Assembly: GCF_000013445.1 (NCBI RefSeq)
Contig: NC_007796.1
Span: forward strand, 310,001-374,000
Direction of reading: 5' to 3'
DNA: 64,000 nucleotides
Origin: Methanospirillum hungatei JF-1
GTDB lineage: Archaea > Halobacteriota > Methanomicrobia > Methanomicrobiales > Methanospirillaceae
The position numbers and the translations under genes were made by a program. Every line of letters starts with the position of its first letter. Position 1 is the first letter of the stretch. The notes under the pieces are model-generated. The model did not search any database. It saw nothing but the letters and a program-made list of their open reading frames with translations, and was not told the origin of the DNA. Shown here piece by piece: positions 1-64,000 of this stretch.

Positions 1-333
1 TATCTCTGGTCTGATGACACAACTACCGGAAGCATCCCTCTTGATTTTGAAATAGTATATGATAAGGGCCAGAATGCAGACTATTGGTTAAATCCGGGTA
101 CTGCTATGACTCTTCAGGAATTATTGGGAGAGGACGCCAGGTATTCAGAGTTTACAGCTGTAAAATCTAAAAAGATTTATAACAATAATGCCCGAGTAAA
201 TGCCGGAGGAGGGAATGATTACTGGGAATCCGGCGTGGCACATCCTGAAACAGTATTAAAGGATTTAATTAAAATATTCCATCCGGAAATCGTGTCAGAT
301 CATAATCTGGTTTACTATCGGCATCTGGAATAA
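1..333 (+). CDS. ABC transporter substrate-binding protein, BtuF/FepB type (3' part)
   Basis: The reading frame is open from the first base to a TAA at 331-333, so this is the C-terminal 110 residues of a gene that begins outside the window. The tail (YNNNARVNAGGGNDYWESG, then AHPETVLKDLIKIFHPEI) matches the end of periplasmic-binding proteins of the Peripla_BP_2 family, which deliver iron chelates, corrinoids or haem to FecCD/BtuC permeases. The next gene, a permease of that class, starts directly at base 334, so both belong to one operon. The ligand cannot be told from this part. Family call is firm; substrate is open. Confidence 0.85.
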   Translation, partial: YLWSDDTTTGSIPLDFEIVYDKGQNADYWLNPGTAMTLQELLGEDARYSEFTAVKSKKIYNNNARVNAGGGNDYWESGVAHPETVLKDLIKIFHPEIVSDHNLVYYRHLE

Positions 334-1416
334 ATGAAATATCCAATATCAATGATTCTGTCCGGGCATTTCAATATGAGAATTACAGGAATAATGATAT
401 TCCTTCTTCTTTCATTAATTATCCTGTTTTTTCTTGAATTAGTTCTCGGATCAGTTGCAATCCCCTATCCAGAAATTGTCCGTATTCTTACTGGTCAGGG
501 TTCCTCTCATGACAGCTGGATTATGATCATTTACAATTTCCGCCTGCCAAAAGCAATGGTTGGTTTATGTGCAGGTGCATGTCTCGCAATCGCCGGTCTT
601 TTTATGCAGACCCTTTTTCGAAATCCTCTGGCCGGACCTGATGTTCTTGGTCTTTCAGCAGGAGCAGGTCTTGGGGTTGCAATTGTTGTTCTCTCAGCAG
701 GAACGGCTGGAGCCTCTTCAATTCTTGGTAATCTTGGATTCTTCGGAAGTGTTGGTATTGCAATAGCAGCATCTTTTGGATCAGGTCTTGTACTGTTGAT
801 GATCCTGGCGGTTTCAAAAAGAGTTCAAAACAGTATGACGCTCCTTATTCTTGGACTCATGTTTGGGTATACTGCAAATTCTTTCATTTCGATTCTCATG
901 CATTTTGCCCTTGCAGAGCGTATACAGGCATATACCATATGGAGTTTTGGTTCATTTGGTGGAGCGACATGGGACCAGATACAGGTTTTGGTTTTGTTTG
1001 CCGTATTAGGTCTGATATATTCGATATCTCTGATAAAACATCTGAATGTACTCCTTCTCGGTGACCAGTATGCCGAGAGCATGGGTCTTGATCTTATCAG
1101 AACAAGAAATAAAATTTTCATCATCACCGCAGTTCTCTCCGGAGTGGTAACGGCATTTTGCGGACCTATTGGGTTTATTGGTATATCTGTCCCCCATCTC
1201 TGCCGTGCACTCTTTGCGACTGCAAATCATTGCATTCTTATTCCGGCATGTATCCTGCTGGGGGCCTGTCTTGCTCTTACTGCTGATATTATTGCATCAG
1301 TTCCGGGGTATTCCATTACTCTTCCATTAAATGCCATTACCTCCCTTATCGGGGCACCAGTAGTTATTTGGATTATTTTTTCAAAAAGCAGGAATGGGAT
1401 GGAGGTCAGTGTCTGA
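334..1416 (+). CDS. FecCD/BtuC-type ABC transporter permease
   Basis: A 360-residue, very hydrophobic protein with about ten membrane segments. Typical FecCD family marks are the RLPKAMVGLCAGACLAIAGL stretch near residue 75, NPLAGPDVLGLSAGAGLG near residue 100, and GPIGFIGISVPHLCR in the C-terminal third. It would form the membrane channel for iron-siderophore, corrinoid or other metal-chelate uptake. Length is normal for the family, with a slightly long N terminus. Its ATG follows the binding-protein stop without a gap, and its TGA overlaps the ATPase ATG, so translation is likely coupled. Confidence 0.93.
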   Translation: MKYPISMILSGHFNMRITGIMIFLLLSLIILFFLELVLGSVAIPYPEIVRILTGQGSSHDSWIMIIYNFRLPKAMVGLCAGACLAIAGLFMQTLFRNPLAGPDVLGLSAGAGLGVAIVVLSAGTAGASSILGNLGFFGSVGIAIAASFGSGLVLLMILAVSKRVQNSMTLLILGLMFGYTANSFISILMHFALAERIQAYTIWSFGSFGGATWDQIQVLVLFAVLGLIYSISLIKHLNVLLLGDQYAESMGLDLIRTRNKIFIITAVLSGVVTAFCGPIGFIGISVPHLCRALFATANHCILIPACILLGACLALTADIIASVPGYSITLPLNAITSLIGAPVVIWIIFSKSRNGMEVSV

Positions 1417-2435
1417 TGGGGCTTATAAAAATAGACAAACTTACCATCGGATACAAAAAAAGAAAGAATGGAGAGAGAAAAGTCATCTCTCATCTTAACC
1501 TGGATATGAAATCCGGTGAGTTAATATGTCTTGTAGGTCCGAACGGCAGTGGAAAATCAACTCTTTTAAAAACAATTACTGGCCTTCTGCCGCCGTTAGA
1601 CGGTGAGGTTTTTCTTTCGGGCAGGAATATAAGATCGATATCATCTCTGGAACGGGCTAAACTGGTATCTATGGTACTAACAAATCCGGTACAGGCTGGA
1701 CAACTGACGGTATATGATGTGTGCAGTCTGGGAAGGTATCCACATACCGACTGGATGGGATCATTGGCACAGGAAGACCATGATATGATAACCGCATCTC
1801 TGGATGCTATTGGAATCAGACATTTTGCACACCGGTATTTACATGAACTGTCAGATGGCGAACGACAAAAGGTGATGATTGCCCGGGCTCTTGCACAAAA
1901 TTCAAAACTCATAATTCTGGATGAACCTACTGCCTTTCTTGATATGCCCTACCGGATAGAAATAATGCACATTCTCAAAAATCTTGCCATGAACGAAGAT
2001 CGGGGAATTCTCCTTTCAACACATGATCTGGATCTCGCAATGCGAACCGCAGATCGTCTCTGGGTCGTCAATCATGATGGTTCTTTTCATGATGGTGCTC
2101 CTGAGGATTTGGTTTTAAATGGAATTATTTCACAGGTGTTTGCAATTGGTGAAATCTCCTATGATGCTGAGCGGGGACATTTTCATATGCCTGTCCATCC
2201 TAAGGGATCAGCCCGGATAACTGGAGAGAATGGGAAATTCAGATTCTGGACAGAAAGAGCCATGGAAAGGATTGGATATATCTCACAGGAAAATGAACCG
2301 GCAGAGATTCATGTACATATCGCTCCCACAGAAAGTTGTATAACGTGGATCATTAAGACTCCCGGTACAGTGAAAAAATTTTCCAACCTGACTGATGGAA
2401 TACATTGGATACAAACCTTAAAGCTAGTTGTTTAA
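1416..2435 (+). CDS. ABC transporter ATPase, BtuD/FecE type
   Basis: A 339-residue ATPase with Walker A GPNGSGKST, signature LSDGERQK, Walker B LIILDEPTAF and H-loop STHD. I chose the ATG at 1416 because it overlaps the permease stop (TGATG) and has GGAGGT at 1401-1406; a more upstream ATG at 1368 would lie inside the permease gene. About 80 residues after the core make a C-terminal extension longer than in BtuD or FecE. It completes the importer that precedes the nitrogenase-like genes, which links the imported ligand with their reaction (inference). Confidence 0.93.
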   Translation: MGLIKIDKLTIGYKKRKNGERKVISHLNLDMKSGELICLVGPNGSGKSTLLKTITGLLPPLDGEVFLSGRNIRSISSLERAKLVSMVLTNPVQAGQLTVYDVCSLGRYPHTDWMGSLAQEDHDMITASLDAIGIRHFAHRYLHELSDGERQKVMIARALAQNSKLIILDEPTAFLDMPYRIEIMHILKNLAMNEDRGILLSTHDLDLAMRTADRLWVVNHDGSFHDGAPEDLVLNGIISQVFAIGEISYDAERGHFHMPVHPKGSARITGENGKFRFWTERAMERIGYISQENEPAEIHVHIAPTESCITWIIKTPGTVKKFSNLTDGIHWIQTLKLVV

Positions 2436-2492
2436 TTTAATTATTTGGCAGTAATCAATTTTTTACCTACTGATATTGGTGATATCTGAATA

Positions 2493-4679
2493 ATGAAATA
2501 TAATAACACGGACGGACCGATTTCTCGAATTGCAGTGTATGGAAAAGGAGGAATAGGAAAATCGACAATATCAGCTAATATTTCTGCAGCTCTTGCAGAT
2601 GAAGGATATTCAGTCCTACATATAGGTTGTGATCCAAAACATGATTCAACCAGGACACTTCTCGGGGAACTTCATACGCACACCGTAACCGATTTTTTTC
2701 GAACATCGAAAATTCAGACTGATTATTCAGACCTCATCCGAATAGGTTATAATGGAATTGCCTGTATAGAAGCCGGGGGTCCAGAACCTGGTGTAGGTTG
2801 TGCAGGAAGGGGAATTCTGAGTACATTTGAAATTCTCAAACGGATGGAGACTGATTCTTCCCGGTATACCTATACCATCTATGATGTCCTGGGTGATGTG
2901 GTATGTGGAGGATTTGCTGTCCCACTCCGACATGGATATGCAGATCTCATTCTGATTGTGACATCTGGCGAATATATGTCATTGTATGCAGCGAATAATA
3001 TCCTTCGTGGCATTCATAACTTCGATGGCAATATTAAACGAATTGGTGGGATAATATATAATTCCCGGGGAGGAGCAGAAGAGGATGAACAAGTCAGAAA
3101 ATTTTCCGTTGCGGTCAGTCTCCCTATCCTTGTAAAGATCCCCAGAAGTGAGATCTTTCTTACCGCAGAACGGCATTCAAAGACCGTTGTTGCTGCATTT
3201 CCAAATAGCCAGGAGACAGTATTATTTCGGAAACTGATATCTGAATTTTTTTCAACTAAAAATCCTATTCCCAGGTATCGTGCCCACCCTCTTGAAGTAA
3301 TGGAACTTGAGTCACTGATACTCGGAAGAGATATATCCGGATATACCTCCCCCTCTCATCAGGTCCCTGTAAATTTCAGGCCCATAACAAATGACACAGA
3401 TAATGGAACTGTTCATTGTACAATCCCACAAAAGCCTTCTCTTTTTGGTTGTGCATTTGCCGGGGCAATAGCCGTACTCTCTCAAATCCAGGATGCTTCT
3501 ATTATTGCCCATTGTCCCTCAAGTTGTGCACATATTGTCTCAAATCTTCTGGTCTCTTCACAAAACCGGGACCGTGATAAATCTGCTGATTATGGTAAAC
3601 AGACGTCGTTTTCATTTATTCATACTGGAATGGATGAAAAAATGATGGTATTCGGGGGGATAGAGGGGTTAAAAAAAACTATTATTAAGTCTGTTGAATC
3701 CGGCAATCGTGTAATATTTATTGTATCCGGTTGTACACCCGGTATTACCGGGGATGATATTGTTGGTTGTGCATCTGAAATGAGCCAGAATCTGGGTATT
3801 CCGATCATTCCTGTATCGGTCAACGGAATCGGAGAGGGAGATTTCAGTGCTGGCATCATGGCAGGGTATCACGCCTCTTTACAACTGGTGAAACAGGAAG
3901 CCGGGAAAAATGAACGTTCTGTGATCCTTGTTGGAGAAAAAATACTTGCAAATAATACTACTGCAAATTTTAATGAATTAAGTCAGTATCTCTCTACCCT
4001 TGATATCCAGGTTTCATGTAGGTTTCTTGCATATACCTCTGTAAACGAAGTGCAATCCATGAGTGAACAGAGTCTTATTCTGCCGGTATCTTCTGATAAA
4101 ATTACCCTGGAAATATCTAAAATTATTTCAGAAAAAACCGGATCAGAAATTTTTAACCATGCTTTTCCGTATACCTTCAATGAGACAGTCAGATGGATTC
4201 AGGATCTTGCTGATAGATTCAGGATCCAGGATAAAGGTTCGGCTCTGATCGCACGAAATGAGAAAATATACCGTAAAGAAATTGCATTGATTATGCTGAT
4301 GACTGCTGGAAAACGGGTTATTATCGCCTCATCTGGTCCGGATATATCCTGGGTTTTAGAGGCGGTCAGAGAATGTGGGATGGAAATAATCCGTGCAGGA
4401 TATTTTTCATCTCCGTATACGACGAAAAATAATCAAAAAGAATCAGAACCATCAATTGTAATGGATTATACTCCTGATGCACTCTATGATGATATCAAAA
4501 CATACCGCCCGGACCTTGTATTAACCACTATCTGGCTTGATTATAAAAAAGCTGACGTACGGTATGGAATGATCCCCTTTTGTCCAAATGTGGGATTTTT
4601 TGGAGCATTATCCTCAATGAAACACTGGGCATCTATTCTTTCAGGGCCGGTAAGAGAAGGATGGAGGAATGATCTTTGA
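2493..4679 (+). CDS. NifH-like / NifD-like fusion protein of a nitrogenase-like reductase
   Basis: 728 residues joining two proteins that are normally separate. Residues 10-265 are a NifH/BchL-like iron protein: P-loop GKGGIGKST at 18-26 and the two cysteines that hold the bridging 4Fe-4S cluster, Cys103 (GVGCAGRG) and Cys138 (DVVCGGFA). Residues about 305-728 are a NifD/NifE/BchN-like component of the oxidoreductase/nitrogenase family: GCAFAGA (Cys320), HCPSSCAH (Cys345) and SGCTPGITGDD (Cys414) sit where NifD and BchN carry ligands of the P-cluster or its 4Fe-4S equivalent. The pair is therefore an ATP-driven reductase with its electron donor in the same chain. The substrate is unknown; importer and CobN neighbours favour a tetrapyrrole. 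GGTGAT precedes the ATG. No nifB, nifE/N or other nitrogen fixation gene is in the window. Confidence 0.85.
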   Translation: MKYNNTDGPISRIAVYGKGGIGKSTISANISAALADEGYSVLHIGCDPKHDSTRTLLGELHTHTVTDFFRTSKIQTDYSDLIRIGYNGIACIEAGGPEPGVGCAGRGILSTFEILKRMETDSSRYTYTIYDVLGDVVCGGFAVPLRHGYADLILIVTSGEYMSLYAANNILRGIHNFDGNIKRIGGIIYNSRGGAEEDEQVRKFSVAVSLPILVKIPRSEIFLTAERHSKTVVAAFPNSQETVLFRKLISEFFSTKNPIPRYRAHPLEVMELESLILGRDISGYTSPSHQVPVNFRPITNDTDNGTVHCTIPQKPSLFGCAFAGAIAVLSQIQDASIIAHCPSSCAHIVSNLLVSSQNRDRDKSADYGKQTSFSFIHTGMDEKMMVFGGIEGLKKTIIKSVESGNRVIFIVSGCTPGITGDDIVGCASEMSQNLGIPIIPVSVNGIGEGDFSAGIMAGYHASLQLVKQEAGKNERSVILVGEKILANNTTANFNELSQYLSTLDIQVSCRFLAYTSVNEVQSMSEQSLILPVSSDKITLEISKIISEKTGSEIFNHAFPYTFNETVRWIQDLADRFRIQDKGSALIARNEKIYRKEIALIMLMTAGKRVIIASSGPDISWVLEAVRECGMEIIRAGYFSSPYTTKNNQKESEPSIVMDYTPDALYDDIKTYRPDLVLTTIWLDYKKADVRYGMIPFCPNVGFFGALSSMKHWASILSGPVREGWRNDL

Positions 4680-5947
4680 TAACTGGAGTAACAGATCCTG
4701 ACATCCTTACCGGAATGATACTGGGTGCTGAGGGGATTCCAGATATTATGGTGATTTTAAACAGTCCAACCGGATGTAAATTTTATCATGGGCATATTGC
4801 ACATCTCAAGAGGAACGAATCGGATATTTCTGATCCATATCTTCGTCCTGAGCCATGGTTTTTCGGACAATCACGGATTCCTTGTACGTATCTTGACGAT
4901 AGGGATTACATCTTTGGAACTCATGATAAACTTGAAAAAATCCTGACCTACATAAAAACCCGGTGGAGCGGCCTTATCGTTCTTATCAACGCTCCTGGTG
5001 CTTCACTCATAGGAGATGATCTGAAAAAAGTAATAGCCATTATGGAGCTGGAGGAAAGATGTATTCCGGTTGAAATACCTGGATATTCACTATCAGCACC
5101 AACCGGAGTTGATCGAATGCTGGTCAGAATTCTGGAACATTTAAGACCTTCAGGAAAACCCGATAATAAGGTCAATCTTATCGGCTTATCGATTCTTCAG
5201 CGATATTGTGAAGGAACAAAAAAAGAAATTTCATATCTCCTTGAAAAATCAGGAATATTCGTTCTTTCAACTCCGGGAGCAGGGTCAGACACAGAAAACC
5301 TCATTGCATCATCCGGTGCGTCCCTCAATGCCATAGTGTTTCCAGAATATGCAATTGAAACAGCCAATTTTTATGCAAATTCCTATAAAATCCCTTTCAT
5401 TCTGCCAAAAGATGGAGCCCCGGTAGGATTTGATGCTACAAAGTCCTGGATTACCGATATCTGCAGGGCTTTCGGAACAGATCCCATCTTTGTGAATAAG
5501 GAGATTCATTCTGCCAAAAAAACCGCTGCAAGCAATATTGCCCGTGTAAATGCAGTATCCGGAATTCCCCGTGGTTCAGGATTTGCCATACGAGCGGAAA
5601 GTTCTCTTGCACTTCCCCTGGTAAAATGGCTCTATACGTACCTTGGTATGATCCCGGTCGGAATAGAACTTACTGATGGCTCATGCCAGGTATATTCTGA
5701 TGAACTCAGGATCTTTCTTCAGGAGAACCATCTTATTCAGTTCCTGGGAATCTTTCCTGGAAAAGACCCGGATATTGTTTTTACTGATGGAGCAACAGGA
5801 AATATGATGAAAAATCAAGGCATTTGCAGAGGATATATTGATATTTCTCATCCACCATCTGGAAAAATAGAAATAATTCCCAAAACAATCTTTGGAATTT
5901 CCGGATCACTCATGCTTATAGAGGAAATCTTAAATATTCTGCGTTGA
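4676..5947 (+). CDS. NifK/NifN/BchB-like component of a nitrogenase-like reductase
   Basis: 423 residues of the same oxidoreductase/nitrogenase family as the second half of the upstream fusion, so the two probably form a heteromer. Visible family marks are NSPTGCKFYH (Cys34), CTYLDDRDYIFGTHDKL (Cys70), NAPGASLIGDDL near residue 105 and GIPRGSGFAIRAESSLALPL in the C-terminal domain. The position before IGDD that is cysteine in NifK (TTCMAEVIGDD) is proline here, so cluster ligation differs from NifK. Start is a TTG at 4676 overlapping the upstream TGA, with GGAGG at 4663-4667; no in-frame ATG is better placed. Its last 18 bp overlap the end of the convergent cobN gene. Confidence 0.82.
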   Translation: MITGVTDPDILTGMILGAEGIPDIMVILNSPTGCKFYHGHIAHLKRNESDISDPYLRPEPWFFGQSRIPCTYLDDRDYIFGTHDKLEKILTYIKTRWSGLIVLINAPGASLIGDDLKKVIAIMELEERCIPVEIPGYSLSAPTGVDRMLVRILEHLRPSGKPDNKVNLIGLSILQRYCEGTKKEISYLLEKSGIFVLSTPGAGSDTENLIASSGASLNAIVFPEYAIETANFYANSYKIPFILPKDGAPVGFDATKSWITDICRAFGTDPIFVNKEIHSAKKTAASNIARVNAVSGIPRGSGFAIRAESSLALPLVKWLYTYLGMIPVGIELTDGSCQVYSDELRIFLQENHLIQFLGIFPGKDPDIVFTDGATGNMMKNQGICRGYIDISHPPSGKIEIIPKTIFGISGSLMLIEEILNILR

Positions 5948-8900
5948 TATCTTTTTTTGAGGATCTGTCAAAGATTCCAGGTTACTCTCTATGGATAAGT
6001 ATATGGATTGGAGTAATCTGAGTGTTTCTTCATCAGGACTCCACATTCCGCGATCCACCGCTTCAAGCAATCTGCCAGACATATGTATGAGTGCATAAGG
6101 ATTATCTTCCGATAACCATTCCCGGCAGGACTCATCAAAGAGAAATGTTTCAGCAAGTGACTGGTACTGCCATTCTTCAAGAACGTCAGCAGTAGCATCC
6201 CATCCAAAAGCAAAATCAAAAAGGTAAGTTAATTCCTGTGCCCCCCTATACCGGTGAGGTTTCAGACCTTCCAGCCATTTTGGATTCTGAATTCGACTTC
6301 TAAACAGAAATTTACTTTCTTCTTCAATCGTCCGGATGACCGGTTTATCAGGATCAGAACTATCCCCCACAAACGAAACCGGATCTTTTTCTCCATACGC
6401 TTTGGTAACCGCAATCATACCTCCATGATACATGAAATCATCATCATTATCTAATATATCAAGTTCTCGCGAATTGTGGTTTTTTACTGTTACATCAAGT
6501 TTGGAGAGAAGAGTTTTGAAAAGATCCTTCATAACCTCCCCTTTATATTTACGCCCATATGCATGACCGCCCCAGTCAAGATAAGTATCTGCAAGATCCT
6601 GCTTTTTTTCCCATCCGGATGTAATAATTTTATCTGCAACTCCTGCTCCATATGTTCCCGGAGGGCAGCCAAAAATCCTGATAAGTGCCCGCGATCTGGC
6701 CTCTTCTGGATCCATTCCATTTTTCAGTGATTCAAGCAGGGATTTACGAAGATGAGATGCAAGATAATTTTCTTCATCCTTTTCATCAAGGGTTGCAATC
6801 ATCTCAACTCCTTCATCAATCAAATCGACAAGACCGGGAAAAACATCACGAAAGAGGCCGGTTATCCGAAGAGTAACATCTATCCGTGGCCTTTTCAGAT
6901 CCGATAATGGAATAATTTCAAGACCTGTAACTCGTCCTCCATATGCTGACCAGAGAGGACGAAGACCCATAAGCCAGAGAAGGTATGCAATATCATCCCC
7001 TCCGGTTTTCATACTGTCGGTCGCAAAAATGACAATTCCAACATTTTCAGGATAAACACCTTCATCTTTGACGTACCGCTCAATCATCTGATTAGCCATC
7101 TTTTTTCCTATGGCAAAAGCAGCAGGTGTTGGGATTATCGCTGGGTCAATAGAGTAAAAATTCCTACCCGTGGGGAGGATGTGGGCATTTCCCCTGGTTG
7201 GAGGGCCTGATGGACCAGGAGGAACATACCTGCCATTGAGTCCGGATAGCAGGTTATTCATCTCATCGGTGGTCTGTTCAAGGTTAGGGACAATATTTTT
7301 ACAAATCTTGTAAAGTGTTTCGTTCAGATCTGGATCATTGCATAAATCCCGTGTAATATCTGGTATTTTTTCAGGATTACATCCTGTAGCAACAATGCTT
7401 CGGATTATATCAAATGAAAGTGTATCGATATCATCGAGTAATGCACCATTCGGTTTTTGAAATAAATCGTTCCAACCGGAAGGGTTTTCCTGTAGTTCGG
7501 AAAGAACAAGGCCCATAGATTTTCCAATGGATTCACGAAGTGAGGGTATTGATCCATTTTTAATTCTTGTCAGAGCGTAGAGCATTTCAGAAAATCTCTC
7601 TCCCTGAGGACAAAAACCATAAATGTGAAGGCCATCCTTGATTAAAGAATCCCTGGCCGTACATAGATAATCATACATTGATCCCAGCGATACTGCCAGA
7701 TTCTCTGGGGCTGACAGAGAGATCTGAAGATCAGAAGCAAGGTTTGTCTCTTCAACCAATATTTGAATTTCTTTTAGGATTTCAGATGCTTTTACGTCAT
7801 CGCGGTTCTTTTCTGCACGGAAATACTCCTGGATATATACTGTGAGTTCCTCAAGATTACCATATCCTCCTGCACGAGTCATGGCAGGGATGAGGTGATC
7901 CAGGATAACTGCTGAAGATCGTCTCTTTGCCTGTATCCCCTCCCCTGGGTTATCAATAATATATGGATACAGGTGTGGAAGATCCTCAATCATCATATCC
8001 GGATAACATGTTGATGACAGCCCCACACTTTTACCTGGAAGCCATTCCAAGGTCCCATGGGTTCCCATGTGGATGATTGCTTGTGCTTTGTATCCTTCTT
8101 TGAGCCACCGGTAAAAAGCAAAGTACTGGTGGGGCATAACAATGTCAGTACTATGATAAACCGCATCAGCGTCCTCTAAAAATCCGCGTGGTGGCTGCAG
8201 TCCGATGAAGATGTTCCCAAACATTTTTCCTGGAATAAGAACCTTTTTTTCGGCAGTCAGAATTGTTCCCGGTGGTTCTCCCCAGTCATGTATAATTTTC
8301 TGACTGCATATCTCCGGTATTTTGGAGAGCCAGGTCAGATATTCATCCCTGGATACCAGATCTGCAGATTTACTTAGTAACTCCCCCTCATCCATACATT
8401 CGGGTGTGTTCGTCAGACCTGATAAGAGCAGGTGAATAAGTTCCTGTCCTGATGCAGGAAGTATTTCTCCACAATCATATCCCGCATTTTTCATTGCGTG
8501 GAGGATTTGAACTACACTTTCCGGAGTATCAAGACCAAATGCGCCACCGATGCAATCATTGGCAAGACCATACTGGTAGAGAATAATTGCAACCCGTCTT
8601 TCACAAACCGGAGTACGTCGAAGTGAAGCCCATGATTTTGCCATTTTTGCGACTTTCCGAGTTCTTTCTTCAATTCCATTAATCTTCCTTGAATTTTCAT
8701 CCGGTTCATGGCATGCAATTGGAATTGAAATAATCTGTCCATCGTATTCTGGCCAGACTACATGAGAAGATATTTCCAAAATAGAAAGTCCTGCGATATT
8801 TTCACTCCATTCACCATAACTTTGGTTGGTAGTAATGAGCTGCAGGACGGGAACTCCAAGGGAAGAAAAAAAGTTATCTGGCTGAATTCCTGTTTCCCCT

Positions 8901-9697
8901 GAACACGATACCGAAAAGCTGAGCTGGGAAAACCCCATCATGATAAGCAGCACATCAATTGTAGTTTTGTCATCCTCCATAAAATAATGGCGAATAATTT
9001 CTGAGATTCCAGGTGATCCACTAATTGGATCCGGCGCTGATGAACAAAATACCGGTACGGTATCCAAACCCTCTTCTTCAAGAGAAGAGATGACCAAGTC
9101 AACTGCTGCAAGGGATTTCGAAAGGTAGTCGTTTTGCCAAAAGAGAATTCCCGCTTTCAAGGTACTTTTTGGGAGGAACATTCGATATTCTGATATCTGG
9201 ATGTCCGGGTACCATCCTGGATGATATATACCATGAGTTGGAGGTTGTACTGGTTTAGGAATGCTGTGATCCCCTTTTCCTATCTGCACATACACCCAAA
9301 GAAGCAAAGAACGCATGTTCTGTAAACCCCCAAGATGGAGGTATGAATAAACCTGACGATAATCGTCATTTGAGAATGGGAACCAGGATCGATATTCTGT
9401 CATTTCCTCTTCGATTGTACTGATAAGAAACACAGGGCATTTCTCTGAATTTATTGTTTCCCGAAGCCGGGGAAATTTCTTAAAATATGGGACTGAACCA
9501 TGGAGGTTTATTATGATAAAATCTACAGAAGAAATTTCTTTGAGAACATAAGAAAAAACCTCCTCATTTTTATCCAATTCTTCAGAGCAATATTGAATAA
9601 CATTTATATTACAGGATTCTTTACGTAAATTTTTTGCAGCCTCAAATAGAAGACGATTTTCGCCACTACCAGAACCAAGATAGAAAAGATTAATCAT
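5930..9697 (-). CDS. cobN: CobN-like chelatase large subunit, first copy
   Basis: 1255 residues of the CobN/BchH magnesium/cobalt chelatase family, the large subunit that binds the tetrapyrrole and the metal. Conserved blocks include [38 protein letters not shown] and GVIFATDSMKTGG-like sequence (here GIVIFATDSMKTGGDD). The length is normal. AAAGGAG lies just before the ATG at 9697. The copy has no ATPase partner next to it and may use the ChlI-ChlD fusion at 17001-19043. It lacks the cysteine-rich insert of the second copy. Convergence with the nitrogenase-like operon suggests a shared pathway, but metal and substrate are not shown by the sequence. Confidence 0.9.
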   Translation of the reverse strand: MINLFYLGSGSGENRLLFEAAKNLRKESCNINVIQYCSEELDKNEEVFSYVLKEISSVDFIIINLHGSVPYFKKFPRLRETINSEKCPVFLISTIEEEMTEYRSWFPFSNDDYRQVYSYLHLGGLQNMRSLLLWVYVQIGKGDHSIPKPVQPPTHGIYHPGWYPDIQISEYRMFLPKSTLKAGILFWQNDYLSKSLAAVDLVISSLEEEGLDTVPVFCSSAPDPISGSPGISEIIRHYFMEDDKTTIDVLLIMMGFSQLSFSVSCSGETGIQPDNFFSSLGVPVLQLITTNQSYGEWSENIAGLSILEISSHVVWPEYDGQIISIPIACHEPDENSRKINGIEERTRKVAKMAKSWASLRRTPVCERRVAIILYQYGLANDCIGGAFGLDTPESVVQILHAMKNAGYDCGEILPASGQELIHLLLSGLTNTPECMDEGELLSKSADLVSRDEYLTWLSKIPEICSQKIIHDWGEPPGTILTAEKKVLIPGKMFGNIFIGLQPPRGFLEDADAVYHSTDIVMPHQYFAFYRWLKEGYKAQAIIHMGTHGTLEWLPGKSVGLSSTCYPDMMIEDLPHLYPYIIDNPGEGIQAKRRSSAVILDHLIPAMTRAGGYGNLEELTVYIQEYFRAEKNRDDVKASEILKEIQILVEETNLASDLQISLSAPENLAVSLGSMYDYLCTARDSLIKDGLHIYGFCPQGERFSEMLYALTRIKNGSIPSLRESIGKSMGLVLSELQENPSGWNDLFQKPNGALLDDIDTLSFDIIRSIVATGCNPEKIPDITRDLCNDPDLNETLYKICKNIVPNLEQTTDEMNNLLSGLNGRYVPPGPSGPPTRGNAHILPTGRNFYSIDPAIIPTPAAFAIGKKMANQMIERYVKDEGVYPENVGIVIFATDSMKTGGDDIAYLLWLMGLRPLWSAYGGRVTGLEIIPLSDLKRPRIDVTLRITGLFRDVFPGLVDLIDEGVEMIATLDEKDEENYLASHLRKSLLESLKNGMDPEEARSRALIRIFGCPPGTYGAGVADKIITSGWEKKQDLADTYLDWGGHAYGRKYKGEVMKDLFKTLLSKLDVTVKNHNSRELDILDNDDDFMYHGGMIAVTKAYGEKDPVSFVGDSSDPDKPVIRTIEEESKFLFRSRIQNPKWLEGLKPHRYRGAQELTYLFDFAFGWDATADVLEEWQYQSLAETFLFDESCREWLSEDNPYALIHMSGRLLEAVDRGMWSPDEETLRLLQSIYLSIESNLESLTDPQKKISTQNI

Positions 9698-10107
9698 TTT
9701 TTCTCCTTTTATTTGATAACAGATGATCCTATGATGACTTTTGCTGGAATGATTGGAATTTCCTCCCGAATGAGTGCATAATAATATTTTACTTTAATGC
9801 AAAAAAACTTGTTCTAATAATATCATAAATTCTTGGATGCAATGATGAAATTTTCTGTTTATTATTGCATCGGAGTAAAAGACTTCCATGAAGGTATTTA
9901 AAAAAAATGATGGTGACCAGATTACTGCATATATATGTTTTTTAGCAGGGGGATGGTAAGATAGAAAATTGTCTGATATATGCAATAAAGACGTTGAGAG
10001 AGTGAATAGAAGCAAATAATTTTTTGTAATTTATTTTATTTTGTCTGATAAAAACAAAAGATGGTATTACCGCAAAGTATTTCTGTATGAACAATAAATT
10101 TTGATCT
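9698..10107. other. Intergenic AT-rich region
   Basis: This 410-bp stretch separates the divergent cobN and the small unknown gene. It is AT-rich with poly-A/T runs and must contain both promoters. A 73-codon open frame on the - strand has no ribosome site or recognisable features and I regard it as chance. I see no RNA gene or repeat. Confidence 0.5.
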
Positions 10108-10473
10108 ATGTCAAAATTTTTTGGTTATGAACCGAAGCCCAAGACTGCAAAGCTTGCCGATGAGTTTGAAACCAAGGTCCTAATTCGGAGAAACAACAAA
10201 TCCCTCGTTGGGAGGGTTTTTGTTGACATCATGGAAGATGAATGGAAATTTGCTGTGGGTTTTAACCAGATGGGTATTACCAAACTTCATGGCAGAGAAA
10301 ATGAATTTGAAGTTCTGTACAGATACCAGCCATCGGAAGAATCAAAGGTGGTTCGCCTTGGAACTGATACCGGTCTTGAGAATGACTATCCTGCTGCGTC
10401 ATTTCCATCACCTGATGAATTCATCATCTGGGCAATCGGCCAGGAAAAACAGATTCAGCTTTCACCTGCCTGA
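10108..10473 (+). CDS. Conserved-looking small soluble protein, function unknown
   Basis: 121 residues, charged, without signal peptide or membrane segment. It has a compact, probably single-domain look with a beta-rich middle (KVLIRRNNKSLVGRVFVDI, WKFAVGFNQMGITKLHGR) and an ordered tail (PAASFPSPDEFIIWAIG). I do not recognise the family. A second open frame overlapping it on the same strand (10208-10477) is a shadow. It stands alone between cobN and the corrinoid adenosyltransferase, both related to corrinoid metabolism, so a role there is possible but unsupported. Confidence 0.7.
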   Translation: MSKFFGYEPKPKTAKLADEFETKVLIRRNNKSLVGRVFVDIMEDEWKFAVGFNQMGITKLHGRENEFEVLYRYQPSEESKVVRLGTDTGLENDYPAASFPSPDEFIIWAIGQEKQIQLSPA

Positions 10474-10561
10474 ATGATTCCTCCTTTATTTCTTTCAATT
10501 TTTCGATTGTAATTCTGATTATTCATTCTGAAGAAGGCAATATTTAAGGTAAAAAAAGCGC

Positions 10562-11086
10562 ATGGATAAAGATCGGAAAGGATACATTCAGGTATATTGT
10601 GGAAACGGAAAGGGGAAAACAACTGCAGCACTAGGTCTCTCGCTCAGGACCCTTCTCTCTGGTGGATCAGTGTATTTTGCCCAGTTTTGTAAAGGATCAG
10701 AGACGGCAGAATTGGGGCTGTGTACACTCTTTGATACCTTTGTGATGGAACAGTATGGAACCGGGAAGTTCATTATCAGTGATCCTACTGAAGAAGACCT
10801 AAAGCAGGCAAGATTGGGACTTGAACATTGCAAAAGTGTGCTGTCATCCGGTTATTTTGACCTTGTCGTCCTTGATGAGATAATCATGAGTGTCTATTAC
10901 CGGCTAATCACCATTGAAGAGATTCTCTCTATGCTGAAATCCAGAAAGTCATGGGTTGAAGTGGTACTCACCGGGAGAAAGGCGCCACATGAGTTGATTG
11001 AAGCAGCAGATCTGGTCACAGAGATGAAAAAAGTGAAACATTATTTTGATATTGGGGTGAAAGCAAGGAAAGGGATAGAATTCTGA
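10562..11086 (+). CDS. cobA: Cob(I)alamin adenosyltransferase, CobA/BtuR family
   Basis: 174 residues with P-loop CGNGKGKTTAALGLSLR at the N terminus, the DLVVLDEI Walker B strand and the EVVLTGRKAPHELIEAAD and DLVTEMKKVKHYFDIGVKAR segments of the CobA/CobO/BtuR family. The enzyme moves the adenosyl group of ATP to reduced corrinoids, making the adenosylated form. It is a little shorter than bacterial BtuR (about 196 residues) because of a shorter N terminus. Its presence between two CobN loci and two BtuFCD-type importers supports corrinoid import or remodelling as the theme of this region. Confidence 0.93.
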   Translation: MDKDRKGYIQVYCGNGKGKTTAALGLSLRTLLSGGSVYFAQFCKGSETAELGLCTLFDTFVMEQYGTGKFIISDPTEEDLKQARLGLEHCKSVLSSGYFDLVVLDEIIMSVYYRLITIEEILSMLKSRKSWVEVVLTGRKAPHELIEAADLVTEMKKVKHYFDIGVKARKGIEF

Positions 11087-11130
11087 TATCTGAAATTTTC
11101 TGGGTAATCTGGTTTCTATCCGAGGTTTTG

Positions 11131-11817
11131 TTATTTCCAGCCAATAAACACTCCAAACATATCATACTGTAAGGGTGAAAGTATCCGAGCAAAACCTGCA
11201 GCTTTCAATTTTCTATAGAAACCATGGTTTGTGTCAAGAAGGGGCCATGCCTTCTCTCTTCCGGATACTGTCTCGAGAATCTGATCTTCTGGCATGCCGG
11301 TATCTCTCATGTGACGCTCCCATCTGTTTCGGTATATCGATTCAATCCAGTCCTCTTCCGGTCTCATAACATCTCCGCATATAAAAAGTCCACCTGGATT
11401 TAGTTTTTGATATATCTCATCAATGAGGTTTTTTCTGAAATTATCAGAGATGTGATGAAGAGTAAGTGTTGATATAATACAATCATAGTTCCCTTCAGGC
11501 AGGCCGGTGGTGATGTCACCTTCGATGAATGTGCACCCTGTTAATTCTTCTTTTCTTTTTGCCAGTTCCAGCATCTCTGGAGATTTATCCATGCAGGTGA
11601 TCTGATATTCAGGATATTGACTGAGCATAAGTGCAGTAAAATACCCGGTCCCTGAACCAAGTTCCATGATAGAGATCTTCCGGTGAGGAATGAATGAAAG
11701 GCATGTGGAAAAGAAGAGCTCCGCATTCGGGAGGATGCGAAAGAGGTTCGTGTCGTACTGAGTGATGCGGTTCAAATAATGTTCGTGATCAGACATCATT
11801 ATATCAAAGGGTTTCAT
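11131..11817 (-). CDS. Class I SAM-dependent methyltransferase
   Basis: About 228 residues with motif I IMELGSGTGYFTALML, an acidic residue after the next strand (ITCMDKSPEMLELA), the FIEGDIT loop and IISTLTLHHI, which together define the Rossmann methyltransferase fold. The substrate is not evident; it is not a recognisable CbiE, CbiT, CbiL or CobA-type corrin methylase. I chose the methionine at 11817 (MKPFDIMMSDHEHY); the frame stays open to an ATG at 11859 but the extra residues look unlike the family and neither site has a clear ribosome site. A perfect-armed palindrome lies about 70 bp upstream. Confidence 0.8.
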   Translation of the reverse strand: MKPFDIMMSDHEHYLNRITQYDTNLFRILPNAELFFSTCLSFIPHRKISIMELGSGTGYFTALMLSQYPEYQITCMDKSPEMLELAKRKEELTGCTFIEGDITTGLPEGNYDCIISTLTLHHISDNFRKNLIDEIYQKLNPGGLFICGDVMRPEEDWIESIYRNRWERHMRDTGMPEDQILETVSGREKAWPLLDTNHGFYRKLKAAGFARILSPLQYDMFGVFIGWK

Positions 11818-12295
11818 GTATCTTAATTGGTGAGATATTACTCGTAAAATAAACAGCATGAAACTTGTCTTTATTTTTGTTACAGAGTTATCTGAATAAT
11901 TCAGATAAGGTCTCTCATCACGAGGATTACGATTGGTCTATGTTACTTTCTTTTTGAAGTTTTTATCTCCAACAATTTCTACCTTCATAATGACGTTCTG
12001 GTTATCCTCGGTATTTGTAAGAGAGGTTTCCATCAGGTCAGAATGATAATTCGGTTGGTTTGGAGAACGGTCCCTCCCTATTGCCGTGTGCTCCAGATTC
12101 TCGTAAAAATTCTCTTTTTTCGAGATTAATTGTCATTTGAATTACTCTCAATTTGTTCCAGACAAAGGGAAATGATTGAATAAATCATTTTTTTATCTTC
12201 TGACTTGACCAAAAATGGAATATTTTATTCTTTTTCTGAAAATGAAATGTAATTATGGGCTATTTATCCTGTAACAATTTTACCTCATCAATACC
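11818..12295. other. Intergenic region with a palindrome
   Basis: Between the methyltransferase start and the end of the second binding-protein gene lie about 480 bp without a convincing gene. It contains the palindrome listed separately, followed by AT-rich sequence with scattered T-runs, which in archaea could end the long operon arriving from 22762. I see no RNA gene. Confidence 0.45.
11888..11908. promoter_or_regulatory. 21-bp palindrome, possible operator
   Basis: Two 10-base arms, TTATCTGAAT and ATTCAGATAA, are exact reverse complements around one central A. The site lies 71 bp upstream of the chosen methyltransferase start and 29 bp upstream of the alternative start. Its size and symmetry fit a dimeric repressor site. 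I did not find a second copy in the window. Confidence 0.4.
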
Positions 12296-13303
12296 TTACA
12301 AGACTGGTGCATAATATTCGCCCATTTCTGTTCCGGAAACAAAGGTATCAGCATACTCTTGTAAGACATCTTTTGGATTAAGGTCTTTACATTCATCCGG
12401 GTGCAATGCCTTTGCAAGATATACGAGACCAGCCGGACTCCGGGGACCATAAACAAGGTCTCCATTCAGGACAAACACTTGTTTTTCTTTTACTGCATCA
12501 AGTGAGTCAAACCCGGTTCTTGCAATCATCTCTTCCCTGACCTGTTCCAGCGTTTTATCCGGCTTAAGGGAGACTGTTTTTATAATTACCGACGGATTCT
12601 CACTCATAACCCATTCAGGAGTGACTTTTGGCCATTGTTCACCAAGACTTGCAGCAAGGTTTTTTCCCCTGGCTATTCCCATAAGAATATCTATTCCGCT
12701 GTCTTTGCCCTGAGCAGAATAATCAGAATATCCTTCAATGTATGCTGTCGGGAGATCTTGTTCAGGAATATTTTTCAACCGTGACGTAACTTCATCCTCC
12801 CATTTCTTCATGAAGGTAAGATATTGTTCTGCTTTCTCATCAGCACCGATCAATGTTCCCAGAGATGTAATATCCTGTTTAAGAGTATTGAATTTATAAC
12901 AGTCAAGATAAATCAGATTAATTCCTGCGTTTTTCAACTGTTCAGCGTTCTTTGGTTTGGAACTGGAATACGAAATGACGGCATCTGGTTTTAATGCAAG
13001 AATCCGCTCAATACCGGGTGTCTGCCAGTCTCCAACACTTATCGCGTTTGGCATGTGTTTCATGAGTGCAGTATCTTTCATGGTACTATCAGTAAGACCA
13101 ATTATGCTGTTTCCTGCCCCAAGAATCACCAATGCTTCTGCTGCATCACTGTTCAGGCAGATAATCCTTTTCGCAGCAAATGGAAGGGTGATGGTATCTC
13201 CTGACGTATCGGTGAATGAGACATCAGCAGAGCAAAATGGTAGTATTAATCCACAAACAATGACGAATATCGCGAAGTAGGAAATGTACGAGTTTTTCAT
13301 CAT
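12296..13303 (-). CDS. ABC transporter substrate-binding protein, BtuF/FepB type
   Basis: About 335 residues with a secretion signal (MMKNSYISYFAIFVIVCGLI, processing near FCSA) and the Peripla_BP_2 layout: ITLPFAAKRIICLNSDAAEA, the GIERILALKPDAVISYSSSK strand, and a C-terminal VLNGDLVYGPRSPAGLVYLA segment. It should bind an iron chelate or tetrapyrrole outside the membrane. I used the MM pair at 13303/13300 since it starts the signal peptide cleanly; the frame is open to 13339. It is the last gene of the seven-gene minus-strand operon headed by the second cobN, 51 bp after the ABC-2 permease. Confidence 0.9.
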   Translation of the reverse strand: MMKNSYISYFAIFVIVCGLILPFCSADVSFTDTSGDTITLPFAAKRIICLNSDAAEALVILGAGNSIIGLTDSTMKDTALMKHMPNAISVGDWQTPGIERILALKPDAVISYSSSKPKNAEQLKNAGINLIYLDCYKFNTLKQDITSLGTLIGADEKAEQYLTFMKKWEDEVTSRLKNIPEQDLPTAYIEGYSDYSAQGKDSGIDILMGIARGKNLAASLGEQWPKVTPEWVMSENPSVIIKTVSLKPDKTLEQVREEMIARTGFDSLDAVKEKQVFVLNGDLVYGPRSPAGLVYLAKALHPDECKDLNPKDVLQEYADTFVSGTEMGEYYAPVL

Positions 13304-13354
13304 GGTAATCATCAGTTTTTTGTTCGTCTGGCAATACAAAAAGCGTAGGAATTC

Positions 13355-14080
13355 TCATACCTGGACTTTTCTGAATACATGAACTGCAACTCCGATTATG
13401 GACACACACAAGATGGATAAAAATCCGATCTGAGTCAGAGGAATCTCTCCGGTCTGGAAGATCCTGATCCCATCTATCGCAAAACTGAGCGGATTTATTT
13501 GGGCTACAGGTATTAGCCATGAGGGCATCTGTTCGTAGGGCATCATTGCCGATGAGGAGAAAAACAGGGGCATCGTAATCATTGCGTTGGCAGCAGCATA
13601 TTGATCATGATCATCCAGGTAGATCGCAATAGACGCCGCTGCTGAAGCGAGTAATGCCCCGAAAATGATCAGGATAAGGTATGTTCCTGCTAATTGGGAT
13701 GGAGTATAGAGTTTCGCCCCAACAAGAAAAGCGAAGCAGAGAATTATCGTTGACTGAATAATTCCCCTGATTGAAATTACCAGAATCTTTCCAAACAGAA
13801 TACTTTCCCGTGGTGGGGGAAGAGCAAGAAATTTATTAAAAAATCCAAGCATGCGGTCAAGAATGAGTAGTCCTCCACCAGCGAGCGATGCTGAGAGAAT
13901 AGTCATCACAAGAATTCCCGGGGTTACAAAGTCGATGTAATTATCGGTAAAGGATATCGGAAGGGCCAGGCCTACAAAGAGGAGCCACGCTGCAGGCATG
14001 ACCATGGCGGAAATAAACCCCCATTTCCCTCTGAACCAACGGATCAAATCCCGACGGCAGTATACCAGAATCGGATTCAT
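13355..14080 (-). CDS. ABC-2 type transporter permease
   Basis: 241 residues with about six membrane segments, the layout of DrrB/NodJ-like ABC-2 membrane proteins (VTPGILVMTILSASLAGGGL; IFGALLASAAASIAIYL; PLFFSSSAMMPYEQMPSWL). Such proteins usually export drugs, polysaccharides or lipids. GGGAGGAG precedes the ATG and the start overlaps the end of its ATPase gene by four bases. An exporter inside a chelatase and BtuCD-type uptake operon is unusual; it may remove a product or by-product, which is inference only. Confidence 0.88.
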   Translation of the reverse strand: MNPILVYCRRDLIRWFRGKWGFISAMVMPAAWLLFVGLALPISFTDNYIDFVTPGILVMTILSASLAGGGLLILDRMLGFFNKFLALPPPRESILFGKILVISIRGIIQSTIILCFAFLVGAKLYTPSQLAGTYLILIIFGALLASAAASIAIYLDDHDQYAAANAMITMPLFFSSSAMMPYEQMPSWLIPVAQINPLSFAIDGIRIFQTGEIPLTQIGFLSILCVSIIGVAVHVFRKVQV

Positions 14081-15060
14081 CCTCTCCTCCCGGTCATATT
14101 TCGAAACGTGCTTAGATTAAAAGGACCCTTATCCTCTTCAGTTCCGACAAGATGGAGAAATACATCATCCAGAGAAGGTTTTCGAAGTGACATGGCGGTT
14201 ACGGTCACGCCATTTACACTCAGGGCATCTTTGATTTGAGGGAGAGCCTCGTCTCCCGAATCAGCATAGAAGATTATGCTTTCATCTTCGAAAAAGGCGA
14301 ACCTGACACCGGGAAGATCAACTCCTGTGTATGTACCTGAAACAGATACCGAAATTACATCTTTTGAGATAATTTTTTTAAGATTTTCCGGAGTGTCTAT
14401 CGCCTTGATAGTGCCATGATCAATAATTGCAACCCTATCACAGTACTTATCAGCTTCATCCATGTAGTGTGTCGTTACAAAAATCGTCATCCCGGCATTG
14501 CGGAGTTTCTTAATATGCTCCCAGATCTTTTTTCGGGCTGCTACATCAAGCCCAACCGTGGGTTCATCAAGGAATAGAACCTTGGGATTGTGGACAAGAG
14601 CCTGGGCAAGTTCCAGTCTTCTTCTCATTCCACCGGAGTATACTTTGGCATATTCATCAGCACGGTCGGATAGTTCCAATATCCGGAGTACTTCTTCGGA
14701 TCGTTCAGCCGGGTTTTGGACTCCGTACAGTTCTGCAAACATATGAATATTCTCTCTCCCGGTAAGCCTGACGTCAACTGCCATATCCTGCGGGACATAA
14801 CTGATCGAATCCCTGACTTTCCTTGGTTCGGTCTGGATATTATATCCACAGATTTCTGCAGTTCCTTCTGTCGGTTCGAGGAGAGTTGTCAGCATCAGAA
14901 CCGTGGTTGTTTTTCCTGAACCATTTGGACCGAGAATGCCAAATATCTCGTTTCCAACGGAGAGATTGATTTGATTTACAGCACAGAGGTTACCGAAGTT
15001 TTTTGTAAGCTTTTTCGTGATTATTTTACTATATGGACAGTTTTGAATTTCTTTTTTCAT
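14077..15060 (-). CDS. ABC-2 type transporter ATPase, DrrA-like
   Basis: 327 residues with Walker A LGPNGSGKTT, signature YSGGMRRRLELAQALVHNP, Walker B VLFLDEPTVGLD and the H-loop VTTHYMDEADKYCD. The YSGGMRRR signature and the C-terminal extension ending in PSLDDVFLHLVG are typical of the DrrA/CcmA group that powers ABC-2 exporters. It abuts the BtuD-like ATPase gene with no gap and overlaps the ABC-2 permease gene by four bases, so the pair is translated together. Confidence 0.92.
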   Translation of the reverse strand: MKKEIQNCPYSKIITKKLTKNFGNLCAVNQINLSVGNEIFGILGPNGSGKTTTVLMLTTLLEPTEGTAEICGYNIQTEPRKVRDSISYVPQDMAVDVRLTGRENIHMFAELYGVQNPAERSEEVLRILELSDRADEYAKVYSGGMRRRLELAQALVHNPKVLFLDEPTVGLDVAARKKIWEHIKKLRNAGMTIFVTTHYMDEADKYCDRVAIIDHGTIKAIDTPENLKKIISKDVISVSVSGTYTGVDLPGVRFAFFEDESIIFYADSGDEALPQIKDALSVNGVTVTAMSLRKPSLDDVFLHLVGTEEDKGPFNLSTFRNMTGRRG

Positions 15061-15867
15061 TCAGATCACATTTATCGGTTTGGGAGATGTCCGGTCTTCT
15101 GCCTTTTTCCAATCAGGTAAAACGTACCTGCCTGCATCTGTTGTGACAAACTGCATGGGGATTCCATATACTGAAATGATATTTTCCTCAGTCATTACCT
15201 CTTCAACAGTTCCCATACTCACAATCTCTCCTTTATCCAGCAGGATTACCCGATCTGCGTAATGATAAGCAAAATTAAGATCATGCACTGCTACCAAAAC
15301 AGATCGACTTTGAGAATCTGCGATTCTTTTAATCATCTGGAATACATCAATCTGGTGCTTGATATCAAGGGCACTGGTTGGTTCATCAAACAGGAAATAA
15401 TCCGGTTCCTGGGCAATTGCACGGGCAATGAAAACCCGTTGTCGTTCTCCTCCAGATAATTCGGTGAGCATTTTTTCAGCCATGGATGTGATATGGAGCA
15501 TTTCCATTGCAGTATCGACTTTTGCCAGGTCATGCTGGGTCAGTGACCATTGTACATGGGGGCGGCGACCAAGAATGACAGCTTCAAGGACTGTTGAAGA
15601 GGTGAGATACTGAAAATCCTGGGGGACATACCCAATCTTTTTCGCTATCTCATTCCGGGAAATAGAATCCAGGTTCTGACCTTCCAATGAAAGGTTCCCA
15701 TATTTAGGCTCCATAATTCCTGCAATTGTCTTGATTAACGTGCTTTTACCTGATCCGTTCGGTCCGATGATACACAGAACTTCTCCAAGAGGAAGAGAGA
15801 AACTGATATCAGAGAGGACACGAATGGATCCATAATGCACAGATAATTTTTCAACGACAAGTGTCAT
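15061..15867 (-). CDS. ABC transporter ATPase, BtuD/FecE type
   Basis: 268 residues with Walker A GPNGSGKST, the Q-loop YVPQDFQYLTSSTV, signature LSGGERQRVFIARAIAQEP, Walker B YFLFDEPTSALD and H-loop VAVHDLNFAYHYAD. It belongs with the FecCD-type permease 10 bp upstream in the operon and the binding protein at the operon end. It would drive uptake of a metal chelate or corrinoid. Length is usual for the family. Confidence 0.94.
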   Translation of the reverse strand: MTLVVEKLSVHYGSIRVLSDISFSLPLGEVLCIIGPNGSGKSTLIKTIAGIMEPKYGNLSLEGQNLDSISRNEIAKKIGYVPQDFQYLTSSTVLEAVILGRRPHVQWSLTQHDLAKVDTAMEMLHITSMAEKMLTELSGGERQRVFIARAIAQEPDYFLFDEPTSALDIKHQIDVFQMIKRIADSQSRSVLVAVHDLNFAYHYADRVILLDKGEIVSMGTVEEVMTEENIISVYGIPMQFVTTDAGRYVLPDWKKAEDRTSPKPINVI

Positions 15868-15877
15868 AATCCGCCTC

Positions 15878-16963
15878 TCATGTGATCATCCGGTGTTTTC
15901 CCCGTAATATGAGGAACATGAAAAAGATACCCCCGATTACATACATGATAACCCCGACCGGGATCTCAACCGGGTCCATAATCGTTCGTGCAGCGGTATC
16001 CGAGATCAACAGAATGAGTGCTCCCAGGAGGGCGGAACAGGGGATCAGGAACCGGTTATCATTTCCAATCAGCATTCTGCCGATATGGGGGCCCATCAGA
16101 CCAATAAATCCGATAATCCCGGTAAATGCAAGGCAAGCTGATGCTGCCAGGGTTGAGACGAACAGTCCGGTCAGACGAAGTCTGTTCACATTGACCCCCA
16201 GGTTTTTTGCAACATCATCTCCGGCTGAGAGGGTATTGAGATCCCAGGCTTTGGATTCCAGATAAAGGAAACAGAGGAGTGAAATTGGAGCGACGATAAT
16301 AATTGCTCCCCAGTTCGCACCCCACATCCCTCCCATCAACCAGAGGGTAATCTCCCTGAGTTTTTCATCATTTGTCAAATACTTCAGAATCATGACACCG
16401 GCAGTGAAGATATACCCGATAACAACCCCGGCAAGGATAAGGGTAGCACTTGATGAACCTTTCATCTGTGAGATTGCATAAATAAAAAGAATTGAAAACC
16501 ATCCCAGAAGGAATGCTGAAAAGATGATGACGCCGTTTTGAAATTCTTTCGGGATGAAAGGCATAAGGGAGGCTCCAAAGACGATAGCCAGGGCAGCACC
16601 GAATGATGCTGCGGATGAGAGTCCAAGGGTAAAAGGACTTACAAGCGGATTTCGAAGGAGTGCCTGCATGACACATCCGGCTATCGCAAGACTTATACCG
16701 GTAAATATTGCAAGAAGTACCCGTGGCATTCTGAAATCAATCACCACCGTCTTTTCAGAAGGGAAATCTTTCAGAAGATCCGGGTTCATTACTGCCTGAT
16801 GAACTATGGTAAGGATCCGATCAAAGGAGAGATGGTAGGATCCTGCATTCAGGGCATAAATACTTGCACAAAAGAGGAGAATGGTAAGCCCTGTGATAAC
16901 TATGAATTTCTGTTTTCTCCCGGATAGGTATAGGGAGATGGATGCATTTTCTGGTGATTTCAT
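15878..16963 (-). CDS. FecCD/BtuC-type ABC transporter permease
   Basis: About 361 residues with around ten membrane segments and the family stretches RMPRVLLAIFTGISLAIAG, NPLVSPFTLGLSSAASFGAA and FTGIIGFIGLMGPHIGRMLI. I take the ATG at 16963; the codon before it is a TTG that would add one residue. It follows the chelatase gene by 37 bp and precedes its ATPase by 10 bp. It is a paralogue of the permease at 334-1416, so the region has two importers of this class with probably different ligands. Confidence 0.93.
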   Translation of the reverse strand: MKSPENASISLYLSGRKQKFIVITGLTILLFCASIYALNAGSYHLSFDRILTIVHQAVMNPDLLKDFPSEKTVVIDFRMPRVLLAIFTGISLAIAGCVMQALLRNPLVSPFTLGLSSAASFGAALAIVFGASLMPFIPKEFQNGVIIFSAFLLGWFSILFIYAISQMKGSSSATLILAGVVIGYIFTAGVMILKYLTNDEKLREITLWLMGGMWGANWGAIIIVAPISLLCFLYLESKAWDLNTLSAGDDVAKNLGVNVNRLRLTGLFVSTLAASACLAFTGIIGFIGLMGPHIGRMLIGNDNRFLIPCSALLGALILLISDTAARTIMDPVEIPVGVIMYVIGGIFFMFLILRGKHRMIT

Positions 16964-17000
16964 CAAAAATTTCTCTGATGGTACATGAAGTAATTCATAT

Positions 17001-19043
17001 TCAAGCCAAGGATGTTTTCATTCCTGATACTACTGCACTGGATAGATCTGAAGCAGTCAGATCTGAGATCTGGAAGTATCGTCCCTGTGTCCGCTGTGCA
17101 ATGAAAGGACAGAATCCAAGTTGAATACTTAACCGTCCTTTCTGTTTTGATTCGGTATCGATAATGACGGTTTCAATTCCGGCTTTTACCAGGTCATCGG
17201 TAATTAATCCAATCTCATCTTTCAGTTTTCCTCCATTTCCGACATTCGCCCGTCCATCGGTAATAAGAACGAGTAGGGGAAGTAATGATGGATACTTTTG
17301 TTTCTCCCGCATGAGTATTGTAAGGGATTTTTGCAATCCGGCTGCAAGCGGGGTTTTTCCACCGGTTGGCAGTTCAGATAAGCGCTGGTATGCAAGATCT
17401 ATGCTGGATGTAAGGGGCAGAACCACATCTGCTCCTTCACCCCGGAATGCAACAAGGCCGACACGATCCCGGTTCTGGTAGGAATCTTCAAGCAGGGAGA
17501 AAATAGCCCCTTTTGCTGCCTCCATCCGCTGTTCAACCCCCATCGAACCACTTGCATCCACGACAAAGAGGGTGGCAGTGGCCGTTTTTCCTATCCGTTT
17601 CTTCTGAAGGACTTCATCTGAACGGATAACTATGGCCAATGAGTCTGACAGACGCATCTTCTGATACGGGGAAACGGCCCGGATTGTGGCATCAAGGGCG
17701 ATGTCACGTCCGGTTGGTCTTTTTTCCGCACCGATATACTGACCACGCCGGTCTCCTCCGTTCGTATCAAACCGTCGCCCCGGGGCGTATCGTTTTTCAA
17801 CCGTTCTTCGGTCCGGTGATTTTATCTTATCCGGATCTATGGGCGATCCAATCCGGAACACCTGCTGTTCCTTTGGAGCGTTCCCTTGTGAAGCTGATGG
17901 ATCTGTTCTGTTTTCTGGTTCAGATTGCTGGTTTTGTCCCTTGGATTCCTGTTGATCAGATGGGGGTTGATCCGGAGGGTTGTCCTGCTGATTCTCCTGA
18001 TTTTGGGAAGGTTCGTTCATCAGGTCATCAAGCTTTTCCGGATCAACTTTTGGCTCCTCAAACGGTCTTCTTCTCATCCGGTGGGGAAGGGCAAGTTCAA
18101 TAGCCTCCCGAAGGTCGTCCTGGTTTACGGTCTTCCGACCATCAAATGCTGCTATGGTCTTCGCTGTCCTGACAATGGTGATCTCGGCCCGGTGTGTTCG
18201 TACCCCAAGGCCAATGCACACATCCACTGCTTTTCGCACCAGATCATCTGAAATCGTTACACTGGGGAGGATTTTTATCGCTTTCCGAATCTTTTTTGCG
18301 ATATCTTTCTGCTTTCTTTTGAATTTCTGACGGAAGGTATCCGGATCTTTTAAAAACTCTTCAGATGTCTTGACGATCGCCATTCGTTCATCCGGATTAT
18401 CAAGTGCCTCAACCGATACCTGGAGTCCGAACCGGTCTAGTAACTGGGGTCTCAGTTCTCCCTCCTCAGGGTTCATTGTGCCGATGAGAATAAACCGTGA
18501 GGGGTGTGAAAATGATATTCCTTCACGTTCAACCGTGTTCACCCCCATGGCGGCTGCATCAAGAAGCACATCAACGACATGATCATCAAGAAGGTTTACT
18601 TCATCAATATACAGAATTCCGCGATTTGCATCAGCGAGTATTCCAGGTTCAAGTGCTTTAATTCCTTCCTTTAATGCCCGCTCAATGTCTATCGTGCCGA
18701 CAACCCGATCCTCGGTTGCCCCGACCGGTAAATTCACCACCCGTATCTGCTGGTCTTTTGGATTTGGCAGAGATTTTTGTTTCTTTTTTTCTGCACAGAG
18801 TTCACAAAATTCAGATTCTTTTTTCGGATCACAGGAGAACGGGCACCCGGGAACTACCGTTATCATGGGAAGTATTTCGGCAAGAGACCGGACCGCGGTT
18901 GATTTTGCAGTCCCCTTCTCACCCCGGATAAGGACACCTCCGATGGTCGGGTTGATAGCATTCAGGACCAGGGCTTTTTTCATCTGGTCCTGGCCGATAA
19001 TAGCAGTAAATGGAATAAGCGGTTTTTTATGATGATGAGACAT
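17001..19043 (-). CDS. ChlI-ChlD fusion, chelatase ATPase/integrin-I subunit
   Basis: 680 residues. The N-terminal AAA+ half has Walker [10 protein letters not shown] at 41-49 and Walker [13 protein letters not shown] near 141-152. A Pro/Gln/Asn-rich acidic linker spans about 345-395, and a von Willebrand A domain with the MIDAS motif DASGSM at 496-501 ends the protein. This is the BchI-BchD arrangement in one chain, the motor that works with CobN or BchH in metal insertion. A four-cysteine group (Cys67, Cys71, Cys80, Cys83; CPFSC and CELC) is inserted shortly after Walker A and may bind zinc or a cluster. Its start codon overlaps the stop of the cobN copy (TAATG), so the two subunits are co-translated. 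Confidence 0.92.
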
Positions 19044-22000
19044 TATTTCCCCCCTTTCATATGACCAATCTTTTCTTTCCAGGCCGAAATATCATTCATC
19101 GTGTAGATATCGATAGATCCACCCTGTACCTGACCGTAACTTCCATCCATCCGGTCTTCCATCCATCCTTCAATCATCAGATATGCCTCTTTTACTCCCT
19201 CAATTACATCCGGATCTGCTTCCCAGACTCCCCGTTCATGAGCTTCAAGGAGTCTGCGTCCAATCTCTTCGAGAGCATAGGGATTGTTCTCTTCAAAAAA
19301 GTCCCGGTTCTCCTGATTTAAGATGAAGGCCCGGGCAATGTCATCAAAGATCCAGTCATCCACCTGTCCGGTTGTGGCATCCCAGCCATAAACCCTGCCA
19401 ATTCTTCGGGAGAGTTCACTTGCGCCGGAGTACCCGTGTTCTTTCAGACCGTCGATATATTTTGGATTGAGAAGTTTTGTCCTCACAACCCTGGTTAATT
19501 CTTCTGCAAGAGTCCGGACTTCTACCTGGCTGGGGTCGCGGGTATCCCCATAATAGGTGGCTATTTTTTGACCTTTCACAGTCTCTGCAGCGATGGTCAT
19601 GCCCCCGTGCGTCCCGAAATAGCAGCAGCAGCCAAGGAGATCATACTCATCGGTTGCTGTTTTATTGAACGTGACATCAACGGTTTTCAGCTGGGCGATG
19701 AGATCATCATGTGCGGGTCTTCCATAGACGCCCTTTCCATACCCGTACCCGTTCCAGGCGATGTAAATATCTGCAAGTTCTGTCTCTTCTTTCCATGCAG
19801 AGGCATAGAGAGCCAGGTTTACTCCCATTCCATACGTCCCGGCCCGGCTGCCAAAGATCCGGGGCATTAGTCCGGATTTATCTGCCTGATGTTTCCTGAC
19901 ATAATTCATCTCGTCCGGTTCATGAAGTGCCGCGACCTGAGCAACTGCATCATCCAGCAGATCAATACAGTTGTAGAAACAGTCACGGAGAATGCCTGAT
20001 GCCCGGACATTGATATCGATTCTCGGCCTTCCCAGTGTTGACAGGGGGAGTATTTTCAGACTGGTCACCCGTCCCTGCCGGTATACCGGTTCAACACCGA
20101 GCAGATGGAGAAGTTTTCCGAATGTTTCCCCATCTGACCACATGATGTCTGATGCCATCCAGTAGACGGCCACGGTCTCCGGGTACCTGCCTTCTTCAGT
20201 CCGGTACTTTTCCAGCAGAACCTCTGCCAGTTTTCTCCCAACCCTGAATGCTGCCTCAGTTGGAACCGAGTATGGGTCAAGACTGTAAAAATTCCTCCCG
20301 GTTGGAAGAATATCGGTTCTGCCCCTGCTGACAAGACCTGACGGACCTGGCTCTATATATGCTGCGGAGAGTGCCCTGAGTAATGCCTCATGCTCATCAG
20401 AAGAACCGATGAGATCTGAGAGCTCGATAACTTTTTCCGAAACCTGGCTCAGTAATGGAGAATCAGGTCGGATCAGTCGTTCTCCTAAGGCTATTTCAGC
20501 AGCATTCCGAGGATTCTCCCCCTCCAGAAGAGCAGAGACAAATTTTTTTGCCTGGTCATCCAGCATCCGGTGAAGTGCAAATTCACCGGCTTTTGGTATC
20601 ATATCAAGGCCTGCAAGATCCAGCATAAGTGTACGCAGTTCCTGGTTGAACCTGAGCAGGCCGGTGATGTATGCTGCCCGTTTCTCTCCGATGGGAATTG
20701 AACCAAAGATGTGCATCCCATCTGGAATCTGGCTGTTATATATCTGTGTCAATGATGTATGAGCGGCTTTTATGACCTCATCCATTCCTCCTCCTGATTC
20801 TTTGATCTGTTCCAGTTTGATCTCCTGCCCGAGATTGGATCTCCTGATAAGGTCTAGGATAACATGTTCCAGAGCATGGGCTCGTGCAGGATCTGCATCC
20901 CTGGCACGGGTATATTCATCTATTCGGTCTGCTAATTCTGATAATTCTCCATAAAGGCCGCTTTCAGTCATAATGGACTGCATATGACCAATGAGGGTTG
21001 CTGCAGTTCTCCGCTTGGCAATCGTTCCTTCCGGGGGGTTGTCAGTGTTGTAGATATAGAGGAACGGAACCGGGCCAAGGACGGCATCAGGAAGACATGA
21101 ATCTGATAGGACGACTGATTTTCCCGGCAGAAACTCAAGAGTGCCATGAGTCCCTACATGAACGATTGCATCGGCCTGGAATTCTTTTACCAGGTACTGG
21201 TACGTGGCAAAGTAATGATAGGGCGGCGGGATATCGGGATCATGCAGGATTTTACAGACCTGGCCATCACACCTGCTTCCCGCACAACCCCGTTTCGGCT
21301 GGGTCATGACGAGAATATTTCCATATGATATGCCAGTGATGACCAGTTTTCCCTCATATATCATCCCTGCCGGCACTCCGTCTTTCTCTTCGCCAGGAGG
21401 ATCGCCCCAGGTTTCCCGAAGCTGGTCTTGTAATTTCCGGGGAAGGCTGGTTATCCATGGCTCCCAGGTCTCCCTGCCCAGGAGAGCTAGGGCACCTCCT
21501 TTTGTCACCGTTTCAGTGACCGATGTCCACCTGAATTCGGAGAGGGCTTTTCTCTCAAGAATGGTCGTGATAAGTTCTTTTCCATCCGCAGGTGGGTCTA
21601 CCGTGTACCCGGCATTGTTCATCATCTGCAGTATCTGTGCAACCGATTCCAATGCATCAAGATGGGCAGCGGTCCCCACGGTTGCTTCAATAGATGCACA
21701 TGGCGCATTGTTTAGGATAAAGGCAACTCTCCGTTCTGCAGGATTCTTCTGTTTGAGTCGAATCCACCCAGATACCAGCTGGCCGATCCGGTCAATCCGT
21801 TCAGGCAGCGGATCATGCCACTCGGTCTCTCCCATAAGCGGATCATCAGGAGATTTGACACCAGCCGGGATCATGCTGGTCATTCCAAGAAATTCAGGAA
21901 CAACGATGGCCCAGCCTATCTCCGATGCCGTAAGTCCGGCACTATCCTGTTCCCAGTCTGCCTGGCTCCGGTTATAGATGATCACCGGATGGATAATCGG

Positions 22001-22762
22001 GACATTCAGGCTCTTTAATCCCTCAACGGTCTCTTTCGTATTCCGGGATAACGTGACTGACTGGAGATTGATGAGAAGGTCTATCTTCCCGGTGAAGTAA
22101 TGGTCGATGACCTCCTGTCCGGGCCGTGCCCCGAGATCTGCATCCCCGGTCCCAATACAGAATACCGGGATGACATTATGCTCCTGTTCAAGTCTTCGGA
22201 TCAGGGCATTGATAACCTTCAGGTCGCGGTTAGCCCAGTATAACCGGTAAAAGAGGATGCCGATGGTTGATGTGTGTGTTTTTCCCCGCCAGGTGAAGTA
22301 ATCATCAGTACTTGTATAGATTCTGTCTGCATCAGGATGATATATGCCGTCCCAGACTGCCGGTTCGGGGGGGTCATATGACATATCTTCATGAAGGACT
22401 TCAGCCCGGAGATACCTGATGAGGTGATCGAGGTTCTTTTCTCCGCCATAGATATAGTATGCAGATGCGGTTGCGGCAACTTTTACCGGGACCGTTGAAG
22501 CCGATAGTCCTTCCTGATCATACCCGATGGGGATTACCGGTATACCTTCAGGAATTTTTGGGATGACATCATCCCAGAAGGGATCGGTTGAGGGGTGAAT
22601 AATGATAAGATCAGCGGTATTGAGATGAGCGATATATGTATTGAGGGTATCCAGGTTTCGTGCTGCTGTACTGGTAATAAAGGCATGTTCTATTCCTTGT
22701 GAGTTACATGCTCTGGTCAGGAGCGGGAGTTCTCCGCCCCAGATGATTCCTGATATTTTCAT
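19043..22762 (-). CDS. cobN: CobN-like chelatase large subunit, second copy
   Basis: 1239 residues of the CobN/BchH family with [51 protein letters not shown] and [20 protein letters not shown]. It is paralogous to the copy at 5930-9697 but carries a cysteine insert, [12 protein letters not shown], just before the HYFATYQYL block, a feature I associate with the archaeal CobN form. As first gene of a seven-gene operon with its ChlI-ChlD motor it is the better candidate for the housekeeping cobalt (or other metal) chelatase. The metal is not proven by the sequence. Confidence 0.92.
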
Positions 22763-23186
22763 AATATGAGTCCTTTTTTAAAATGATTTTAAGTCATGTC
22801 TATTTGTTCCTGTGAGGTATTTTAAAATCAGGGAATGTTTTTTAGTATGTGTGCTGGTTTTTCTGAAATGGAATTTATGTACTGAATATGAATGGTTTGG
22901 ATGAAGAGCCATTTTGGAATTCACTCTACTCTATAGGGGCGATAAAATAATAATTTTTTTTATTATGTAAAATAAGTTCATACGAAATATTATTTATTCA
23001 GAAACAAAAGTTTAGATATTCTTCTTTTAATAAATTTAATCTTATATGTCTCATTTGTTTATTGAGAGAAAGGAATTGAACCCGGAATAGATATGAAATG
23101 GTCCTGTATCGCTCTCACTTTCTCTTAGTTGGTGGAAATATATTATCAGATTAAACTGAAAAAAGATAATCCGGGATTTATTTCTT
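22763..23186. other. Intergenic region, likely promoter of the chelatase operon
   Basis: 424 bp of AT-rich sequence upstream of the second cobN (transcribed leftward) and downstream of the metal-importer genes. It contains a self-complementary ATTTTAAAAT near 22820 and a related AAAATGATTTTAAG near 22783, which could be regulator sites, but base composition makes such matches common. No gene or RNA is evident. Confidence 0.4.
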
Positions 23187-24158
23187 TTATCCTTCCATTT
23201 TTCGGGATTTGTATTCATAATCAGATATAATTATTACAAGACTAATTATTGGTCCAATTAATGATAATGGTGTTGTCGGGTTAGATTTATTGTCTGATTC
23301 ATCGGGCATCACAAGTGCTTTATTGTATGCCAGAACATCCGGAAGTGATTCAACATTGGGTAATGATTTTGGGAAGTTAGTAAAAATTACTCGCTTTGCA
23401 TTGATGCCATGATACTTCAATGCTTCTTCCACACCTTTTGCCATCTCTTCGGATTGCATATTTTCAATAATATACCGGACATTCCGGTATTTTTCAGGGC
23501 TATTGTAAATATCTGATACTAACGCCCGTGGCGTGTTCTGACCCTGGTTATAAAAATCAGGACCGAATACATTGACAATATTCAAACCAAGCCATTTATC
23601 AGCAGCATCAGATTGCCAGATCATGACAATGACATCCTGATTCCTGATAACATCTTTCTCTGCTTCTGTTAAATCTGCGGAATCAATTTTATCCAGGTAT
23701 TCAGTTAGTCTTGATTCATAATAAGAGGCATTAGAAGGATCTGCCTGCCTTAACCATCCTGCAACCTGCTCTGATAAATTTTTTGCAGTATCGGGCGTAT
23801 TCCATGAGGTCCCGGGAATAACAGTTTTCCAGGTAATGGGTTTGAATCCATTAGCGTCCATAAACCTGTCAATATATGGTATTACCATTTCAGCATCAAG
23901 ACTGTCATTATGGGCAACATACAGATCGGCATCCCGGATGAATTCAATCTGCATCTGCATCCTGTTTGGAACAATATCTGTCTGCATATGAGGGCAGATG
24001 GAAGGGTCGGTGATATAAATTGCATGCACCTTTTCTCCCCCGATAAACTGGATTGGTTCCCAGAGGACTGAGGTGGTTGACACAACATTAAGTCCGGATA
24101 CACTTAATGGAAATATAAGGGTTAATAGTGTGAAAAAAAATAATAATAATTTAATCAT
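23187..24158 (-). CDS. Metal ABC transporter substrate-binding protein, ZnuA/TroA type
   Basis: 323 residues with an N-terminal signal (IKLLLFFFTLLTLIFPLSVS), the opening VVSTTSVLWEPIQFIGGEKV of the TroA fold, and a C-terminal hydrophobic segment followed by a basic tail (SLIGPIISLVIIISDYEYKS) that would anchor it in the membrane, as in many archaeal surface proteins. The usual metal-binding PHxxxP-like site is present in changed form (DPSICPHMQTDIVP). It is encoded with a ZnuB-like permease and ZnuC-like ATPase, so divalent metal uptake (Zn, Mn or other) is likely, and this could feed the nearby chelatases. Confidence 0.82.
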   Translation of the reverse strand: MIKLLLFFFTLLTLIFPLSVSGLNVVSTTSVLWEPIQFIGGEKVHAIYITDPSICPHMQTDIVPNRMQMQIEFIRDADLYVAHNDSLDAEMVIPYIDRFMDANGFKPITWKTVIPGTSWNTPDTAKNLSEQVAGWLRQADPSNASYYESRLTEYLDKIDSADLTEAEKDVIRNQDVIVMIWQSDAADKWLGLNIVNVFGPDFYNQGQNTPRALVSDIYNSPEKYRNVRYIIENMQSEEMAKGVEEALKYHGINAKRVIFTNFPKSLPNVESLPDVLAYNKALVMPDESDNKSNPTTPLSLIGPIISLVIIISDYEYKSRKMEG

Positions 24159-24183
24159 TCATACAATATTGCGTACAATAACA

Positions 24184-25014
24184 TTATAATTTTTCTTTTG
24201 TAATTCTCCTTTTTGGTGAGAGGATTACTGAAAATACAAGAATAAATGAGAAGAAAACTGCAATTAGAGGTCCCACCGGAAGGGAGCATTCAAGGCCGAT
24301 TACCGCTCCTGAAATGCTGATAATTGCACCCACGATAGGAGCAACGATAAACATACTGCTCAGTTTTGTACAAAACTGAAGAGCGATTGCAGCCGGGGTG
24401 ATAAGCCATATATAGAGTAATAGCCCACCAACAATCGGGAGACACAATGCCACGGTCAGGGCAATGACAAAAAGCAAGACATAATAGATGGGTCTAACAC
24501 GGATACCAACCGATTCAGCAATTTTTTTGTTGAAAATGATGCAGGTTATCTCCTTGTAGAGAATTGCCACAAATGCGACCGATACGAGGCAGACGAGGGC
24601 GAGAAGATAAACATCTTCACGGTATAATGAAATTACATTTCCAAACATCAGTCCCATCGCAGAAAAACCCCTCCCCAGCATCGTCATATACGCAATGAAG
24701 AAAATTGCAAGTGCCATGCAGATGCCAAAAAGGAGTCCCAGGGCTGTATCAGCAGATACTTTCGCCTTGTCGCTCAATGGGCCTATAAGAAATGCTACAC
24801 AAATGCTGGCAATAATTGCAGAAAGGGTGGCGTTAATAGAAAAGAAGATACCAATTGCCGCTCCGGCAAAAGCGGCATGGGACATCGTAAACCCTATTGA
24901 AGAGATCTGGACCTGGGTGATGATTACACCAAGAACAGCACATGCGATTGATGCAAAAAGCATTGCTTCCACGGTCCGGCAGACCACGATGTTTGTAATG
25001 ATGAATTCAAGCAT
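24184..25014 (-). CDS. ABC-3 family metal transporter permease, ZnuB/TroB type
   Basis: About 276 residues with eight or so membrane segments and the family stretches GFTMSHAAFAGAAIGIFFS, SADTALGLLFGICMALAIFF and LLLYIWLITPAAIALQFC. I start at the ATG at 25014, which overlaps the ATPase end by eight bases; six residues more are possible to 25032. It forms the channel of the metal importer with the genes on both sides. Confidence 0.9.
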   Translation of the reverse strand: MLEFIITNIVVCRTVEAMLFASIACAVLGVIITQVQISSIGFTMSHAAFAGAAIGIFFSINATLSAIIASICVAFLIGPLSDKAKVSADTALGLLFGICMALAIFFIAYMTMLGRGFSAMGLMFGNVISLYREDVYLLALVCLVSVAFVAILYKEITCIIFNKKIAESVGIRVRPIYYVLLFVIALTVALCLPIVGGLLLYIWLITPAAIALQFCTKLSSMFIVAPIVGAIISISGAVIGLECSLPVGPLIAVFFSFILVFSVILSPKRRITKEKL

Positions 25015-25756
25015 GGATATTCCCCGGTCCACAGTTTCTGATCATTTGTTCAACACTTCCTGGTGCTGATACCCGGTTCATCATTATCTTCCCTTTATTC
25101 ATGACAACAACCCTGACGTCCCGGTCAGGAAGATCATCAAATGCATGAGAGACAATGAGAATAGTCATTCCCTCATTTACAAGCCTTATTAAAAGTGAAT
25201 TTATCATGTCCCTGGCAAACATATCCAGGTTTGAAAACGGTTCATCGAGAAGGAGAACTTCCGGGTTTCTGGCTAGATTTAATGCAAGGAGGACTTTTTG
25301 TTGTTGTCCGCCTGATAGCTGGCCGATAGGAGTATCCTTCAGGTCTTCAATGCCAAGGAGCGACATAGCTGATCTGGCAGCGATGTGATCTTCCTCCTTC
25401 GGTTTTCGAAACGTTCCAATCATTCCATATCTCCCCATGATCACTACTTCTTCTACGGAAAAGGGAGTGAGCGGGTCGAATACAAAGTTCTGGATGAGGT
25501 ACCCTACATTGCATCTGACCCGGTTTCCATCCTTTCGGACATCATATCCGCACACCGTTGCAGTTCCATGGGTTATGGTTAGCATCCCGTTTATCGTTTC
25601 AAGGAGGGTGGTTTTTCCGGCACCGTTCGGACCGCCAATGATGACATACTCTCCTTTCTCCACAGAGAGAGAGATGTCGGTTAACGTAGGGCGGTTCGCT
25701 CCTTCATAGGCAGTATAGATGTTATGCAACTGAATGATTGGATCAGATTTTATCAT
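25007..25756 (-). CDS. Metal ABC transporter ATPase, ZnuC/TroC type
   Basis: 249 residues with Walker A GGPNGAGKTTLL, Q-loop, signature LSGGQQQKVLLALNLARNP, Walker B VLLLDEPFSNLD and the H-loop IVSHAFDDLPD. The ATG at 25756 has AAGGAG at the right distance; the frame is open seven codons further to a TTG. It is the first gene of the three-gene importer, so the promoter should lie in 25757-25840 next to the pilin gene end. Confidence 0.92.
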   Translation of the reverse strand: MIKSDPIIQLHNIYTAYEGANRPTLTDISLSVEKGEYVIIGGPNGAGKTTLLETINGMLTITHGTATVCGYDVRKDGNRVRCNVGYLIQNFVFDPLTPFSVEEVVIMGRYGMIGTFRKPKEEDHIAARSAMSLLGIEDLKDTPIGQLSGGQQQKVLLALNLARNPEVLLLDEPFSNLDMFARDMINSLLIRLVNEGMTILIVSHAFDDLPDRDVRVVVMNKGKIMMNRVSAPGSVEQMIRNCGPGNIHA

Positions 25757-25840
25757 GAATTCTCCTTTTTTTGACAAATAATTAATTCTGAATAAAAAAT
25801 TACTATTTTTTCAATAAAGAAAGAAAAATAGAAAAAAGAT

Positions 25841-26530
25841 CTATGTTAATGAAACTGTAAAGTCTTTTACTGGTATCTGTCCAGATGCAATTGACTTTTT
25901 CGTTGCTTTGTCGATGATGTCATAAGTCAGATAATCACCGACATCCACACTGAATGCTCCTGCGGCTCCACTCGGCTTCCAGGAAATTTTCTTCCATGGA
26001 GCTGAACTATCTCCCGATATTCTCCACCTGGCATAATCAGCATGAAGAACAAATTTCGACCCTGGAGAACTTATTGAACCTTTTTCTGGAAATGTTTCAA
26101 GGTATTTTGTCCATCCCTTTGAGAATGTGGACTGGATATTTGTATGATCGCCGAAGAAAGAATCACTACTTTCAGGAGTTTTTCCATTTGAGATTACTGA
26201 TTTTGCACTGGGGTATTTGGTACAACCTAAATATATCTCAACGTTGTTTAGATTAATCCCGTCTCCACCCTGATGTTCAAAGACAACGTATATGTCAGCA
26301 GCCTTTCCCGCTACTACATTAAAATCATAATCAGTATTTGAGCCATCATATGCTTCGTTCACAACTATATCTTTAGCAACAATACTTGCCTGGGGTGCCT
26401 TACTGGTATCTCCTGCAAACCCTCCAGCAAACCCTGAAACAACAGCGGCGATGATAATTGTCACCACAAGCATCAGCAGAATTCCTATGACCGGCGAAAC
26501 CGCACTATCCTTATGTTCAATAAATTTCAT
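25841..26530 (-). CDS. Archaeal type IV pilin-like protein, type A copy 2
   Basis: About 229 residues with an archaeal type IV pilin N terminus: short basic leader, then AVSPVIGILLMLVVTIIIAA, the hydrophobic helix that assembles the filament core and is exposed by a PibD-type peptidase. The extracellular part (VFEHQGGDGINLNNVEIYLG; FVLHADYARW) closely resembles the protein at 27241-27951. I use the ATG at 26530, preceded by GGGGTGA; a GTG at 26539 overlaps the upstream gene. The gene ends with TAG, a rare stop in this window. Last of four pilin genes in a row. Confidence 0.88.
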   Translation of the reverse strand: MKFIEHKDSAVSPVIGILLMLVVTIIIAAVVSGFAGGFAGDTSKAPQASIVAKDIVVNEAYDGSNTDYDFNVVAGKAADIYVVFEHQGGDGINLNNVEIYLGCTKYPSAKSVISNGKTPESSDSFFGDHTNIQSTFSKGWTKYLETFPEKGSISSPGSKFVLHADYARWRISGDSSAPWKKISWKPSGAAGAFSVDVGDYLTYDIIDKATKKSIASGQIPVKDFTVSLT

Positions 26531-26535
26531 CTTTT

Positions 26536-27225
26536 TCACCCCTGCAAGTTTATCTTCGTATCAAGGATGTACTTACCACTCGGTTTATGGAGCCATTTGA
26601 TATCTACCTGTGATCCCTGCTGAATGCATTGCTCAAGAAGATCTGCTCCTGCTGCAAAGTCAGCTGCGTTAACCGGGTAGAGTGACGATTCTGGCACCAA
26701 ACCAAGGAATCCTGCAGTAACACCTTTTTTATATGTTCTTACTACCTGACCCGGCATCAGGGTATAAACTCCAAACCAACATGGGTTACTTCCACCTGCA
26801 TCAATCTGGGCAGTGGTATTATAATAATTCCCAAGCATCTGGTCGCGTATAAATGGTACACGAGTATATCCGGTGGTTGTTTCATTCTGGAATGGAGAGT
26901 TCGCGTTCTGCTTGTGAGTTACCACCGTTCCATTTGGCAATGTCAGGTAAGTAATAATTTCAATATCTTTGGTTGGAAGTGGATCCCCACTTAAATGCTC
27001 AAAGTAAATGCCAAAGTTGTTTTTATCAATAGCATCACCATAGTAATTCGTTCCGTACCCGGTCTTTACCTGAATACTTGCCTGGGGAACCTTTTGTGTA
27101 TCTCCTGCGAGGCCCCCGGCAAACCCGGATACAACGGCTGCAATAATAATTGTCACAACCAGCATCAATAGGACACCGATAACTGGTGAGACTGCGTCTT
27201 CAAATAAACGATAATTTTTCTTCAT
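26536..27225 (-). CDS. Archaeal type IV pilin-like protein, type B copy 2
   Basis: 229 residues: leader KKNYRLFED, then AVSPVIGVLLMLVVTIIIAA and a soluble domain with FEHLSGDPLPTKDIEIITYL, LTLPNGTVVTHKQ and the ending KWLHKPSGKYILDTKINL. This resembles the protein at 27958-28656 far more than its direct neighbours. GGAGGAG stands before the ATG. Pilins of this family (archaeal type IV pilin N-terminal domain) make surface adhesive filaments. The gene follows a type A gene and overlaps the next by a few bases. Confidence 0.88.
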   Translation of the reverse strand: MKKNYRLFEDAVSPVIGVLLMLVVTIIIAAVVSGFAGGLAGDTQKVPQASIQVKTGYGTNYYGDAIDKNNFGIYFEHLSGDPLPTKDIEIITYLTLPNGTVVTHKQNANSPFQNETTTGYTRVPFIRDQMLGNYYNTTAQIDAGGSNPCWFGVYTLMPGQVVRTYKKGVTAGFLGLVPESSLYPVNAADFAAGADLLEQCIQQGSQVDIKWLHKPSGKYILDTKINLQG

Positions 27226-27240
27226 TCTTTTCTCCTCCGG

Positions 27241-27951
27241 TCAGCTGGTCCTTACAGAAAATTCCGGCACGACGACTTTGCCGCTGGAGATAGTCTTCTG
27301 GGTGTTTTTATCCATCAGGTCGTAGACCAGTACCTGCCCCTGCTTTATAAAGAACGGATATGCTCCGGCCTGCTGATGCCAGGCTACCTGACCTGCGTTG
27401 TTTGCATAATCTGCGTGAAGGACAAAACGCTCCCCGGGTTTAACGGTAGTACTGGTTTTATCCGGGAATTTTTCGATATATTTACTCCAACCCTGACTCC
27501 ATCCCGGAATGGTAGATTTCACTCCAATTTGTCCGGCAGTTCCCTGTGAATGAGTCATATCAGGTCCGGTTTGAGGAGTTAATGCTCTGCTTACCACTGT
27601 TCCGGAATGGGGTTGATCTAAAGCACTTAAATGCATTTCAACCCCATCAAGGTTGATAGGTTCACCGCCTTTGTGTTCAAAAGTGATAAATATGTCCGCT
27701 GCAGGATTGGTTGCTCCCTGTGCCGGAGCCCGTAGTCCCTGTCCAAAATTGACATTTGAACCAATATACCTGACATCTTTTATCTGGAAATCTGTAGGAT
27801 TGATCGACGCCTGGGGTGCTTTTTCCTGACCGCCTGATAACCCTCCGGCAAATCCGGATACAACCGCTGCGATAATGATTGTCACTACCAGCATAAGCAG
27901 AATACCAATAACCGGAGAGACAGCTGAATCTTTATATGTAATTTGTTTCAT
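27241..27951 (-). CDS. Archaeal type IV pilin-like protein, type A copy 1
   Basis: 236 residues with AVSPVIGILLMLVVTIIIAA after a six-residue basic leader, and an extracellular domain carrying FEHKGGEPINLDGVEMHLS, WSKYIEKFPDK and RFVLHADYANN. It pairs by sequence with the pilin at 25841-26530. Located six bases after the first type B gene, so all four pilins form one transcript. Confidence 0.88.
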   Translation of the reverse strand: MKQITYKDSAVSPVIGILLMLVVTIIIAAVVSGFAGGLSGGQEKAPQASINPTDFQIKDVRYIGSNVNFGQGLRAPAQGATNPAADIFITFEHKGGEPINLDGVEMHLSALDQPHSGTVVSRALTPQTGPDMTHSQGTAGQIGVKSTIPGWSQGWSKYIEKFPDKTSTTVKPGERFVLHADYANNAGQVAWHQQAGAYPFFIKQGQVLVYDLMDKNTQKTISSGKVVVPEFSVRTS

Positions 27952-27957
27952 GGTCTC

Positions 27958-28656
27958 TCACTTCCTCAAAACAATCTTCTTATCCAGTATGTATTTTTCA
28001 CTCGGTTTATGGAGCAGTTTGATCTCTACATTCGAATTTTTCGTGTATGCATCATTTAATATCGCGGTTGCGGCGGAATATTCAGCATCAGTTCCCGGCT
28101 GTGGATTACTTACCAGACCAAGGATGTTTGCAGTCATGTTGGTATGGTAAGTTCTGGCCACATCGCCTGGAAGCCATACTGCCTTTCCGAACCATGCAGG
28201 GTTTTCTGCTGTTCCTAATGTGTCAGTTCCACTCAATACCCATCCGGTTCCTAAAGTAACATCAGCTCCAATTGGATTACATGGGTAAGCGTATTTCTGA
28301 GGGTCTGTCAGATGAGGTCCTCTGGAATACATAGCAACTGGATTTGTATTTCCCCTTCCTAGCGGTGAGGAAGGAGTCTGGACATGTTTTACCACCGTAC
28401 CATTCGGGAGGGTAAGAAAGGTAATTAACTCACAATCCTTGGTCAGAATAGGATCTCCCCCCAGATGCTCAAATGATATTTCTAGTTGTCCATCCTGACT
28501 TCCTGCTTTCACCTCAAAACTTGCTTGGGGAGCCTTTTCCTGTGATCCGGCTAGTCCGCCGGCAAATCCGCTGACAACTGCGGCGATGATAATAGTCACC
28601 ACCAACATCAGCAGAACACCAACTACCGGCGATACTGCACAATCTTTCCTTATCAT
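27958..28656 (-). CDS. Archaeal type IV pilin-like protein, type B copy 1
   Basis: 232 residues, first gene of the pilin run. Leader IRKDC, then AVSPVVGVLLMLVVTIIIAA; soluble part with FEHLGGDPILTKDCELITFL, LTLPNGTVVKHVQ and the end LLHKPSEKYILDKKIVL. GGAG lies 8 bases before the ATG. Its sequence partner is the pilin at 26536-27225. No ATPase or membrane platform gene is adjacent; assembly could use the system at 40291-45547. Confidence 0.88.
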   Translation of the reverse strand: MIRKDCAVSPVVGVLLMLVVTIIIAAVVSGFAGGLAGSQEKAPQASFEVKAGSQDGQLEISFEHLGGDPILTKDCELITFLTLPNGTVVKHVQTPSSPLGRGNTNPVAMYSRGPHLTDPQKYAYPCNPIGADVTLGTGWVLSGTDTLGTAENPAWFGKAVWLPGDVARTYHTNMTANILGLVSNPQPGTDAEYSAATAILNDAYTKNSNVEIKLLHKPSEKYILDKKIVLRK

Positions 28657-28832
28657 AAATAATTCTCCGTAGCTCTCAGTTCATTTCTTTGAGCTAATTT
28701 AGTATTAATTTTTTAATACATTAATGATTTGATAATACTAATTTTAATTTTGTATTATATTTATTGCCTAAATAATAAAATTATTAACCTTCATATAAAC
28801 TATTTTCAACTCTAAATTAAAATAATGTAAGA
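28657..28832. promoter_or_regulatory. Divergent promoter region of pilin and lipoprotein genes
   Basis: This 176-bp, very AT-rich stretch separates the pilin run (leftward) from the lipoprotein gene (rightward). TATA-like sequence such as AATAAATATAATA on the - strand and CATATAAAC near 28791 on the + strand fit archaeal promoter elements at roughly suitable distances, although the base composition lowers the value of these matches. Confidence 0.45.
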
Positions 28833-29552
28833 ATGAAAAACTCACATTTCCTCAATATCCTGTTCTCTCCTCTCATTTTTTTTATATCTCTCTCTTTCAT
28901 ACTCACCTCCGGTTGTCTGGGTATTCCTGGATTACCTGATTATGAACCGACGATGGATACTCAGGAACAAACGCAGGGGGAGGACCTGTCGGAGTTGAAC
29001 GAACTCAATTCTTATGAACCTGAATTTATTCCCACGACACCGGAACCTACCCCCACTCCACTCATCTCAACCGTTTCTGACTGGAACCCCTATGAGATCC
29101 TCCCCCTGCCCCCTGCCTCCAAAAACCGGACATCAATCCTGAAAAATCCCATCTCTCTCAATCGCCAGCACCTGAATATCACGTATACTAGCTCAGTCGG
29201 ACTGGGAGGATATGCGGTTGGGAAAGTTTTGAGCATAACAAAAGGCCCGTTTGCGATCTCATACACTATTCACCCTAATGTTACAAACCCCCTTCTCGTA
29301 TGGGCAAAGCTTACCGTCAGTGATCCCTGGCAACGGATAATCGCCGAGGATGGATATAACCGGGGATACTCAAGCGAAGAAACAAAGACGATAACGATAT
29401 ACCGGGAAGGAATCCACTACCTGACTATCGAAGGAGAATTTGCGACAGTGGATTATTCCGTAAAGACCGGAGATCCGGCACTCGAGATCACACCGACACC
29501 GGTTCCGGAATATTATGAAGGGACATGGCCGGAAGGGGAGGGGCCGTACTGA
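28833..29552 (+). CDS. Secreted lipoprotein of unknown function
   Basis: 239 residues. The N terminus is a lipoprotein signal with a lipobox (SFILTSGC), so it would be anchored outside the membrane. A Thr/Pro-rich spacer follows (PTTPEPTPTPL near residues 67-78) and then a beta-rich domain with SVGLGGYAVGKVLSITKGPF, VWAKLTVSDPWQRIIAEDGY and YSSEETKTITIYREGIHYL. A second Thr-Pro stretch and PEGEGPY end the protein. I do not recognise the family. A decayed second copy lies at 30802-31380, almost identical in its 3' part. The divergent pilin genes suggest a surface role. Confidence 0.8.
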   Translation: MKNSHFLNILFSPLIFFISLSFILTSGCLGIPGLPDYEPTMDTQEQTQGEDLSELNELNSYEPEFIPTTPEPTPTPLISTVSDWNPYEILPLPPASKNRTSILKNPISLNRQHLNITYTSSVGLGGYAVGKVLSITKGPFAISYTIHPNVTNPLLVWAKLTVSDPWQRIIAEDGYNRGYSSEETKTITIYREGIHYLTIEGEFATVDYSVKTGDPALEITPTPVPEYYEGTWPEGEGPY

Positions 29553-29752
29553 TGGGATGATTGTGGGAGAGGTAGGTGGAGATCAAAACAAGCCTGGATA
29601 CCAAGGAGAATTGGTTCATGTGGATAATTCAATACAATAACTTCTTCGCTATCAATTTTTGCTTATCTGGTTACGTAGAATATTGTTATGAAAGTCATTT
29701 CATCAGGATTTAGAATGGCGAACCAATATTAAAGTAATAAGATCTGAGTGGT

Positions 29753-29770
29753 ATTTATATTTTATATAAA
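29753..29770 (+). promoter_or_regulatory. TATA-box-like promoter element
   Basis: Two overlapping TTTATAT-type runs (ATTTATATTTTATATAAA) stand 45-62 bp upstream of a 52-codon open frame. Archaeal TATA boxes of this form bind TBP about 26 bp upstream of the transcription start, giving a short leader here. Confidence 0.4.
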
Positions 29771-29814
29771 AATTGATCGAAATTTATTAATAATTTAAAA
29801 AACTTATTTGCTTT

Positions 29815-29973
29815 ATGGTACCAAAGATCCCTGGTATTACGAAAGGCCCTCGGACCTTGAGAGGTATAATGAATAAGGCAAGTACTGGTGACGGTAGGAT
29901 AAAACCTGAATATAAGAAATTACTAGAAGAGGGTATTTTTTATGGAATTCCTAAGAAAAAGAGAAAAAAATAA
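29815..29973 (+). CDS. Small basic protein, 52 residues, unknown
   Basis: ATG to TAA frame encoding a strongly basic peptide (starts MVPKIPGITKGPRTLRG, ends with the lysine/arginine run PKKKRKK). It has a TATA-like element upstream and is more GC-rich than its flanks, which supports a real gene. No ribosome site is obvious, so the transcript may have a short leader. The charge suggests nucleic-acid binding, but no family is recognised. Confidence 0.45.
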   Translation: MVPKIPGITKGPRTLRGIMNKASTGDGRIKPEYKKLLEEGIFYGIPKKKRKK

Positions 29974-30065
29974 TTTTCATGTCCTTTTTCGCCAGTCTTT
30001 TATTTTACTTTAACCATTATTCAGTTTAACTGCCTAAATAATCATTTACACATTTCTCAATTATG

Positions 30066-30096
30066 ATATGCACAAATTGGCACATATGCACAATTT
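30066..30096. promoter_or_regulatory. Direct repeat upstream of an antitoxin gene, possible operator
   Basis: ATATGCACAAATT at 30066 and ATATGCACAATTT at 30084 are repeated with an 18-bp period, and AAATTG/CAATTT within them is an inverted pair. The site ends 27 bp before the antitoxin start, where an autoregulatory toxin-antitoxin complex would bind. Confidence 0.4.
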
Positions 30097-30123
30097 ATCT
30101 ATCCTGGTTGCAAATCTATTCCT

Positions 30124-30372
30124 ATGGAATCGAGTGTGTATAATATAAACCAAAATGAGATTAAACGGATTCCGATTAAGGTTCAAACATGGCAAAGTCT
30201 CCATGAACTCAAAAAGGCTGGGCAGAGCTATGATAACCTCATCGCTGGAATGATAAAACGTGAAAAAGATTTTAGAGATTGGCAGATGGTAATGGAGATT
30301 GATCAATCGGGAGAATTTGAGCCTTTTGAGGCAGAACAAATTATGAACGGGGATTTAACGGAAGAGGAGTAA
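30124..30372 (+). CDS. RelB-like antitoxin
   Basis: 82 residues, acidic at the C terminus. Its N-terminal part (IKRIPIKVQTWQSLHELKKA, then SYDNLIAGMIKREKD) has the short beta strand plus helices expected for a ribbon-helix-helix-type antitoxin, and the rest (PFEAEQIMNGDLTEEE) would be the toxin-binding tail. It is followed six bases later by a RelE-like toxin reading frame, the normal order for relBE loci. The toxin is frameshifted, so the antitoxin may now be an orphan. Family call rests mainly on context and layout. Confidence 0.65.
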   Translation: MESSVYNINQNEIKRIPIKVQTWQSLHELKKAGQSYDNLIAGMIKREKDFRDWQMVMEIDQSGEFEPFEAEQIMNGDLTEEE

Positions 30373-30377
30373 AACCC

Positions 30378-30657
30378 GTGTATACTATCCTTATAGAAAA
30401 AAAGGCGCGTGAATATCTCCAGAAATTACCATTAAACACGTCGGATTATTGTAGAAAAAATTCAGGAACTACAATTAAATCCTTTTTCCGGGGGCAATAG
30501 AGAAAAACTGGAATTTCAAAATCCTCCGGTAGTATATCGTCTCCATATCTCTCGTTCTTATACAGTTTTTTACCTCATTGAAGAAGAAAAAAAGGTTGTT
30601 AAAATTGCAAAGATAGAAACGATTGAAAAAGCTCACAAAACATACTCCCGGAAATAG
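30378..30657 (+). pseudogene. RelE/ParE-like toxin, frameshifted
   Basis: A GTG-started frame gives YTILIEKKAREYLQKLPLN and is then lost near 30442-30450; the next frame continues IVEKIQELQLNPFSGG, then YRLHISRSYTVFYLIEEE and IAKIETIEKAHKTYS to a TAG at 30655. Put together the product is a typical RelE-family mRNA interferase of about 92 residues. One extra base (or two missing) at GATTATTGTAG explains the break. The toxin is probably inactive unless a programmed shift or a sequencing error is involved. Confidence 0.75.
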
Positions 30658-30801
30658 TATTATTGCCATATCAATAATCATCCGTTCCCTGCTCTCCATA
30701 CTCTCGTCTCCATCAAACACGAAGAGGTCAGGTCATTTATCCTTCCCGATCTGAGCTTCTTTTCATTCCTGGTTTTTATCATTTTAGGAAACGGAATTTG
30801 A

Positions 30802-31380
30802 CATGAAGAAAACAATAACCATTTCCCTGGATATAGGACTTTTATAAATTCCTCTCTTGAAGGATATCAACACCCGATCCCTACCCCCATTATTTCCAAA
30901 GTCACTGACTGGAATCCATACGAAGTTCTTCCTCTCCCGAAATAAATCGGAAATCGCACATCGATATTGAGAAATGATGATACAAATGCCAGAAAACCAC
31001 TTAACACCACATTTTCAGGTTCTGTTGGTCTTGGTGGATATGCAAACGGAAAATTATTGAATATCACAAAAGGCCCGTTTGCCATCACCTATTCCGTTCA
31101 CCCGCACGTTACAAACCCCCTTCTCGTATGGGCAAAGCTTACCGTCAGTGATCCCTGGCAACGAATAATCGCCGAGGATGGATATAACCGGGGATACTCA
31201 AGCGAAGAAACAAAGACGATAACGATATACCGGGAAGGAATCCATTACCTGACCATCGAAGGAGAATTTGCGACAGTGAATTATTCCATAAAGACCGGAG
31301 ATCCTGCACCCGAGATGACACCGACACCGGTTCCGGAGTATTAAGAGGATGAATGGCCGGAAGGGGAGGGGCCGTACTGA
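30802..31380 (+). pseudogene. Decayed copy of the lipoprotein gene
   Basis: The frame matches the protein at 28833-29552 from its Thr-Pro spacer on: PTPIISKVTDWNPYEVLPL, then RTSILRN, SVGLGGYANGKLLNITKGPF, SDPWQRIIAEDGYNRGY and EGEGPY. It is broken by an in-frame TAA at 30943 and another at 31342, and the signal peptide region is lost (an ATG at 30802 opens a 14-codon frame ending in TAA). From about 31107 onward the DNA is nearly identical to 29279-29558, while the 5' half has diverged, which points to gene conversion or a recent partial duplication. Confidence 0.8.
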
Positions 31381-31502
31381 TGGGAAGGAGGTGAACAATC
31401 GAGTAGAACAGATATATTTCCCGAATCCCTCCCATCCTCCCAACTCTGGTTCTCGATCCTGAACTCTTTCTCCCTTTTTTTCGTTATCTCATCACTTAAG
31501 TT

Positions 31503-33200
31503 TCAAACCATGCAGGGTATATCGAATTTCTCAATCTCTACAACAACTTTCTTCCCCTGAAGGATGATTGCCAGTTTTATTATTTTATCCGGCTTTATGC
31601 CGGCATTGAGGATAGCAGATATATACTCCTTCTCTTGGATCTGTTCGATTGCATCTTGGGCAGTTTTCTCTGTATCGGTTTTGGTATCTGTAGTTTTAAA
31701 TTCTATAATATAGGCAAAATAATTATGACTTTTTCTTGGAATCATGAGTATATCTGCCCGGCCATACCCTGCCTCCGGGTTTGATCTGATCTCATAGATA
31801 TTTCTCAGGTTCGCCAAAAGTCCGAGTATGAATGCATGAAAGACTGCTTCAGGAAGTTTTGCCAGATCATACATGCTTACCAGACGTAACGTAAGATCTT
31901 GTAAAATACTTTCAAGATGCTGGAGCGATCTTTCACCCAGAAAACATTTCATAAGTGCATCAAGCCCACCATCTGTCTAATCATAAAGTGACTCAATGAA
32001 ATGTTCATACATGTAACTAATTTCCCGATTTGGGATTGAAAGTTGATAGGTAATCCTCCCCCGAAGATCAGGTTGCGGATTTTCAGCCTTCAGATATCCG
32101 GAATAATATAAAAAACTCCAGATGTTCATCGGATTTTTTCCGATATCAGGAAAGGTAATGGTTTCAGATATCGGATAGCGAATCTCTCCCCCGGATAAAA
32201 GAATTTCAAGGTCACGTTTAATTTCCAGACCCCCGGTTGCAAGTTCCTCGTAGACAAGAGCATTTGAAGACGTATTGAGCCATTTCGGTCCGGGAGGATT
32301 TGGAATTGCCTGAATGTAACTTATGACAGACCAAGGATTGTATATTGTCTGCTCACCGTATGAATACCCGTTATACCAGTCGCGTATGATCCCGGCATGA
32401 CTTTGAGCATGAAAGGCATCAAGGATACATTTCATTTCAGGTTCAGTAAAACCGAATTTATCTGAGAAAGGACCTATCATAAGTGGACTTGCAACGTCCA
32501 GGTTATTCAGCTCTGAGAAGATCGATTCTTTTGCAATGCGAAGAATTCCTGTTATAACTGCCCGAAAGAGTGCATGTCCATGTTCCTGTTTTAATCCTGC
32601 ACCTAGCCATTCCCGCATGAAGGAAGCCATTTCATCATAATATCCCCGTATCCACGCTTCTATCATGGGAGTATCATATTCATCGATAAGGATTATTACC
32701 GGCTTTTTGTGATATTCATACAGCCATAACGTCAGTAATTCAAGGCTGAGTGAAAGGATTGTGTCAGATGGGCGAAAGGATACCAGTGATGTGTAGATCT
32801 CCTGATCCTCCAAACGCAGAGATGAGACCGAAAGATCTGCTGAAGAACAGCATCTGCCAATCATCTGAATGATCTGCTCTTTGGCATCAGCCCAGGTATT
32901 CCCTTTTATCTTTTTTAATGTCAGATAAATGACCGGGTACTGCCCTTGATGGCACATATATTGGGGATGGGTTGCGATAGCATACTTTTCAAATAAGTAT
33001 GACCGGTTCTCGCCAGATTTTTCAAAGAAATATTTAAGCATCGTCATATTCAGGGTCTTACCAAACCTCCGTGGCCGGGGTATCAGAGTAACGTCGCTGC
33101 CATCGATAATCTCCTTTATGAGTAAAGTTTTATCGACAAAGTACCCATCCTGATCGTGAAGTTTTTTGAAATCATCAGTTCCGATACGAAATTTTGGCAT
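31503..33200 (-). pseudogene. AAA-ATPase-like / PD-(D/E)XK protein with in-frame amber codon
   Basis: From the ATG at 33200 a 407-residue part has the AAA-ATPase-like features FKKLHDQDGYFVDKTLLIKE, IPRPRRFGKTLNM (P-loop) and VIILIDEYDTPM (Walker B). A TAG at 31977-31979 follows FIESLYD. The same frame then continues to 31503 with the expected C-terminal nuclease-like domain (AGYGRADILMIP, then YIIEFKTT, an ExK signature). Without the TAG the protein would have 565 residues, the usual size for this family. A nonsense mutation is most likely; readthrough is discussed among the findings. Such proteins are common and poorly understood in methanogens. Confidence 0.8.
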
Positions 33201-33644
33201 CTTTCATCTCTTCCCGGTAATTCTCTGATATCTATTGCCCTGAAATTGGATATCTTTTACTGCACTCATCCGCTCTTGAATGCCATACTCCAGTTCCATC
33301 AAATACAAAAATGTATCATTCATTCACGGCTTATGATCTACATAATAATTGTCACCTTTCGTTAAATGACAGAAAAATGATTAAAACAGGGCCCTGTCTG
33401 AAAATCCGGTGATAGCACTCGCGAAATTCGATCCTGATAATTTATGGTTTTCATTCTGTCTTTTGTAATTACATAATCCAATGAGATAGATCAGAACAAC
33501 CAATGGGTATACAATACAATGGACCACCTGAAAAAACGAAAAGGGATGGACTTTTCAAATGGGCATAGGTCAGCCCCTCTGGAGCAGAGTGGTACGTACT
33601 TCAGAAATGAACAGATATAAATTTATAATTTATAAAATAATTTT
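33201..33644. other. Intergenic region without recognisable gene
   Basis: About 440 bp upstream of the AAA-ATPase-like gene. It must hold that gene's promoter on the - strand. I found no frame with a family signature, no RNA gene and no clear repeats. Confidence 0.4.
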
Positions 33645-33719
33645 ATGATTATTATAATAATATTTTTATGGCTGGCTTCTATTGCCGGATATCTGGTTGG
33701 CCTTATAAATTCACCTTGA
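33645..33719 (+). CDS. Possible 24-residue single-pass membrane peptide
   Basis: A short frame (start MIIIIIFLWLASIAGYLVG) would make a peptide that is one membrane helix. A TATA-like run (GATATAAATTTATAA) lies 18-31 bp upstream of the ATG, the spacing of a leaderless archaeal transcript. There is no homology I can recall, so existence is uncertain. Confidence 0.25.
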   Translation: MIIIIIFLWLASIAGYLVGLINSP

Positions 33720-33874
33720 AAATTTTAAACAATAGCGACCCTCTATTAAACCGATAATTTCTGATTATTTTATAAACAGGGTTCAAATTACTGTTATTTA
33801 TCAGCCAAAATCGGATGTAATAACAAATCCTTTAATCTGACTTTATTTTGGCGAAATACCCTGAGTTTACACTC

Positions 33875-34012
33875 ATGAAATCACATCACAGGTCTCCAGA
33901 TCCTCAATCTCTATGTATGTTTCCAAGGATTGAAAAAAAAACACCACGCAGGATTCCTCCTAAAAAAGGTATACATGGGATGATAGATGGAAATCCGGGT
34001 TTATTTGGATAA
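33875..34012 (+). CDS. Possible small protein, 45 residues
   Basis: An ATG to TAA frame with a basic, proline-containing middle (RIEKKTPRRIPPKKG) and glycine-rich end (DGNPGLFG). It has no visible ribosome site and no family is recognised. It is listed because its composition differs from the AT-rich flanks; it may be chance. Confidence 0.2.
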   Translation: MKSHHRSPDPQSLCMFPRIEKKTPRRIPPKKGIHGMIDGNPGLFG

Positions 34013-34123
34013 TAATCAATAAAATGGATTCATATAATTGATAGGTAAAACGATACAATCATGCTTGAGGAGAAGGAAATGCCCTGTAAAGCCCGGCTAA
34101 TAGAAAAACCACAGGCTTTTCGA

Positions 34124-34483
34124 TCATTTTCTTCCAAACATCTCAAAATAATACGCATTCCATGCTTCTATTTCTGTATCATATGAATCAAAATTCGGAT
34201 TCATGGCCTCTACTATCGCAACGGCAATCATATGTGCACACGGTCCTCCTGTCTGCATATAATCCTGACACGTGCAGGTATCTTCAATGACTCTATGATC
34301 GAATGAATCATCATGAATTATATAATGATCTTGCGTTTCCCGTACGACTACTCCTTTGCTCACCATCGATATCGCCCGTCTCCCCCTTCCTTTGTACTTT
34401 TGTATGATCCGTTTTTTCATCCGATCATCATAAGGAGCTCCGAGATCAAGATCTTCAAGTGGATCCCTCATTCTATACATCAC
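34124..34483 (-). CDS. SWIM zinc-finger protein
   Basis: 119 residues with a SWIM motif, CTCQDYMQTGGPCAH, preceded by the beta strands typical of that domain (VVRETQDHYIIHDD). SWIM fingers bind zinc and mediate DNA or protein contacts. The gene overlaps the end of the AAA ATPase/nuclease-fold gene by four bases (ATGA), so both are one transcript and may act together. The N-terminal 50 residues are basic (MKKRIIQKYKGRGRRAISMV). Confidence 0.85.
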   Translation of the reverse strand: MMYRMRDPLEDLDLGAPYDDRMKKRIIQKYKGRGRRAISMVSKGVVVRETQDHYIIHDDSFDHRVIEDTCTCQDYMQTGGPCAHMIAVAIVEAMNPNFDSYDTEIEAWNAYYFEMFGRK

Positions 34484-36060
34484 ATCCCAAATACCGTTAC
34501 CTGTCTGCCTTCATGTTCAATCGTATCAGTAAAGATCCTCTTCTCCCAGCTCTTTCCTTTCTTCCGGTCATATATGAGCAGGTATACCTCTTCTGCTCCA
34601 AATCGGTCAGCATACCTGGTCACCTGGTCAAGGCCTTTCTGAATCGTTGCTTCCCGTGAACCATACACAATCTTGCATTCGATGACAAACCGCTGAAATG
34701 TATCGTCAGGCAGATGCCAAAGGATAAAAAGATCGGTCCTACCTCTGCCAAGTCCATATTCCCGCGTAATCTGTCCGCCTCCGTTTATTATCCGCTGTAA
34801 AAATGCCTGAAGGAGTAACTGAGGGCCGGCTTTTCGATAGGAGAACCTTTCGAGCCAGGATTCACTGTGCTCCCGGAAAAACTGCTGAAACTCCTGAAGA
34901 AGTTTTTTCATCTCCAGTCTGCCCCTGGAATCAATATACCATGCAGGTTTTTTTGTAATAGTAAGCTGGGTTGAGTATGTGAGAATTCTGGGTATTATCT
35001 CCTGATATATAGGATTTGAGATTCGAAGCTGGCCTTTGGTTGTAATAATTCCCAGATCCTCTGTGTACCAGATGTCATCTTCCGGAATCGTTTCAGGTCC
35101 GGATTCACCACATAATATAGGTTCAATAACTCTCCGGACACGCTCTTCCTGTAATTTATCCACCAGTTGGTCTAGGTGAGTCTCCCTCCTCTGGATGAGA
35201 TGTTCTTTTGCCTCCATAACCATGGACTTACGTACCGGATTAGATCGGTTCTTCCCCTCTTCTATTTTGAAACAGATCTCATATGCAAGAGCATTAACCA
35301 GCCAGGGCTGACCCTGTGTCAGGTTCCAGACAGAGGATAGGGCTTCTTCTTCAAATATCTGCCCGGTCTCTTTGGTATGTTCAAGAAGCAGAGTTCTGGT
35401 TTCTTCTTCAGTAAAATTTCCAAGCCGTAAGGATTCGGCTTTGACATTAAATGCACTTCCACCGGTGATTATTGCCTTATCTTTATCTGAATGAATCCGG
35501 TAGTCACGGACGTCACGAACACCACAGAGGATGATTGATGATGGGAACGACGCAGGTCTTTCAGTGTAACCAGATCGAAGTTGCCGAAGAACTGAAATAA
35601 GAGTGTCACCAACCAGGGCATCAATCTCATCAATAAGAACAACGACCGGAAGAGAGATCTTTTTGCATATATCTGATAAAACCATTTTAAATGCTGCATC
35701 AGGACCATATACATCAATATAATGATTTATCTGATCCCTTAGTGATGCGTCCTCTATCGTTAAATCAGTCTGAAATGCAAGTTCGCTGATTATTGCTTTC
35801 ATTCCTCTCCCAACATCACTTCTTGCAGTCTGTCCGGTTTCCACATTCATATAGAATGTAGCAAATTTCCCATCACGGTTCAAATATTCCCGCAAAGCCA
35901 GTAGACATGAAGTCTTTCCACTCTGCCTTGGTGCATGCAGAACAAAATACTTCTCCTGATTGATGAGATTGAGTATTTCTGGTAGATCAAACCGGGAAAG
36001 AGGAGGAAGACAGTAATGTTTCTCACACTGTACAGGCCCGGCAGTATTGAAAAATCTCAT
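34480..36060 (-). CDS. AAA ATPase with C-terminal PD-(D/E)XK-like domain
   Basis: 526 residues. P-loop LHAPRQSGKTSCL at about residue 42, Walker B PVVVLIDEIDALVG near 140, and sensor-like segments after it. The C-terminal 130 residues carry YGLGRGRTDLFILW and RFVIECKIVYG, the D...ExK signature of the restriction-endonuclease fold. Such ATP-binding proteins are frequent in archaea and have been suggested to act in mobile-element or defence settings, though their function is not settled. It is intact, unlike the AAA/PD-(D/E)XK gene 1.3 kb away, and is paired with a SWIM protein. Confidence 0.85.
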   Translation of the reverse strand: MRFFNTAGPVQCEKHYCLPPLSRFDLPEILNLINQEKYFVLHAPRQSGKTSCLLALREYLNRDGKFATFYMNVETGQTARSDVGRGMKAIISELAFQTDLTIEDASLRDQINHYIDVYGPDAAFKMVLSDICKKISLPVVVLIDEIDALVGDTLISVLRQLRSGYTERPASFPSSIILCGVRDVRDYRIHSDKDKAIITGGSAFNVKAESLRLGNFTEEETRTLLLEHTKETGQIFEEEALSSVWNLTQGQPWLVNALAYEICFKIEEGKNRSNPVRKSMVMEAKEHLIQRRETHLDQLVDKLQEERVRRVIEPILCGESGPETIPEDDIWYTEDLGIITTKGQLRISNPIYQEIIPRILTYSTQLTITKKPAWYIDSRGRLEMKKLLQEFQQFFREHSESWLERFSYRKAGPQLLLQAFLQRIINGGGQITREYGLGRGRTDLFILWHLPDDTFQRFVIECKIVYGSREATIQKGLDQVTRYADRFGAEEVYLLIYDRKKGKSWEKRIFTDTIEHEGRQVTVFGM

Positions 36061-36517
36061 CGTACGTAGCTATTCATCCTGTAGTCAAATAACTTCTCCC
36101 GAAGATACAGATCCATCTGCCGGTTTATGATAATTCCTGAGCCCCCGGCATCATCCCTGCCATCAGCATCCGGGGGTTAATGTTCACCGATTACTCACTA
36201 TTGTTCCTGATAAAAAGAGAAATAAATATTATTCCGTAAGGTGTACGAGTGCGATCACGATTCTGCAGGATCCGATGAAGGTTCCCCAATGCCAAACAAT
36301 CAATCCCTGGATATGTGTGAGATGGTATCAGAGATAGCACACCCACACATAATTATTTGATGTACGTATAGAAAAATATTACGATTTTATATAAAATTAT
36401 TATTAAATGCCTGCTTCTCTAATTTATATGAATGAATCATAAAAAACCGGGGTCTTCACCAGATCTCTTCTGGAAAGAGGGTATTCCGAATGAGTGTATG
36501 TTGCCGGTTTTGATTGA
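36061..36517. other. Intergenic region, no recognisable gene
   Basis: Upstream of the AAA ATPase gene. It contains a GC-rich inverted pair (CCCCCGG near 36150 and CCGGGGG about 20 bp later) that could form a hairpin, then AT-rich sequence. Its right part may include more of the lost 5' half of the hydrolase remnant, but I could not follow the frame. Confidence 0.35.
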
Positions 36518-37246
36518 TTACATGATTTACTTCAGAAAACGGGATATTCATTAAAGAACACCATTTTCTTCGGACATGGGTTTGGCTCACGAAAATTATG
36601 TACCTATGCCAGGTCAGGAATCCATCCGGCAGGATACGTTCTGGCAGGGGGGATCTATTCAGACGCTGAAACTGTTCTTTCACAGAAATATCTCTCACAA
36701 ATACAAAAAAATCCGTGTTTTTTCCCGGTTTCGATAAATAAATTATATCCAGAAACCCGTCTTGTCGTCTCTCATTTCGGTACTATTCTGTATGCTATGC
36801 GGAAGGGAAGAAATAAACTTGTGCTTCGGGAAGGGCCTGAATCTTTAGATATCCATATTCATCCGGATTTGCATGAAGAGAGTTACTCATTACTTTCACA
36901 ACTCAATTCCCCGACATTCATTCTTCATGGATCAGGTGATCTGGATATACCGGTCAGTAATGCATTTTACCTGGAACAAAAATTGAGACAAAATATTGAG
37001 CATGTTACCAGATCAGTCCTGCTTGATTGTGATCACTGGTTTCGGAGTATGCCTTATGATACGATGAACCGGCTTACTGAACGCCTGGATGGTTCCTGTA
37101 TTCACAATAGCATAGACAACCGGTTGTATCAATGTCTGTCAAGGTTTATCTGGGGACATTTGCAATCAGAAAAGGAGAGGTTATTATTGACTGAGGGTTC
37201 CGATGATAAATTTATAAGGGCACCTTCTTTTTCTTTTTCTCTATGA
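36518..37246 (+). pseudogene. Alpha/beta hydrolase remnant
   Basis: An open frame without a good start gives FFGHGFGSRKLCTYARSG, then PAGYVLAGGI, SPTFILHGSGDLDIPVS and LLDCDHWFR. These resemble the nucleophile elbow, acid strand and histidine loop of an alpha/beta hydrolase. The elbow reads G-H-G-F-G instead of G-x-S-x-G, so the nucleophile serine is gone, and the N-terminal third is missing behind a TGA at 36515. The ATG at 36797 lies inside the domain and is unlikely to be a real start. Probably non-functional. Confidence 0.55.
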
Positions 37247-37304
37247 GAACGGTTGTTTTAATATATGGAGTCCTGTATGGATTGAAAAAAACGGAGTACA
37301 TTGC

Positions 37305-37964
37305 ATGATCTCGATATTTAATCTACTATGTTTTTTGGTTGTTTTATCCGGAACACCGATACATATCATAATCACATCTGATTGTGGAAATTTGATTCAG
37401 ACGGAGTACGATCTGCCTGCACCCTTATTCATCAGGTATAATTGGGAATTAATGGCATATAACATGAGAATACTGATGAATCCAAAGAATCTTTCTGCTG
37501 GAATTGAAAAAGGGAAAGTCCTTTATCGGCTGGGTCGATATGATGAAGCAATACAGGCATTTGATGCAGTAATTCGTATAGATTGGAAAAATGCTGATGC
37601 ATGGTATGAAAAAGCACTTGTTTATTCGTATATGGGTTGCGATGAAGAAGTAATCCAAGCCTGTGATAGATCTCTTCAGGTTAATCCGGAAAAGCCTGAA
37701 GCATGGTTTTTGAGAGGGCTTTACCTTTCAGTCCTTGATAGATGTGATGAGGCGATACTGGCGTATGATAAAGTTCTTCAGATTAAACCGAATTCTACTT
37801 AGGCATGGCACAATAAAGGTTAGAGATATGAGAGGATGGGTCATTACGACAAAGCAATTACTGCCTATGATTCAGTTCTTCGAATTCACCCGTATGATGA
37901 GCTGGTACAGAAAAATCGTGAGAAATTAATAAGGGGCCTTGAAAATAAATTCTTCATTTCATGA
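37305..37964 (+). pseudogene. TPR-repeat protein with two in-frame amber codons
   Basis: After a hydrophobic N terminus the protein shows tetratricopeptide repeats (GKVLYRLGRYDEAIQAFDAV, AWYEKALVYSYMGCDEEVI, AWFLRGLYLSVLDRCDEAIL). A TAG at 37800 ends the first 165 residues, but the same frame runs on as AWHNKG, a second TAG at 37821, and then RYERMGHYDKAITAYDSVL, an ordinary fourth repeat, to a TGA at 37962. The stops replace usual TPR positions. Either a decayed gene or a C-terminally shortened protein. Confidence 0.7.
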
Positions 37965-37987
37965 ATGGTAAGTCTTATCCGAGTAAG

Positions 37988-38090
37988 TGTCAATGGCGGT
38001 TTATTTCCCCCAATCTCGTCGGGATCAAATTCCCCAGTTAGGGCGGAATAAATAACGCCTGAGTTGGGGATTTTTACACCGCCGTTGACA
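37988..38090. mobile_element. 103-bp inverted-repeat element, IS21-like ends
   Basis: The element begins TGTCAATGGCGGT and ends ACCGCCGTTGACA, inverse copies with one mismatch. Similarity continues inward (TTTCCCCCAATCTC against ATCCCCAACTC on the other strand), and a third copy of the inner motif, AAATTCCCCAGTTAGGGCG, lies in the middle. TGTCA termini with repeated internal motifs resemble IS21-family ends as I remember them. No transposase gene is inside, so this is either a miniature element or two ends left after loss of istAB. No target duplication is obvious. Confidence 0.5.
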
Positions 38091-38187
38091 ACAATCTGAT
38101 ATAATTGCTTATATCGTTTAATTTTTATGATAAATTTTAATAACTTAATACATATTTTGAAATATTCTTAAGTCGTTTATTTATGCT

Positions 38188-38820
38188 ATGTCTGTATTTA
38201 CAACTGAAAAGGATCAGAAAAATCTGGTAATAGAGAAACTGGCAGAATTTTTTTCAAGTGTAGGTGTGAAAAAGGAATCGGCCGTATCTCCGGTTGTCGG
38301 GATCATGCTTATGATTACAATTACCCTGATACTTGCTGCGATAATTAGTGGTATGACCGGGGGAATTGCACAGAAACAGGAGAAACCGCCTCAGTTGTTA
38401 TTTGAAGCGTCAGTATTCATTAATTCAACGGGAAAAGATAGTTTTTTGGATATAAGAGTAGTTTCTGTGAGTCAGGGTATCCCTACGCGGGATTTGAAAT
38501 TAGTTACTGAGTGGAGAGGTGATGGTGAACCAAATAGGACTGTGATTACCCCATTATCAAAAAATGTTGATAATGAATTTACCTATCCAGTAGGATATGA
38601 GCCGGGTGGTTTAAATCCTAAGGATTTCGGCAACTTTACTTTACTGGGGGGAACCCGTATGAGTGCAAATAGTACCGATATTAAATATATGGATGCAACT
38701 CTGAAAAATTGGAAAAATATTCGGGATGGAACGACAGTAAGAATACAGTTCATACATGTTCCCAGTGGGGCAATAATTGCAGATAAAGAGGTAACAGCGG
38801 AGGTCATAAATCATGAATAA
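38188..38820 (+). CDS. Archaeal type IV pilin-like protein
   Basis: 210 residues. A long, charged leader (MSVFTTEKDQKNLVIEKLA, about 30 residues) precedes AVSPVVGIMLMITITLILAA, the pilin core helix. The remainder is soluble (FEASVFINSTGKDSFLDIRV). It differs clearly from the four pilins at 25841-28656. It overlaps the next pilin gene by eight bases, so both are co-translated. The pair converges on a minus-strand pilus assembly cluster, whose machinery it may use. Confidence 0.85.
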   Translation: MSVFTTEKDQKNLVIEKLAEFFSSVGVKKESAVSPVVGIMLMITITLILAAIISGMTGGIAQKQEKPPQLLFEASVFINSTGKDSFLDIRVVSVSQGIPTRDLKLVTEWRGDGEPNRTVITPLSKNVDNEFTYPVGYEPGGLNPKDFGNFTLLGGTRMSANSTDIKYMDATLKNWKNIRDGTTVRIQFIHVPSGAIIADKEVTAEVINHE

Positions 38821-39319
38821 TGAAGCGGTTTCTCCGGTTATCGGCGTCCTCCTCATGCTGACTCTTACTTTGATTATTGCTGCGATAGTTAACAGTTATG
38901 CAGGCGGTCTCGTGGATACCGAACCGAAAGCTCCTTCAGCTACCTTACAGGTAAAATATAGTCAGAGTGGTGGGATGGAGATCCGGCATGTGAGTGGTGA
39001 TCCAATTCCAACATCATCAGTTAAAGTAATTGTTCGTCCATCTGAAACAATGGGTAGAAATGCAATTCAGAATGCTTCTGAAGTACAAAAAGAATACATT
39101 ACCGATTTAGATGGATTGAATTCATGGGCTTCAGGGATTACTTCGTTTAAAGTTGGTGATGTTTCATATATTAGTCCAACCGATCTTGATACAATACAGG
39201 CTAAAATCGCAGAAAAAGATAGGCTAAGTAATCCCGACAATCCTGGAAATACCTCTTATTTAGAATTCTACTATAAAAATTCAATGATATCCAGAAATGA
39301 AGTATTAATTGAGGAATGA
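38813..39319 (+). CDS. Archaeal type IV pilin-like protein
   Basis: 168 residues with a minimal leader MNNE and then AVSPVIGVLLMLTLTLIIAA, followed by NSYAGGLVDTEPKAPSATLQ and a soluble domain containing HVSGDPIPTSSVKVIV, a segment shared in style with the other pilins here. Smallest pilin in the window. Confidence 0.85.
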   Translation: MNNEAVSPVIGVLLMLTLTLIIAAIVNSYAGGLVDTEPKAPSATLQVKYSQSGGMEIRHVSGDPIPTSSVKVIVRPSETMGRNAIQNASEVQKEYITDLDGLNSWASGITSFKVGDVSYISPTDLDTIQAKIAEKDRLSNPDNPGNTSYLEFYYKNSMISRNEVLIEE

Positions 39320-39367
39320 CCAAAGATTTTTTTTATCTAATAACCACAAATCCTATTTTCCTCTTCA

Positions 39368-40294
39368 TTAAAAATGAAAAGAAAGATTCCAAAGATTTAT
39401 CGTCAAATCCGGAATTTTATTTTCCATTAACAATATTGGATTATTTGGTATTGTAAGAGTAAATGAATTATGATCCCAGATAGCATTTGTCCAGGGAATA
39501 GAGCGATAGAATGTATCATTGATTGTGGAGTCAACTCCATAATTAACTGCACTATTTGAAGTATCAAAAATTATTTTCTCACTAATGTTGAGTGGAGCAC
39601 TGTACTGTTTTACTTTTTTAAGATCTACAATAAAACTTCCGTATCCATTTCCGCTGTAGGAGCGTTTTTGTAAGGGATTTTCAATGTTAATGATATCTAT
39701 TATAATGTTAGTAAGATTATTCTGGGATTCTGATAATTTTATTCGAGGTAAAGACATATTATAGTAATTATTCCTTGTTTGTTGTATTTTTTCATCTGTA
39801 TCTGAATATATTAGACTCGTTTTTCGATTTCCCTTAGTAATGTAAATAATCCCATCTTCCCATTCGTAACCCTGGTTAATCCAAAAATTCCCTATTGGAC
39901 GGAAAATAATTTTTGACTGGTTAATTTCTGAATATTGAGAATAAATAATATGATCATCCTTATTTTTCACCTGAATATTAATTGTATATAATGGATTATC
40001 TTGTACAGATGTGTTTACTTCTAAATATCCAGAAGATTTTACTGGTGAAAAAAACACATCACCTCCGCCAAGTTGAATCGGTTCATTCATCGTCATATTT
40101 TGCCGAAATGTCAGGATTTGAAGGATATCTGATGAAATTTTTAAAAAACTTTGTTCCACGTTGTGAAGATGCTCAATCTCTGCCTGTTGTTTCAGTGATG
40201 GGATATAATATGCATTGAGAACAGAAATGAAGGATACTACAATCATCAGGAGTAACATAAAGGCAACAACCGGTGAAACAGCGTTATCTTTCAT
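39368..40294 (-). CDS. Pilin-like surface protein
   Basis: 308 residues with MKDN then AVSPVVAFMLLLMIVVSFIS as class III signal and helix, and a long extracellular beta-rich domain with several N-glycosylation-type sites (NMTM, NQS, NLT). Longer than the other pilins, it may be a minor or tip subunit. Its start overlaps the upstream gene stop (ATGA), placing it at the end of the ATPase/TadC operon. Confidence 0.8.
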   Translation of the reverse strand: MKDNAVSPVVAFMLLLMIVVSFISVLNAYYIPSLKQQAEIEHLHNVEQSFLKISSDILQILTFRQNMTMNEPIQLGGGDVFFSPVKSSGYLEVNTSVQDNPLYTINIQVKNKDDHIIYSQYSEINQSKIIFRPIGNFWINQGYEWEDGIIYITKGNRKTSLIYSDTDEKIQQTRNNYYNMSLPRIKLSESQNNLTNIIIDIINIENPLQKRSYSGNGYGSFIVDLKKVKQYSAPLNISEKIIFDTSNSAVNYGVDSTINDTFYRSIPWTNAIWDHNSFTLTIPNNPILLMENKIPDLTINLWNLSFHF

Positions 40295-40656
40295 GGCTGG
40301 GGTACACCTGAAAATATTATTGAATTTTTCGCAACAAAATCAATTCTAGCATTTTGAATAACACCACTAACAGTAATATGGTCTCCCAAATCGAAAACAG
40401 GTTTATCATACATAAAACTTATTTGCCTTCCATTTTGGAGAATTCTAATATCAGTAAATTTTATCCAGTCACCTCCCTTATGATAAAAAGTCACATTATT
40501 ATTCGTAATCGGACTCATCTTTATATTAACTGTCGGAACCCGATCCTCAGGTAACTGGTTCATCAGACTTATCGTCACAATCGGCACGAGGATTAACACG
40601 AGTGATATCATTAAAACTTCACTCAGGACTGCCGAAACAGCAGGTTCTTCTCTCAT
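40291..40656 (-). CDS. Small pilin-like protein
   Basis: 121 residues: MREEP then AVSAVLSEVLMISLVLILVP, a pilin-like helix in which the usual VSPV is replaced by VSAV, followed by a short beta-rich domain (FYHKGGDWIKFTDIRILQNG). I start at the ATG at 40656, which overlaps the stop of the TadC-like gene and has GGAGG at a good distance; the frame is open further upstream but that part is inside the TadC gene. Likely minor pilin of this cluster. Confidence 0.8.
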   Translation of the reverse strand: MREEPAVSAVLSEVLMISLVLILVPIVTISLMNQLPEDRVPTVNIKMSPITNNNVTFYHKGGDWIKFTDIRILQNGRQISFMYDKPVFDLGDHITVSGVIQNARIDFVAKNSIIFSGVPQP

Positions 40657-42533
40657 TACACCCCTCCGTTTGCTGCTGCATCTGCCGCAACCCTGGCCGC
40701 TTCGGCTGCAATATCCAGCTGATATGGAATAATAAAAACAAATAACACAAAACATCCAAGGACAAGAAGAATAGCATGCTTTAAACCAGCCAGAACACTG
40801 TTCGCAGATAACTGTCCGGCCATAAGGCCGGAAAAAAACCCAAGAACCAACCCGATCCTGAACATATCGGTCAGGTTTCCGGATGTATCAAATGAGATAT
40901 TGAAATTCGTAAAAGATGATACAAAGGAGACATTCAGGGAATAAGCGGTATACATATAAATCCCTACGGCCAGGTACACAATCATCACGTACGTGATCGC
41001 AATATTAAACCGGTCCTTCTTTAATTTCAGATAATGCTCGAAATCATTGATGGCAATAATCAGGACATCCTTGATATAATCGGTCACCTCGCTTGCCTTG
41101 ACCAGGAGTGAGATAGCACGTTTGACTGATACCAGTCCGATTCGATCTTCCATCCTGACCAGGGCGTTAATGGTTGTTGCCCCTCTCCTGATATCCTCTG
41201 ATGTCATGACCAGTTCCTGTGAAAGCACCCCGAGTTTTGAATTGGAGATCAGACTGATGGCCGTCTGCAACGTAACTCCCACATCTTTCATATCTACGAG
41301 CTGACGGAGAAATTCCGGAGTATGAGATTCTACACTGTTCACAAACCAGCTTCTTCCTTCATATGCAAGAGAGGGTGGAGCCAGTGAAAATATTATGAGC
41401 AGACTTATGAATGCTTCCAGAGACATCCCCGGTATCCATTCATTCAGATAACCCAGGTAATAGAGTGCAGATACAATTCCGCCACACACACATCCAAGTG
41501 CTATTCCATAATTATAATCGGAAATATATGCACGTGCCGGATTTTTCAGTAAATTCTCCAGTTTGAATCGCTTTCTCTTTGCTTCAACCCTCTTTAAAAA
41601 ACTCTTGTCAACCTTTGAATATTCCTCTTTCCCTATCATTACATCGGAAAATTCAGATTCCTCTCTAGGTTTCCTCGTAATATCCATTTTAATGGAGGGG
41701 AGCATCAAGTATAGGATGTAAATCATCCCTATTGATCCAAGAGCAAGACCGATGATAATCAGCGGCATATATCCGGCAAGATCGGATTTTCCTCCCAGGT
41801 TCTGTGCCACAATGATAATGATCATCGTGATAGGTCCGGCCACGAAAGCCGTTACATAGACCTCCGCCATCACCTCAATCGTTTTTAATATTGATTCCAG
41901 TTCACGAGCTGCAGACTCCCTGAAATATGCAGACCGGGATGAGAGAAAATTTGTCACGTCTCCTCCACTGTTTGAGAGAAGAAGGAGATCATTTAAAAAT
42001 TCTTCAAGATTCTTCGATGGGGTTACTTTTTGCAGGTTTCTGATAGCGGTATACAGATCATCACCAAAGACCTCTACGTCTCTGACAATGAGCCCGAATT
42101 CCTTTCCCACCTCTCCAAAAAGATCATCAGCCTCGTAAATCTTCCGGATGACATTATATAATGTCATAGTCGTGGAAAGGGCCTGCATATATGTGATTGC
42201 ATAGGGAAGATCAAGATCGATAGAGGATTTTCTCCCTGTGGCAACTGTCTGTGGATAGGTGAAAATGCCAATGATAACACCAGGTACGAGGAGGACAAAT
42301 GCGATAAGGATTGTATAGATATTGGCCATTCCTGGAATGAGCTGGACATCATCAGGTAGAGATAGTATATAAATGGTCAGAATTGCAAAAATACTGACTG
42401 ATGCTATGCTGCATTTGAGTAACAGTAAAAAATAGGAATATTGTGAATATGGAAGATGAGCTGCCCGGATATATTTTCGAATATTGGTTCCTTCAAGCCA
42501 TGCATCCACCTGCCGGGGAGATATGAACATCAT
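40656..42533 (-). CDS. TadC/FlaJ-like pilus assembly membrane protein
   Basis: 625 residues with two type II secretion F (T2SSF) domains, one around residues 100-290 (EEFLNDLLLLSNSGGDVTNF, then several membrane helices) and one in the C-terminal half (PEFLRQLVDMKDVGVTLQTA, then helices). This two-domain form is typical of archaeal FlaJ-like platforms, which sit in the membrane above the assembly ATPase. The C terminus is alanine-rich (DIAAEAARVAADAAANGG). It overlaps the ATPase gene by four bases. Confidence 0.9.
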   Translation of the reverse strand: MMFISPRQVDAWLEGTNIRKYIRAAHLPYSQYSYFLLLLKCSIASVSIFAILTIYILSLPDDVQLIPGMANIYTILIAFVLLVPGVIIGIFTYPQTVATGRKSSIDLDLPYAITYMQALSTTMTLYNVIRKIYEADDLFGEVGKEFGLIVRDVEVFGDDLYTAIRNLQKVTPSKNLEEFLNDLLLLSNSGGDVTNFLSSRSAYFRESAARELESILKTIEVMAEVYVTAFVAGPITMIIIIVAQNLGGKSDLAGYMPLIIIGLALGSIGMIYILYLMLPSIKMDITRKPREESEFSDVMIGKEEYSKVDKSFLKRVEAKRKRFKLENLLKNPARAYISDYNYGIALGCVCGGIVSALYYLGYLNEWIPGMSLEAFISLLIIFSLAPPSLAYEGRSWFVNSVESHTPEFLRQLVDMKDVGVTLQTAISLISNSKLGVLSQELVMTSEDIRRGATTINALVRMEDRIGLVSVKRAISLLVKASEVTDYIKDVLIIAINDFEHYLKLKKDRFNIAITYVMIVYLAVGIYMYTAYSLNVSFVSSFTNFNISFDTSGNLTDMFRIGLVLGFFSGLMAGQLSANSVLAGLKHAILLVLGCFVLFVFIIPYQLDIAAEAARVAADAAANGGV

Positions 42534-45500
42534 GCCATCCTCCGCAGATCAGAGATCATCTGAATGAGGATTTCAGGATCGGTACTATATTGATTGCGGA
42601 GTTTGGAAAGGAACGATGCACGAAGATTCAACTGGAACTGAATCTCTTCATCGGTCCAGTTATGCATGTACTGAATCGTCTGTAAAGTTTTGGATTTTTT
42701 AAATACTTTTTTAAATGAATCTTTTTTCGGATCATATTCATACAGGGTATTCCAGTTAACCTTGTCACCTTCTCCAAGAACAATCTCGTGAATGGCATCA
42801 CATCGCCGGATCATCCTGCCGGCACGGTAATGAAATGTCTGAATAACCATAAGGTTTAGAGCACCAAACATAGCCGGAGGGACATTTATTGGCTCGTTTG
42901 TTAGACGGTTCAATGCCTCTTCGATATTTCCCGCATGAAGGGTAGATAGAGTGGTATGGCCTGAGTTCATCGCCTGGAACAGGGTCTGGGCTTCACTCCC
43001 TCTCACCTCTCCAACAATGATGTATTCCGGCCGCTGACGAAGAGATGCCTTCAGCAGGTCGAAAAGGTCCACGCTTCCCCGATCATTAAATGAATTGCTC
43101 ACTCTGGTCTGAACTGGGAGCCAGTTTTTCTGGGGGATTTGAATCTCCCTGGTATCTTCAAGAGAGACGATCTTTGAATTATGAGGAATAAAAAATGAGA
43201 ATGCATTCATTGCTGATGTTTTACCACTGGCAGTTCCCCCGACAACAATAAGACTCTGACGATTTTCAAGAGCAAGCCAGATAAATGCCAGAAGTTCGTT
43301 ACTATACGTCCCGAATGCAAGCAAAGTCGCTGGGGTCATCGGGTCGGATCTGAACTTACGAATTGTAAAAGAACTACCCTTTGTTGAAACGACATCAGAA
43401 TACGTAATCTGGGCACGTGACCCGTTCGGGAGTGATGCATCAAGGAGGGGTGATGTAAGTGAAACCTGTTTATCTGCTTTTTGTGAGAGTTTTAGAACGA
43501 ACCGATTGAGTTCTTCCGATTCAAATCTGATAGATGTTGGGATACTTCCGTAATACCTGTGATGAATATACACGGGAAGATCATGGCCGTTACATGAGAT
43601 ATCCTCAAGAAGCTCATCATACATCAGAGGATCAATCTTCCCATACCCATTCAGATTGCGTCGGAGATAATAATAGATAACTGAGAGCCGATCATCGTGA
43701 ATTTTCGGATCATACGTCCTGACAATCTTTGCAACTTCACCATATTCGAGGAAAAGATCTCCCCGGGATACCGGTTTGTCATATACCAGTACATCACGGA
43801 GTGTTTCGTGTGTCTCTTCAAGAATGATTCTCTCACGGGGAGTAAGTTCAGGTTCAATAACCCGGTACAATCGCTCCTTGTTTTTGTCCTGTAAGATGAC
43901 TGCATATGCATGCGGCTGGTAAAGCCAGTATGCTTCCTCTGCAATATCATCATCTCTGGCAGGAATATTCATGACCGATGGAACCTGAAGAACATCAGGA
44001 ACCGGGGCTTCGTCCCGGCTGGGCTTTTCTTTTCTTTGATAACCGGATAGGGAAAACCCTTTCAAACCCTTTTTTAGAGGATTCAGGAGACGGAAAAATC
44101 CCTGCTCCTCTTCAGAGTATTTTACCGGTTCATTAGGTGAAGGTAAAGATTCGGATGATTCTTTTTTAAGGTCACGTTCGAAAATTTTTGAAATCAGAGC
44201 ATCAATACGCTCATCTGGTTCGGATTCTAGTGTGTGAGTGATCTTCGGAACAGATACCCTTTGATTCTTTTCAGGTAATGGTTTTTTATTCCCGTTTTTC
44301 TCTATTTCTATCTGGTAGTAATGACCTTTATCATCCCTGATTCTGGTAAGGAAAACTCTCTCTCCCATTTTAAATTGTAGGGTGATTTCATTTTGAGACG
44401 GGTCATAATCTTTCCCTGAAGATTTAATTAAAAAGGTTGCAAATCGGTTAATATCTGATCTATTTGGGATGACGGAGGTTTCTGTTTCTCCAAGGGTTTT
44501 TTTGTGCCATACCTTAACCGATTTTCCGGGGTGGGTGCAGAGAATTCTAGTAATGTTTGGGTCAGCAAGAATAACCCGAATCCATTTTACAACATCCTGT
44601 CTGAAAGTCAGGGCTGTATACAGAAGATGGTGTTTTCGGTCCGGAATATCCGGATAATTCGTATGTAAAAATCCTGAAAAATCATTTTCTGATATCCTGA
44701 ATGCACCCTCATGAAACGTCTGTAAACCGCTTTTCTTTTTTATATATTCTATTGATGCCTGTATTGCACTTTTTTCATGATCACTCAGGGGAATGATGGA
44801 TATCTGGTAAAAAAACCGGTCAGGAGGTGATACGATGATTGTGACTTCTATCATATCATGATAGAGATGATATGAGGAAATGATCCTATCAGGAACAAGA
44901 CTCCGGGTGTCTGAAGAGGGTTTTTCAATAGTAATAATCAAAGGGGTTTTATTCTTTTTCTGCCCTGAAAAAATTATTTTCAAACCCGTTCGGAGTTCGA
45001 CTACGTCTGGGATAGTATCATAATCAAACGGGCGAATCGATCTGTTACAAAATTTTTTTACAAGTATTCGAATTTCATCCTCACGAAGATGAAGGGAGGT
45101 GGAAATGGTCTCATATGTGTCGTGGGTTACATGTACCAAGCCATCCGTTCCATTGATCGCTATTGAACTGATAAAAGGATCATCAATGAGAGGTTGAATC
45201 GGACCAAATCCCCTGGAATCTCTGAATATATAATACTCAAATAATTTGATCTTATCCAGGGATAATGATGGATATAATTTTGAAGTTTCAAGGGCGAATT
45301 CATGAGAAAAGTTTTGGACAAACTGCTGATTTCTCTTTTTATCCTGAAATAAGCGGGAAAAATGTGAACGCAGGAATTTGATCCGTTCAGAATCGTCTCC
45401 CATGAGTTCTGGTTCCTTTACCTGGTATTCATAGAATAATGGACCGGTCTGAATTATTGATATAATTACCTGAGTTCCTGGGATCTGATACTGGGAGGCT

Positions 45501-45547
45501 AACATTGGAGAAAAATCTCCACATTGTTTACTATCTATCCCGTCCAT
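42530..45547 (-). CDS. Type IV pilus/type II secretion ATPase (TadA/FlaI/VirB11 family), unusually long
   Basis: 1005 residues; single-domain relatives have about 450-600. The ATPase is C-terminal: Walker A GGTASGKTS at 770-778, acidic box SLEDTREIQI near 795-804, Walker B YIIVGEVRG at 842-850 and the His box STLHAGN. Its N-terminal domain (about 619-735, GYGKIDPLMYDELLEDISCN) appears to be present in three versions, the others at about 97-213 (GFGPIQPLIDDPFISSIAIN) and 305-418 (ADPNITRILCTHPGKSVKVW). A charged linker (430-545) separates them from the motor. It drives pilin polymerisation together with the TadC-like protein downstream. Confidence 0.9.
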   Translation of the reverse strand: MDGIDSKQCGDFSPMLASQYQIPGTQVIISIIQTGPLFYEYQVKEPELMGDDSERIKFLRSHFSRLFQDKKRNQQFVQNFSHEFALETSKLYPSLSLDKIKLFEYYIFRDSRGFGPIQPLIDDPFISSIAINGTDGLVHVTHDTYETISTSLHLREDEIRILVKKFCNRSIRPFDYDTIPDVVELRTGLKIIFSGQKKNKTPLIITIEKPSSDTRSLVPDRIISSYHLYHDMIEVTIIVSPPDRFFYQISIIPLSDHEKSAIQASIEYIKKKSGLQTFHEGAFRISENDFSGFLHTNYPDIPDRKHHLLYTALTFRQDVVKWIRVILADPNITRILCTHPGKSVKVWHKKTLGETETSVIPNRSDINRFATFLIKSSGKDYDPSQNEITLQFKMGERVFLTRIRDDKGHYYQIEIEKNGNKKPLPEKNQRVSVPKITHTLESEPDERIDALISKIFERDLKKESSESLPSPNEPVKYSEEEQGFFRLLNPLKKGLKGFSLSGYQRKEKPSRDEAPVPDVLQVPSVMNIPARDDDIAEEAYWLYQPHAYAVILQDKNKERLYRVIEPELTPRERIILEETHETLRDVLVYDKPVSRGDLFLEYGEVAKIVRTYDPKIHDDRLSVIYYYLRRNLNGYGKIDPLMYDELLEDISCNGHDLPVYIHHRYYGSIPTSIRFESEELNRFVLKLSQKADKQVSLTSPLLDASLPNGSRAQITYSDVVSTKGSSFTIRKFRSDPMTPATLLAFGTYSNELLAFIWLALENRQSLIVVGGTASGKTSAMNAFSFFIPHNSKIVSLEDTREIQIPQKNWLPVQTRVSNSFNDRGSVDLFDLLKASLRQRPEYIIVGEVRGSEAQTLFQAMNSGHTTLSTLHAGNIEEALNRLTNEPINVPPAMFGALNLMVIQTFHYRAGRMIRRCDAIHEIVLGEGDKVNWNTLYEYDPKKDSFKKVFKKSKTLQTIQYMHNWTDEEIQFQLNLRASFLSKLRNQYSTDPEILIQMISDLRRMA

Positions 45548-45846
45548 AATTTTTCTATGATGGTATGCGAATAATTTTTCACTATTAATATTAAAAAATA
45601 TAAAATCTTATTAATTTTTCAATTATCAAATTTTTCTATAATACTTAGTTCTATGAATTCAAAAGAATTATGATTAATCATCTCAATATACATATCATTG
45701 AAAGAATATTTCTCTACAAGTTATCTAATAAATTATTTTTTAATTAAGAAAAATTTTTTGATATAGAAATATAATGTATACCATTACAGAGATGCTGTGA
45801 AAAAATATTGGGCAAGACTACGTTCTTGTATTCCTCATGTATAGGT

Positions 45847-46215
45847 ATGGCGGGTATACTAATCATTGATGATGCGGATGAAGATCTGAAAAGAGCCAGG
45901 GAAATTCTGAGCCAGGCTGGATATCGGATCAATGGCATAGCAAAGGATGGAGAATCAGGTCTGCAACAATATTTTGAGAGATCTCCAGAACTGGTAATAA
46001 TTGATCTGATTCTTCCTGGCATGAATGGTATTGATCTTCTGCAAAAGATGCGGGAAGCTAATCCATCAGCCCGGATTATTCTGTGTACTTCTGCAGGTCA
46101 GAGTCCGGTTATTGATCTGGCGATGAGATCTGGTGCGAATGGCTATGTCGTTAAACCCTATGATCCGGAGATATTACTCTCTGCAGTACGGAGAATACTG
46201 GGCAGTCCCGGATAA
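45847..46215 (+). CDS. CheY-like response regulator, receiver only
   Basis: About 122 residues: MAGILIIDDADEDLKRAREI, phospho-acceptor Asp in LVIIDLILPGMNGIDLL, switch Ser/Thr in ILCTSAGQ and Lys in YVVKPYD. This is a complete receiver domain without an output domain, so it acts through protein contacts or as phosphotransfer partner. I start at the ATG at 45847; 13 more residues are open upstream but do not belong to the fold. No kinase gene is adjacent; the nearest is the broken histidine kinase at 55127. Confidence 0.9.
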   Translation: MAGILIIDDADEDLKRAREILSQAGYRINGIAKDGESGLQQYFERSPELVIIDLILPGMNGIDLLQKMREANPSARIILCTSAGQSPVIDLAMRSGANGYVVKPYDPEILLSAVRRILGSPG

Positions 46216-46346
46216 CTTATTAATTCCCTCCTTCGATTAGTTCTTTTTGCTGATATACCTTGTATTTACTATTATCAGAGAAATTTGAACTTATAATTTC
46301 ATAAAAACCAGATACTGTGCTCAGAACAATCAAAGGGAACTTATGA

Positions 46347-46493
46347 ATGAAAGTTAGCTCAGTTCATGCAATGGAATGGGCCGGTGCCAGGATTTGTACG
46401 AGTGATAATATGAGTGCTGCTCTTAAAGACGACGCTCTGTCCGTGCATGAAATGGCTGGTAGTATTGGTTTTAGGGCACCCGCTCCCAGATGA
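46347..46493 (+). CDS. Possible small protein, 48 residues
   Basis: Frame from ATG at 46347, preceded by AAAGGGA, to TGA at 46491. The peptide (MKVSSVHAMEWAGARICTSD at its start) is more GC-rich than the intergenic DNA on both sides. It has no recognised family. It may be a small gene or a fragment of a lost one. Confidence 0.3.
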   Translation: MKVSSVHAMEWAGARICTSDNMSAALKDDALSVHEMAGSIGFRAPAPR

Positions 46494-46697
46494 AGTAACC
46501 CACTGCATATAATTGTATATCTCTACTGATATTAATATTATCTATTCATACTTAAAGATTAATTGTAATACTTAATTCAACACATCCATCAATTATCATA
46601 ATCTCTTTGTTGTTATCACTCTGAATCAATCATTATCCCAGGGAATGGGTGACTCGCATTCCTTTATACAGAAAAGACATAATCTCCCAGTGAACAT

Positions 46698-47480
46698 ATG
46701 ACTTGGGTACCTGATATGACAGACAATACCATTCAGGGCAAACGTGACCCTGAGTATCTCATTGAGATGTCAGAATATCTGAATGCCCTTGCAAATCCGG
46801 TCCGGCTGCAGATCCTCTCCTCTCTTGAAACCCGGCCCATGGAACTCAAGGAGATCGCCGCTATAACCAGGACCAGCTATGAAAATATCAGGAAACATAT
46901 TGACAAACTCCTTCTGGCTGGTCTTGTTAGAAAAGACGCCGGCATGAGCTCAGAGACTATGACCGGAATCCACCCGGTATGGAAATATTCACTTGCACCA
47001 GGCGGGATGGAACAGATCATAACGAACCTTTCGATGTTCTCAAAAGTATCGTTGATGATCACTCATACAGATCTTGCGACACAACTGAGTACTCTCCGAA
47101 AAGACATTAGCACACAATTTGGAGTAACTTCACCCTGTCTCTATCTGACAACCGGACCTGAAGAAGGCAAGGTTTTTTCTTTGAATGGTGATAAGATACC
47201 TCTTGGCCGGGTTGATCCAACCGATATGAGTTTTTCAAAGATGCAGAGTAGTGTTGTGATGCTGAGTTCGGAGTATAAATCAGTCTCCCGTATCAGCCGA
47301 CCTCATGCACGTATCTACCATGGAAATGTATGGGAGATAGAAGATTGTGGCAGCACATCCGGAACCTTTGTCAATACCGAACCTATTTCACCACATACCC
47401 GGCGAACAATAACCGACGGGGATCTCATCATCCTTGGAACCGGCAATATGTCGGCACGGTTCCTCTTCATCACCGATTAA
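46698..47480 (+). CDS. Winged-helix and FHA domain protein
   Basis: 260 residues. Residues about 25-105 are an ArsR-like winged helix (YLNALANPVRLQILSSLE, TSYENIRKHIDKLLLAGLV). Residues 165-255 are a forkhead-associated domain with IPLGRVDPTD, SRISRPHARIY and DCGSTSGTFVN, which binds phosphothreonine. A Ser/Thr kinase gene follows 25 bp downstream, so the kinase may phosphorylate a partner, or this regulator itself, and alter its DNA binding. A TATA-like CTTTATAC lies about 40 bp before the start. Confidence 0.9.
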   Translation: MTWVPDMTDNTIQGKRDPEYLIEMSEYLNALANPVRLQILSSLETRPMELKEIAAITRTSYENIRKHIDKLLLAGLVRKDAGMSSETMTGIHPVWKYSLAPGGMEQIITNLSMFSKVSLMITHTDLATQLSTLRKDISTQFGVTSPCLYLTTGPEEGKVFSLNGDKIPLGRVDPTDMSFSKMQSSVVMLSSEYKSVSRISRPHARIYHGNVWEIEDCGSTSGTFVNTEPISPHTRRTITDGDLIILGTGNMSARFLFITD

Positions 47481-47505
47481 ATAAAAAAATACTACCTGAA
47501 ATGAT

Positions 47506-49095
47506 ATGATTACAAAATCCATTCTCTACAATATTTTTATTTTTATCAGTCTCCTTATCGTTCTTGCCGTCCCTGTATCCTCTGAATCCTTAAACACGGA
47601 TCTTGTTTGGAAAAATAACGATTTCATAGATAATATCGGTAACAGATCTCCCTATCCTGAATCCGGAACTTTTTACCCGCCACAGTTTACTGGTGGAAGA
47701 GGGGTCCCGGAACCTGAACCTATACGCCTTCCTTTCGAGAGCTGGCAGTTACCGGCCGTGTCCATAGGAGTGAGTCTGATTATTCTGATCATCATGCTCA
47801 TTGCCGGATTCTCAATCGGGGGACAATATCACTACTCATCTTCCAAAAGGGCGGGAATCATGATGATAATCTGTCATATCATCAGCGCCAGTCTCATTGG
47901 TGCTTTTATTTTTATATTATATGGGCTGGGGTCGTTTGAAGGTGGAATTGATCCGTTTATACATACCATGTATGCAACGTTTGGCATCCTGTTTTATCTT
48001 GCTCTCTCATCGATAATTCAGGCAGTATCGCTGTTCAGAACCCGTCCCCTTGTTCCCCTGCACCAGGCACACATCCTCTTCTCCGTTATAGCAATAATTC
48101 TCCTTCTCTCAGTCCGCATACCCGTAAACTTCGCACTACAAGTAAATATTGTGACCGCTCTGACGATTATTACTCCTGGTGCTGCCTTCTCGCTTATTAC
48201 CACCCATTTCATTCATAAAAAAGAAGGAACCGGTCTTGGAACCAGTCATGATAAAACCATCACCCGTTCTCTCCCCCTGGTATCTGCTGAGCTCCCCCCC
48301 TCATTTCCTGAAAGATTAACCTCGAAATATCATGACATTTCTGTTATTGGAAGCGGGGGGATGGCGATTGTATATCGTGCGATAAGAAATGCTGACGGGA
48401 AGACTGTTGCGCTTAAAATTCCATTCTCTGCTGATGAAACAAGTGGAAAGACCTTTTTGAATGAGATGTCAGTCTGGCGGGATCTTACGCATCCTCACAT
48501 AGCACAAATTACTGATCAGAACATATTCCCGGTTCCCTATGTTGAGCTGGAGTACATCCCAAGATCCCTGAAAGATATTACGCTTCCCGTATCTCCTGGC
48601 AGGGCTCTTACTATCATCCGGCAGATAGCCTCTGCTCTTGCGTATGCTCATGAGAATGGAGTTATTCACCGTGATATTAAACCGGGAAATGTCCTGATCG
48701 CGGATGACGGAACGGTAAAACTTACCGACTGGGGTCTTTCCCGGTTGATTGAACGGGTTGATGATACGAGAAATACCAGTTTCTCATTGTTTTATGCAAG
48801 TCCTGAACAGTTATCCCCGGAAAAATATGGAAATGGTGATCAAAGAACGGATATCTATCAGCTGGGGATACTTTTGTATGAACTGATCTGTGGGACGCCA
48901 CCGTATGGGAGTTCGAATATTGGAGAGTTATTTACCAGAATTCAGAAGAATGAATATATCCTCCCTTCAGAAGTGAATCCTGCATTAAAATTCTGCGATG
49001 AAATTGTTTCCAGGTCATTGCAGGCTGATCCTAACCTGCGATATCAGAATGTAAAAGAGTTTATTGCAATGATAAATCTCATCTCGGAATCGTAA
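47506..49095 (+). CDS. Membrane Ser/Thr protein kinase (Hanks type)
   Basis: 529 residues. The N-terminal half has a signal-like helix and about six further membrane helices; the C-terminal half (about 275-525) is a eukaryotic-type kinase: glycine loop IGSGGMAIVYRAI, ATP lysine in VALKIP, catalytic loop VIHRDIKPGNVL, magnesium loop LTDWGLSRL (DWG instead of DFG) and YASPEQL for the APE motif. It is paired with the FHA/winged-helix gene upstream. Key residues for activity are present. Confidence 0.93.
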   Translation: MITKSILYNIFIFISLLIVLAVPVSSESLNTDLVWKNNDFIDNIGNRSPYPESGTFYPPQFTGGRGVPEPEPIRLPFESWQLPAVSIGVSLIILIIMLIAGFSIGGQYHYSSSKRAGIMMIICHIISASLIGAFIFILYGLGSFEGGIDPFIHTMYATFGILFYLALSSIIQAVSLFRTRPLVPLHQAHILFSVIAIILLLSVRIPVNFALQVNIVTALTIITPGAAFSLITTHFIHKKEGTGLGTSHDKTITRSLPLVSAELPPSFPERLTSKYHDISVIGSGGMAIVYRAIRNADGKTVALKIPFSADETSGKTFLNEMSVWRDLTHPHIAQITDQNIFPVPYVELEYIPRSLKDITLPVSPGRALTIIRQIASALAYAHENGVIHRDIKPGNVLIADDGTVKLTDWGLSRLIERVDDTRNTSFSLFYASPEQLSPEKYGNGDQRTDIYQLGILLYELICGTPPYGSSNIGELFTRIQKNEYILPSEVNPALKFCDEIVSRSLQADPNLRYQNVKEFIAMINLISES

Positions 49096-49102
49096 GAAAA
49101 AA

Positions 49103-49651
49103 TTATGCTGGCATCTCCTGCATTTCAAACGCTTCCCCGACCCCTGCTTTCAGGCTGCTTGCAGATACTGCATAGGTTTTACCGGTATAGAGTATCCCGT
49201 CCAGCATCCCGCTTTTTGTATATGTCCCTCCTTTGAGTCGTTCACAGGTGGGATCACCAGAGCAGGAAGTAACATCCACCTTGGGATTGCTGAATGTTAT
49301 CGTAAGGATAAGTTGATCACGTCCGGTTTTTCCCCCGGCGGTTTTTGAAGAGAAGATCATGCATTCGTTATCATTGCATGGATTCCATCTGATCTCATTC
49401 CGATCTCTGATAAATTCAATATTCTGTTCCTGTCTGACCATACCGTTTTTTGAAGACTCTCCTTCTTTCATCAGGGACACGCGGAGTATATCATCGTCTC
49501 CCAAATCTGTCAGATGAAATGTAATGACGGAATTATCTGCGTCATGAGTATCTGCCGTTACCGTCCCACAGAGAAAAACGATACTGAGCAGGAACATTCC
49601 CAGGAGAAGAATTCTTTGATAGAATCCCCTTTCAATATTGGTGAAAATCAT
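49103..49651 (-). CDS. Secreted protein of unknown function
   Basis: 182 residues with an N-terminal signal (RILLLGMFLLSIVFLCGTV, cleavage near TAD) and a soluble part with two cysteine pairs (NPCNDNECMIF and SCSGDPTCERL) likely to form disulphides. No family recognised. It stands alone on the - strand between the kinase and the exporter operon. Confidence 0.7.
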   Translation of the reverse strand: MIFTNIERGFYQRILLLGMFLLSIVFLCGTVTADTHDADNSVITFHLTDLGDDDILRVSLMKEGESSKNGMVRQEQNIEFIRDRNEIRWNPCNDNECMIFSSKTAGGKTGRDQLILTITFSNPKVDVTSCSGDPTCERLKGGTYTKSGMLDGILYTGKTYAVSASSLKAGVGEAFEMQEMPA

Positions 49652-49826
49652 AGATGGTTTCCTGTATTTATAATGATTTGATCATTGGTACTGATAATGA
49701 ATGATGAACCAGATGGTTGGATATTGTACTTGCTGGTTTCGTGATATTTATCTCTATTCTTATCCGATACGTGGTGACTGAACATCAGATCTTCGGCATT
49801 CGATGGTCTGAATCAGGAGATTGAGT

Positions 49827-50288
49827 ATGAAAAAAGCATCGAATATCATCGTTTCTTTGATTATCACACTGGTTCTGAGTGTGATGATCTGCAGTGTTTT
49901 TGCAGAGGATACACATGCAGCACCTCCAAATGGACATCCGAATGGTGGCTTTGACAAAATGGTTCAGAACCTGAGTGAACAGGGTTTTGATGTATCAAAG
50001 ATCCAGGCTGCCATTGACAGTGGTGATAATGATACTGCCAGAAAACTCCTCGATGAGTTCTATGCTGCACACCCGGAAGCGAAACCCAAGCGACCGGAGA
50101 TGAGTGCAGAGCAACTTGCAAAGATCATCCAGGAACTGAAGGAAAAAGGAAAGGATGTAACAGCAATTGAAACTGCTCTTGCAGGTGGAAATACAACCGC
50201 TGCTCAGAGTCTCCTTGACGAGTTCTGGAAGAATAACCCTGGTGAACGCCCGGCCCCTCCGAACCAAAGTGAGAAGCCACCACAGTAG
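49827..50288 (+). CDS. Secreted two-repeat protein
   Basis: 153 residues. A signal peptide (IIVSLIITLVLSVMICSVFA) leads to two copies of a 45-residue helical unit: FDKMVQNLSEQGFDVSKIQA with LLDEFYAAHPEAKPKRP, and LAKIIQELKEKGKDVTAIET with LLDEFWKNNPGERPAPP. AGGAG lies seven bases before the chosen ATG at 49827; a TTG two codons earlier is possible. It ends with TAG. The following genes encode a CARDB-like surface protein and a MacB-type transporter, so it may be a partner or substrate of that system. Confidence 0.8.
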   Translation: MKKASNIIVSLIITLVLSVMICSVFAEDTHAAPPNGHPNGGFDKMVQNLSEQGFDVSKIQAAIDSGDNDTARKLLDEFYAAHPEAKPKRPEMSAEQLAKIIQELKEKGKDVTAIETALAGGNTTAAQSLLDEFWKNNPGERPAPPNQSEKPPQ

Positions 50289-50492
50289 GAATGGCGTTCT
50301 CATCCGGACCATATTTCATTTTTGGAAATAATTATGACAGCATGGTTTGACCCACGCATCACGTACAAATCAGATACCATTTGAACACTATTTTACAAAT
50401 ATAATTCACATGATTTCGATAACTCCTTTCGTCATGCGAACCAGAAATAATGAGAGAAAATATTTCAGGCATCACATTCCCTGAGGTCTTTT

Positions 50493-51872
50493 ATGAATGA
50501 GCTACATATTATACCGGTTGTTCAAAATAAAAAAAGTTATAAATGGATTTCAAATCTTTCTGTAATCGCGATTCTGCTGATTATGCTCGCCGGTGTCATG
50601 ACATGTTCTCAGCCGGTGCTTGGAGCTGCGACCAATGAGACTATTGATGCTGCCGGACGAATTACCGTAACTGACGTTGTTATAGAACCATCTGTGTTAA
50701 TGACCGGTGATGTGGGGCTTATTACGTTTACCGTGGAAAATACCGGCACTTCGAATGTTGCTATTACTGATGCCCAGCTTATCTCAAAGGAGATTGTGGT
50801 CCTGAATAGCGATGTCTATAAAAGCAGCAGGACAATCGGTGCCGGAACAAGGACAAAATTTACCTTTACCATTCTTGCCAACCAGCCTGAGAATATCTAC
50901 TATCCGGCATTTTACATCAATTATAAGGATGCGGGAAGCCTTCGATATAATGTTCCCATCCGGGTAGAAGAGCCCCAGATTGCGGTATCAGTATCAGGTA
51001 TCCCCCAGGTATTTACGAGTGGCGTAACCACACGACTCACGCTCCTGCTTGGGAATGCGAAAAGTGTAAACATGACCGGGATTACCATTATCCCATCCGG
51101 AGATGGTATCCAGTCCAACCGGAGTTCAGCATTCATCGGAGATCTGCCTCCTCATTCTGAAAAAGCAATCCCCTTTGAGATAACTCCCTCAAAAGAGACT
51201 GACCTCACCTTTAACATCAGTTATACCTGTGGAATGAATGCCCATGAAACATCGTATACCATTGCTATTCCTCTAGGCACCGATAAACTTGCAGCTGATC
51301 CCATCATAAACAATATTGAGGTGACATCTGGGTCTGGCGGGAATACGATCACCGGAGATGTATCAAATGCCGGTCTTTCGGATGCATATGGTGTTATTGT
51401 TGCGTTAGAGAGTGCTGCCGATGAATCCGGAAACCCGAATCAGAAGTATGTTATCGGGACTATCACATCCGGGGACTTTGCAAGTTTTGAGATCACCGTT
51501 CCTCAAAACCTGAAATCTGTTCCTCTCGTCATTTTATACAAGGATTCATCAGGAAATCAGTTCTCGAAGAACATCTCGATTGATACAAACCAGGTCAATG
51601 GCGGATTTGGTTCTGCAATGAACGGGGCTTCTGGCGGGTTTTCAGGGGGTGGCAATCCACCATCAGGAGCTCCATCCGGGCAGGCAGGAGGGTCTGGTCC
51701 GTCTGGCAGGTCAAACCCCATGAATCCGTTGTCTGGGATGGGATCAGGACTGAATAGTCTACCGGTCATGGAAATTTTATACGGAATTGGCATTCTGCTG
51801 GTTATTGTAATCATCTGGAAGATATGGAAACGAATGACCAATGGACGGAAAATTAAGATCAGTTTCAAATGA
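50493..51872 (+). CDS. Membrane-anchored surface protein, CARDB/S-layer-like
   Basis: 459 residues with a signal helix near the N terminus (LSVIAILLIMLAGVMT), several beta-sandwich stretches of the kind found in archaeal S-layer-like COG1361/CARDB proteins (VGLITFTVENTGTSNVAITD, GGNTITGDVSNAGLSDAYG), a Gly/Ser/Pro-rich low-complexity region (about 375-425), and a final membrane helix with a basic tail. Its last bases overlap the ABC ATPase gene (ATGA), so it is probably the extracytoplasmic partner of the transporter, like MacA-type adaptors in bacteria though unrelated in sequence (inference). Confidence 0.82.
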   Translation: MNELHIIPVVQNKKSYKWISNLSVIAILLIMLAGVMTCSQPVLGAATNETIDAAGRITVTDVVIEPSVLMTGDVGLITFTVENTGTSNVAITDAQLISKEIVVLNSDVYKSSRTIGAGTRTKFTFTILANQPENIYYPAFYINYKDAGSLRYNVPIRVEEPQIAVSVSGIPQVFTSGVTTRLTLLLGNAKSVNMTGITIIPSGDGIQSNRSSAFIGDLPPHSEKAIPFEITPSKETDLTFNISYTCGMNAHETSYTIAIPLGTDKLAADPIINNIEVTSGSGGNTITGDVSNAGLSDAYGVIVALESAADESGNPNQKYVIGTITSGDFASFEITVPQNLKSVPLVILYKDSSGNQFSKNISIDTNQVNGGFGSAMNGASGGFSGGGNPPSGAPSGQAGGSGPSGRSNPMNPLSGMGSGLNSLPVMEILYGIGILLVIVIIWKIWKRMTNGRKIKISFK

Positions 51873-52567
51873 CCGGTGACGATATGGCAGATGAAGTAGT
51901 TCGTCTTGAGCATATCACCAAGATATATCCCCTTCTTTCGGGAGATGTCATGGCTCTTGATGACCTCTCCCTCTCTATTGAAAAAGGGGAATTTGTTGCA
52001 ATCATCGGCCCGTCTGGATCAGGAAAATCCACGCTCCTCAATCAGTTGGGTTGTCTGGATGTTCCGACCTCCGGAGATCTGAAGATTGGTGGAAAGAGTA
52101 TCACTCAGATGAATGATTATGAGCTCACCCGTCTCCGTCTCATGACAATAGGATTTATCTTTCAAAAATTCAATCTGCTCCCTCTCCTTTCTGCGTATGA
52201 GAATGTGGAATATCCATATACACTGAAGTACCGGAAAAAGGACACCAGCGGCCGGGTTTCAAAACTTCTTTCCATGGTCGGGATCAATGAGGAGCTAGCC
52301 AAACATAAACCCAGTGAATTATCCGGAGGGCAACAGCAACGGGTAGCAATAGCCCGTGCCCTCGTTAATAATCCAAAAATTCTCCTGTGTGATGAACCAA
52401 CCGGCAACCTGGACTCAAAAACCGGTGTTCTTGTTATGAAGATCCTGAAAAAGCTGAATGAAAAGGGGAAAACCCTCATTATTGTCACTCACGATCCAAC
52501 TATTGCAGAACAGGCTGACCGGATAATTACAATACGGGACGGAAAAATCGTCCGGGATGGTTCGTAA
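51869..52567 (+). CDS. MacB/LolD-type ABC transporter ATPase
   Basis: 232 residues: Walker [19 protein letters not shown], signature [19 protein letters not shown], Walker [13 protein letters not shown] and H-loop [15 protein letters not shown]. The [10 protein letters not shown] form is typical of the MacB/FtsE/LolD branch. Starts at the ATG overlapping the upstream stop; a second ATG at 51884 is also possible. Works with the permease directly downstream. Confidence 0.93.
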
Positions 52568-53748
52568 TGAAAGATATTATCTTTGCTATGGCTGTCCGGA
52601 ATGTCAGAATTAATCTCCTCCGGTCAATTCTTGCTGCCATCGGGATTACCATCGGTATCATCTCTATTGCTTGTATGGGCATGCTCGGATCAAATATGAC
52701 CGCTTCTGTAACCGAGTCTCTCTCTGCTATGGCTGATAAACTGATTGTAAGTCCATATTCAGGAAAGGGAGGTGGGGGCGGCCCTCCGGGCATGTCTTCC
52801 GGAAGTGACAATCTGACAAAAAGTCAGTATAAAAATATCTACAAGATTGCGAGCAAATACGGGTATGTATATGGGGTTCATTCCATCCGTGCGAAGGTGA
52901 AAAAAGGGAAAGATGAATGGAACACACAGGTCTATGGCCTTGAAGTCAGTGACATGAAGACCATCCTCAATAATCTTACATCCGGAGGTTACCCGAGCAG
53001 TGATAATTCCGTTCTCATAGGGTCATCATTTGCTGAAGATAATGATTTCAAAGTGGGAAGCAGGTTCACCGTGGGAGGTTCAGGAGTGAAGGTGTCAGGC
53101 ATCATCGAACCGCGGGGTATGTCCATGGATCTGAGCACTGATAATGCGGTTATTTTGACGAAGAATATGTACGAATCTGCTTTTGGAGCAAAGGATGAGT
53201 ACAACCAGGTCAATATCGTATTGCATGATATAAATGATGCCGATGCCGTATCCAATGATATTGACTCACAGATGAACCGGAGAGAAGAGACGGTGCGGGT
53301 TCAGGACAGCAGCCGGATGGTCTCCATGATCTCTTCCTCTGTCTCCACGATTACTAGTTTTGCTACACTTATCGCCAGTATATCCCTGCTTGTGGCCGCA
53401 GTCTCTATTTTTAACATTATGATGATGTCTGTTACCGAACGGATACGGGAAATTGGTGTTCTCCGGAGTATCGGAACACAAAAGAAAGAGATTCTCAGGA
53501 TGTTTGTCTATGAAGCTGCATTAATAGGGATTCTTGGTGCAACTCTCGGGATGATTCTCAGTCTTATCATGGGGTATTTTTTTATCCATATCATGATTGG
53601 AAATACGAAATATTTCTTCACTTATGATAGTCTGATCCATCTTCCATATGCTATGGCTGTCGGTCTTATCATCTGTATTCTGTCCGGTTTATACCCTGCC
53701 TGGAGGGGAGCCCAGATGGACCCGATAGAAGCTCTCCGGGCAGAATAA
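52567..53748 (+). CDS. MacB/FtsX-type ABC transporter permease
   Basis: 393 residues with the MacB layout: one N-terminal membrane helix (RSILAAIGITIGIISIACMG), a large external domain from about 50 to 265 with a glycine-rich loop (SGKGGGGGPPGM), then three helices at the C terminus (SISLLVAAVSIFNIMMMS, then ALIGILGATLGMILSLIMGY, then AMAVGLIICILSGLYPAW). Such transporters use mechanotransmission to push a substrate outward. The start overlaps the ATPase stop by one base (TAATG). Confidence 0.92.
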   Translation: MKDIIFAMAVRNVRINLLRSILAAIGITIGIISIACMGMLGSNMTASVTESLSAMADKLIVSPYSGKGGGGGPPGMSSGSDNLTKSQYKNIYKIASKYGYVYGVHSIRAKVKKGKDEWNTQVYGLEVSDMKTILNNLTSGGYPSSDNSVLIGSSFAEDNDFKVGSRFTVGGSGVKVSGIIEPRGMSMDLSTDNAVILTKNMYESAFGAKDEYNQVNIVLHDINDADAVSNDIDSQMNRREETVRVQDSSRMVSMISSSVSTITSFATLIASISLLVAAVSIFNIMMMSVTERIREIGVLRSIGTQKKEILRMFVYEAALIGILGATLGMILSLIMGYFFIHIMIGNTKYFFTYDSLIHLPYAMAVGLIICILSGLYPAWRGAQMDPIEALRAE

Positions 53749-54119
53749 CAAGAACACACAACCATCTGGTTGAATCTTCCAACCAGTCATATCCTCTATT
53801 TTTACATAATAATCCAATGACTTGTCATGTGTACCTGGTTTGAGGTACAGAAAGTAAATCCGGTATTTTCCAATGGAGTATTTCCCCGGTGAGATGTCTG
53901 AATCGCTATGATCTGTCTGACTATGTACCCTGCCACCAGGAATCATCCGATCACAAATGAGAAGAACCAATACTCCCCGTATCACATTGGCTCTCCCGTA
54001 CATCAGACATATGTCATATGAATGATTTTGTATTTCAATGGAAGTAATCCGGAAATAATTGGATAATACCTGATTTTTCTATAATTTCTTTACTTTTCAA
54101 GTATGAAATGGTCATCATT
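53749..54119. other. Intergenic region, no recognisable gene
   Basis: Downstream of the transporter operon. A 104-codon open frame on the - strand overlaps the permease end and has no ribosome site or family signature; I regard it as chance. No RNA or repeat is apparent. Confidence 0.4.
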
Positions 54120-54308
54120 ATGGAAAATTTACAATCGGAACAAGGCTAATTAAAAGAACATATTGGTCTTTTTGTTGATGATAATGAAAATAATTTTCAG
54201 ATCGCTGCCAAAATTGTTCATCAGGCAGGGTATCAGGTACTTCTGGCATCTGATGGAATGAGAGCAACTGATCATATTACGAAAGAGATGGCGAAGTTTA
54301 TTGTATAA
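54120..54308 (+). pseudogene. Truncated response-regulator receiver remnant
   Basis: An ATG at 54120 begins a frame broken by TAA at 54147; the same frame then reads IGLFVDDNENNFQIAAKIV and GYQVLLASDGMRATDHI, the first two beta-alpha units of a receiver domain, and ends at a TAA at 54306. The phospho-acceptor strand and the rest are missing. It could be a relic of the receiver of a histidine kinase/response regulator system, perhaps linked to the nearby broken kinase. Confidence 0.65.
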
Positions 54309-54378
54309 TATTCAATGGCTCTCTCTTTTTCATTCATGCTATCTAATACACTATGTAAATATCTATGGATATAACTTT

Positions 54379-55074
54379 ATGACAATATTTCAGAATTTAA
54401 TAGGTAAAACTAACCTCCTCACCCCTCTTCCGGATACTATTCAGATACTTCCCTTGAGTACTGAGTATTACAAAGCAGCTGCTCAACTCTATTCGGATGT
54501 TTTCATATCTGATGAGCCGACTACCTATCTTCATGCCCCTGATCCATCTGTATTCATCCGGTATGCGGAGATATATGTCAGATCTCTCATTCCGAAGAAC
54601 CTGAGTTTCATTGCCCTGGACAGCGTGACCGGTGATATCATCGGTTTTATCTTCTGTCTTGACCTGAAATCGGATATCTCGGATGAAGGGGAGGAGATGG
54701 TCCGGTTCCTCTCCCACTTTCATGAAACAGTCATTCTCATCGATGAACTTGAACACCGGTTTTTAGAAATTGAAGAACTTTCTCCCGGAGAAGCACTACA
54801 TATCTTCCAGATCGGGGTTGATAAACAATACCGGCGATTAAAAATTGGCTGTTCGCTTATACATACTGTGGTGGAGCATGGCAAGAACCTGGGGTTTTCA
54901 AAAGTCATTGCAGATTGTACCTCTTCTGCTTCCCTTCAGGTTTTTTCCTCCTGTGATTTTGAACTGGCTGGATGCATTGAGTATGATACCTGCTGCATCA
55001 ACGGGGAGCATTTTTTTACCGGTCTTGACGGGGGGATTTCATTGGTCGTAAAAAACCTGGTTCCTCTCCCCTGA
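54379..55074 (+). CDS. GNAT-type N-acetyltransferase
   Basis: About 231 residues. The C-terminal half has the acetyl-CoA site pattern IFQIGVDKQYRRLKIGCSLI followed by ADCTSSASLQVFSSCDFEL, typical of the GNAT fold, with the earlier FIALDSVTGDIIGFIFCLD strands. Substrate unknown. I use the ATG at 54379 (MTIFQNLIGKTNLL); the frame extends to a TTG at 54301, but that part overlaps the receiver remnant and is poor. Confidence 0.8.
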   Translation: MTIFQNLIGKTNLLTPLPDTIQILPLSTEYYKAAAQLYSDVFISDEPTTYLHAPDPSVFIRYAEIYVRSLIPKNLSFIALDSVTGDIIGFIFCLDLKSDISDEGEEMVRFLSHFHETVILIDELEHRFLEIEELSPGEALHIFQIGVDKQYRRLKIGCSLIHTVVEHGKNLGFSKVIADCTSSASLQVFSSCDFELAGCIEYDTCCINGEHFFTGLDGGISLVVKNLVPLP

Positions 55075-55126
55075 ATATGAATCGATACTTATGAGTAGCA
55101 TGTAGTTCTTATACTATCATGAGGGA

Positions 55127-56182
55127 ATGCCTATAAAAATTGATGACTTTTGTCAGGTTTTTATCATTAAATCAAAGGTAAGATCACTAATATTTTTCAT
55201 TTTATTAGGTGTCCTTTTAGAAATTATTGTTCATTATTATCTGAAGATCCCATATGCGTATACTCACCTGTTTTACCTGATTATTATTCTTGCAGCGATC
55301 TGGTTCAAACGATATGCAGTATATCTGGCATTTTTCTTTGGCATGCTTCATATCTTTGTTTTTTATTTGAATGAGGGTTTTCTCTCATTTGAACCAGTAT
55401 TGCGTGCGATTATGCTCTGTGTCATTGCATTTATTGCCGGCTCAGTGGTTGAATGTATGACTCATTTCAGAGATGAGCTGGCTTTTCAGAATCAGGAACT
55501 TGAAACGACGAAAGAAGCATTTCGAATGGCAAATAAGAAGTTAAACCTTCTTTCATCCATCACCCGGCATGATATTCTGAATCATCTGACCTCTCTTCTT
55601 GGATATATGGATATATCTTAAGATATGACTGATAATCCTGCCCATCGTGATCTTATCAAAAAAGAGCAGCAGATTGCTGATGCAATTCGGCGGCAACTGG
55701 AATTTACCCGTAATTATCAGGACATTGGTGTGAAAGAGCCAATCTGGCACAGCCTTCCTGAGCAGTTTGAAGAGATACAGAAGACTTTTTGTCATGAATC
55801 CATACATCTTTCCAGTTCGATGGGAATGATTCAGATCTATGCAGATCCATTGTTTCCCCTTATATGCCATAATCTAATCGACAATTCCATTCGTCATGGG
55901 GGGAAGTTTCAAAATATTCTCTTCTCTACCCGAACAGAAGGTGATAATCTGGTTATTGTGTACGAGGATGACGGTTGTGGAATTCCTGTCGGTGAAAAAG
56001 AGAAAATATTTGAACGCGGGTATGGTAAAAACACGGGGATGGGTCTCTTTTTGTCACGTGAGATACTTTCTATCACCGGTCTGTCAATGAAAGAGACTGG
56101 TGTATTCGGAACTGGATCGAGATTTGAAATTATTGTTCCTCCGGATTGTTACCGGTATTATCAGGAATCTTCTCCGGTTTGA
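55127..56182 (+). pseudogene. Membrane histidine kinase interrupted by a TAA
   Basis: Residues 1-164 (55127-55621) hold about four membrane helices and the H-box ITRHDILNHLTSLLGY with His148. A TAA at 55619 ends this part, but the same frame goes on (restart ATG at 55625) with ADAIRRQLEFTRNYQDIG, the N-box LIDNSIRHGG, DDGCGIP and GYGKNTGMGLFL of the ATP-binding domain to a TGA at 56180. It is thus one kinase of about 350 residues split by one stop codon. No ribosome site is seen before the second ATG, though restart four bases after the stop is possible. Confidence 0.8.
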
Positions 56183-56496
56183 GTTATTATTTGAAGCGTT
56201 CATCAGGTATTATTCACGAATTTAAATCGTCCCTTTTGCCAGACGATCCGAGTTGTAAGGTTTCCTCTGGGCATTTTTAATGGAGTGATCCCTGCAATAA
56301 CCATCGCCCCTCTTGCAGACCTGCTTCTTGGCAGACTGGAAGAGTTCTGTGCTCCATGATTTTATTAACCGGCGAACAGGGTGTGATGACAAGAACGCGG
56401 CAAACCTCTCTTTTTGAATGATATACCATAATTTCTATAAAGTTGCTAATCATATACAGAAGTATGTCATGGCATGTCATGGCACGGTGAACAGAC
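56183..56496. other. Intergenic region upstream of the Liv-type operon
   Basis: 314 bp without a recognisable gene. A TATA-like CTATAAAG about 60 bp before the next start is a candidate promoter element. Open frames on the - strand here have no supporting features. Confidence 0.4.
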
Positions 56497-57822
56497 ATGA
56501 AACATTGGGTTCCATACAGCCTGGTAATGAGTATCGTCATTATCGGGGCACTCTTATTCTCCGGGTGCACCGAGCAGCCTGCTTCTGAATCTGCCGAATC
56601 GATTAAGATCGGAGTGGTTGCGTCAATGAGTGGTCCGGCGAGTACAACCGGAAAAGACATCTGGCAGTCTGCAGAACTGGCAGCTCAGGAGATCAATGCA
56701 CAAGGCGGGGTCTTTGTGAAAGATCTGAATAAAAAGATCCCGATTACTTTGGTCCAGGGTGATGATGAGTCAACCCGTGAGGGAGGCATAAAAGCCGTCT
56801 CCAAGCTAATCACCCAGGATAATGTTGATCTTCTGGTCGGGGGGTACTCAAGTGCGGTTGTGTCAGCCCACCAGTCCATCGTTGCCGACAATAAAGTCCC
56901 CTATATCATCTCCGGGGGTTCCAGCACCTCAGTATCCCATCGTGATGACATCGATACCAGTTATATGTTCTTCCACCGACCCAACACAGATGATTCAGCC
57001 AAAGCTAGCATCCTTTTCATAGATGAAATGGTACGGCCGGAGATTTATAAAAAATTCAATCTTCCCGATGACCGTCCGCTCCGGCTTGCACTTATCTTTC
57101 AGGATAGTCCTTTTGGAAAAGGACAACAGGGAGCGGTCAGAAATCTGACACAAGACTTAAACCTCCCAATTGAGATCGTGGCCGAAGAGACGTTCAAGAT
57201 GGGAGAGTCTGATTTCAGGACTGCTCTGACCTCGGTAAAAGCGAAAAAACCGGATATCATCTATGCGGTCACCTTCCTGAATGAACTGATCCCGCTCACC
57301 CAGCAGGCCAGGCGGGATGTCGGTCTTGATACACTCATCCTCTCAATTGAGAACAATGATGACCCTGATTACTATTCAGGCGTTGGAGCGTTAGGGGACT
57401 ACACGTTGATGGAGAGCAGGTTCTCACCATATGCCATCCCGAAAGGCAGTACTTCTGAAAGAACGAAAAAATTCCTTGAGGATTTCCAGACAAAGTATGG
57501 CGGGTTTGCCGGAATGATGGGTGCTGCAACGTATGAATCCGTATATATCGCTGCAAAAGCCATCGAAAATGCAGGAACGGTACAGAAAGATGCAGTCCGA
57601 AAGGCTCTTTCAGAGATTTCCATGGACCACATGATTGAAGTGATGAAAGATCAGGTGATCCGGTTCAGTCCTGATTATCAGGAGAGCAGTTTTGACCTGT
57701 ATGTTGAACAGATGAAGATGGATCCGGCTGTAGGAGAGATCAGACCACATATCGTATGGCCTGAATCAATCCGTGAGACCGGATTTGTGATCCCTGACTG
57801 GTATCAGCCGGGATCTCCCTGA
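56497..57822 (+). CDS. Branched-chain amino acid-type ABC transporter binding protein (lipoprotein)
   Basis: 441 residues with a lipoprotein signal ending in LLFSGC and the Peripla_BP_6 (LivJ) fold: IKIGVVASMSGPASTTGKDI, ELAAQEINAQGG, VDLLVGGYSSAVVSAHQSIV and PYIISGGSSTSVSHRDD. It should bind an amino acid or related small molecule; urea or amides are alternatives in this family. The permease genes follow 28 bp downstream. Confidence 0.9.
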   Translation: MKHWVPYSLVMSIVIIGALLFSGCTEQPASESAESIKIGVVASMSGPASTTGKDIWQSAELAAQEINAQGGVFVKDLNKKIPITLVQGDDESTREGGIKAVSKLITQDNVDLLVGGYSSAVVSAHQSIVADNKVPYIISGGSSTSVSHRDDIDTSYMFFHRPNTDDSAKASILFIDEMVRPEIYKKFNLPDDRPLRLALIFQDSPFGKGQQGAVRNLTQDLNLPIEIVAEETFKMGESDFRTALTSVKAKKPDIIYAVTFLNELIPLTQQARRDVGLDTLILSIENNDDPDYYSGVGALGDYTLMESRFSPYAIPKGSTSERTKKFLEDFQTKYGGFAGMMGAATYESVYIAAKAIENAGTVQKDAVRKALSEISMDHMIEVMKDQVIRFSPDYQESSFDLYVEQMKMDPAVGEIRPHIVWPESIRETGFVIPDWYQPGSP

Positions 57823-57850
57823 TCACATTTTTAGAAGAAGGATCGCAGGA

Positions 57851-58732
57851 ATGGACCTACATATTGACATAATCACCCAGGTTCTCTTCTGGGGATTATA
57901 CACCGGGTGTATTTACATCCTCCTGGCAACAGGGCTGAATCTTATCTTCGGAGTCATGAAGATTGTGAACTTTGCCCATGGGGAATTTCTTATGCTGGGA
58001 ACGTACATTACCTTCTTTCTCTTCGTTATGAGCGGGTTCAATCCCTATGTTCTTCTCTGTGCCTCAATTCCGCTTCTTGTGGTGATAGGAGTTATCGTAG
58101 AAAGGCTCTGTTTCAGACCTATTCTCGGGACTGGAAAACTGAATGAGATCTTCGTGAGTATCGGACTAATTTATATCATTCAGAACCTGGTTGCCAGGAT
58201 ATGGACTGATGAATGGAAGACTATACAGAGTCCGTTCAGAGATATCAGTGTTGATCTGGGAGTTATTCAGGTCCCGCTTGATTATCTTATTATCATGGCG
58301 GTTACGGCTATCCTGCTCATCAGCCTGTATATCTTTCTTCATCACACCTGGACCGGCCAGGCAATCAGGGCTACCAGTCAGGACAGGAAAGGTGCGATGC
58401 TGATGGGAATCAATGTCGAGCGGATGGATATGGTAACTTTTGGCATTGGTGCGGCCCTTGCAGGAGCAGCCGGGACACTCTGGGCAGTCAGCGGCCAGGT
58501 CTTTAATCCGTATATGGGGTCCATTCCGGCCATTAAGGCATTTGCAATCATTATTCTGGGAGGTCTTGGCAGTATTCCCGGTGCAATTGTCGGAGGTCTT
58601 GCTGTTGGTCTTGTTGAGAACGGGACTGCTTTTACCCTTGGTGGTGCATGGAAGGATGCTGTATCATTTATTCTCCTGATCATTGTGCTTATTATCCGTC
58701 CAACAGGTCTCTTTGGGGAGGATAGTGAATGA
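57851..58732 (+). CDS. livH: Branched-chain amino acid-type ABC permease, LivH
   Basis: 293 residues, about eight membrane helices, with LNLIFGVMKIVNFAHGEFLM at the N-terminal third and the conserved cytoplasmic segment AIRATSQDRKGAMLMGINVE, plus AIIILGGLGSIPGAIVGGLA. These are LivH family hallmarks. The stop overlaps the LivM start by four bases. Confidence 0.93.
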   Translation: MDLHIDIITQVLFWGLYTGCIYILLATGLNLIFGVMKIVNFAHGEFLMLGTYITFFLFVMSGFNPYVLLCASIPLLVVIGVIVERLCFRPILGTGKLNEIFVSIGLIYIIQNLVARIWTDEWKTIQSPFRDISVDLGVIQVPLDYLIIMAVTAILLISLYIFLHHTWTGQAIRATSQDRKGAMLMGINVERMDMVTFGIGAALAGAAGTLWAVSGQVFNPYMGSIPAIKAFAIIILGGLGSIPGAIVGGLAVGLVENGTAFTLGGAWKDAVSFILLIIVLIIRPTGLFGEDSE

Positions 58733-59706
58733 TCCCTCAGTTTCTCCAGGAGAGAAGATATCAGTTCGCGGTGCTGGCATTCATCGTGGCTATTCTTCTT
58801 CCGGTCATTGTGGGATCAAACCAGTACTACCGGACAGTCCTTATCCTGATGCTGATTTTTATCATCTATGCGTCGGCCTGGAATTTTCTTACTTTCTCAG
58901 GCCAGGGCTCGCTCGGTCATGCTGCCTTTTTTGGGCTGGGCGGATATTTTTCATCTCTCATCGCTATTAACTCCGGTATCCCGCTGATTATCGCAGTTTT
59001 TGCAGGAGCATGTGTCACAGCCGGAATTGGTGTTCTTATCGGAATGACCTGTGTAAGACTCCGGGAATGGTTCCTTGCCATGGTGACATTCGGGTTTGCG
59101 GTCATCATCCAGACCCTTATTGTGATAAGTCAGCTGAGCCCCATCACCGGCGGATGGGATGGGTTTGCAGTTCCAAAGCTTATCCCTTCATCAATTCCGG
59201 GGTCACCAAACCTTGAGTACTATGGTATCCTTGCAATCGCTGTCGGCTCCATTCTGGTCTTTCATCTGCTGCTCAAATCAAAGATTGGACTTGCACTTGC
59301 AGCAATCCGTGAGAATGAGATGGAAGCGAAGGCATCAGGGATAAACCCGGTCCCGTTCAAGCTCTTTGCGTTTGGGATAAGTTCTTTTATCACGGCAATA
59401 GCAGGGGCCCTTGAGGTATGTCATTTCGGATACATCTCTCCTGAGATATTCGGGACTGATATCTCTTTCTGGCCGATTATCTATTCAATAACCGGCGGGC
59501 TTGGAACACTTGCAGGGCCGATCATCGGAACTATTGTTATCAGTCTTCTCTGGGAAGGACTAAATGCTCTCGGCTTTACGTATGAGCGGTTTATTGTGAT
59601 TGGGATTCTGCTCATCCTGACGATCATATTCCTGCCAAAGGGTCTGGTCAGTCTTCCGGAACGATTACAATATTTAAAAAGGATAAAAACGGGAGATGAA
59701 AAGTGA
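58729..59706 (+). CDS. livM: Branched-chain amino acid-type ABC permease, LivM
   Basis: 325 residues with the LivM marks NFLTFSGQGSLGHAAFFGLG, LALAAIRENEMEAKASGINP and YSITGGLGTLAGPIIGTIVI. About nine membrane helices. Forms the channel with LivH. It converges with the ATPase genes, whose end is nine bases away. Confidence 0.93.
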   Translation: MIPQFLQERRYQFAVLAFIVAILLPVIVGSNQYYRTVLILMLIFIIYASAWNFLTFSGQGSLGHAAFFGLGGYFSSLIAINSGIPLIIAVFAGACVTAGIGVLIGMTCVRLREWFLAMVTFGFAVIIQTLIVISQLSPITGGWDGFAVPKLIPSSIPGSPNLEYYGILAIAVGSILVFHLLLKSKIGLALAAIRENEMEAKASGINPVPFKLFAFGISSFITAIAGALEVCHFGYISPEIFGTDISFWPIIYSITGGLGTLAGPIIGTIVISLLWEGLNALGFTYERFIVIGILLILTIIFLPKGLVSLPERLQYLKRIKTGDEK

Positions 59707-59715
59707 TCACATTGA

Positions 59716-60408
59716 TCACATGCCAAGATATGCTTCTTTTACATGGGGATCATGTAACATCTTGTCTGCAGGTCCGGAGAGGACAATTCTTCCATTTTCA
59801 ATGATATAGGCACGGTGTGATATCTCAAGGGCCCGTTTCACATTCTGCTCCACAAGTAGGATGGTAAGCCCTTCTTTATTGAGTGCATTGATGGTATCAA
59901 GGACAGTATGAACATATTTCGGAGATAATCCAAGTGAAGGTTCGTCAAGGATGATCATCTCCGGACCAGACATCAGGCATCGCCCGATTGCAAGCATCTG
60001 CTGCTCACCACCGCTGAGTGTTCCGGCATACTGGTCCTGTCTCTCCTGTAGGATTGGAAAGAGGGAATAGATGTACTCAATATCAAAGTCCTTATGATTC
60101 ATATAGGATCCCAGCATCAGGTTCTCCCTTACGGTCATCTTTCCGAATAATTTCCTCGTTTCCGGGACCAGGTTCAGATGGTGATGGACAATCTCATACG
60201 TTGGAAGTCCGGTGATAGGCGTATCGGCAAAGGTAATTGTTCCACTGGATGCAGGAACAAATCCCATGACTGAAGAGACCAGAGTTGTCTTCCCTGATCC
60301 ATTCGAACCGATAAGGGTGACTATCTCCCCTTTTTTGACCTCCAGGCTGACATCCCAGAGAACCTGCAGATGGGAGTAGGAGACGGTGAGGTTTTGTATG
60401 TTCAGCAC
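59716..60408 (-). CDS. livF: Branched-chain amino acid-type ABC ATPase, LivF
   Basis: 230 residues: Walker A IGSNGSGKTTLVSSVMG, signature LSGGEQQMLAIGRCLMSGP, Walker B MIILDEPSLGLSP and the LivF-type region NLVPETRKLFGKMTVRENL. Starts at a GTG directly after the LivG stop, with AGGAG upstream. Encoded on the opposite strand from LivJHM, which is uncommon for this importer. Confidence 0.93.
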   Translation of the reverse strand: MLNIQNLTVSYSHLQVLWDVSLEVKKGEIVTLIGSNGSGKTTLVSSVMGFVPASSGTITFADTPITGLPTYEIVHHHLNLVPETRKLFGKMTVRENLMLGSYMNHKDFDIEYIYSLFPILQERQDQYAGTLSGGEQQMLAIGRCLMSGPEMIILDEPSLGLSPKYVHTVLDTINALNKEGLTILLVEQNVKRALEISHRAYIIENGRIVLSGPADKMLHDPHVKEAYLGM

Positions 60409-61146
60409 TTAGTGCTCCTGGAAGTGGTATTGTTCTCCGAGGTATGACTCGATGACTCGCTCATCTGCAGCGACTTCTCTTGGAGTCCCTTCAGCAATCT
60501 TTTCACCCTGATCCAGAACAACAACACGGTCTGATACTTCCATGATGATCTTCATCACATGCTCGATCATGAGAATGGTCAATCCCTCATCTCGAAGGGA
60601 CCGGATCAATTTGATGGCCTCTTTCCCTTCGCTTGGAGTTAGGCCGGTCATAATCTCATCAAGAAGGAGCATTTTTGGTTTTGATGCCAGGGCACGGGCC
60701 AGTTGTGTCTTGCGAAGGTCGATGGTATTGAGGGTACCAAGCGGGCAGTCCAGTTTTTCATCCGGAAATCCAACACGCTGCAGACATTCAATTGCTTCCA
60801 CCTGGGCCTGCTTCATACCGGGTTTATGCCCGTTTCCATAGAGAGCACTGATCAGTACTCCTTCCTTTGCGGAAAGACCTGGAAAAGAACGCGGGTGCTG
60901 AAATGTTTTTGCAATACCTCTCTTACATATGGCATCCAGAGTGAGCCGGGTGATATTCTCCTCTTCGAAATAAATTCCTCCGGCATCCGGTCGGCAGACT
61001 CCGGATATCATATTCAGGAGTGTGGTTTTTCCAGCCCCGTTCGGCCCGACCAGCCCAAGGATCTCTCCCTCCCTGAGTGTCATGTCCACATTGCGGACCG
61101 CCTGTAGTCCGCCAAAAGATTTGGAGACACACTTCACATTGAGCAT
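60409..61146 (-). CDS. livG: Branched-chain amino acid-type ABC ATPase, LivG
   Basis: About 245 residues with Walker A GPNGAGKTTLLNMISG, the LivG mark GIAKTFQHPRSFPGLSAKEG, the substituted signature region NTIDLRKTQLARALASKP (no LSGGQ, here NTIDLRK), Walker B MLLLDEIMTGLTP and the C-terminal GEKIAEGTPREVAAD. Start taken at the ATG at 61146; a GTG at 61155 would add three residues. First gene of the livGF transcript on the - strand. Confidence 0.92.
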   Translation of the reverse strand: MLNVKCVSKSFGGLQAVRNVDMTLREGEILGLVGPNGAGKTTLLNMISGVCRPDAGGIYFEEENITRLTLDAICKRGIAKTFQHPRSFPGLSAKEGVLISALYGNGHKPGMKQAQVEAIECLQRVGFPDEKLDCPLGTLNTIDLRKTQLARALASKPKMLLLDEIMTGLTPSEGKEAIKLIRSLRDEGLTILMIEHVMKIIMEVSDRVVVLDQGEKIAEGTPREVAADERVIESYLGEQYHFQEH

Positions 61147-61277
61147 ATCGATCACCGTGCGATGCTATGTCATGATATATGTTAGCATGTATCATAAATC
61201 TATCATTCAGTAGGAGGATCCAGGTGAAGTGCAAAAAAGTATCAAAAAATAGATGCCGGAAAAATGTAAAGGGGTAT

Positions 61278-63383
61278 TCAGGTGGTAAATCTACCCATAG
61301 ATTGGGAAATGCGGTCTATTGATGCAGTTGCATCGGTGATGACTCTGGTTATCTGATCAAGGGCTGCTGAAGCCTCTTCAGTTGCTGCTGATGAATCAAC
61401 CGCTTCTTTTGCCGCCTGTTCTATGAGATTTCCAAGTTCATGAACGCTGGCGCTTATCTGCTCAACCGATGCTGCCTGTTCTTCACTGGCACCGGCAACC
61501 TCTCCGACTCTGATCGAGACATTCGCAATCGCCTCTGCAATCTTGTTAAAGACGGTCAGGGTCTCCCGTACAGCGGTATTTCCTTCATCAACATCTTTCA
61601 GTGAGTTTTTCATGGATTCGGTAACGGCACGTGATTTTTTCTGCAGGTCGGTAATGAGGTTTGCAATCTTTTCTGCAGACTGTTGTGACTCTAGTGCCAG
61701 GGATTTTACTTCATCAGCAACAACGGCAAATCCAAGTCCTGCATCCCCTGCACGAGCTGCCTCAATCGCTGCATTGAGGGCAAGGAGGTTGGTCTGGTCA
61801 GCAATTGAGCTGATAACGTTGACAATGGTTCCAATATCCTCCATCTGCTTTCCGATCTCACCGATGACATGATCAGTCTCATTAAAGGAGCTTGATATCT
61901 TCTGCATTCCGGCATCTGTCCTTCCGACAAGTTCCGCTCCCTGTCTTGAGAGGTCATCAGTCTCCTGGGTGAGATTGGCCACTTCATTTGCCTGGGTTGC
62001 AACTGCAGATACGGTGGTTGACAGATCATTCATGGCCTGAAGAACCTGATTAACGCCTGCTCCGCTCTTTTCTGACAGATCGCTGACAACGCCTGCGTTA
62101 TGGGCAAGGTTTTGTGCACCGGCGGTCACTTCCTCGACACTTGCACTGGTCTCTTCCATCCCGGCAAGGAGTGAATCCACTTCCTTCTTTACCTGCCCGA
62201 TTGCCCTGCCAGTTTCAATACCGATCTTATTCAGAGAGTCTTTGAATGGTATGAAATCTCCTTTTACTGAAACCTTATCACTAAAACTAGCAGTGAAGTC
62301 TCCGAACGCATATGCACCGGCAAGATTCATGGCTTCATTGACCGGGCCGATGATGTTTTCAAGGGTGTTGTTGATTCCGGCGATGATCTCACGATATCCT
62401 CCTTTAAATTTGTCTGCATCACCGCGAATGCTTAAGTTCCCTTCTTCTGCAGCATGTGCCAGGGTTTTTGTCTCTTCAATCAGATCACTGAGCGTTTCTG
62501 CGGTCTCCTTGAGAGCAGGACCAATCTCATCACGATCATCCATGATCGGAACAGAGGTTACTTTTTCTCCTGCGGCAATCTTTTTCATAATCCCGATAAC
62601 CTCATGCTGCAGGTTGTTTGCAAAAGTATCCATTGTTGAAGCAAGGATTCCTATCTCGTCCTTCCGGTCCATGGTGAGCCGCATACCTAGGTGCCCGTGT
62701 CCCATCTCATCGATCATCTCCACGGTTTTACTTAGGGGCCCGGTGATACTCCGGGTCAGGGCTATGGCAAAACCAAGACCGATGATTGCGCCGATGATGG
62801 TGACGATAATCATCGTCGTTTTCGCTGCATTTGCGTTATTATCATTATCTTTCTTAATCTGTTCAGCTACTTTCAGGTTAGTTTCCATCAGGGTTTTCAA
62901 TGCCTCATTACATTGAGTTCGGTAATTTGCCAGAGGGGTTCCTGCGGCCAGAGAACTAATCGCTTCAGGTATTTTATTCTCTTTTATGAGAGCAATAGTT
63001 TTCTCAGACTCAACTTTGTATCCCTGGAAAGCAGTTTTAAAACTTTCAAAAACTTTTCTCTCTTCTTCATTCAAATTTAATTTGTCAATAATTGCTATTT
63101 GGTCATTCACTGACGCAAGTACACTTGCTGCAGAATCAAGGTTGACGGTACGTTCTTCCGGGATCAGCATACCCTTGTACACATCACCTCTGAATTGGGT
63201 GAATGCACCATTAATGACACCAATCTGCTGAATCGGAATTAACCGGTCGTTATACATCTCTTCACTCTTCGCTGCAAGATCACTGATAAAAATAAAACCG
63301 GTCCCTGCAATGATGAGCATTATGATAATAGTAAGGATAAATCCGCCAATCAACTTCTTTCCAATCTTCACATTTTCCAGCAT
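61278..63383 (-). CDS. Methyl-accepting chemotaxis protein
   Basis: About 701 residues. An N-terminal membrane helix ([20 protein letters not shown]), a four-helix-bundle sensor outside (about 38-190, [20 protein letters not shown]), a second membrane helix, HAMP segment(s), and the signalling hairpin with [20 protein letters not shown] and [20 protein letters not shown]. It would report small ligands or redox state to CheA for archaellum control. The ATG at 63383 has GAGGTGATC at the proper distance; an upstream open stretch to 63455 lacks support. Confidence 0.93.
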
Positions 63384-63514
63384 TTCGATCACCTCATGAT
63401 GTTCACTGTGCAACACTAATTTAAATAACCTATGGTAGCCAAAGCCCCTTTCCAAATTTTTAAATTACCGTCTCATCGGGAAATGCTTTAATTCCAGAGC
63501 GATAGAATTGTGGT

Positions 63515-64000
63515 ATGGTCCGGGATACAGCATCTCATTGCAGGACAGGAATATCTTGGCATTCTCTTTCTGAATATGAGATCTATGAAAAACTTGCAAC
63601 CGGAGAAAAGGGCCTCTCGAGTCAGGAAGCTGCAACCAGAATTCTGGAATTTGGGAAGAATGAGCTTCCTGAATCGAAAAGGGCATCTGTATTCACCATA
63701 TTTCTCAGCCAATTCAAGAGCCCCCTCATCTACGTTCTGATAGCTGCTGCCCTGTTGTCATGGTTTCTTGACCACCTGACCGATACGGCGTTTATCACCG
63801 TTGTCATCCTTGTGAATGCAGTAATTGGAACGATTCAGGAATGGAAAGCTGAACAGAGTGCAAAAGCTCTCCAACAACTCTTTCGAATCACTGCAGTCGT
63901 CACTCGGGACGGGCATGAGATTCGGATTCCTGCAGAGGAACTGGTACCTGGAGATCTGGTCTATCTTGAAGCAGGTACACGGGTCCCGGCAGATCTCAGG
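63515..64000 (+). CDS. P-type cation-transporting ATPase (5' part)
   Basis: The first 162 residues of a P-type ATPase cut by the window end. HSLSEYEIYEKLATGEKGLS is the N-terminal cation-ATPase domain, followed by RILEFGKNELPESKRASVF, two membrane helices (PLIYVLIAAALLSWFL and AFITVVILVNAVIGTIQEW) and the start of the actuator domain (VPGDLVYLEAGTRVPADL). This matches the Ca2+/Na+/H+ (P2/P3) type rather than the heavy-metal type. The phosphorylation motif lies beyond the window. An overlapping open frame from 63510 is a shadow. Confidence 0.9.
   Translation, partial: MVRDTASHCRTGISWHSLSEYEIYEKLATGEKGLSSQEAATRILEFGKNELPESKRASVFTIFLSQFKSPLIYVLIAAALLSWFLDHLTDTAFITVVILVNAVIGTIQEWKAEQSAKALQQLFRITAVVTRDGHEIRIPAEELVPGDLVYLEAGTRVPADLR

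Follow-up and report, generated by a model that had tools for sequence, protein, structure and literature searches.

A NifH-NifD/E fusion protein with a separate NifK/N-type partner in Methanospirillum hungatei, a nitrogenase relative of possible function on corrinoids

In the characterised enzymes of the nitrogenase type considered here, the reductase is a free protein that binds its partner and then leaves again. What, then, is the enzyme encoded by a locus of Methanospirillum hungatei JF-1 in which a NifH-type reductase and a NifD/E-type catalytic domain share a single reading frame? We analysed the surrounding 64,000 nucleotides (contig NC_007796.1, positions 310,001 to 374,000, forward strand; hereafter the window), and the features discussed below are collected in Table 1. 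The original prediction for this DNA proposed such a fusion with five cluster cysteines and a separate NifK/N-like partner, all of which were recovered in the expected places, with the cysteines invariant in our alignments. Beforehand it had set a search of other genomes as a check, and the same fusion was found in at least 25 of them (Methanomicrobiales, Methanosarcinaceae), with 37-42% identity within the aligned set.

Table 1. Features of the NflHD-NflK locus, in coordinates of the window
Feature	Position	Strand	Remarks
BtuF-type binding protein, 3' end	1..333	+	PF01497; whole gene 309143-310333 of contig, starts upstream of window
BtuC/FecCD-type permease	334..1416	+	PF01032, E 2.1e-73
BtuD-type ABC ATPase	1368..2435	+	PF00005; matches corrinoid/Fe-dicitrate/heme-type models
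NflHD fusion gene	2493..4679	+	728 aa, ATG start; NifH-type reductase domain, linker, NifD/E-type catalytic domain
P-loop GKGGIGKS, aa 17-24 of H domain	2541..2564	+	motif in H-domain alignment
Cys103, H-domain [4Fe-4S] ligand (GVGCAGRG)	2799..2801	+	invariant
Cys138, second H-domain cluster ligand (DVVCGGFA)	2904..2906	+	invariant
H-D linker, ~aa 277-316	3321..3440	+	disordered in model; length varies among relatives
Cys320, predicted D/K-interface cluster ligand, NifD Cys62 column	3450..3452	+	28/28 D halves
Cys345, NifD Cys88 column	3525..3527	+	28/28 D halves
Cys414, NifD Cys154 column	3732..3734	+	28/28 D halves
NflK partner, 423 aa	4676..5947	+	TTG start; 4-base overlap with NflHD; PF00148, E 3.7e-40
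NflK Asp9, NifK Cys70 column	4700..4702	+	27/27
NflK Cys34, NifK Cys95 (BchB Asp36) column	4775..4777	+	27/27
NflK Cys129	5060..5062	+	invariant, 27/27
NflK Cys384	5825..5827	+	invariant, 27/27
CobN, cobaltochelatase large subunit	5930..9697	-	TIGR02257, 1007.7 bits (cut-off 822)
CobO/BtuR ATP:corrinoid adenosyltransferase	10562..11086	+	PF02572, E 5.9e-59

Within NflHD the NifH domain is complete (aa 12-276; PF00142, E 2.8e-80) and is followed by a likewise complete NifD/E-type domain at aa 320-716 (PF00148, E 3.4e-82). Both proteins score above the Pfam gathering cut-offs, with 270.1 bits for PF00142 and 276.9 bits for PF00148 in NflHD and 138.5 bits in NflK; by sequence, the pair is assigned to the nitrogenase superfamily (NifH plus component-1 type). 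Cys103 and Cys138 are unchanged in every one of the 27 fusions aligned; the cores of the switch motifs are likewise invariant and the P-loop is nearly so. The two halves are joined by a linker with a pLDDT below 50 at aa 282-318 of the structure model. Among relatives the spacing between the aa 255 column and Cys320 ranges from 60 to 139, and the dN/dS of the linker exceeds that of the flanking halves.

The candidate ligands between D and K differ from those of nitrogenase. In all 27 NflK sequences the columns of NifK C70, C95 and C153 read D, C and P, and hence there is no six-Cys P-cluster. The column of the FeMoco cysteine (NifD Cys275) is variable in the fusions and holds Cys in NifD, NifE and MarD. 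This ligand pattern points to a single [4Fe-4S] cluster at the D/K interface and to the absence of a FeMo-type cofactor, where we infer the cluster types from the Cys patterns only. Mo-nitrogenase and NifEN thus share with NflHD-NflK the superfamily, the domain folds and the H motifs, but differ in having a six-Cys P-cluster, a conserved cofactor Cys and an unfused reductase. DPOR (BchL-BchNB) likewise combines an H protein with a D/K heteromer, with Cys and Asp as candidate ligands of an interface [4Fe-4S]. Its BchL, however, is a free homodimer whereas the H domain is tethered here, and of the DPOR ligand set (three Cys of N plus Asp36 of B) the three Cys are present while the BchB Asp36 column is taken by Cys34; the Asp of NflK, Asp9, lies in the NifK Cys70 column instead. 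The structure model of NflK is closest to BchB (Z 37.8, against approximately 32 for nitrogenase beta chains), although this DPOR-like fold may partly be due to its short length.

For the likely substrate we turn to the gene neighbourhood, read at 26 fusion loci, with CobN counted within approximately 10 kb. The K gene lies directly 3' of the HD gene in all 26. CbiZ is found near the pair in 16 loci, and in 14 it is accompanied by BtuF and BtuD (BtuC was not recognised in one of these 14). ChlI/ChlD occur in 11 loci, CobN and CbiK in 9 each. In locus L085 the order is CbiZ-ChlI-ChlD-BtuF-BtuC-BtuD-HD-K-CbiK-CobN on one strand, with several of the genes overlapping. In all 10 Methanosarcina-like loci the importer, CbiZ and chelatase genes are absent around the pair, so that context gives no hint of the substrate there. 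The importer and CobN had been proposed as constant companions of the pair, which these counts do not bear out. The proposed setting of a tetrapyrrole or other imported metal cofactor fares better: the importer-chelatase operon agrees with it, while CbiZ, ChlI, ChlD and CbiK point more specifically to corrinoids. Overall, CbiZ with a BtuFCD-type importer, often together with ChlI/ChlD, CbiK and CobN, points to a setting of corrinoid salvage or remodelling.

At the level of whole genomes, CobN is present in 22/22 fusion genomes of the phylum sample against a background of 228/393, and CbiZ in 22/22 against 318/393, counts that ignore kinship, for two families that occur widely across the phylum. 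Among BtuF, HD, K, CbiZ, CbiK and CobN, only BtuF carries an N-terminal signal-like segment, and processing is therefore probably cytoplasmic. Each of the 20 fusion genomes tested also encodes CbiD, which marks de novo corrin synthesis, and these organisms can therefore probably do without salvage.

The explanation that we consider best draws on sequence features (intact motifs, conserved ligands, the fusion and the operon). It holds, with a probability of roughly one half, that NflHD-NflK works in the manner of DPOR and CfbCD, as a two-component reductase driven by ATP, and that its substrate is a tetrapyrrole, most likely a corrinoid. We infer both the stoichiometry and the substrate, the latter from the neighbours only. 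Corrinoid taken up by BtuFCD would be reworked by CbiZ and the chelatases in the cytoplasm. Electrons would enter at a [4Fe-4S] cluster shared between the H domains of two HD chains, with Cys103 and Cys138 as its ligands, and MgATP-driven docking would pass them singly to the interface cluster, with Cys320, Cys345 and Cys414 of D and Cys34, perhaps also Asp9, of K as its predicted ligands. From there they would reach the substrate in a cavity equivalent to the FeMoco site of nitrogenase.

It is reasonable to expect, as the original prediction did, that a covalent link would alter the docking cycle. Free-standing enzymes employ one H2 dimer per DK half. Since every D carries its own H, the ratio of H to D to K becomes 1:1:1, and consequently either two DK halves would share one H2, or the H domains of neighbouring complexes would pair. 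Through the disordered linker, the local concentration of the reductase would stay high. Such a natural tether at 1:1 stoichiometry offers a ready test of whether turnover needs dissociation. The enzyme is an uncharacterised nitrogenase relative of many methanogens that probably reduces a B12-like pigment in an undescribed way. The operon gives archaeal CobN homologues a concrete setting, and it suggests an unrecognised ATP-dependent step in methanogen corrinoid salvage. By analogy one could go further, though we doubt it: the tethered reductase might drive reductive removal or exchange of cobalt, with Co(I) or a reduced ring allowing CobN-ChlI-ChlD (plus CbiK) to remove or swap the metal, comparable to HmuS acting on heme with NADH. 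If true, both the reaction and the catalytic cycle would be new, the latter with a single reductase domain for each DK half.

A narrower role deserves some credence, although we consider it a minority possibility. Here the enzyme would serve solely as a cob(II)/cob(I)rrinoid reductase: imported cobinamide or cobamides would be reduced at the cobalt alone, giving Co(I) for adenosylation by CobO before CbiZ removes the lower side chain. CobO/BtuR indeed adjoins the M. hungatei cluster, and CbiZ is present in the 16 loci given above. Adenosylated cobinamide is the substrate of CbiZ, and the Co(II)/Co(I) couple has a very low potential, both of which fit this role. Nonetheless, most organisms manage the step without ATP-driven reductases, CobO may not be a conserved neighbour, and the CobN, ChlI, ChlD and CbiK of the operon would be left unexplained.

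We regard it as unlikely that the system scavenges heme or porphyrin. In that case BtuFCD would import heme, CobN would resemble HmuS in serving as a de-chelatase, and the reductase would reduce the iron or the macrocycle. It is well established that CbiZ is specific to corrinoids. Also, CobN exceeds the cobaltochelatase equivalog cut-off and is without membrane-anchor-like segments. What speaks for heme is that heme-transporter models are also among the matches of the ABC ATPase, that the CobN-like HmuS strips heme iron with NADH as reductant (PMC12583661), and that CobN-like "BtuS" proteins shift with the iron source in M. barkeri (PMC10846266). The role of archaeal CobN-like homologues was called unclear in 2025 (PMC12583661).

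Trees of D and K were built with IQ-TREE (reduced set from 127 sequences). The fused D half is monophyletic and stands apart from NifD/E and Mar. Its sister is the unfused NflD of Methanomicrobiales (UFBoot 100), and together they branch beside NifD/NifE (UFBoot 100). For the fused K the tree settles no position, and for the sister of the H half the AU test rejects none of four alternatives. The fusion falls outside the characterised clades, as had been anticipated. The unfused NflH-NflD-NflK trio (loci L099, L168, L171 and L173), related through its D, differs in having separate genes, shorter D and K, and three Cys on both; in L099 the H protein scores above the cut-off for CfbC. A set on plasmid pTS1 of Treponema saccharophilum follows the same logic, with NifHDK-like genes beside a FecBCD/BtuFCD-type importer, but its genes are separate and it belongs to another clade of the D/K tree and so finds no support as the direct unfused ancestor.

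The position beside NifD/NifE, together with a top score of the D half against NifE among the profile models, might suggest a nitrogenase or a Mar/Isr-type reductase of sulfur compounds, carrying both a P-cluster and a complex cluster in the active site. We consider this very unlikely: two of the three P-cluster Cys of K and the cofactor Cys of D are missing, sisterhood of the fused D with NifE, NifD or MarD is rejected by the AU test (p 0.00001, 0.0002 and 0.0014), and M. hungatei is without the NifDKEN set. Identity as nitrogenase or Mar was rejected on the basis of these ligands and trees. The nif models all fail (nifH TIGR01287 288.6 bits against 394, nifD TIGR01282 95.5 against 654, nifE TIGR01283 117.6 against 505), and the Bch models TIGR01281, TIGR02016, TIGR01279 and TIGR01278 stay far under cut-off with 187, 170, 64 and 51 bits.

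CfbCD resembles NflHD-NflK as an archaeal NifH-type ATPase with a NifD-type catalytic subunit and a tetrapyrrole substrate, but it consists of a separate H protein and a D homodimer without K. A second or variant F430 enzyme, that is, a CfbCD-like Ni-sirohydrochlorin reductive cyclase, appears highly improbable. CfbC is the best-scoring family for the H half, yet its 302.5-324.2 bits remain below the cut-off of 402 (NF033200), and NflHD reaches only 24.4 of the 268.4 bits of the CfbD model (TIGR03282). M. hungatei has a CfbC and a CfbD of its own, scoring 419 and 571 bits, and separate CfbC- and CfbD-type genes are present in the other fusion genomes examined; with the failed cut-offs this led us to reject a CfbCD paralogue. 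Furthermore, CfbD forms its own clade (UFBoot 100) and operates without a K partner (PMC11423573), whereas the fusions have K at every locus read. Sisterhood of the fused D with CfbD is nevertheless tolerated by the AU test (p 0.23), and we therefore claim only that it does not fall inside CfbD.

The original prediction knew of no described enzyme with this build. Indeed we found no characterised member, the literature on NifH-NifD fusions consisting of passing mentions alone; the fusion itself has however been mentioned. A "fused nifH/nifE" is tabled for Ca. Methanomassiliicoccus intestinalis (PMC4153887), and a "NifDH homolog" of termite-gut Bathyarchaeia was suggested to be part of an unidentified archaeal tetrapyrrole pathway (PMC7886697). 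Both are apparently the same domain pair in one protein. The passages concerned leave out clusters, partner, operon and phylogeny.

Chance, a frameshift, an assembly or gene-calling artefact (the refuting outcome named originally) or a decaying gene can be dismissed with near certainty, since nothing was found in favour and all the relatives from those at least 25 genomes keep the frame open (735-807 aa), single-contig genomes included, with invariant catalytic residues and a dN/dS of 0.12-0.35 on both the H and D halves. Scanning contigs for close relatives returned two Methanospirillum-type loci and no further close ones. A suspected D-K fusion (contig C9 of genome G149) turned out to be two frames with an intervening stop.

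NflHD, the fusion of a NifH-type (H) and a NifD/E-type (D) domain, and its NifK-type partner NflK (K) lie in an archaeal genome of 3,544,738 bases in one contig, with the NflHD stop overlapping the NflK start by four bases. The predicted structure of NflHD shows two well-formed domains, of which the first matches NifH (Z about 35) and the second component-1 subunits, MarD and NifD among them (Z 26-29). Residues 282-318 between them have a pLDDT under 50, and because the model reaches a pTM of 0.56 the relative placement of the two domains is not predicted.

Coordinates of the gene pair, related sets and adjoining genes
Feature	Location	Details
NflHD	window 2493-4679	728 residues; Fer4_NifH aa 12-276, Oxidored_nitro aa 320-716
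NflK	window 4676-5947	second Oxidored_nitro protein
M. hungatei set	G000 (M. hungatei genome):301480 into window	CbiZ to CobO
Second BtuF-BtuC-BtuD/ChlID/CobN set	window 12296-22762	without NflHDK
Fused ChlI/ChlD-type protein	window 17001-19043	second set
Second CobN	window 19043-22762	second set
Metal ABC importer, Znu/Mnt-type by eye	window 23187-25777	binding protein, permease, ATPase
Archaellin/pilin-like genes	window 25841-28656	four in a row
Unfused NflH-NflD-NflK trio	L099:7389-10355	Methanomicrobiales
Unfused NflH-NflD-NflK trio	L168:1131-4075	Methanomicrobiales
Unfused NflH-NflD-NflK trio	L171:1117-4091	Methanomicrobiales
Unfused NflH-NflD-NflK trio	L173:1919-4857	Methanomicrobiales
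Methanospirillum-type fusion operon	L039:1-12718	contig MWDJ01000051.1
NflH, NflD, NflK and BtuF-C-D type importer	L194:8995-15291	Treponema saccharophilum plasmid pTS1

The search for the fusion elsewhere yielded eight more full-length copies (38-43% identity) in 150 genomes of the order, and the fused D half was present in 22 of the 393 genomes searched in the phylum, in open frames of 729-807 residues. Every match in the fused-D clade is fused. These 22 genomes make up two groups, one from families f1/f2 and one from the Methanosarcinaceae-like f8 (family names are inferred, Methanospirillum excepted), and both searches together gave 26 loci that were read. The nearest named relative in the collections is a Methanospirillum hungatei protein (85% identical), and two additional contigs carry the fusion at 78-85% identity. 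One of these two, labelled Bacteroidetes bacterium ADurb.Bin145, holds the same operon at 78% identity and was probably wrongly binned.

Across the aligned fusions Cys103 and Cys138 never vary, nor does the core of the switch motifs, and the P-loop is almost as constant, while the distance from residue 255 to Cys320 spans 60-139 residues. Comparison of M. hungatei with its closest relatives gives a dN/dS of 0.12-0.15 in H and 0.17-0.35 in D against 0.36-0.53 in the linker, which would most naturally be read as a tether of weakly constrained sequence joining two constrained enzymes. The original prediction of a genuine NifH-NifD/E fusion thus holds, given the intact frame with both domains, the recurrence across 26 loci and the low dN/dS of H and D; we put the probability that NflHD-K is a real fused two-component reductase at about 97%. 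Linkers are mostly longer in the stand-alone fusions of Methanosarcina-like genomes (L083, L084, L086-L093), which total 745-805 residues against 728-766 for the operon-borne ones.

In a tree of 65 D/K sequences (IQ-TREE, LG+F+R4) fused D is monophyletic (98), with the D of the unfused Methanomicrobiales trios as sister (100), and together they join NifD/NifE/VnfD (100); K, the partner of the fusion, takes no resolved position there. AU tests reject fused D as sister to NifD, NifE or MarD. A sister relationship to CfbD is not rejected, CfbD being a very long, movable branch that forms its own clade (100). The fused H sequences form a single clade with a long stem (FastTree, 1.0), and the AU test rejects none of the four alternative sister groups for them. 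Neither half therefore falls inside a characterised clade, and the original prediction withstands this refuting check. The curated cut-offs agree: the halves score 302-324 of 402 for CfbC, 24 of 268 for CfbD and 289 of 394 for NifH, and far under the NifD/E and Bch cut-offs. M. hungatei has separate CfbC and CfbD, both over cut-off, and the remaining fusion genomes that were checked likewise carry CfbC- and CfbD-type genes apart from the fusion.

Ligand columns were read off 127 aligned D/K-type domains. Fused D keeps all three NifD P-cluster cysteines (28 of 28), whereas the cofactor-cysteine column, Cys in NifD, NifE and MarD, is variable. At the three P-cluster columns K has Asp9, Cys34 and Pro107 in 27 of 27 sequences, in contrast to NifK, MarK and the K of the unfused Methanomicrobiales trios, which have Cys at all three; the D and K of these trios together bear all six P-cluster cysteines. 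BchB carries its Asp in the middle column, where K has Cys34, the Asp of K standing in the first. Two more cysteines of K, 129 and 384, are invariant. From the column pattern we infer one [4Fe-4S] cluster that bridges the D/K interface through four or more protein ligands, DPOR-like and with no FeMo-type cofactor; probably NflHD-K contains [4Fe-4S] clusters only. The model of K comes nearest to BchB, with Z 36-38 across ten DPOR entries, and nitrogenase and Mar beta chains reach about 32. This agrees with a DPOR-like cluster but may in part be an effect of length.

The gene neighbourhood bears on the substrate. At one locus (L085, genome G428) ten genes on one strand, named from Pfam and clustering, read CbiZ, ChlI-like, ChlD-like, BtuF, BtuC, BtuD, NflHD, NflK, CbiK and CobN, the majority overlapping or less than 200 bases apart. 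Among the 26 loci, some cut off by contig ends, CbiZ occurs in 16, BtuF and BtuD in 14, ChlI/ChlD in 11, CobN and CbiK in nine each and a xylose-isomerase-like TIM barrel in seven. All of these are absent from the 10 loci of genera g82 and g93, taken to be Methanosarcina-like. Co-occurrence of CobN and CbiZ with the fusion is consistent, at 22 of 22 fusion genomes in the phylum sample (raw counts, kinship ignored), and CbiD, a marker of corrin synthesis, is present in all 20 fusion genomes tested.

The ATPase/reductase domain, catalytic domain, cluster ligands, tether and operon are all intact or present. BtuFCD would bring in a corrinoid, NflHD-K would reduce it in the cytoplasm at the expense of ATP, and CbiZ and the chelatases would process it. 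A tetrapyrrole substrate is favoured, and for a corrinoid in particular the chances are about even. Candidate reductions are that of the cobalt, from Co(II) to Co(I), that of a double bond in the ring, and one coupled to metal removal, each specific chemistry being unlikely when taken singly. With an H attached to every D, the three domains stand in an H:D:K ratio of 1:1:1, whereas nitrogenase and DPOR complexes are free-standing enzymes with one H2 per DK half. It is therefore predicted that one shared H2 serves two DK halves alternately, or that H domains of separate complexes pair.

The nitrogenase superfamily is well known. Ca. Methanomassiliicoccus intestinalis is listed with a 'fused nifH/nifE' in a table of PMC4153887, and PMC7886697, citing a 2020 review, assigns a 'NifDH homolog' of termite-gut Bathyarchaeia to an unidentified archaeal tetrapyrrole pathway. 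The fusion as such had thus been noted before, so that the proposed absence of any described enzyme of this build stands for its characterisation: in the portions of the literature covered, no characterised fusion appears, and its partner, ligand pattern, clade and operon are nowhere described. A term search of two recent phylogenies of nitrogenase-like enzymes (PMC11423573, PMC12552129) found no mention of it.

The H of the L099 trio scores 412 bits, over the CfbC cut-off, and in genomes with unfused trios CfbD is located elsewhere, so a single H may be shared by two partners. In the bacterial, unfused set of Treponema saccharophilum the importer comes directly after NflH, NflD and NflK, a like logic of reductase and importer in a clade different from that of the fusion. 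A plasmid of Candidatus Chlorohelix (L160, L196) carries two NifH-NifD-NifK-like sets with NifB/radical SAM genes and one O-acetylhomoserine sulfhydrylase gene; the two sets group together and are Mar-like. Within the window, the metal importer adjoins the second CobN set, and the archaellin/pilin-like genes encode almost the same N-terminus, SPVIG or SPVVG and then LMLVVTIIIAAVVSGFAGG.
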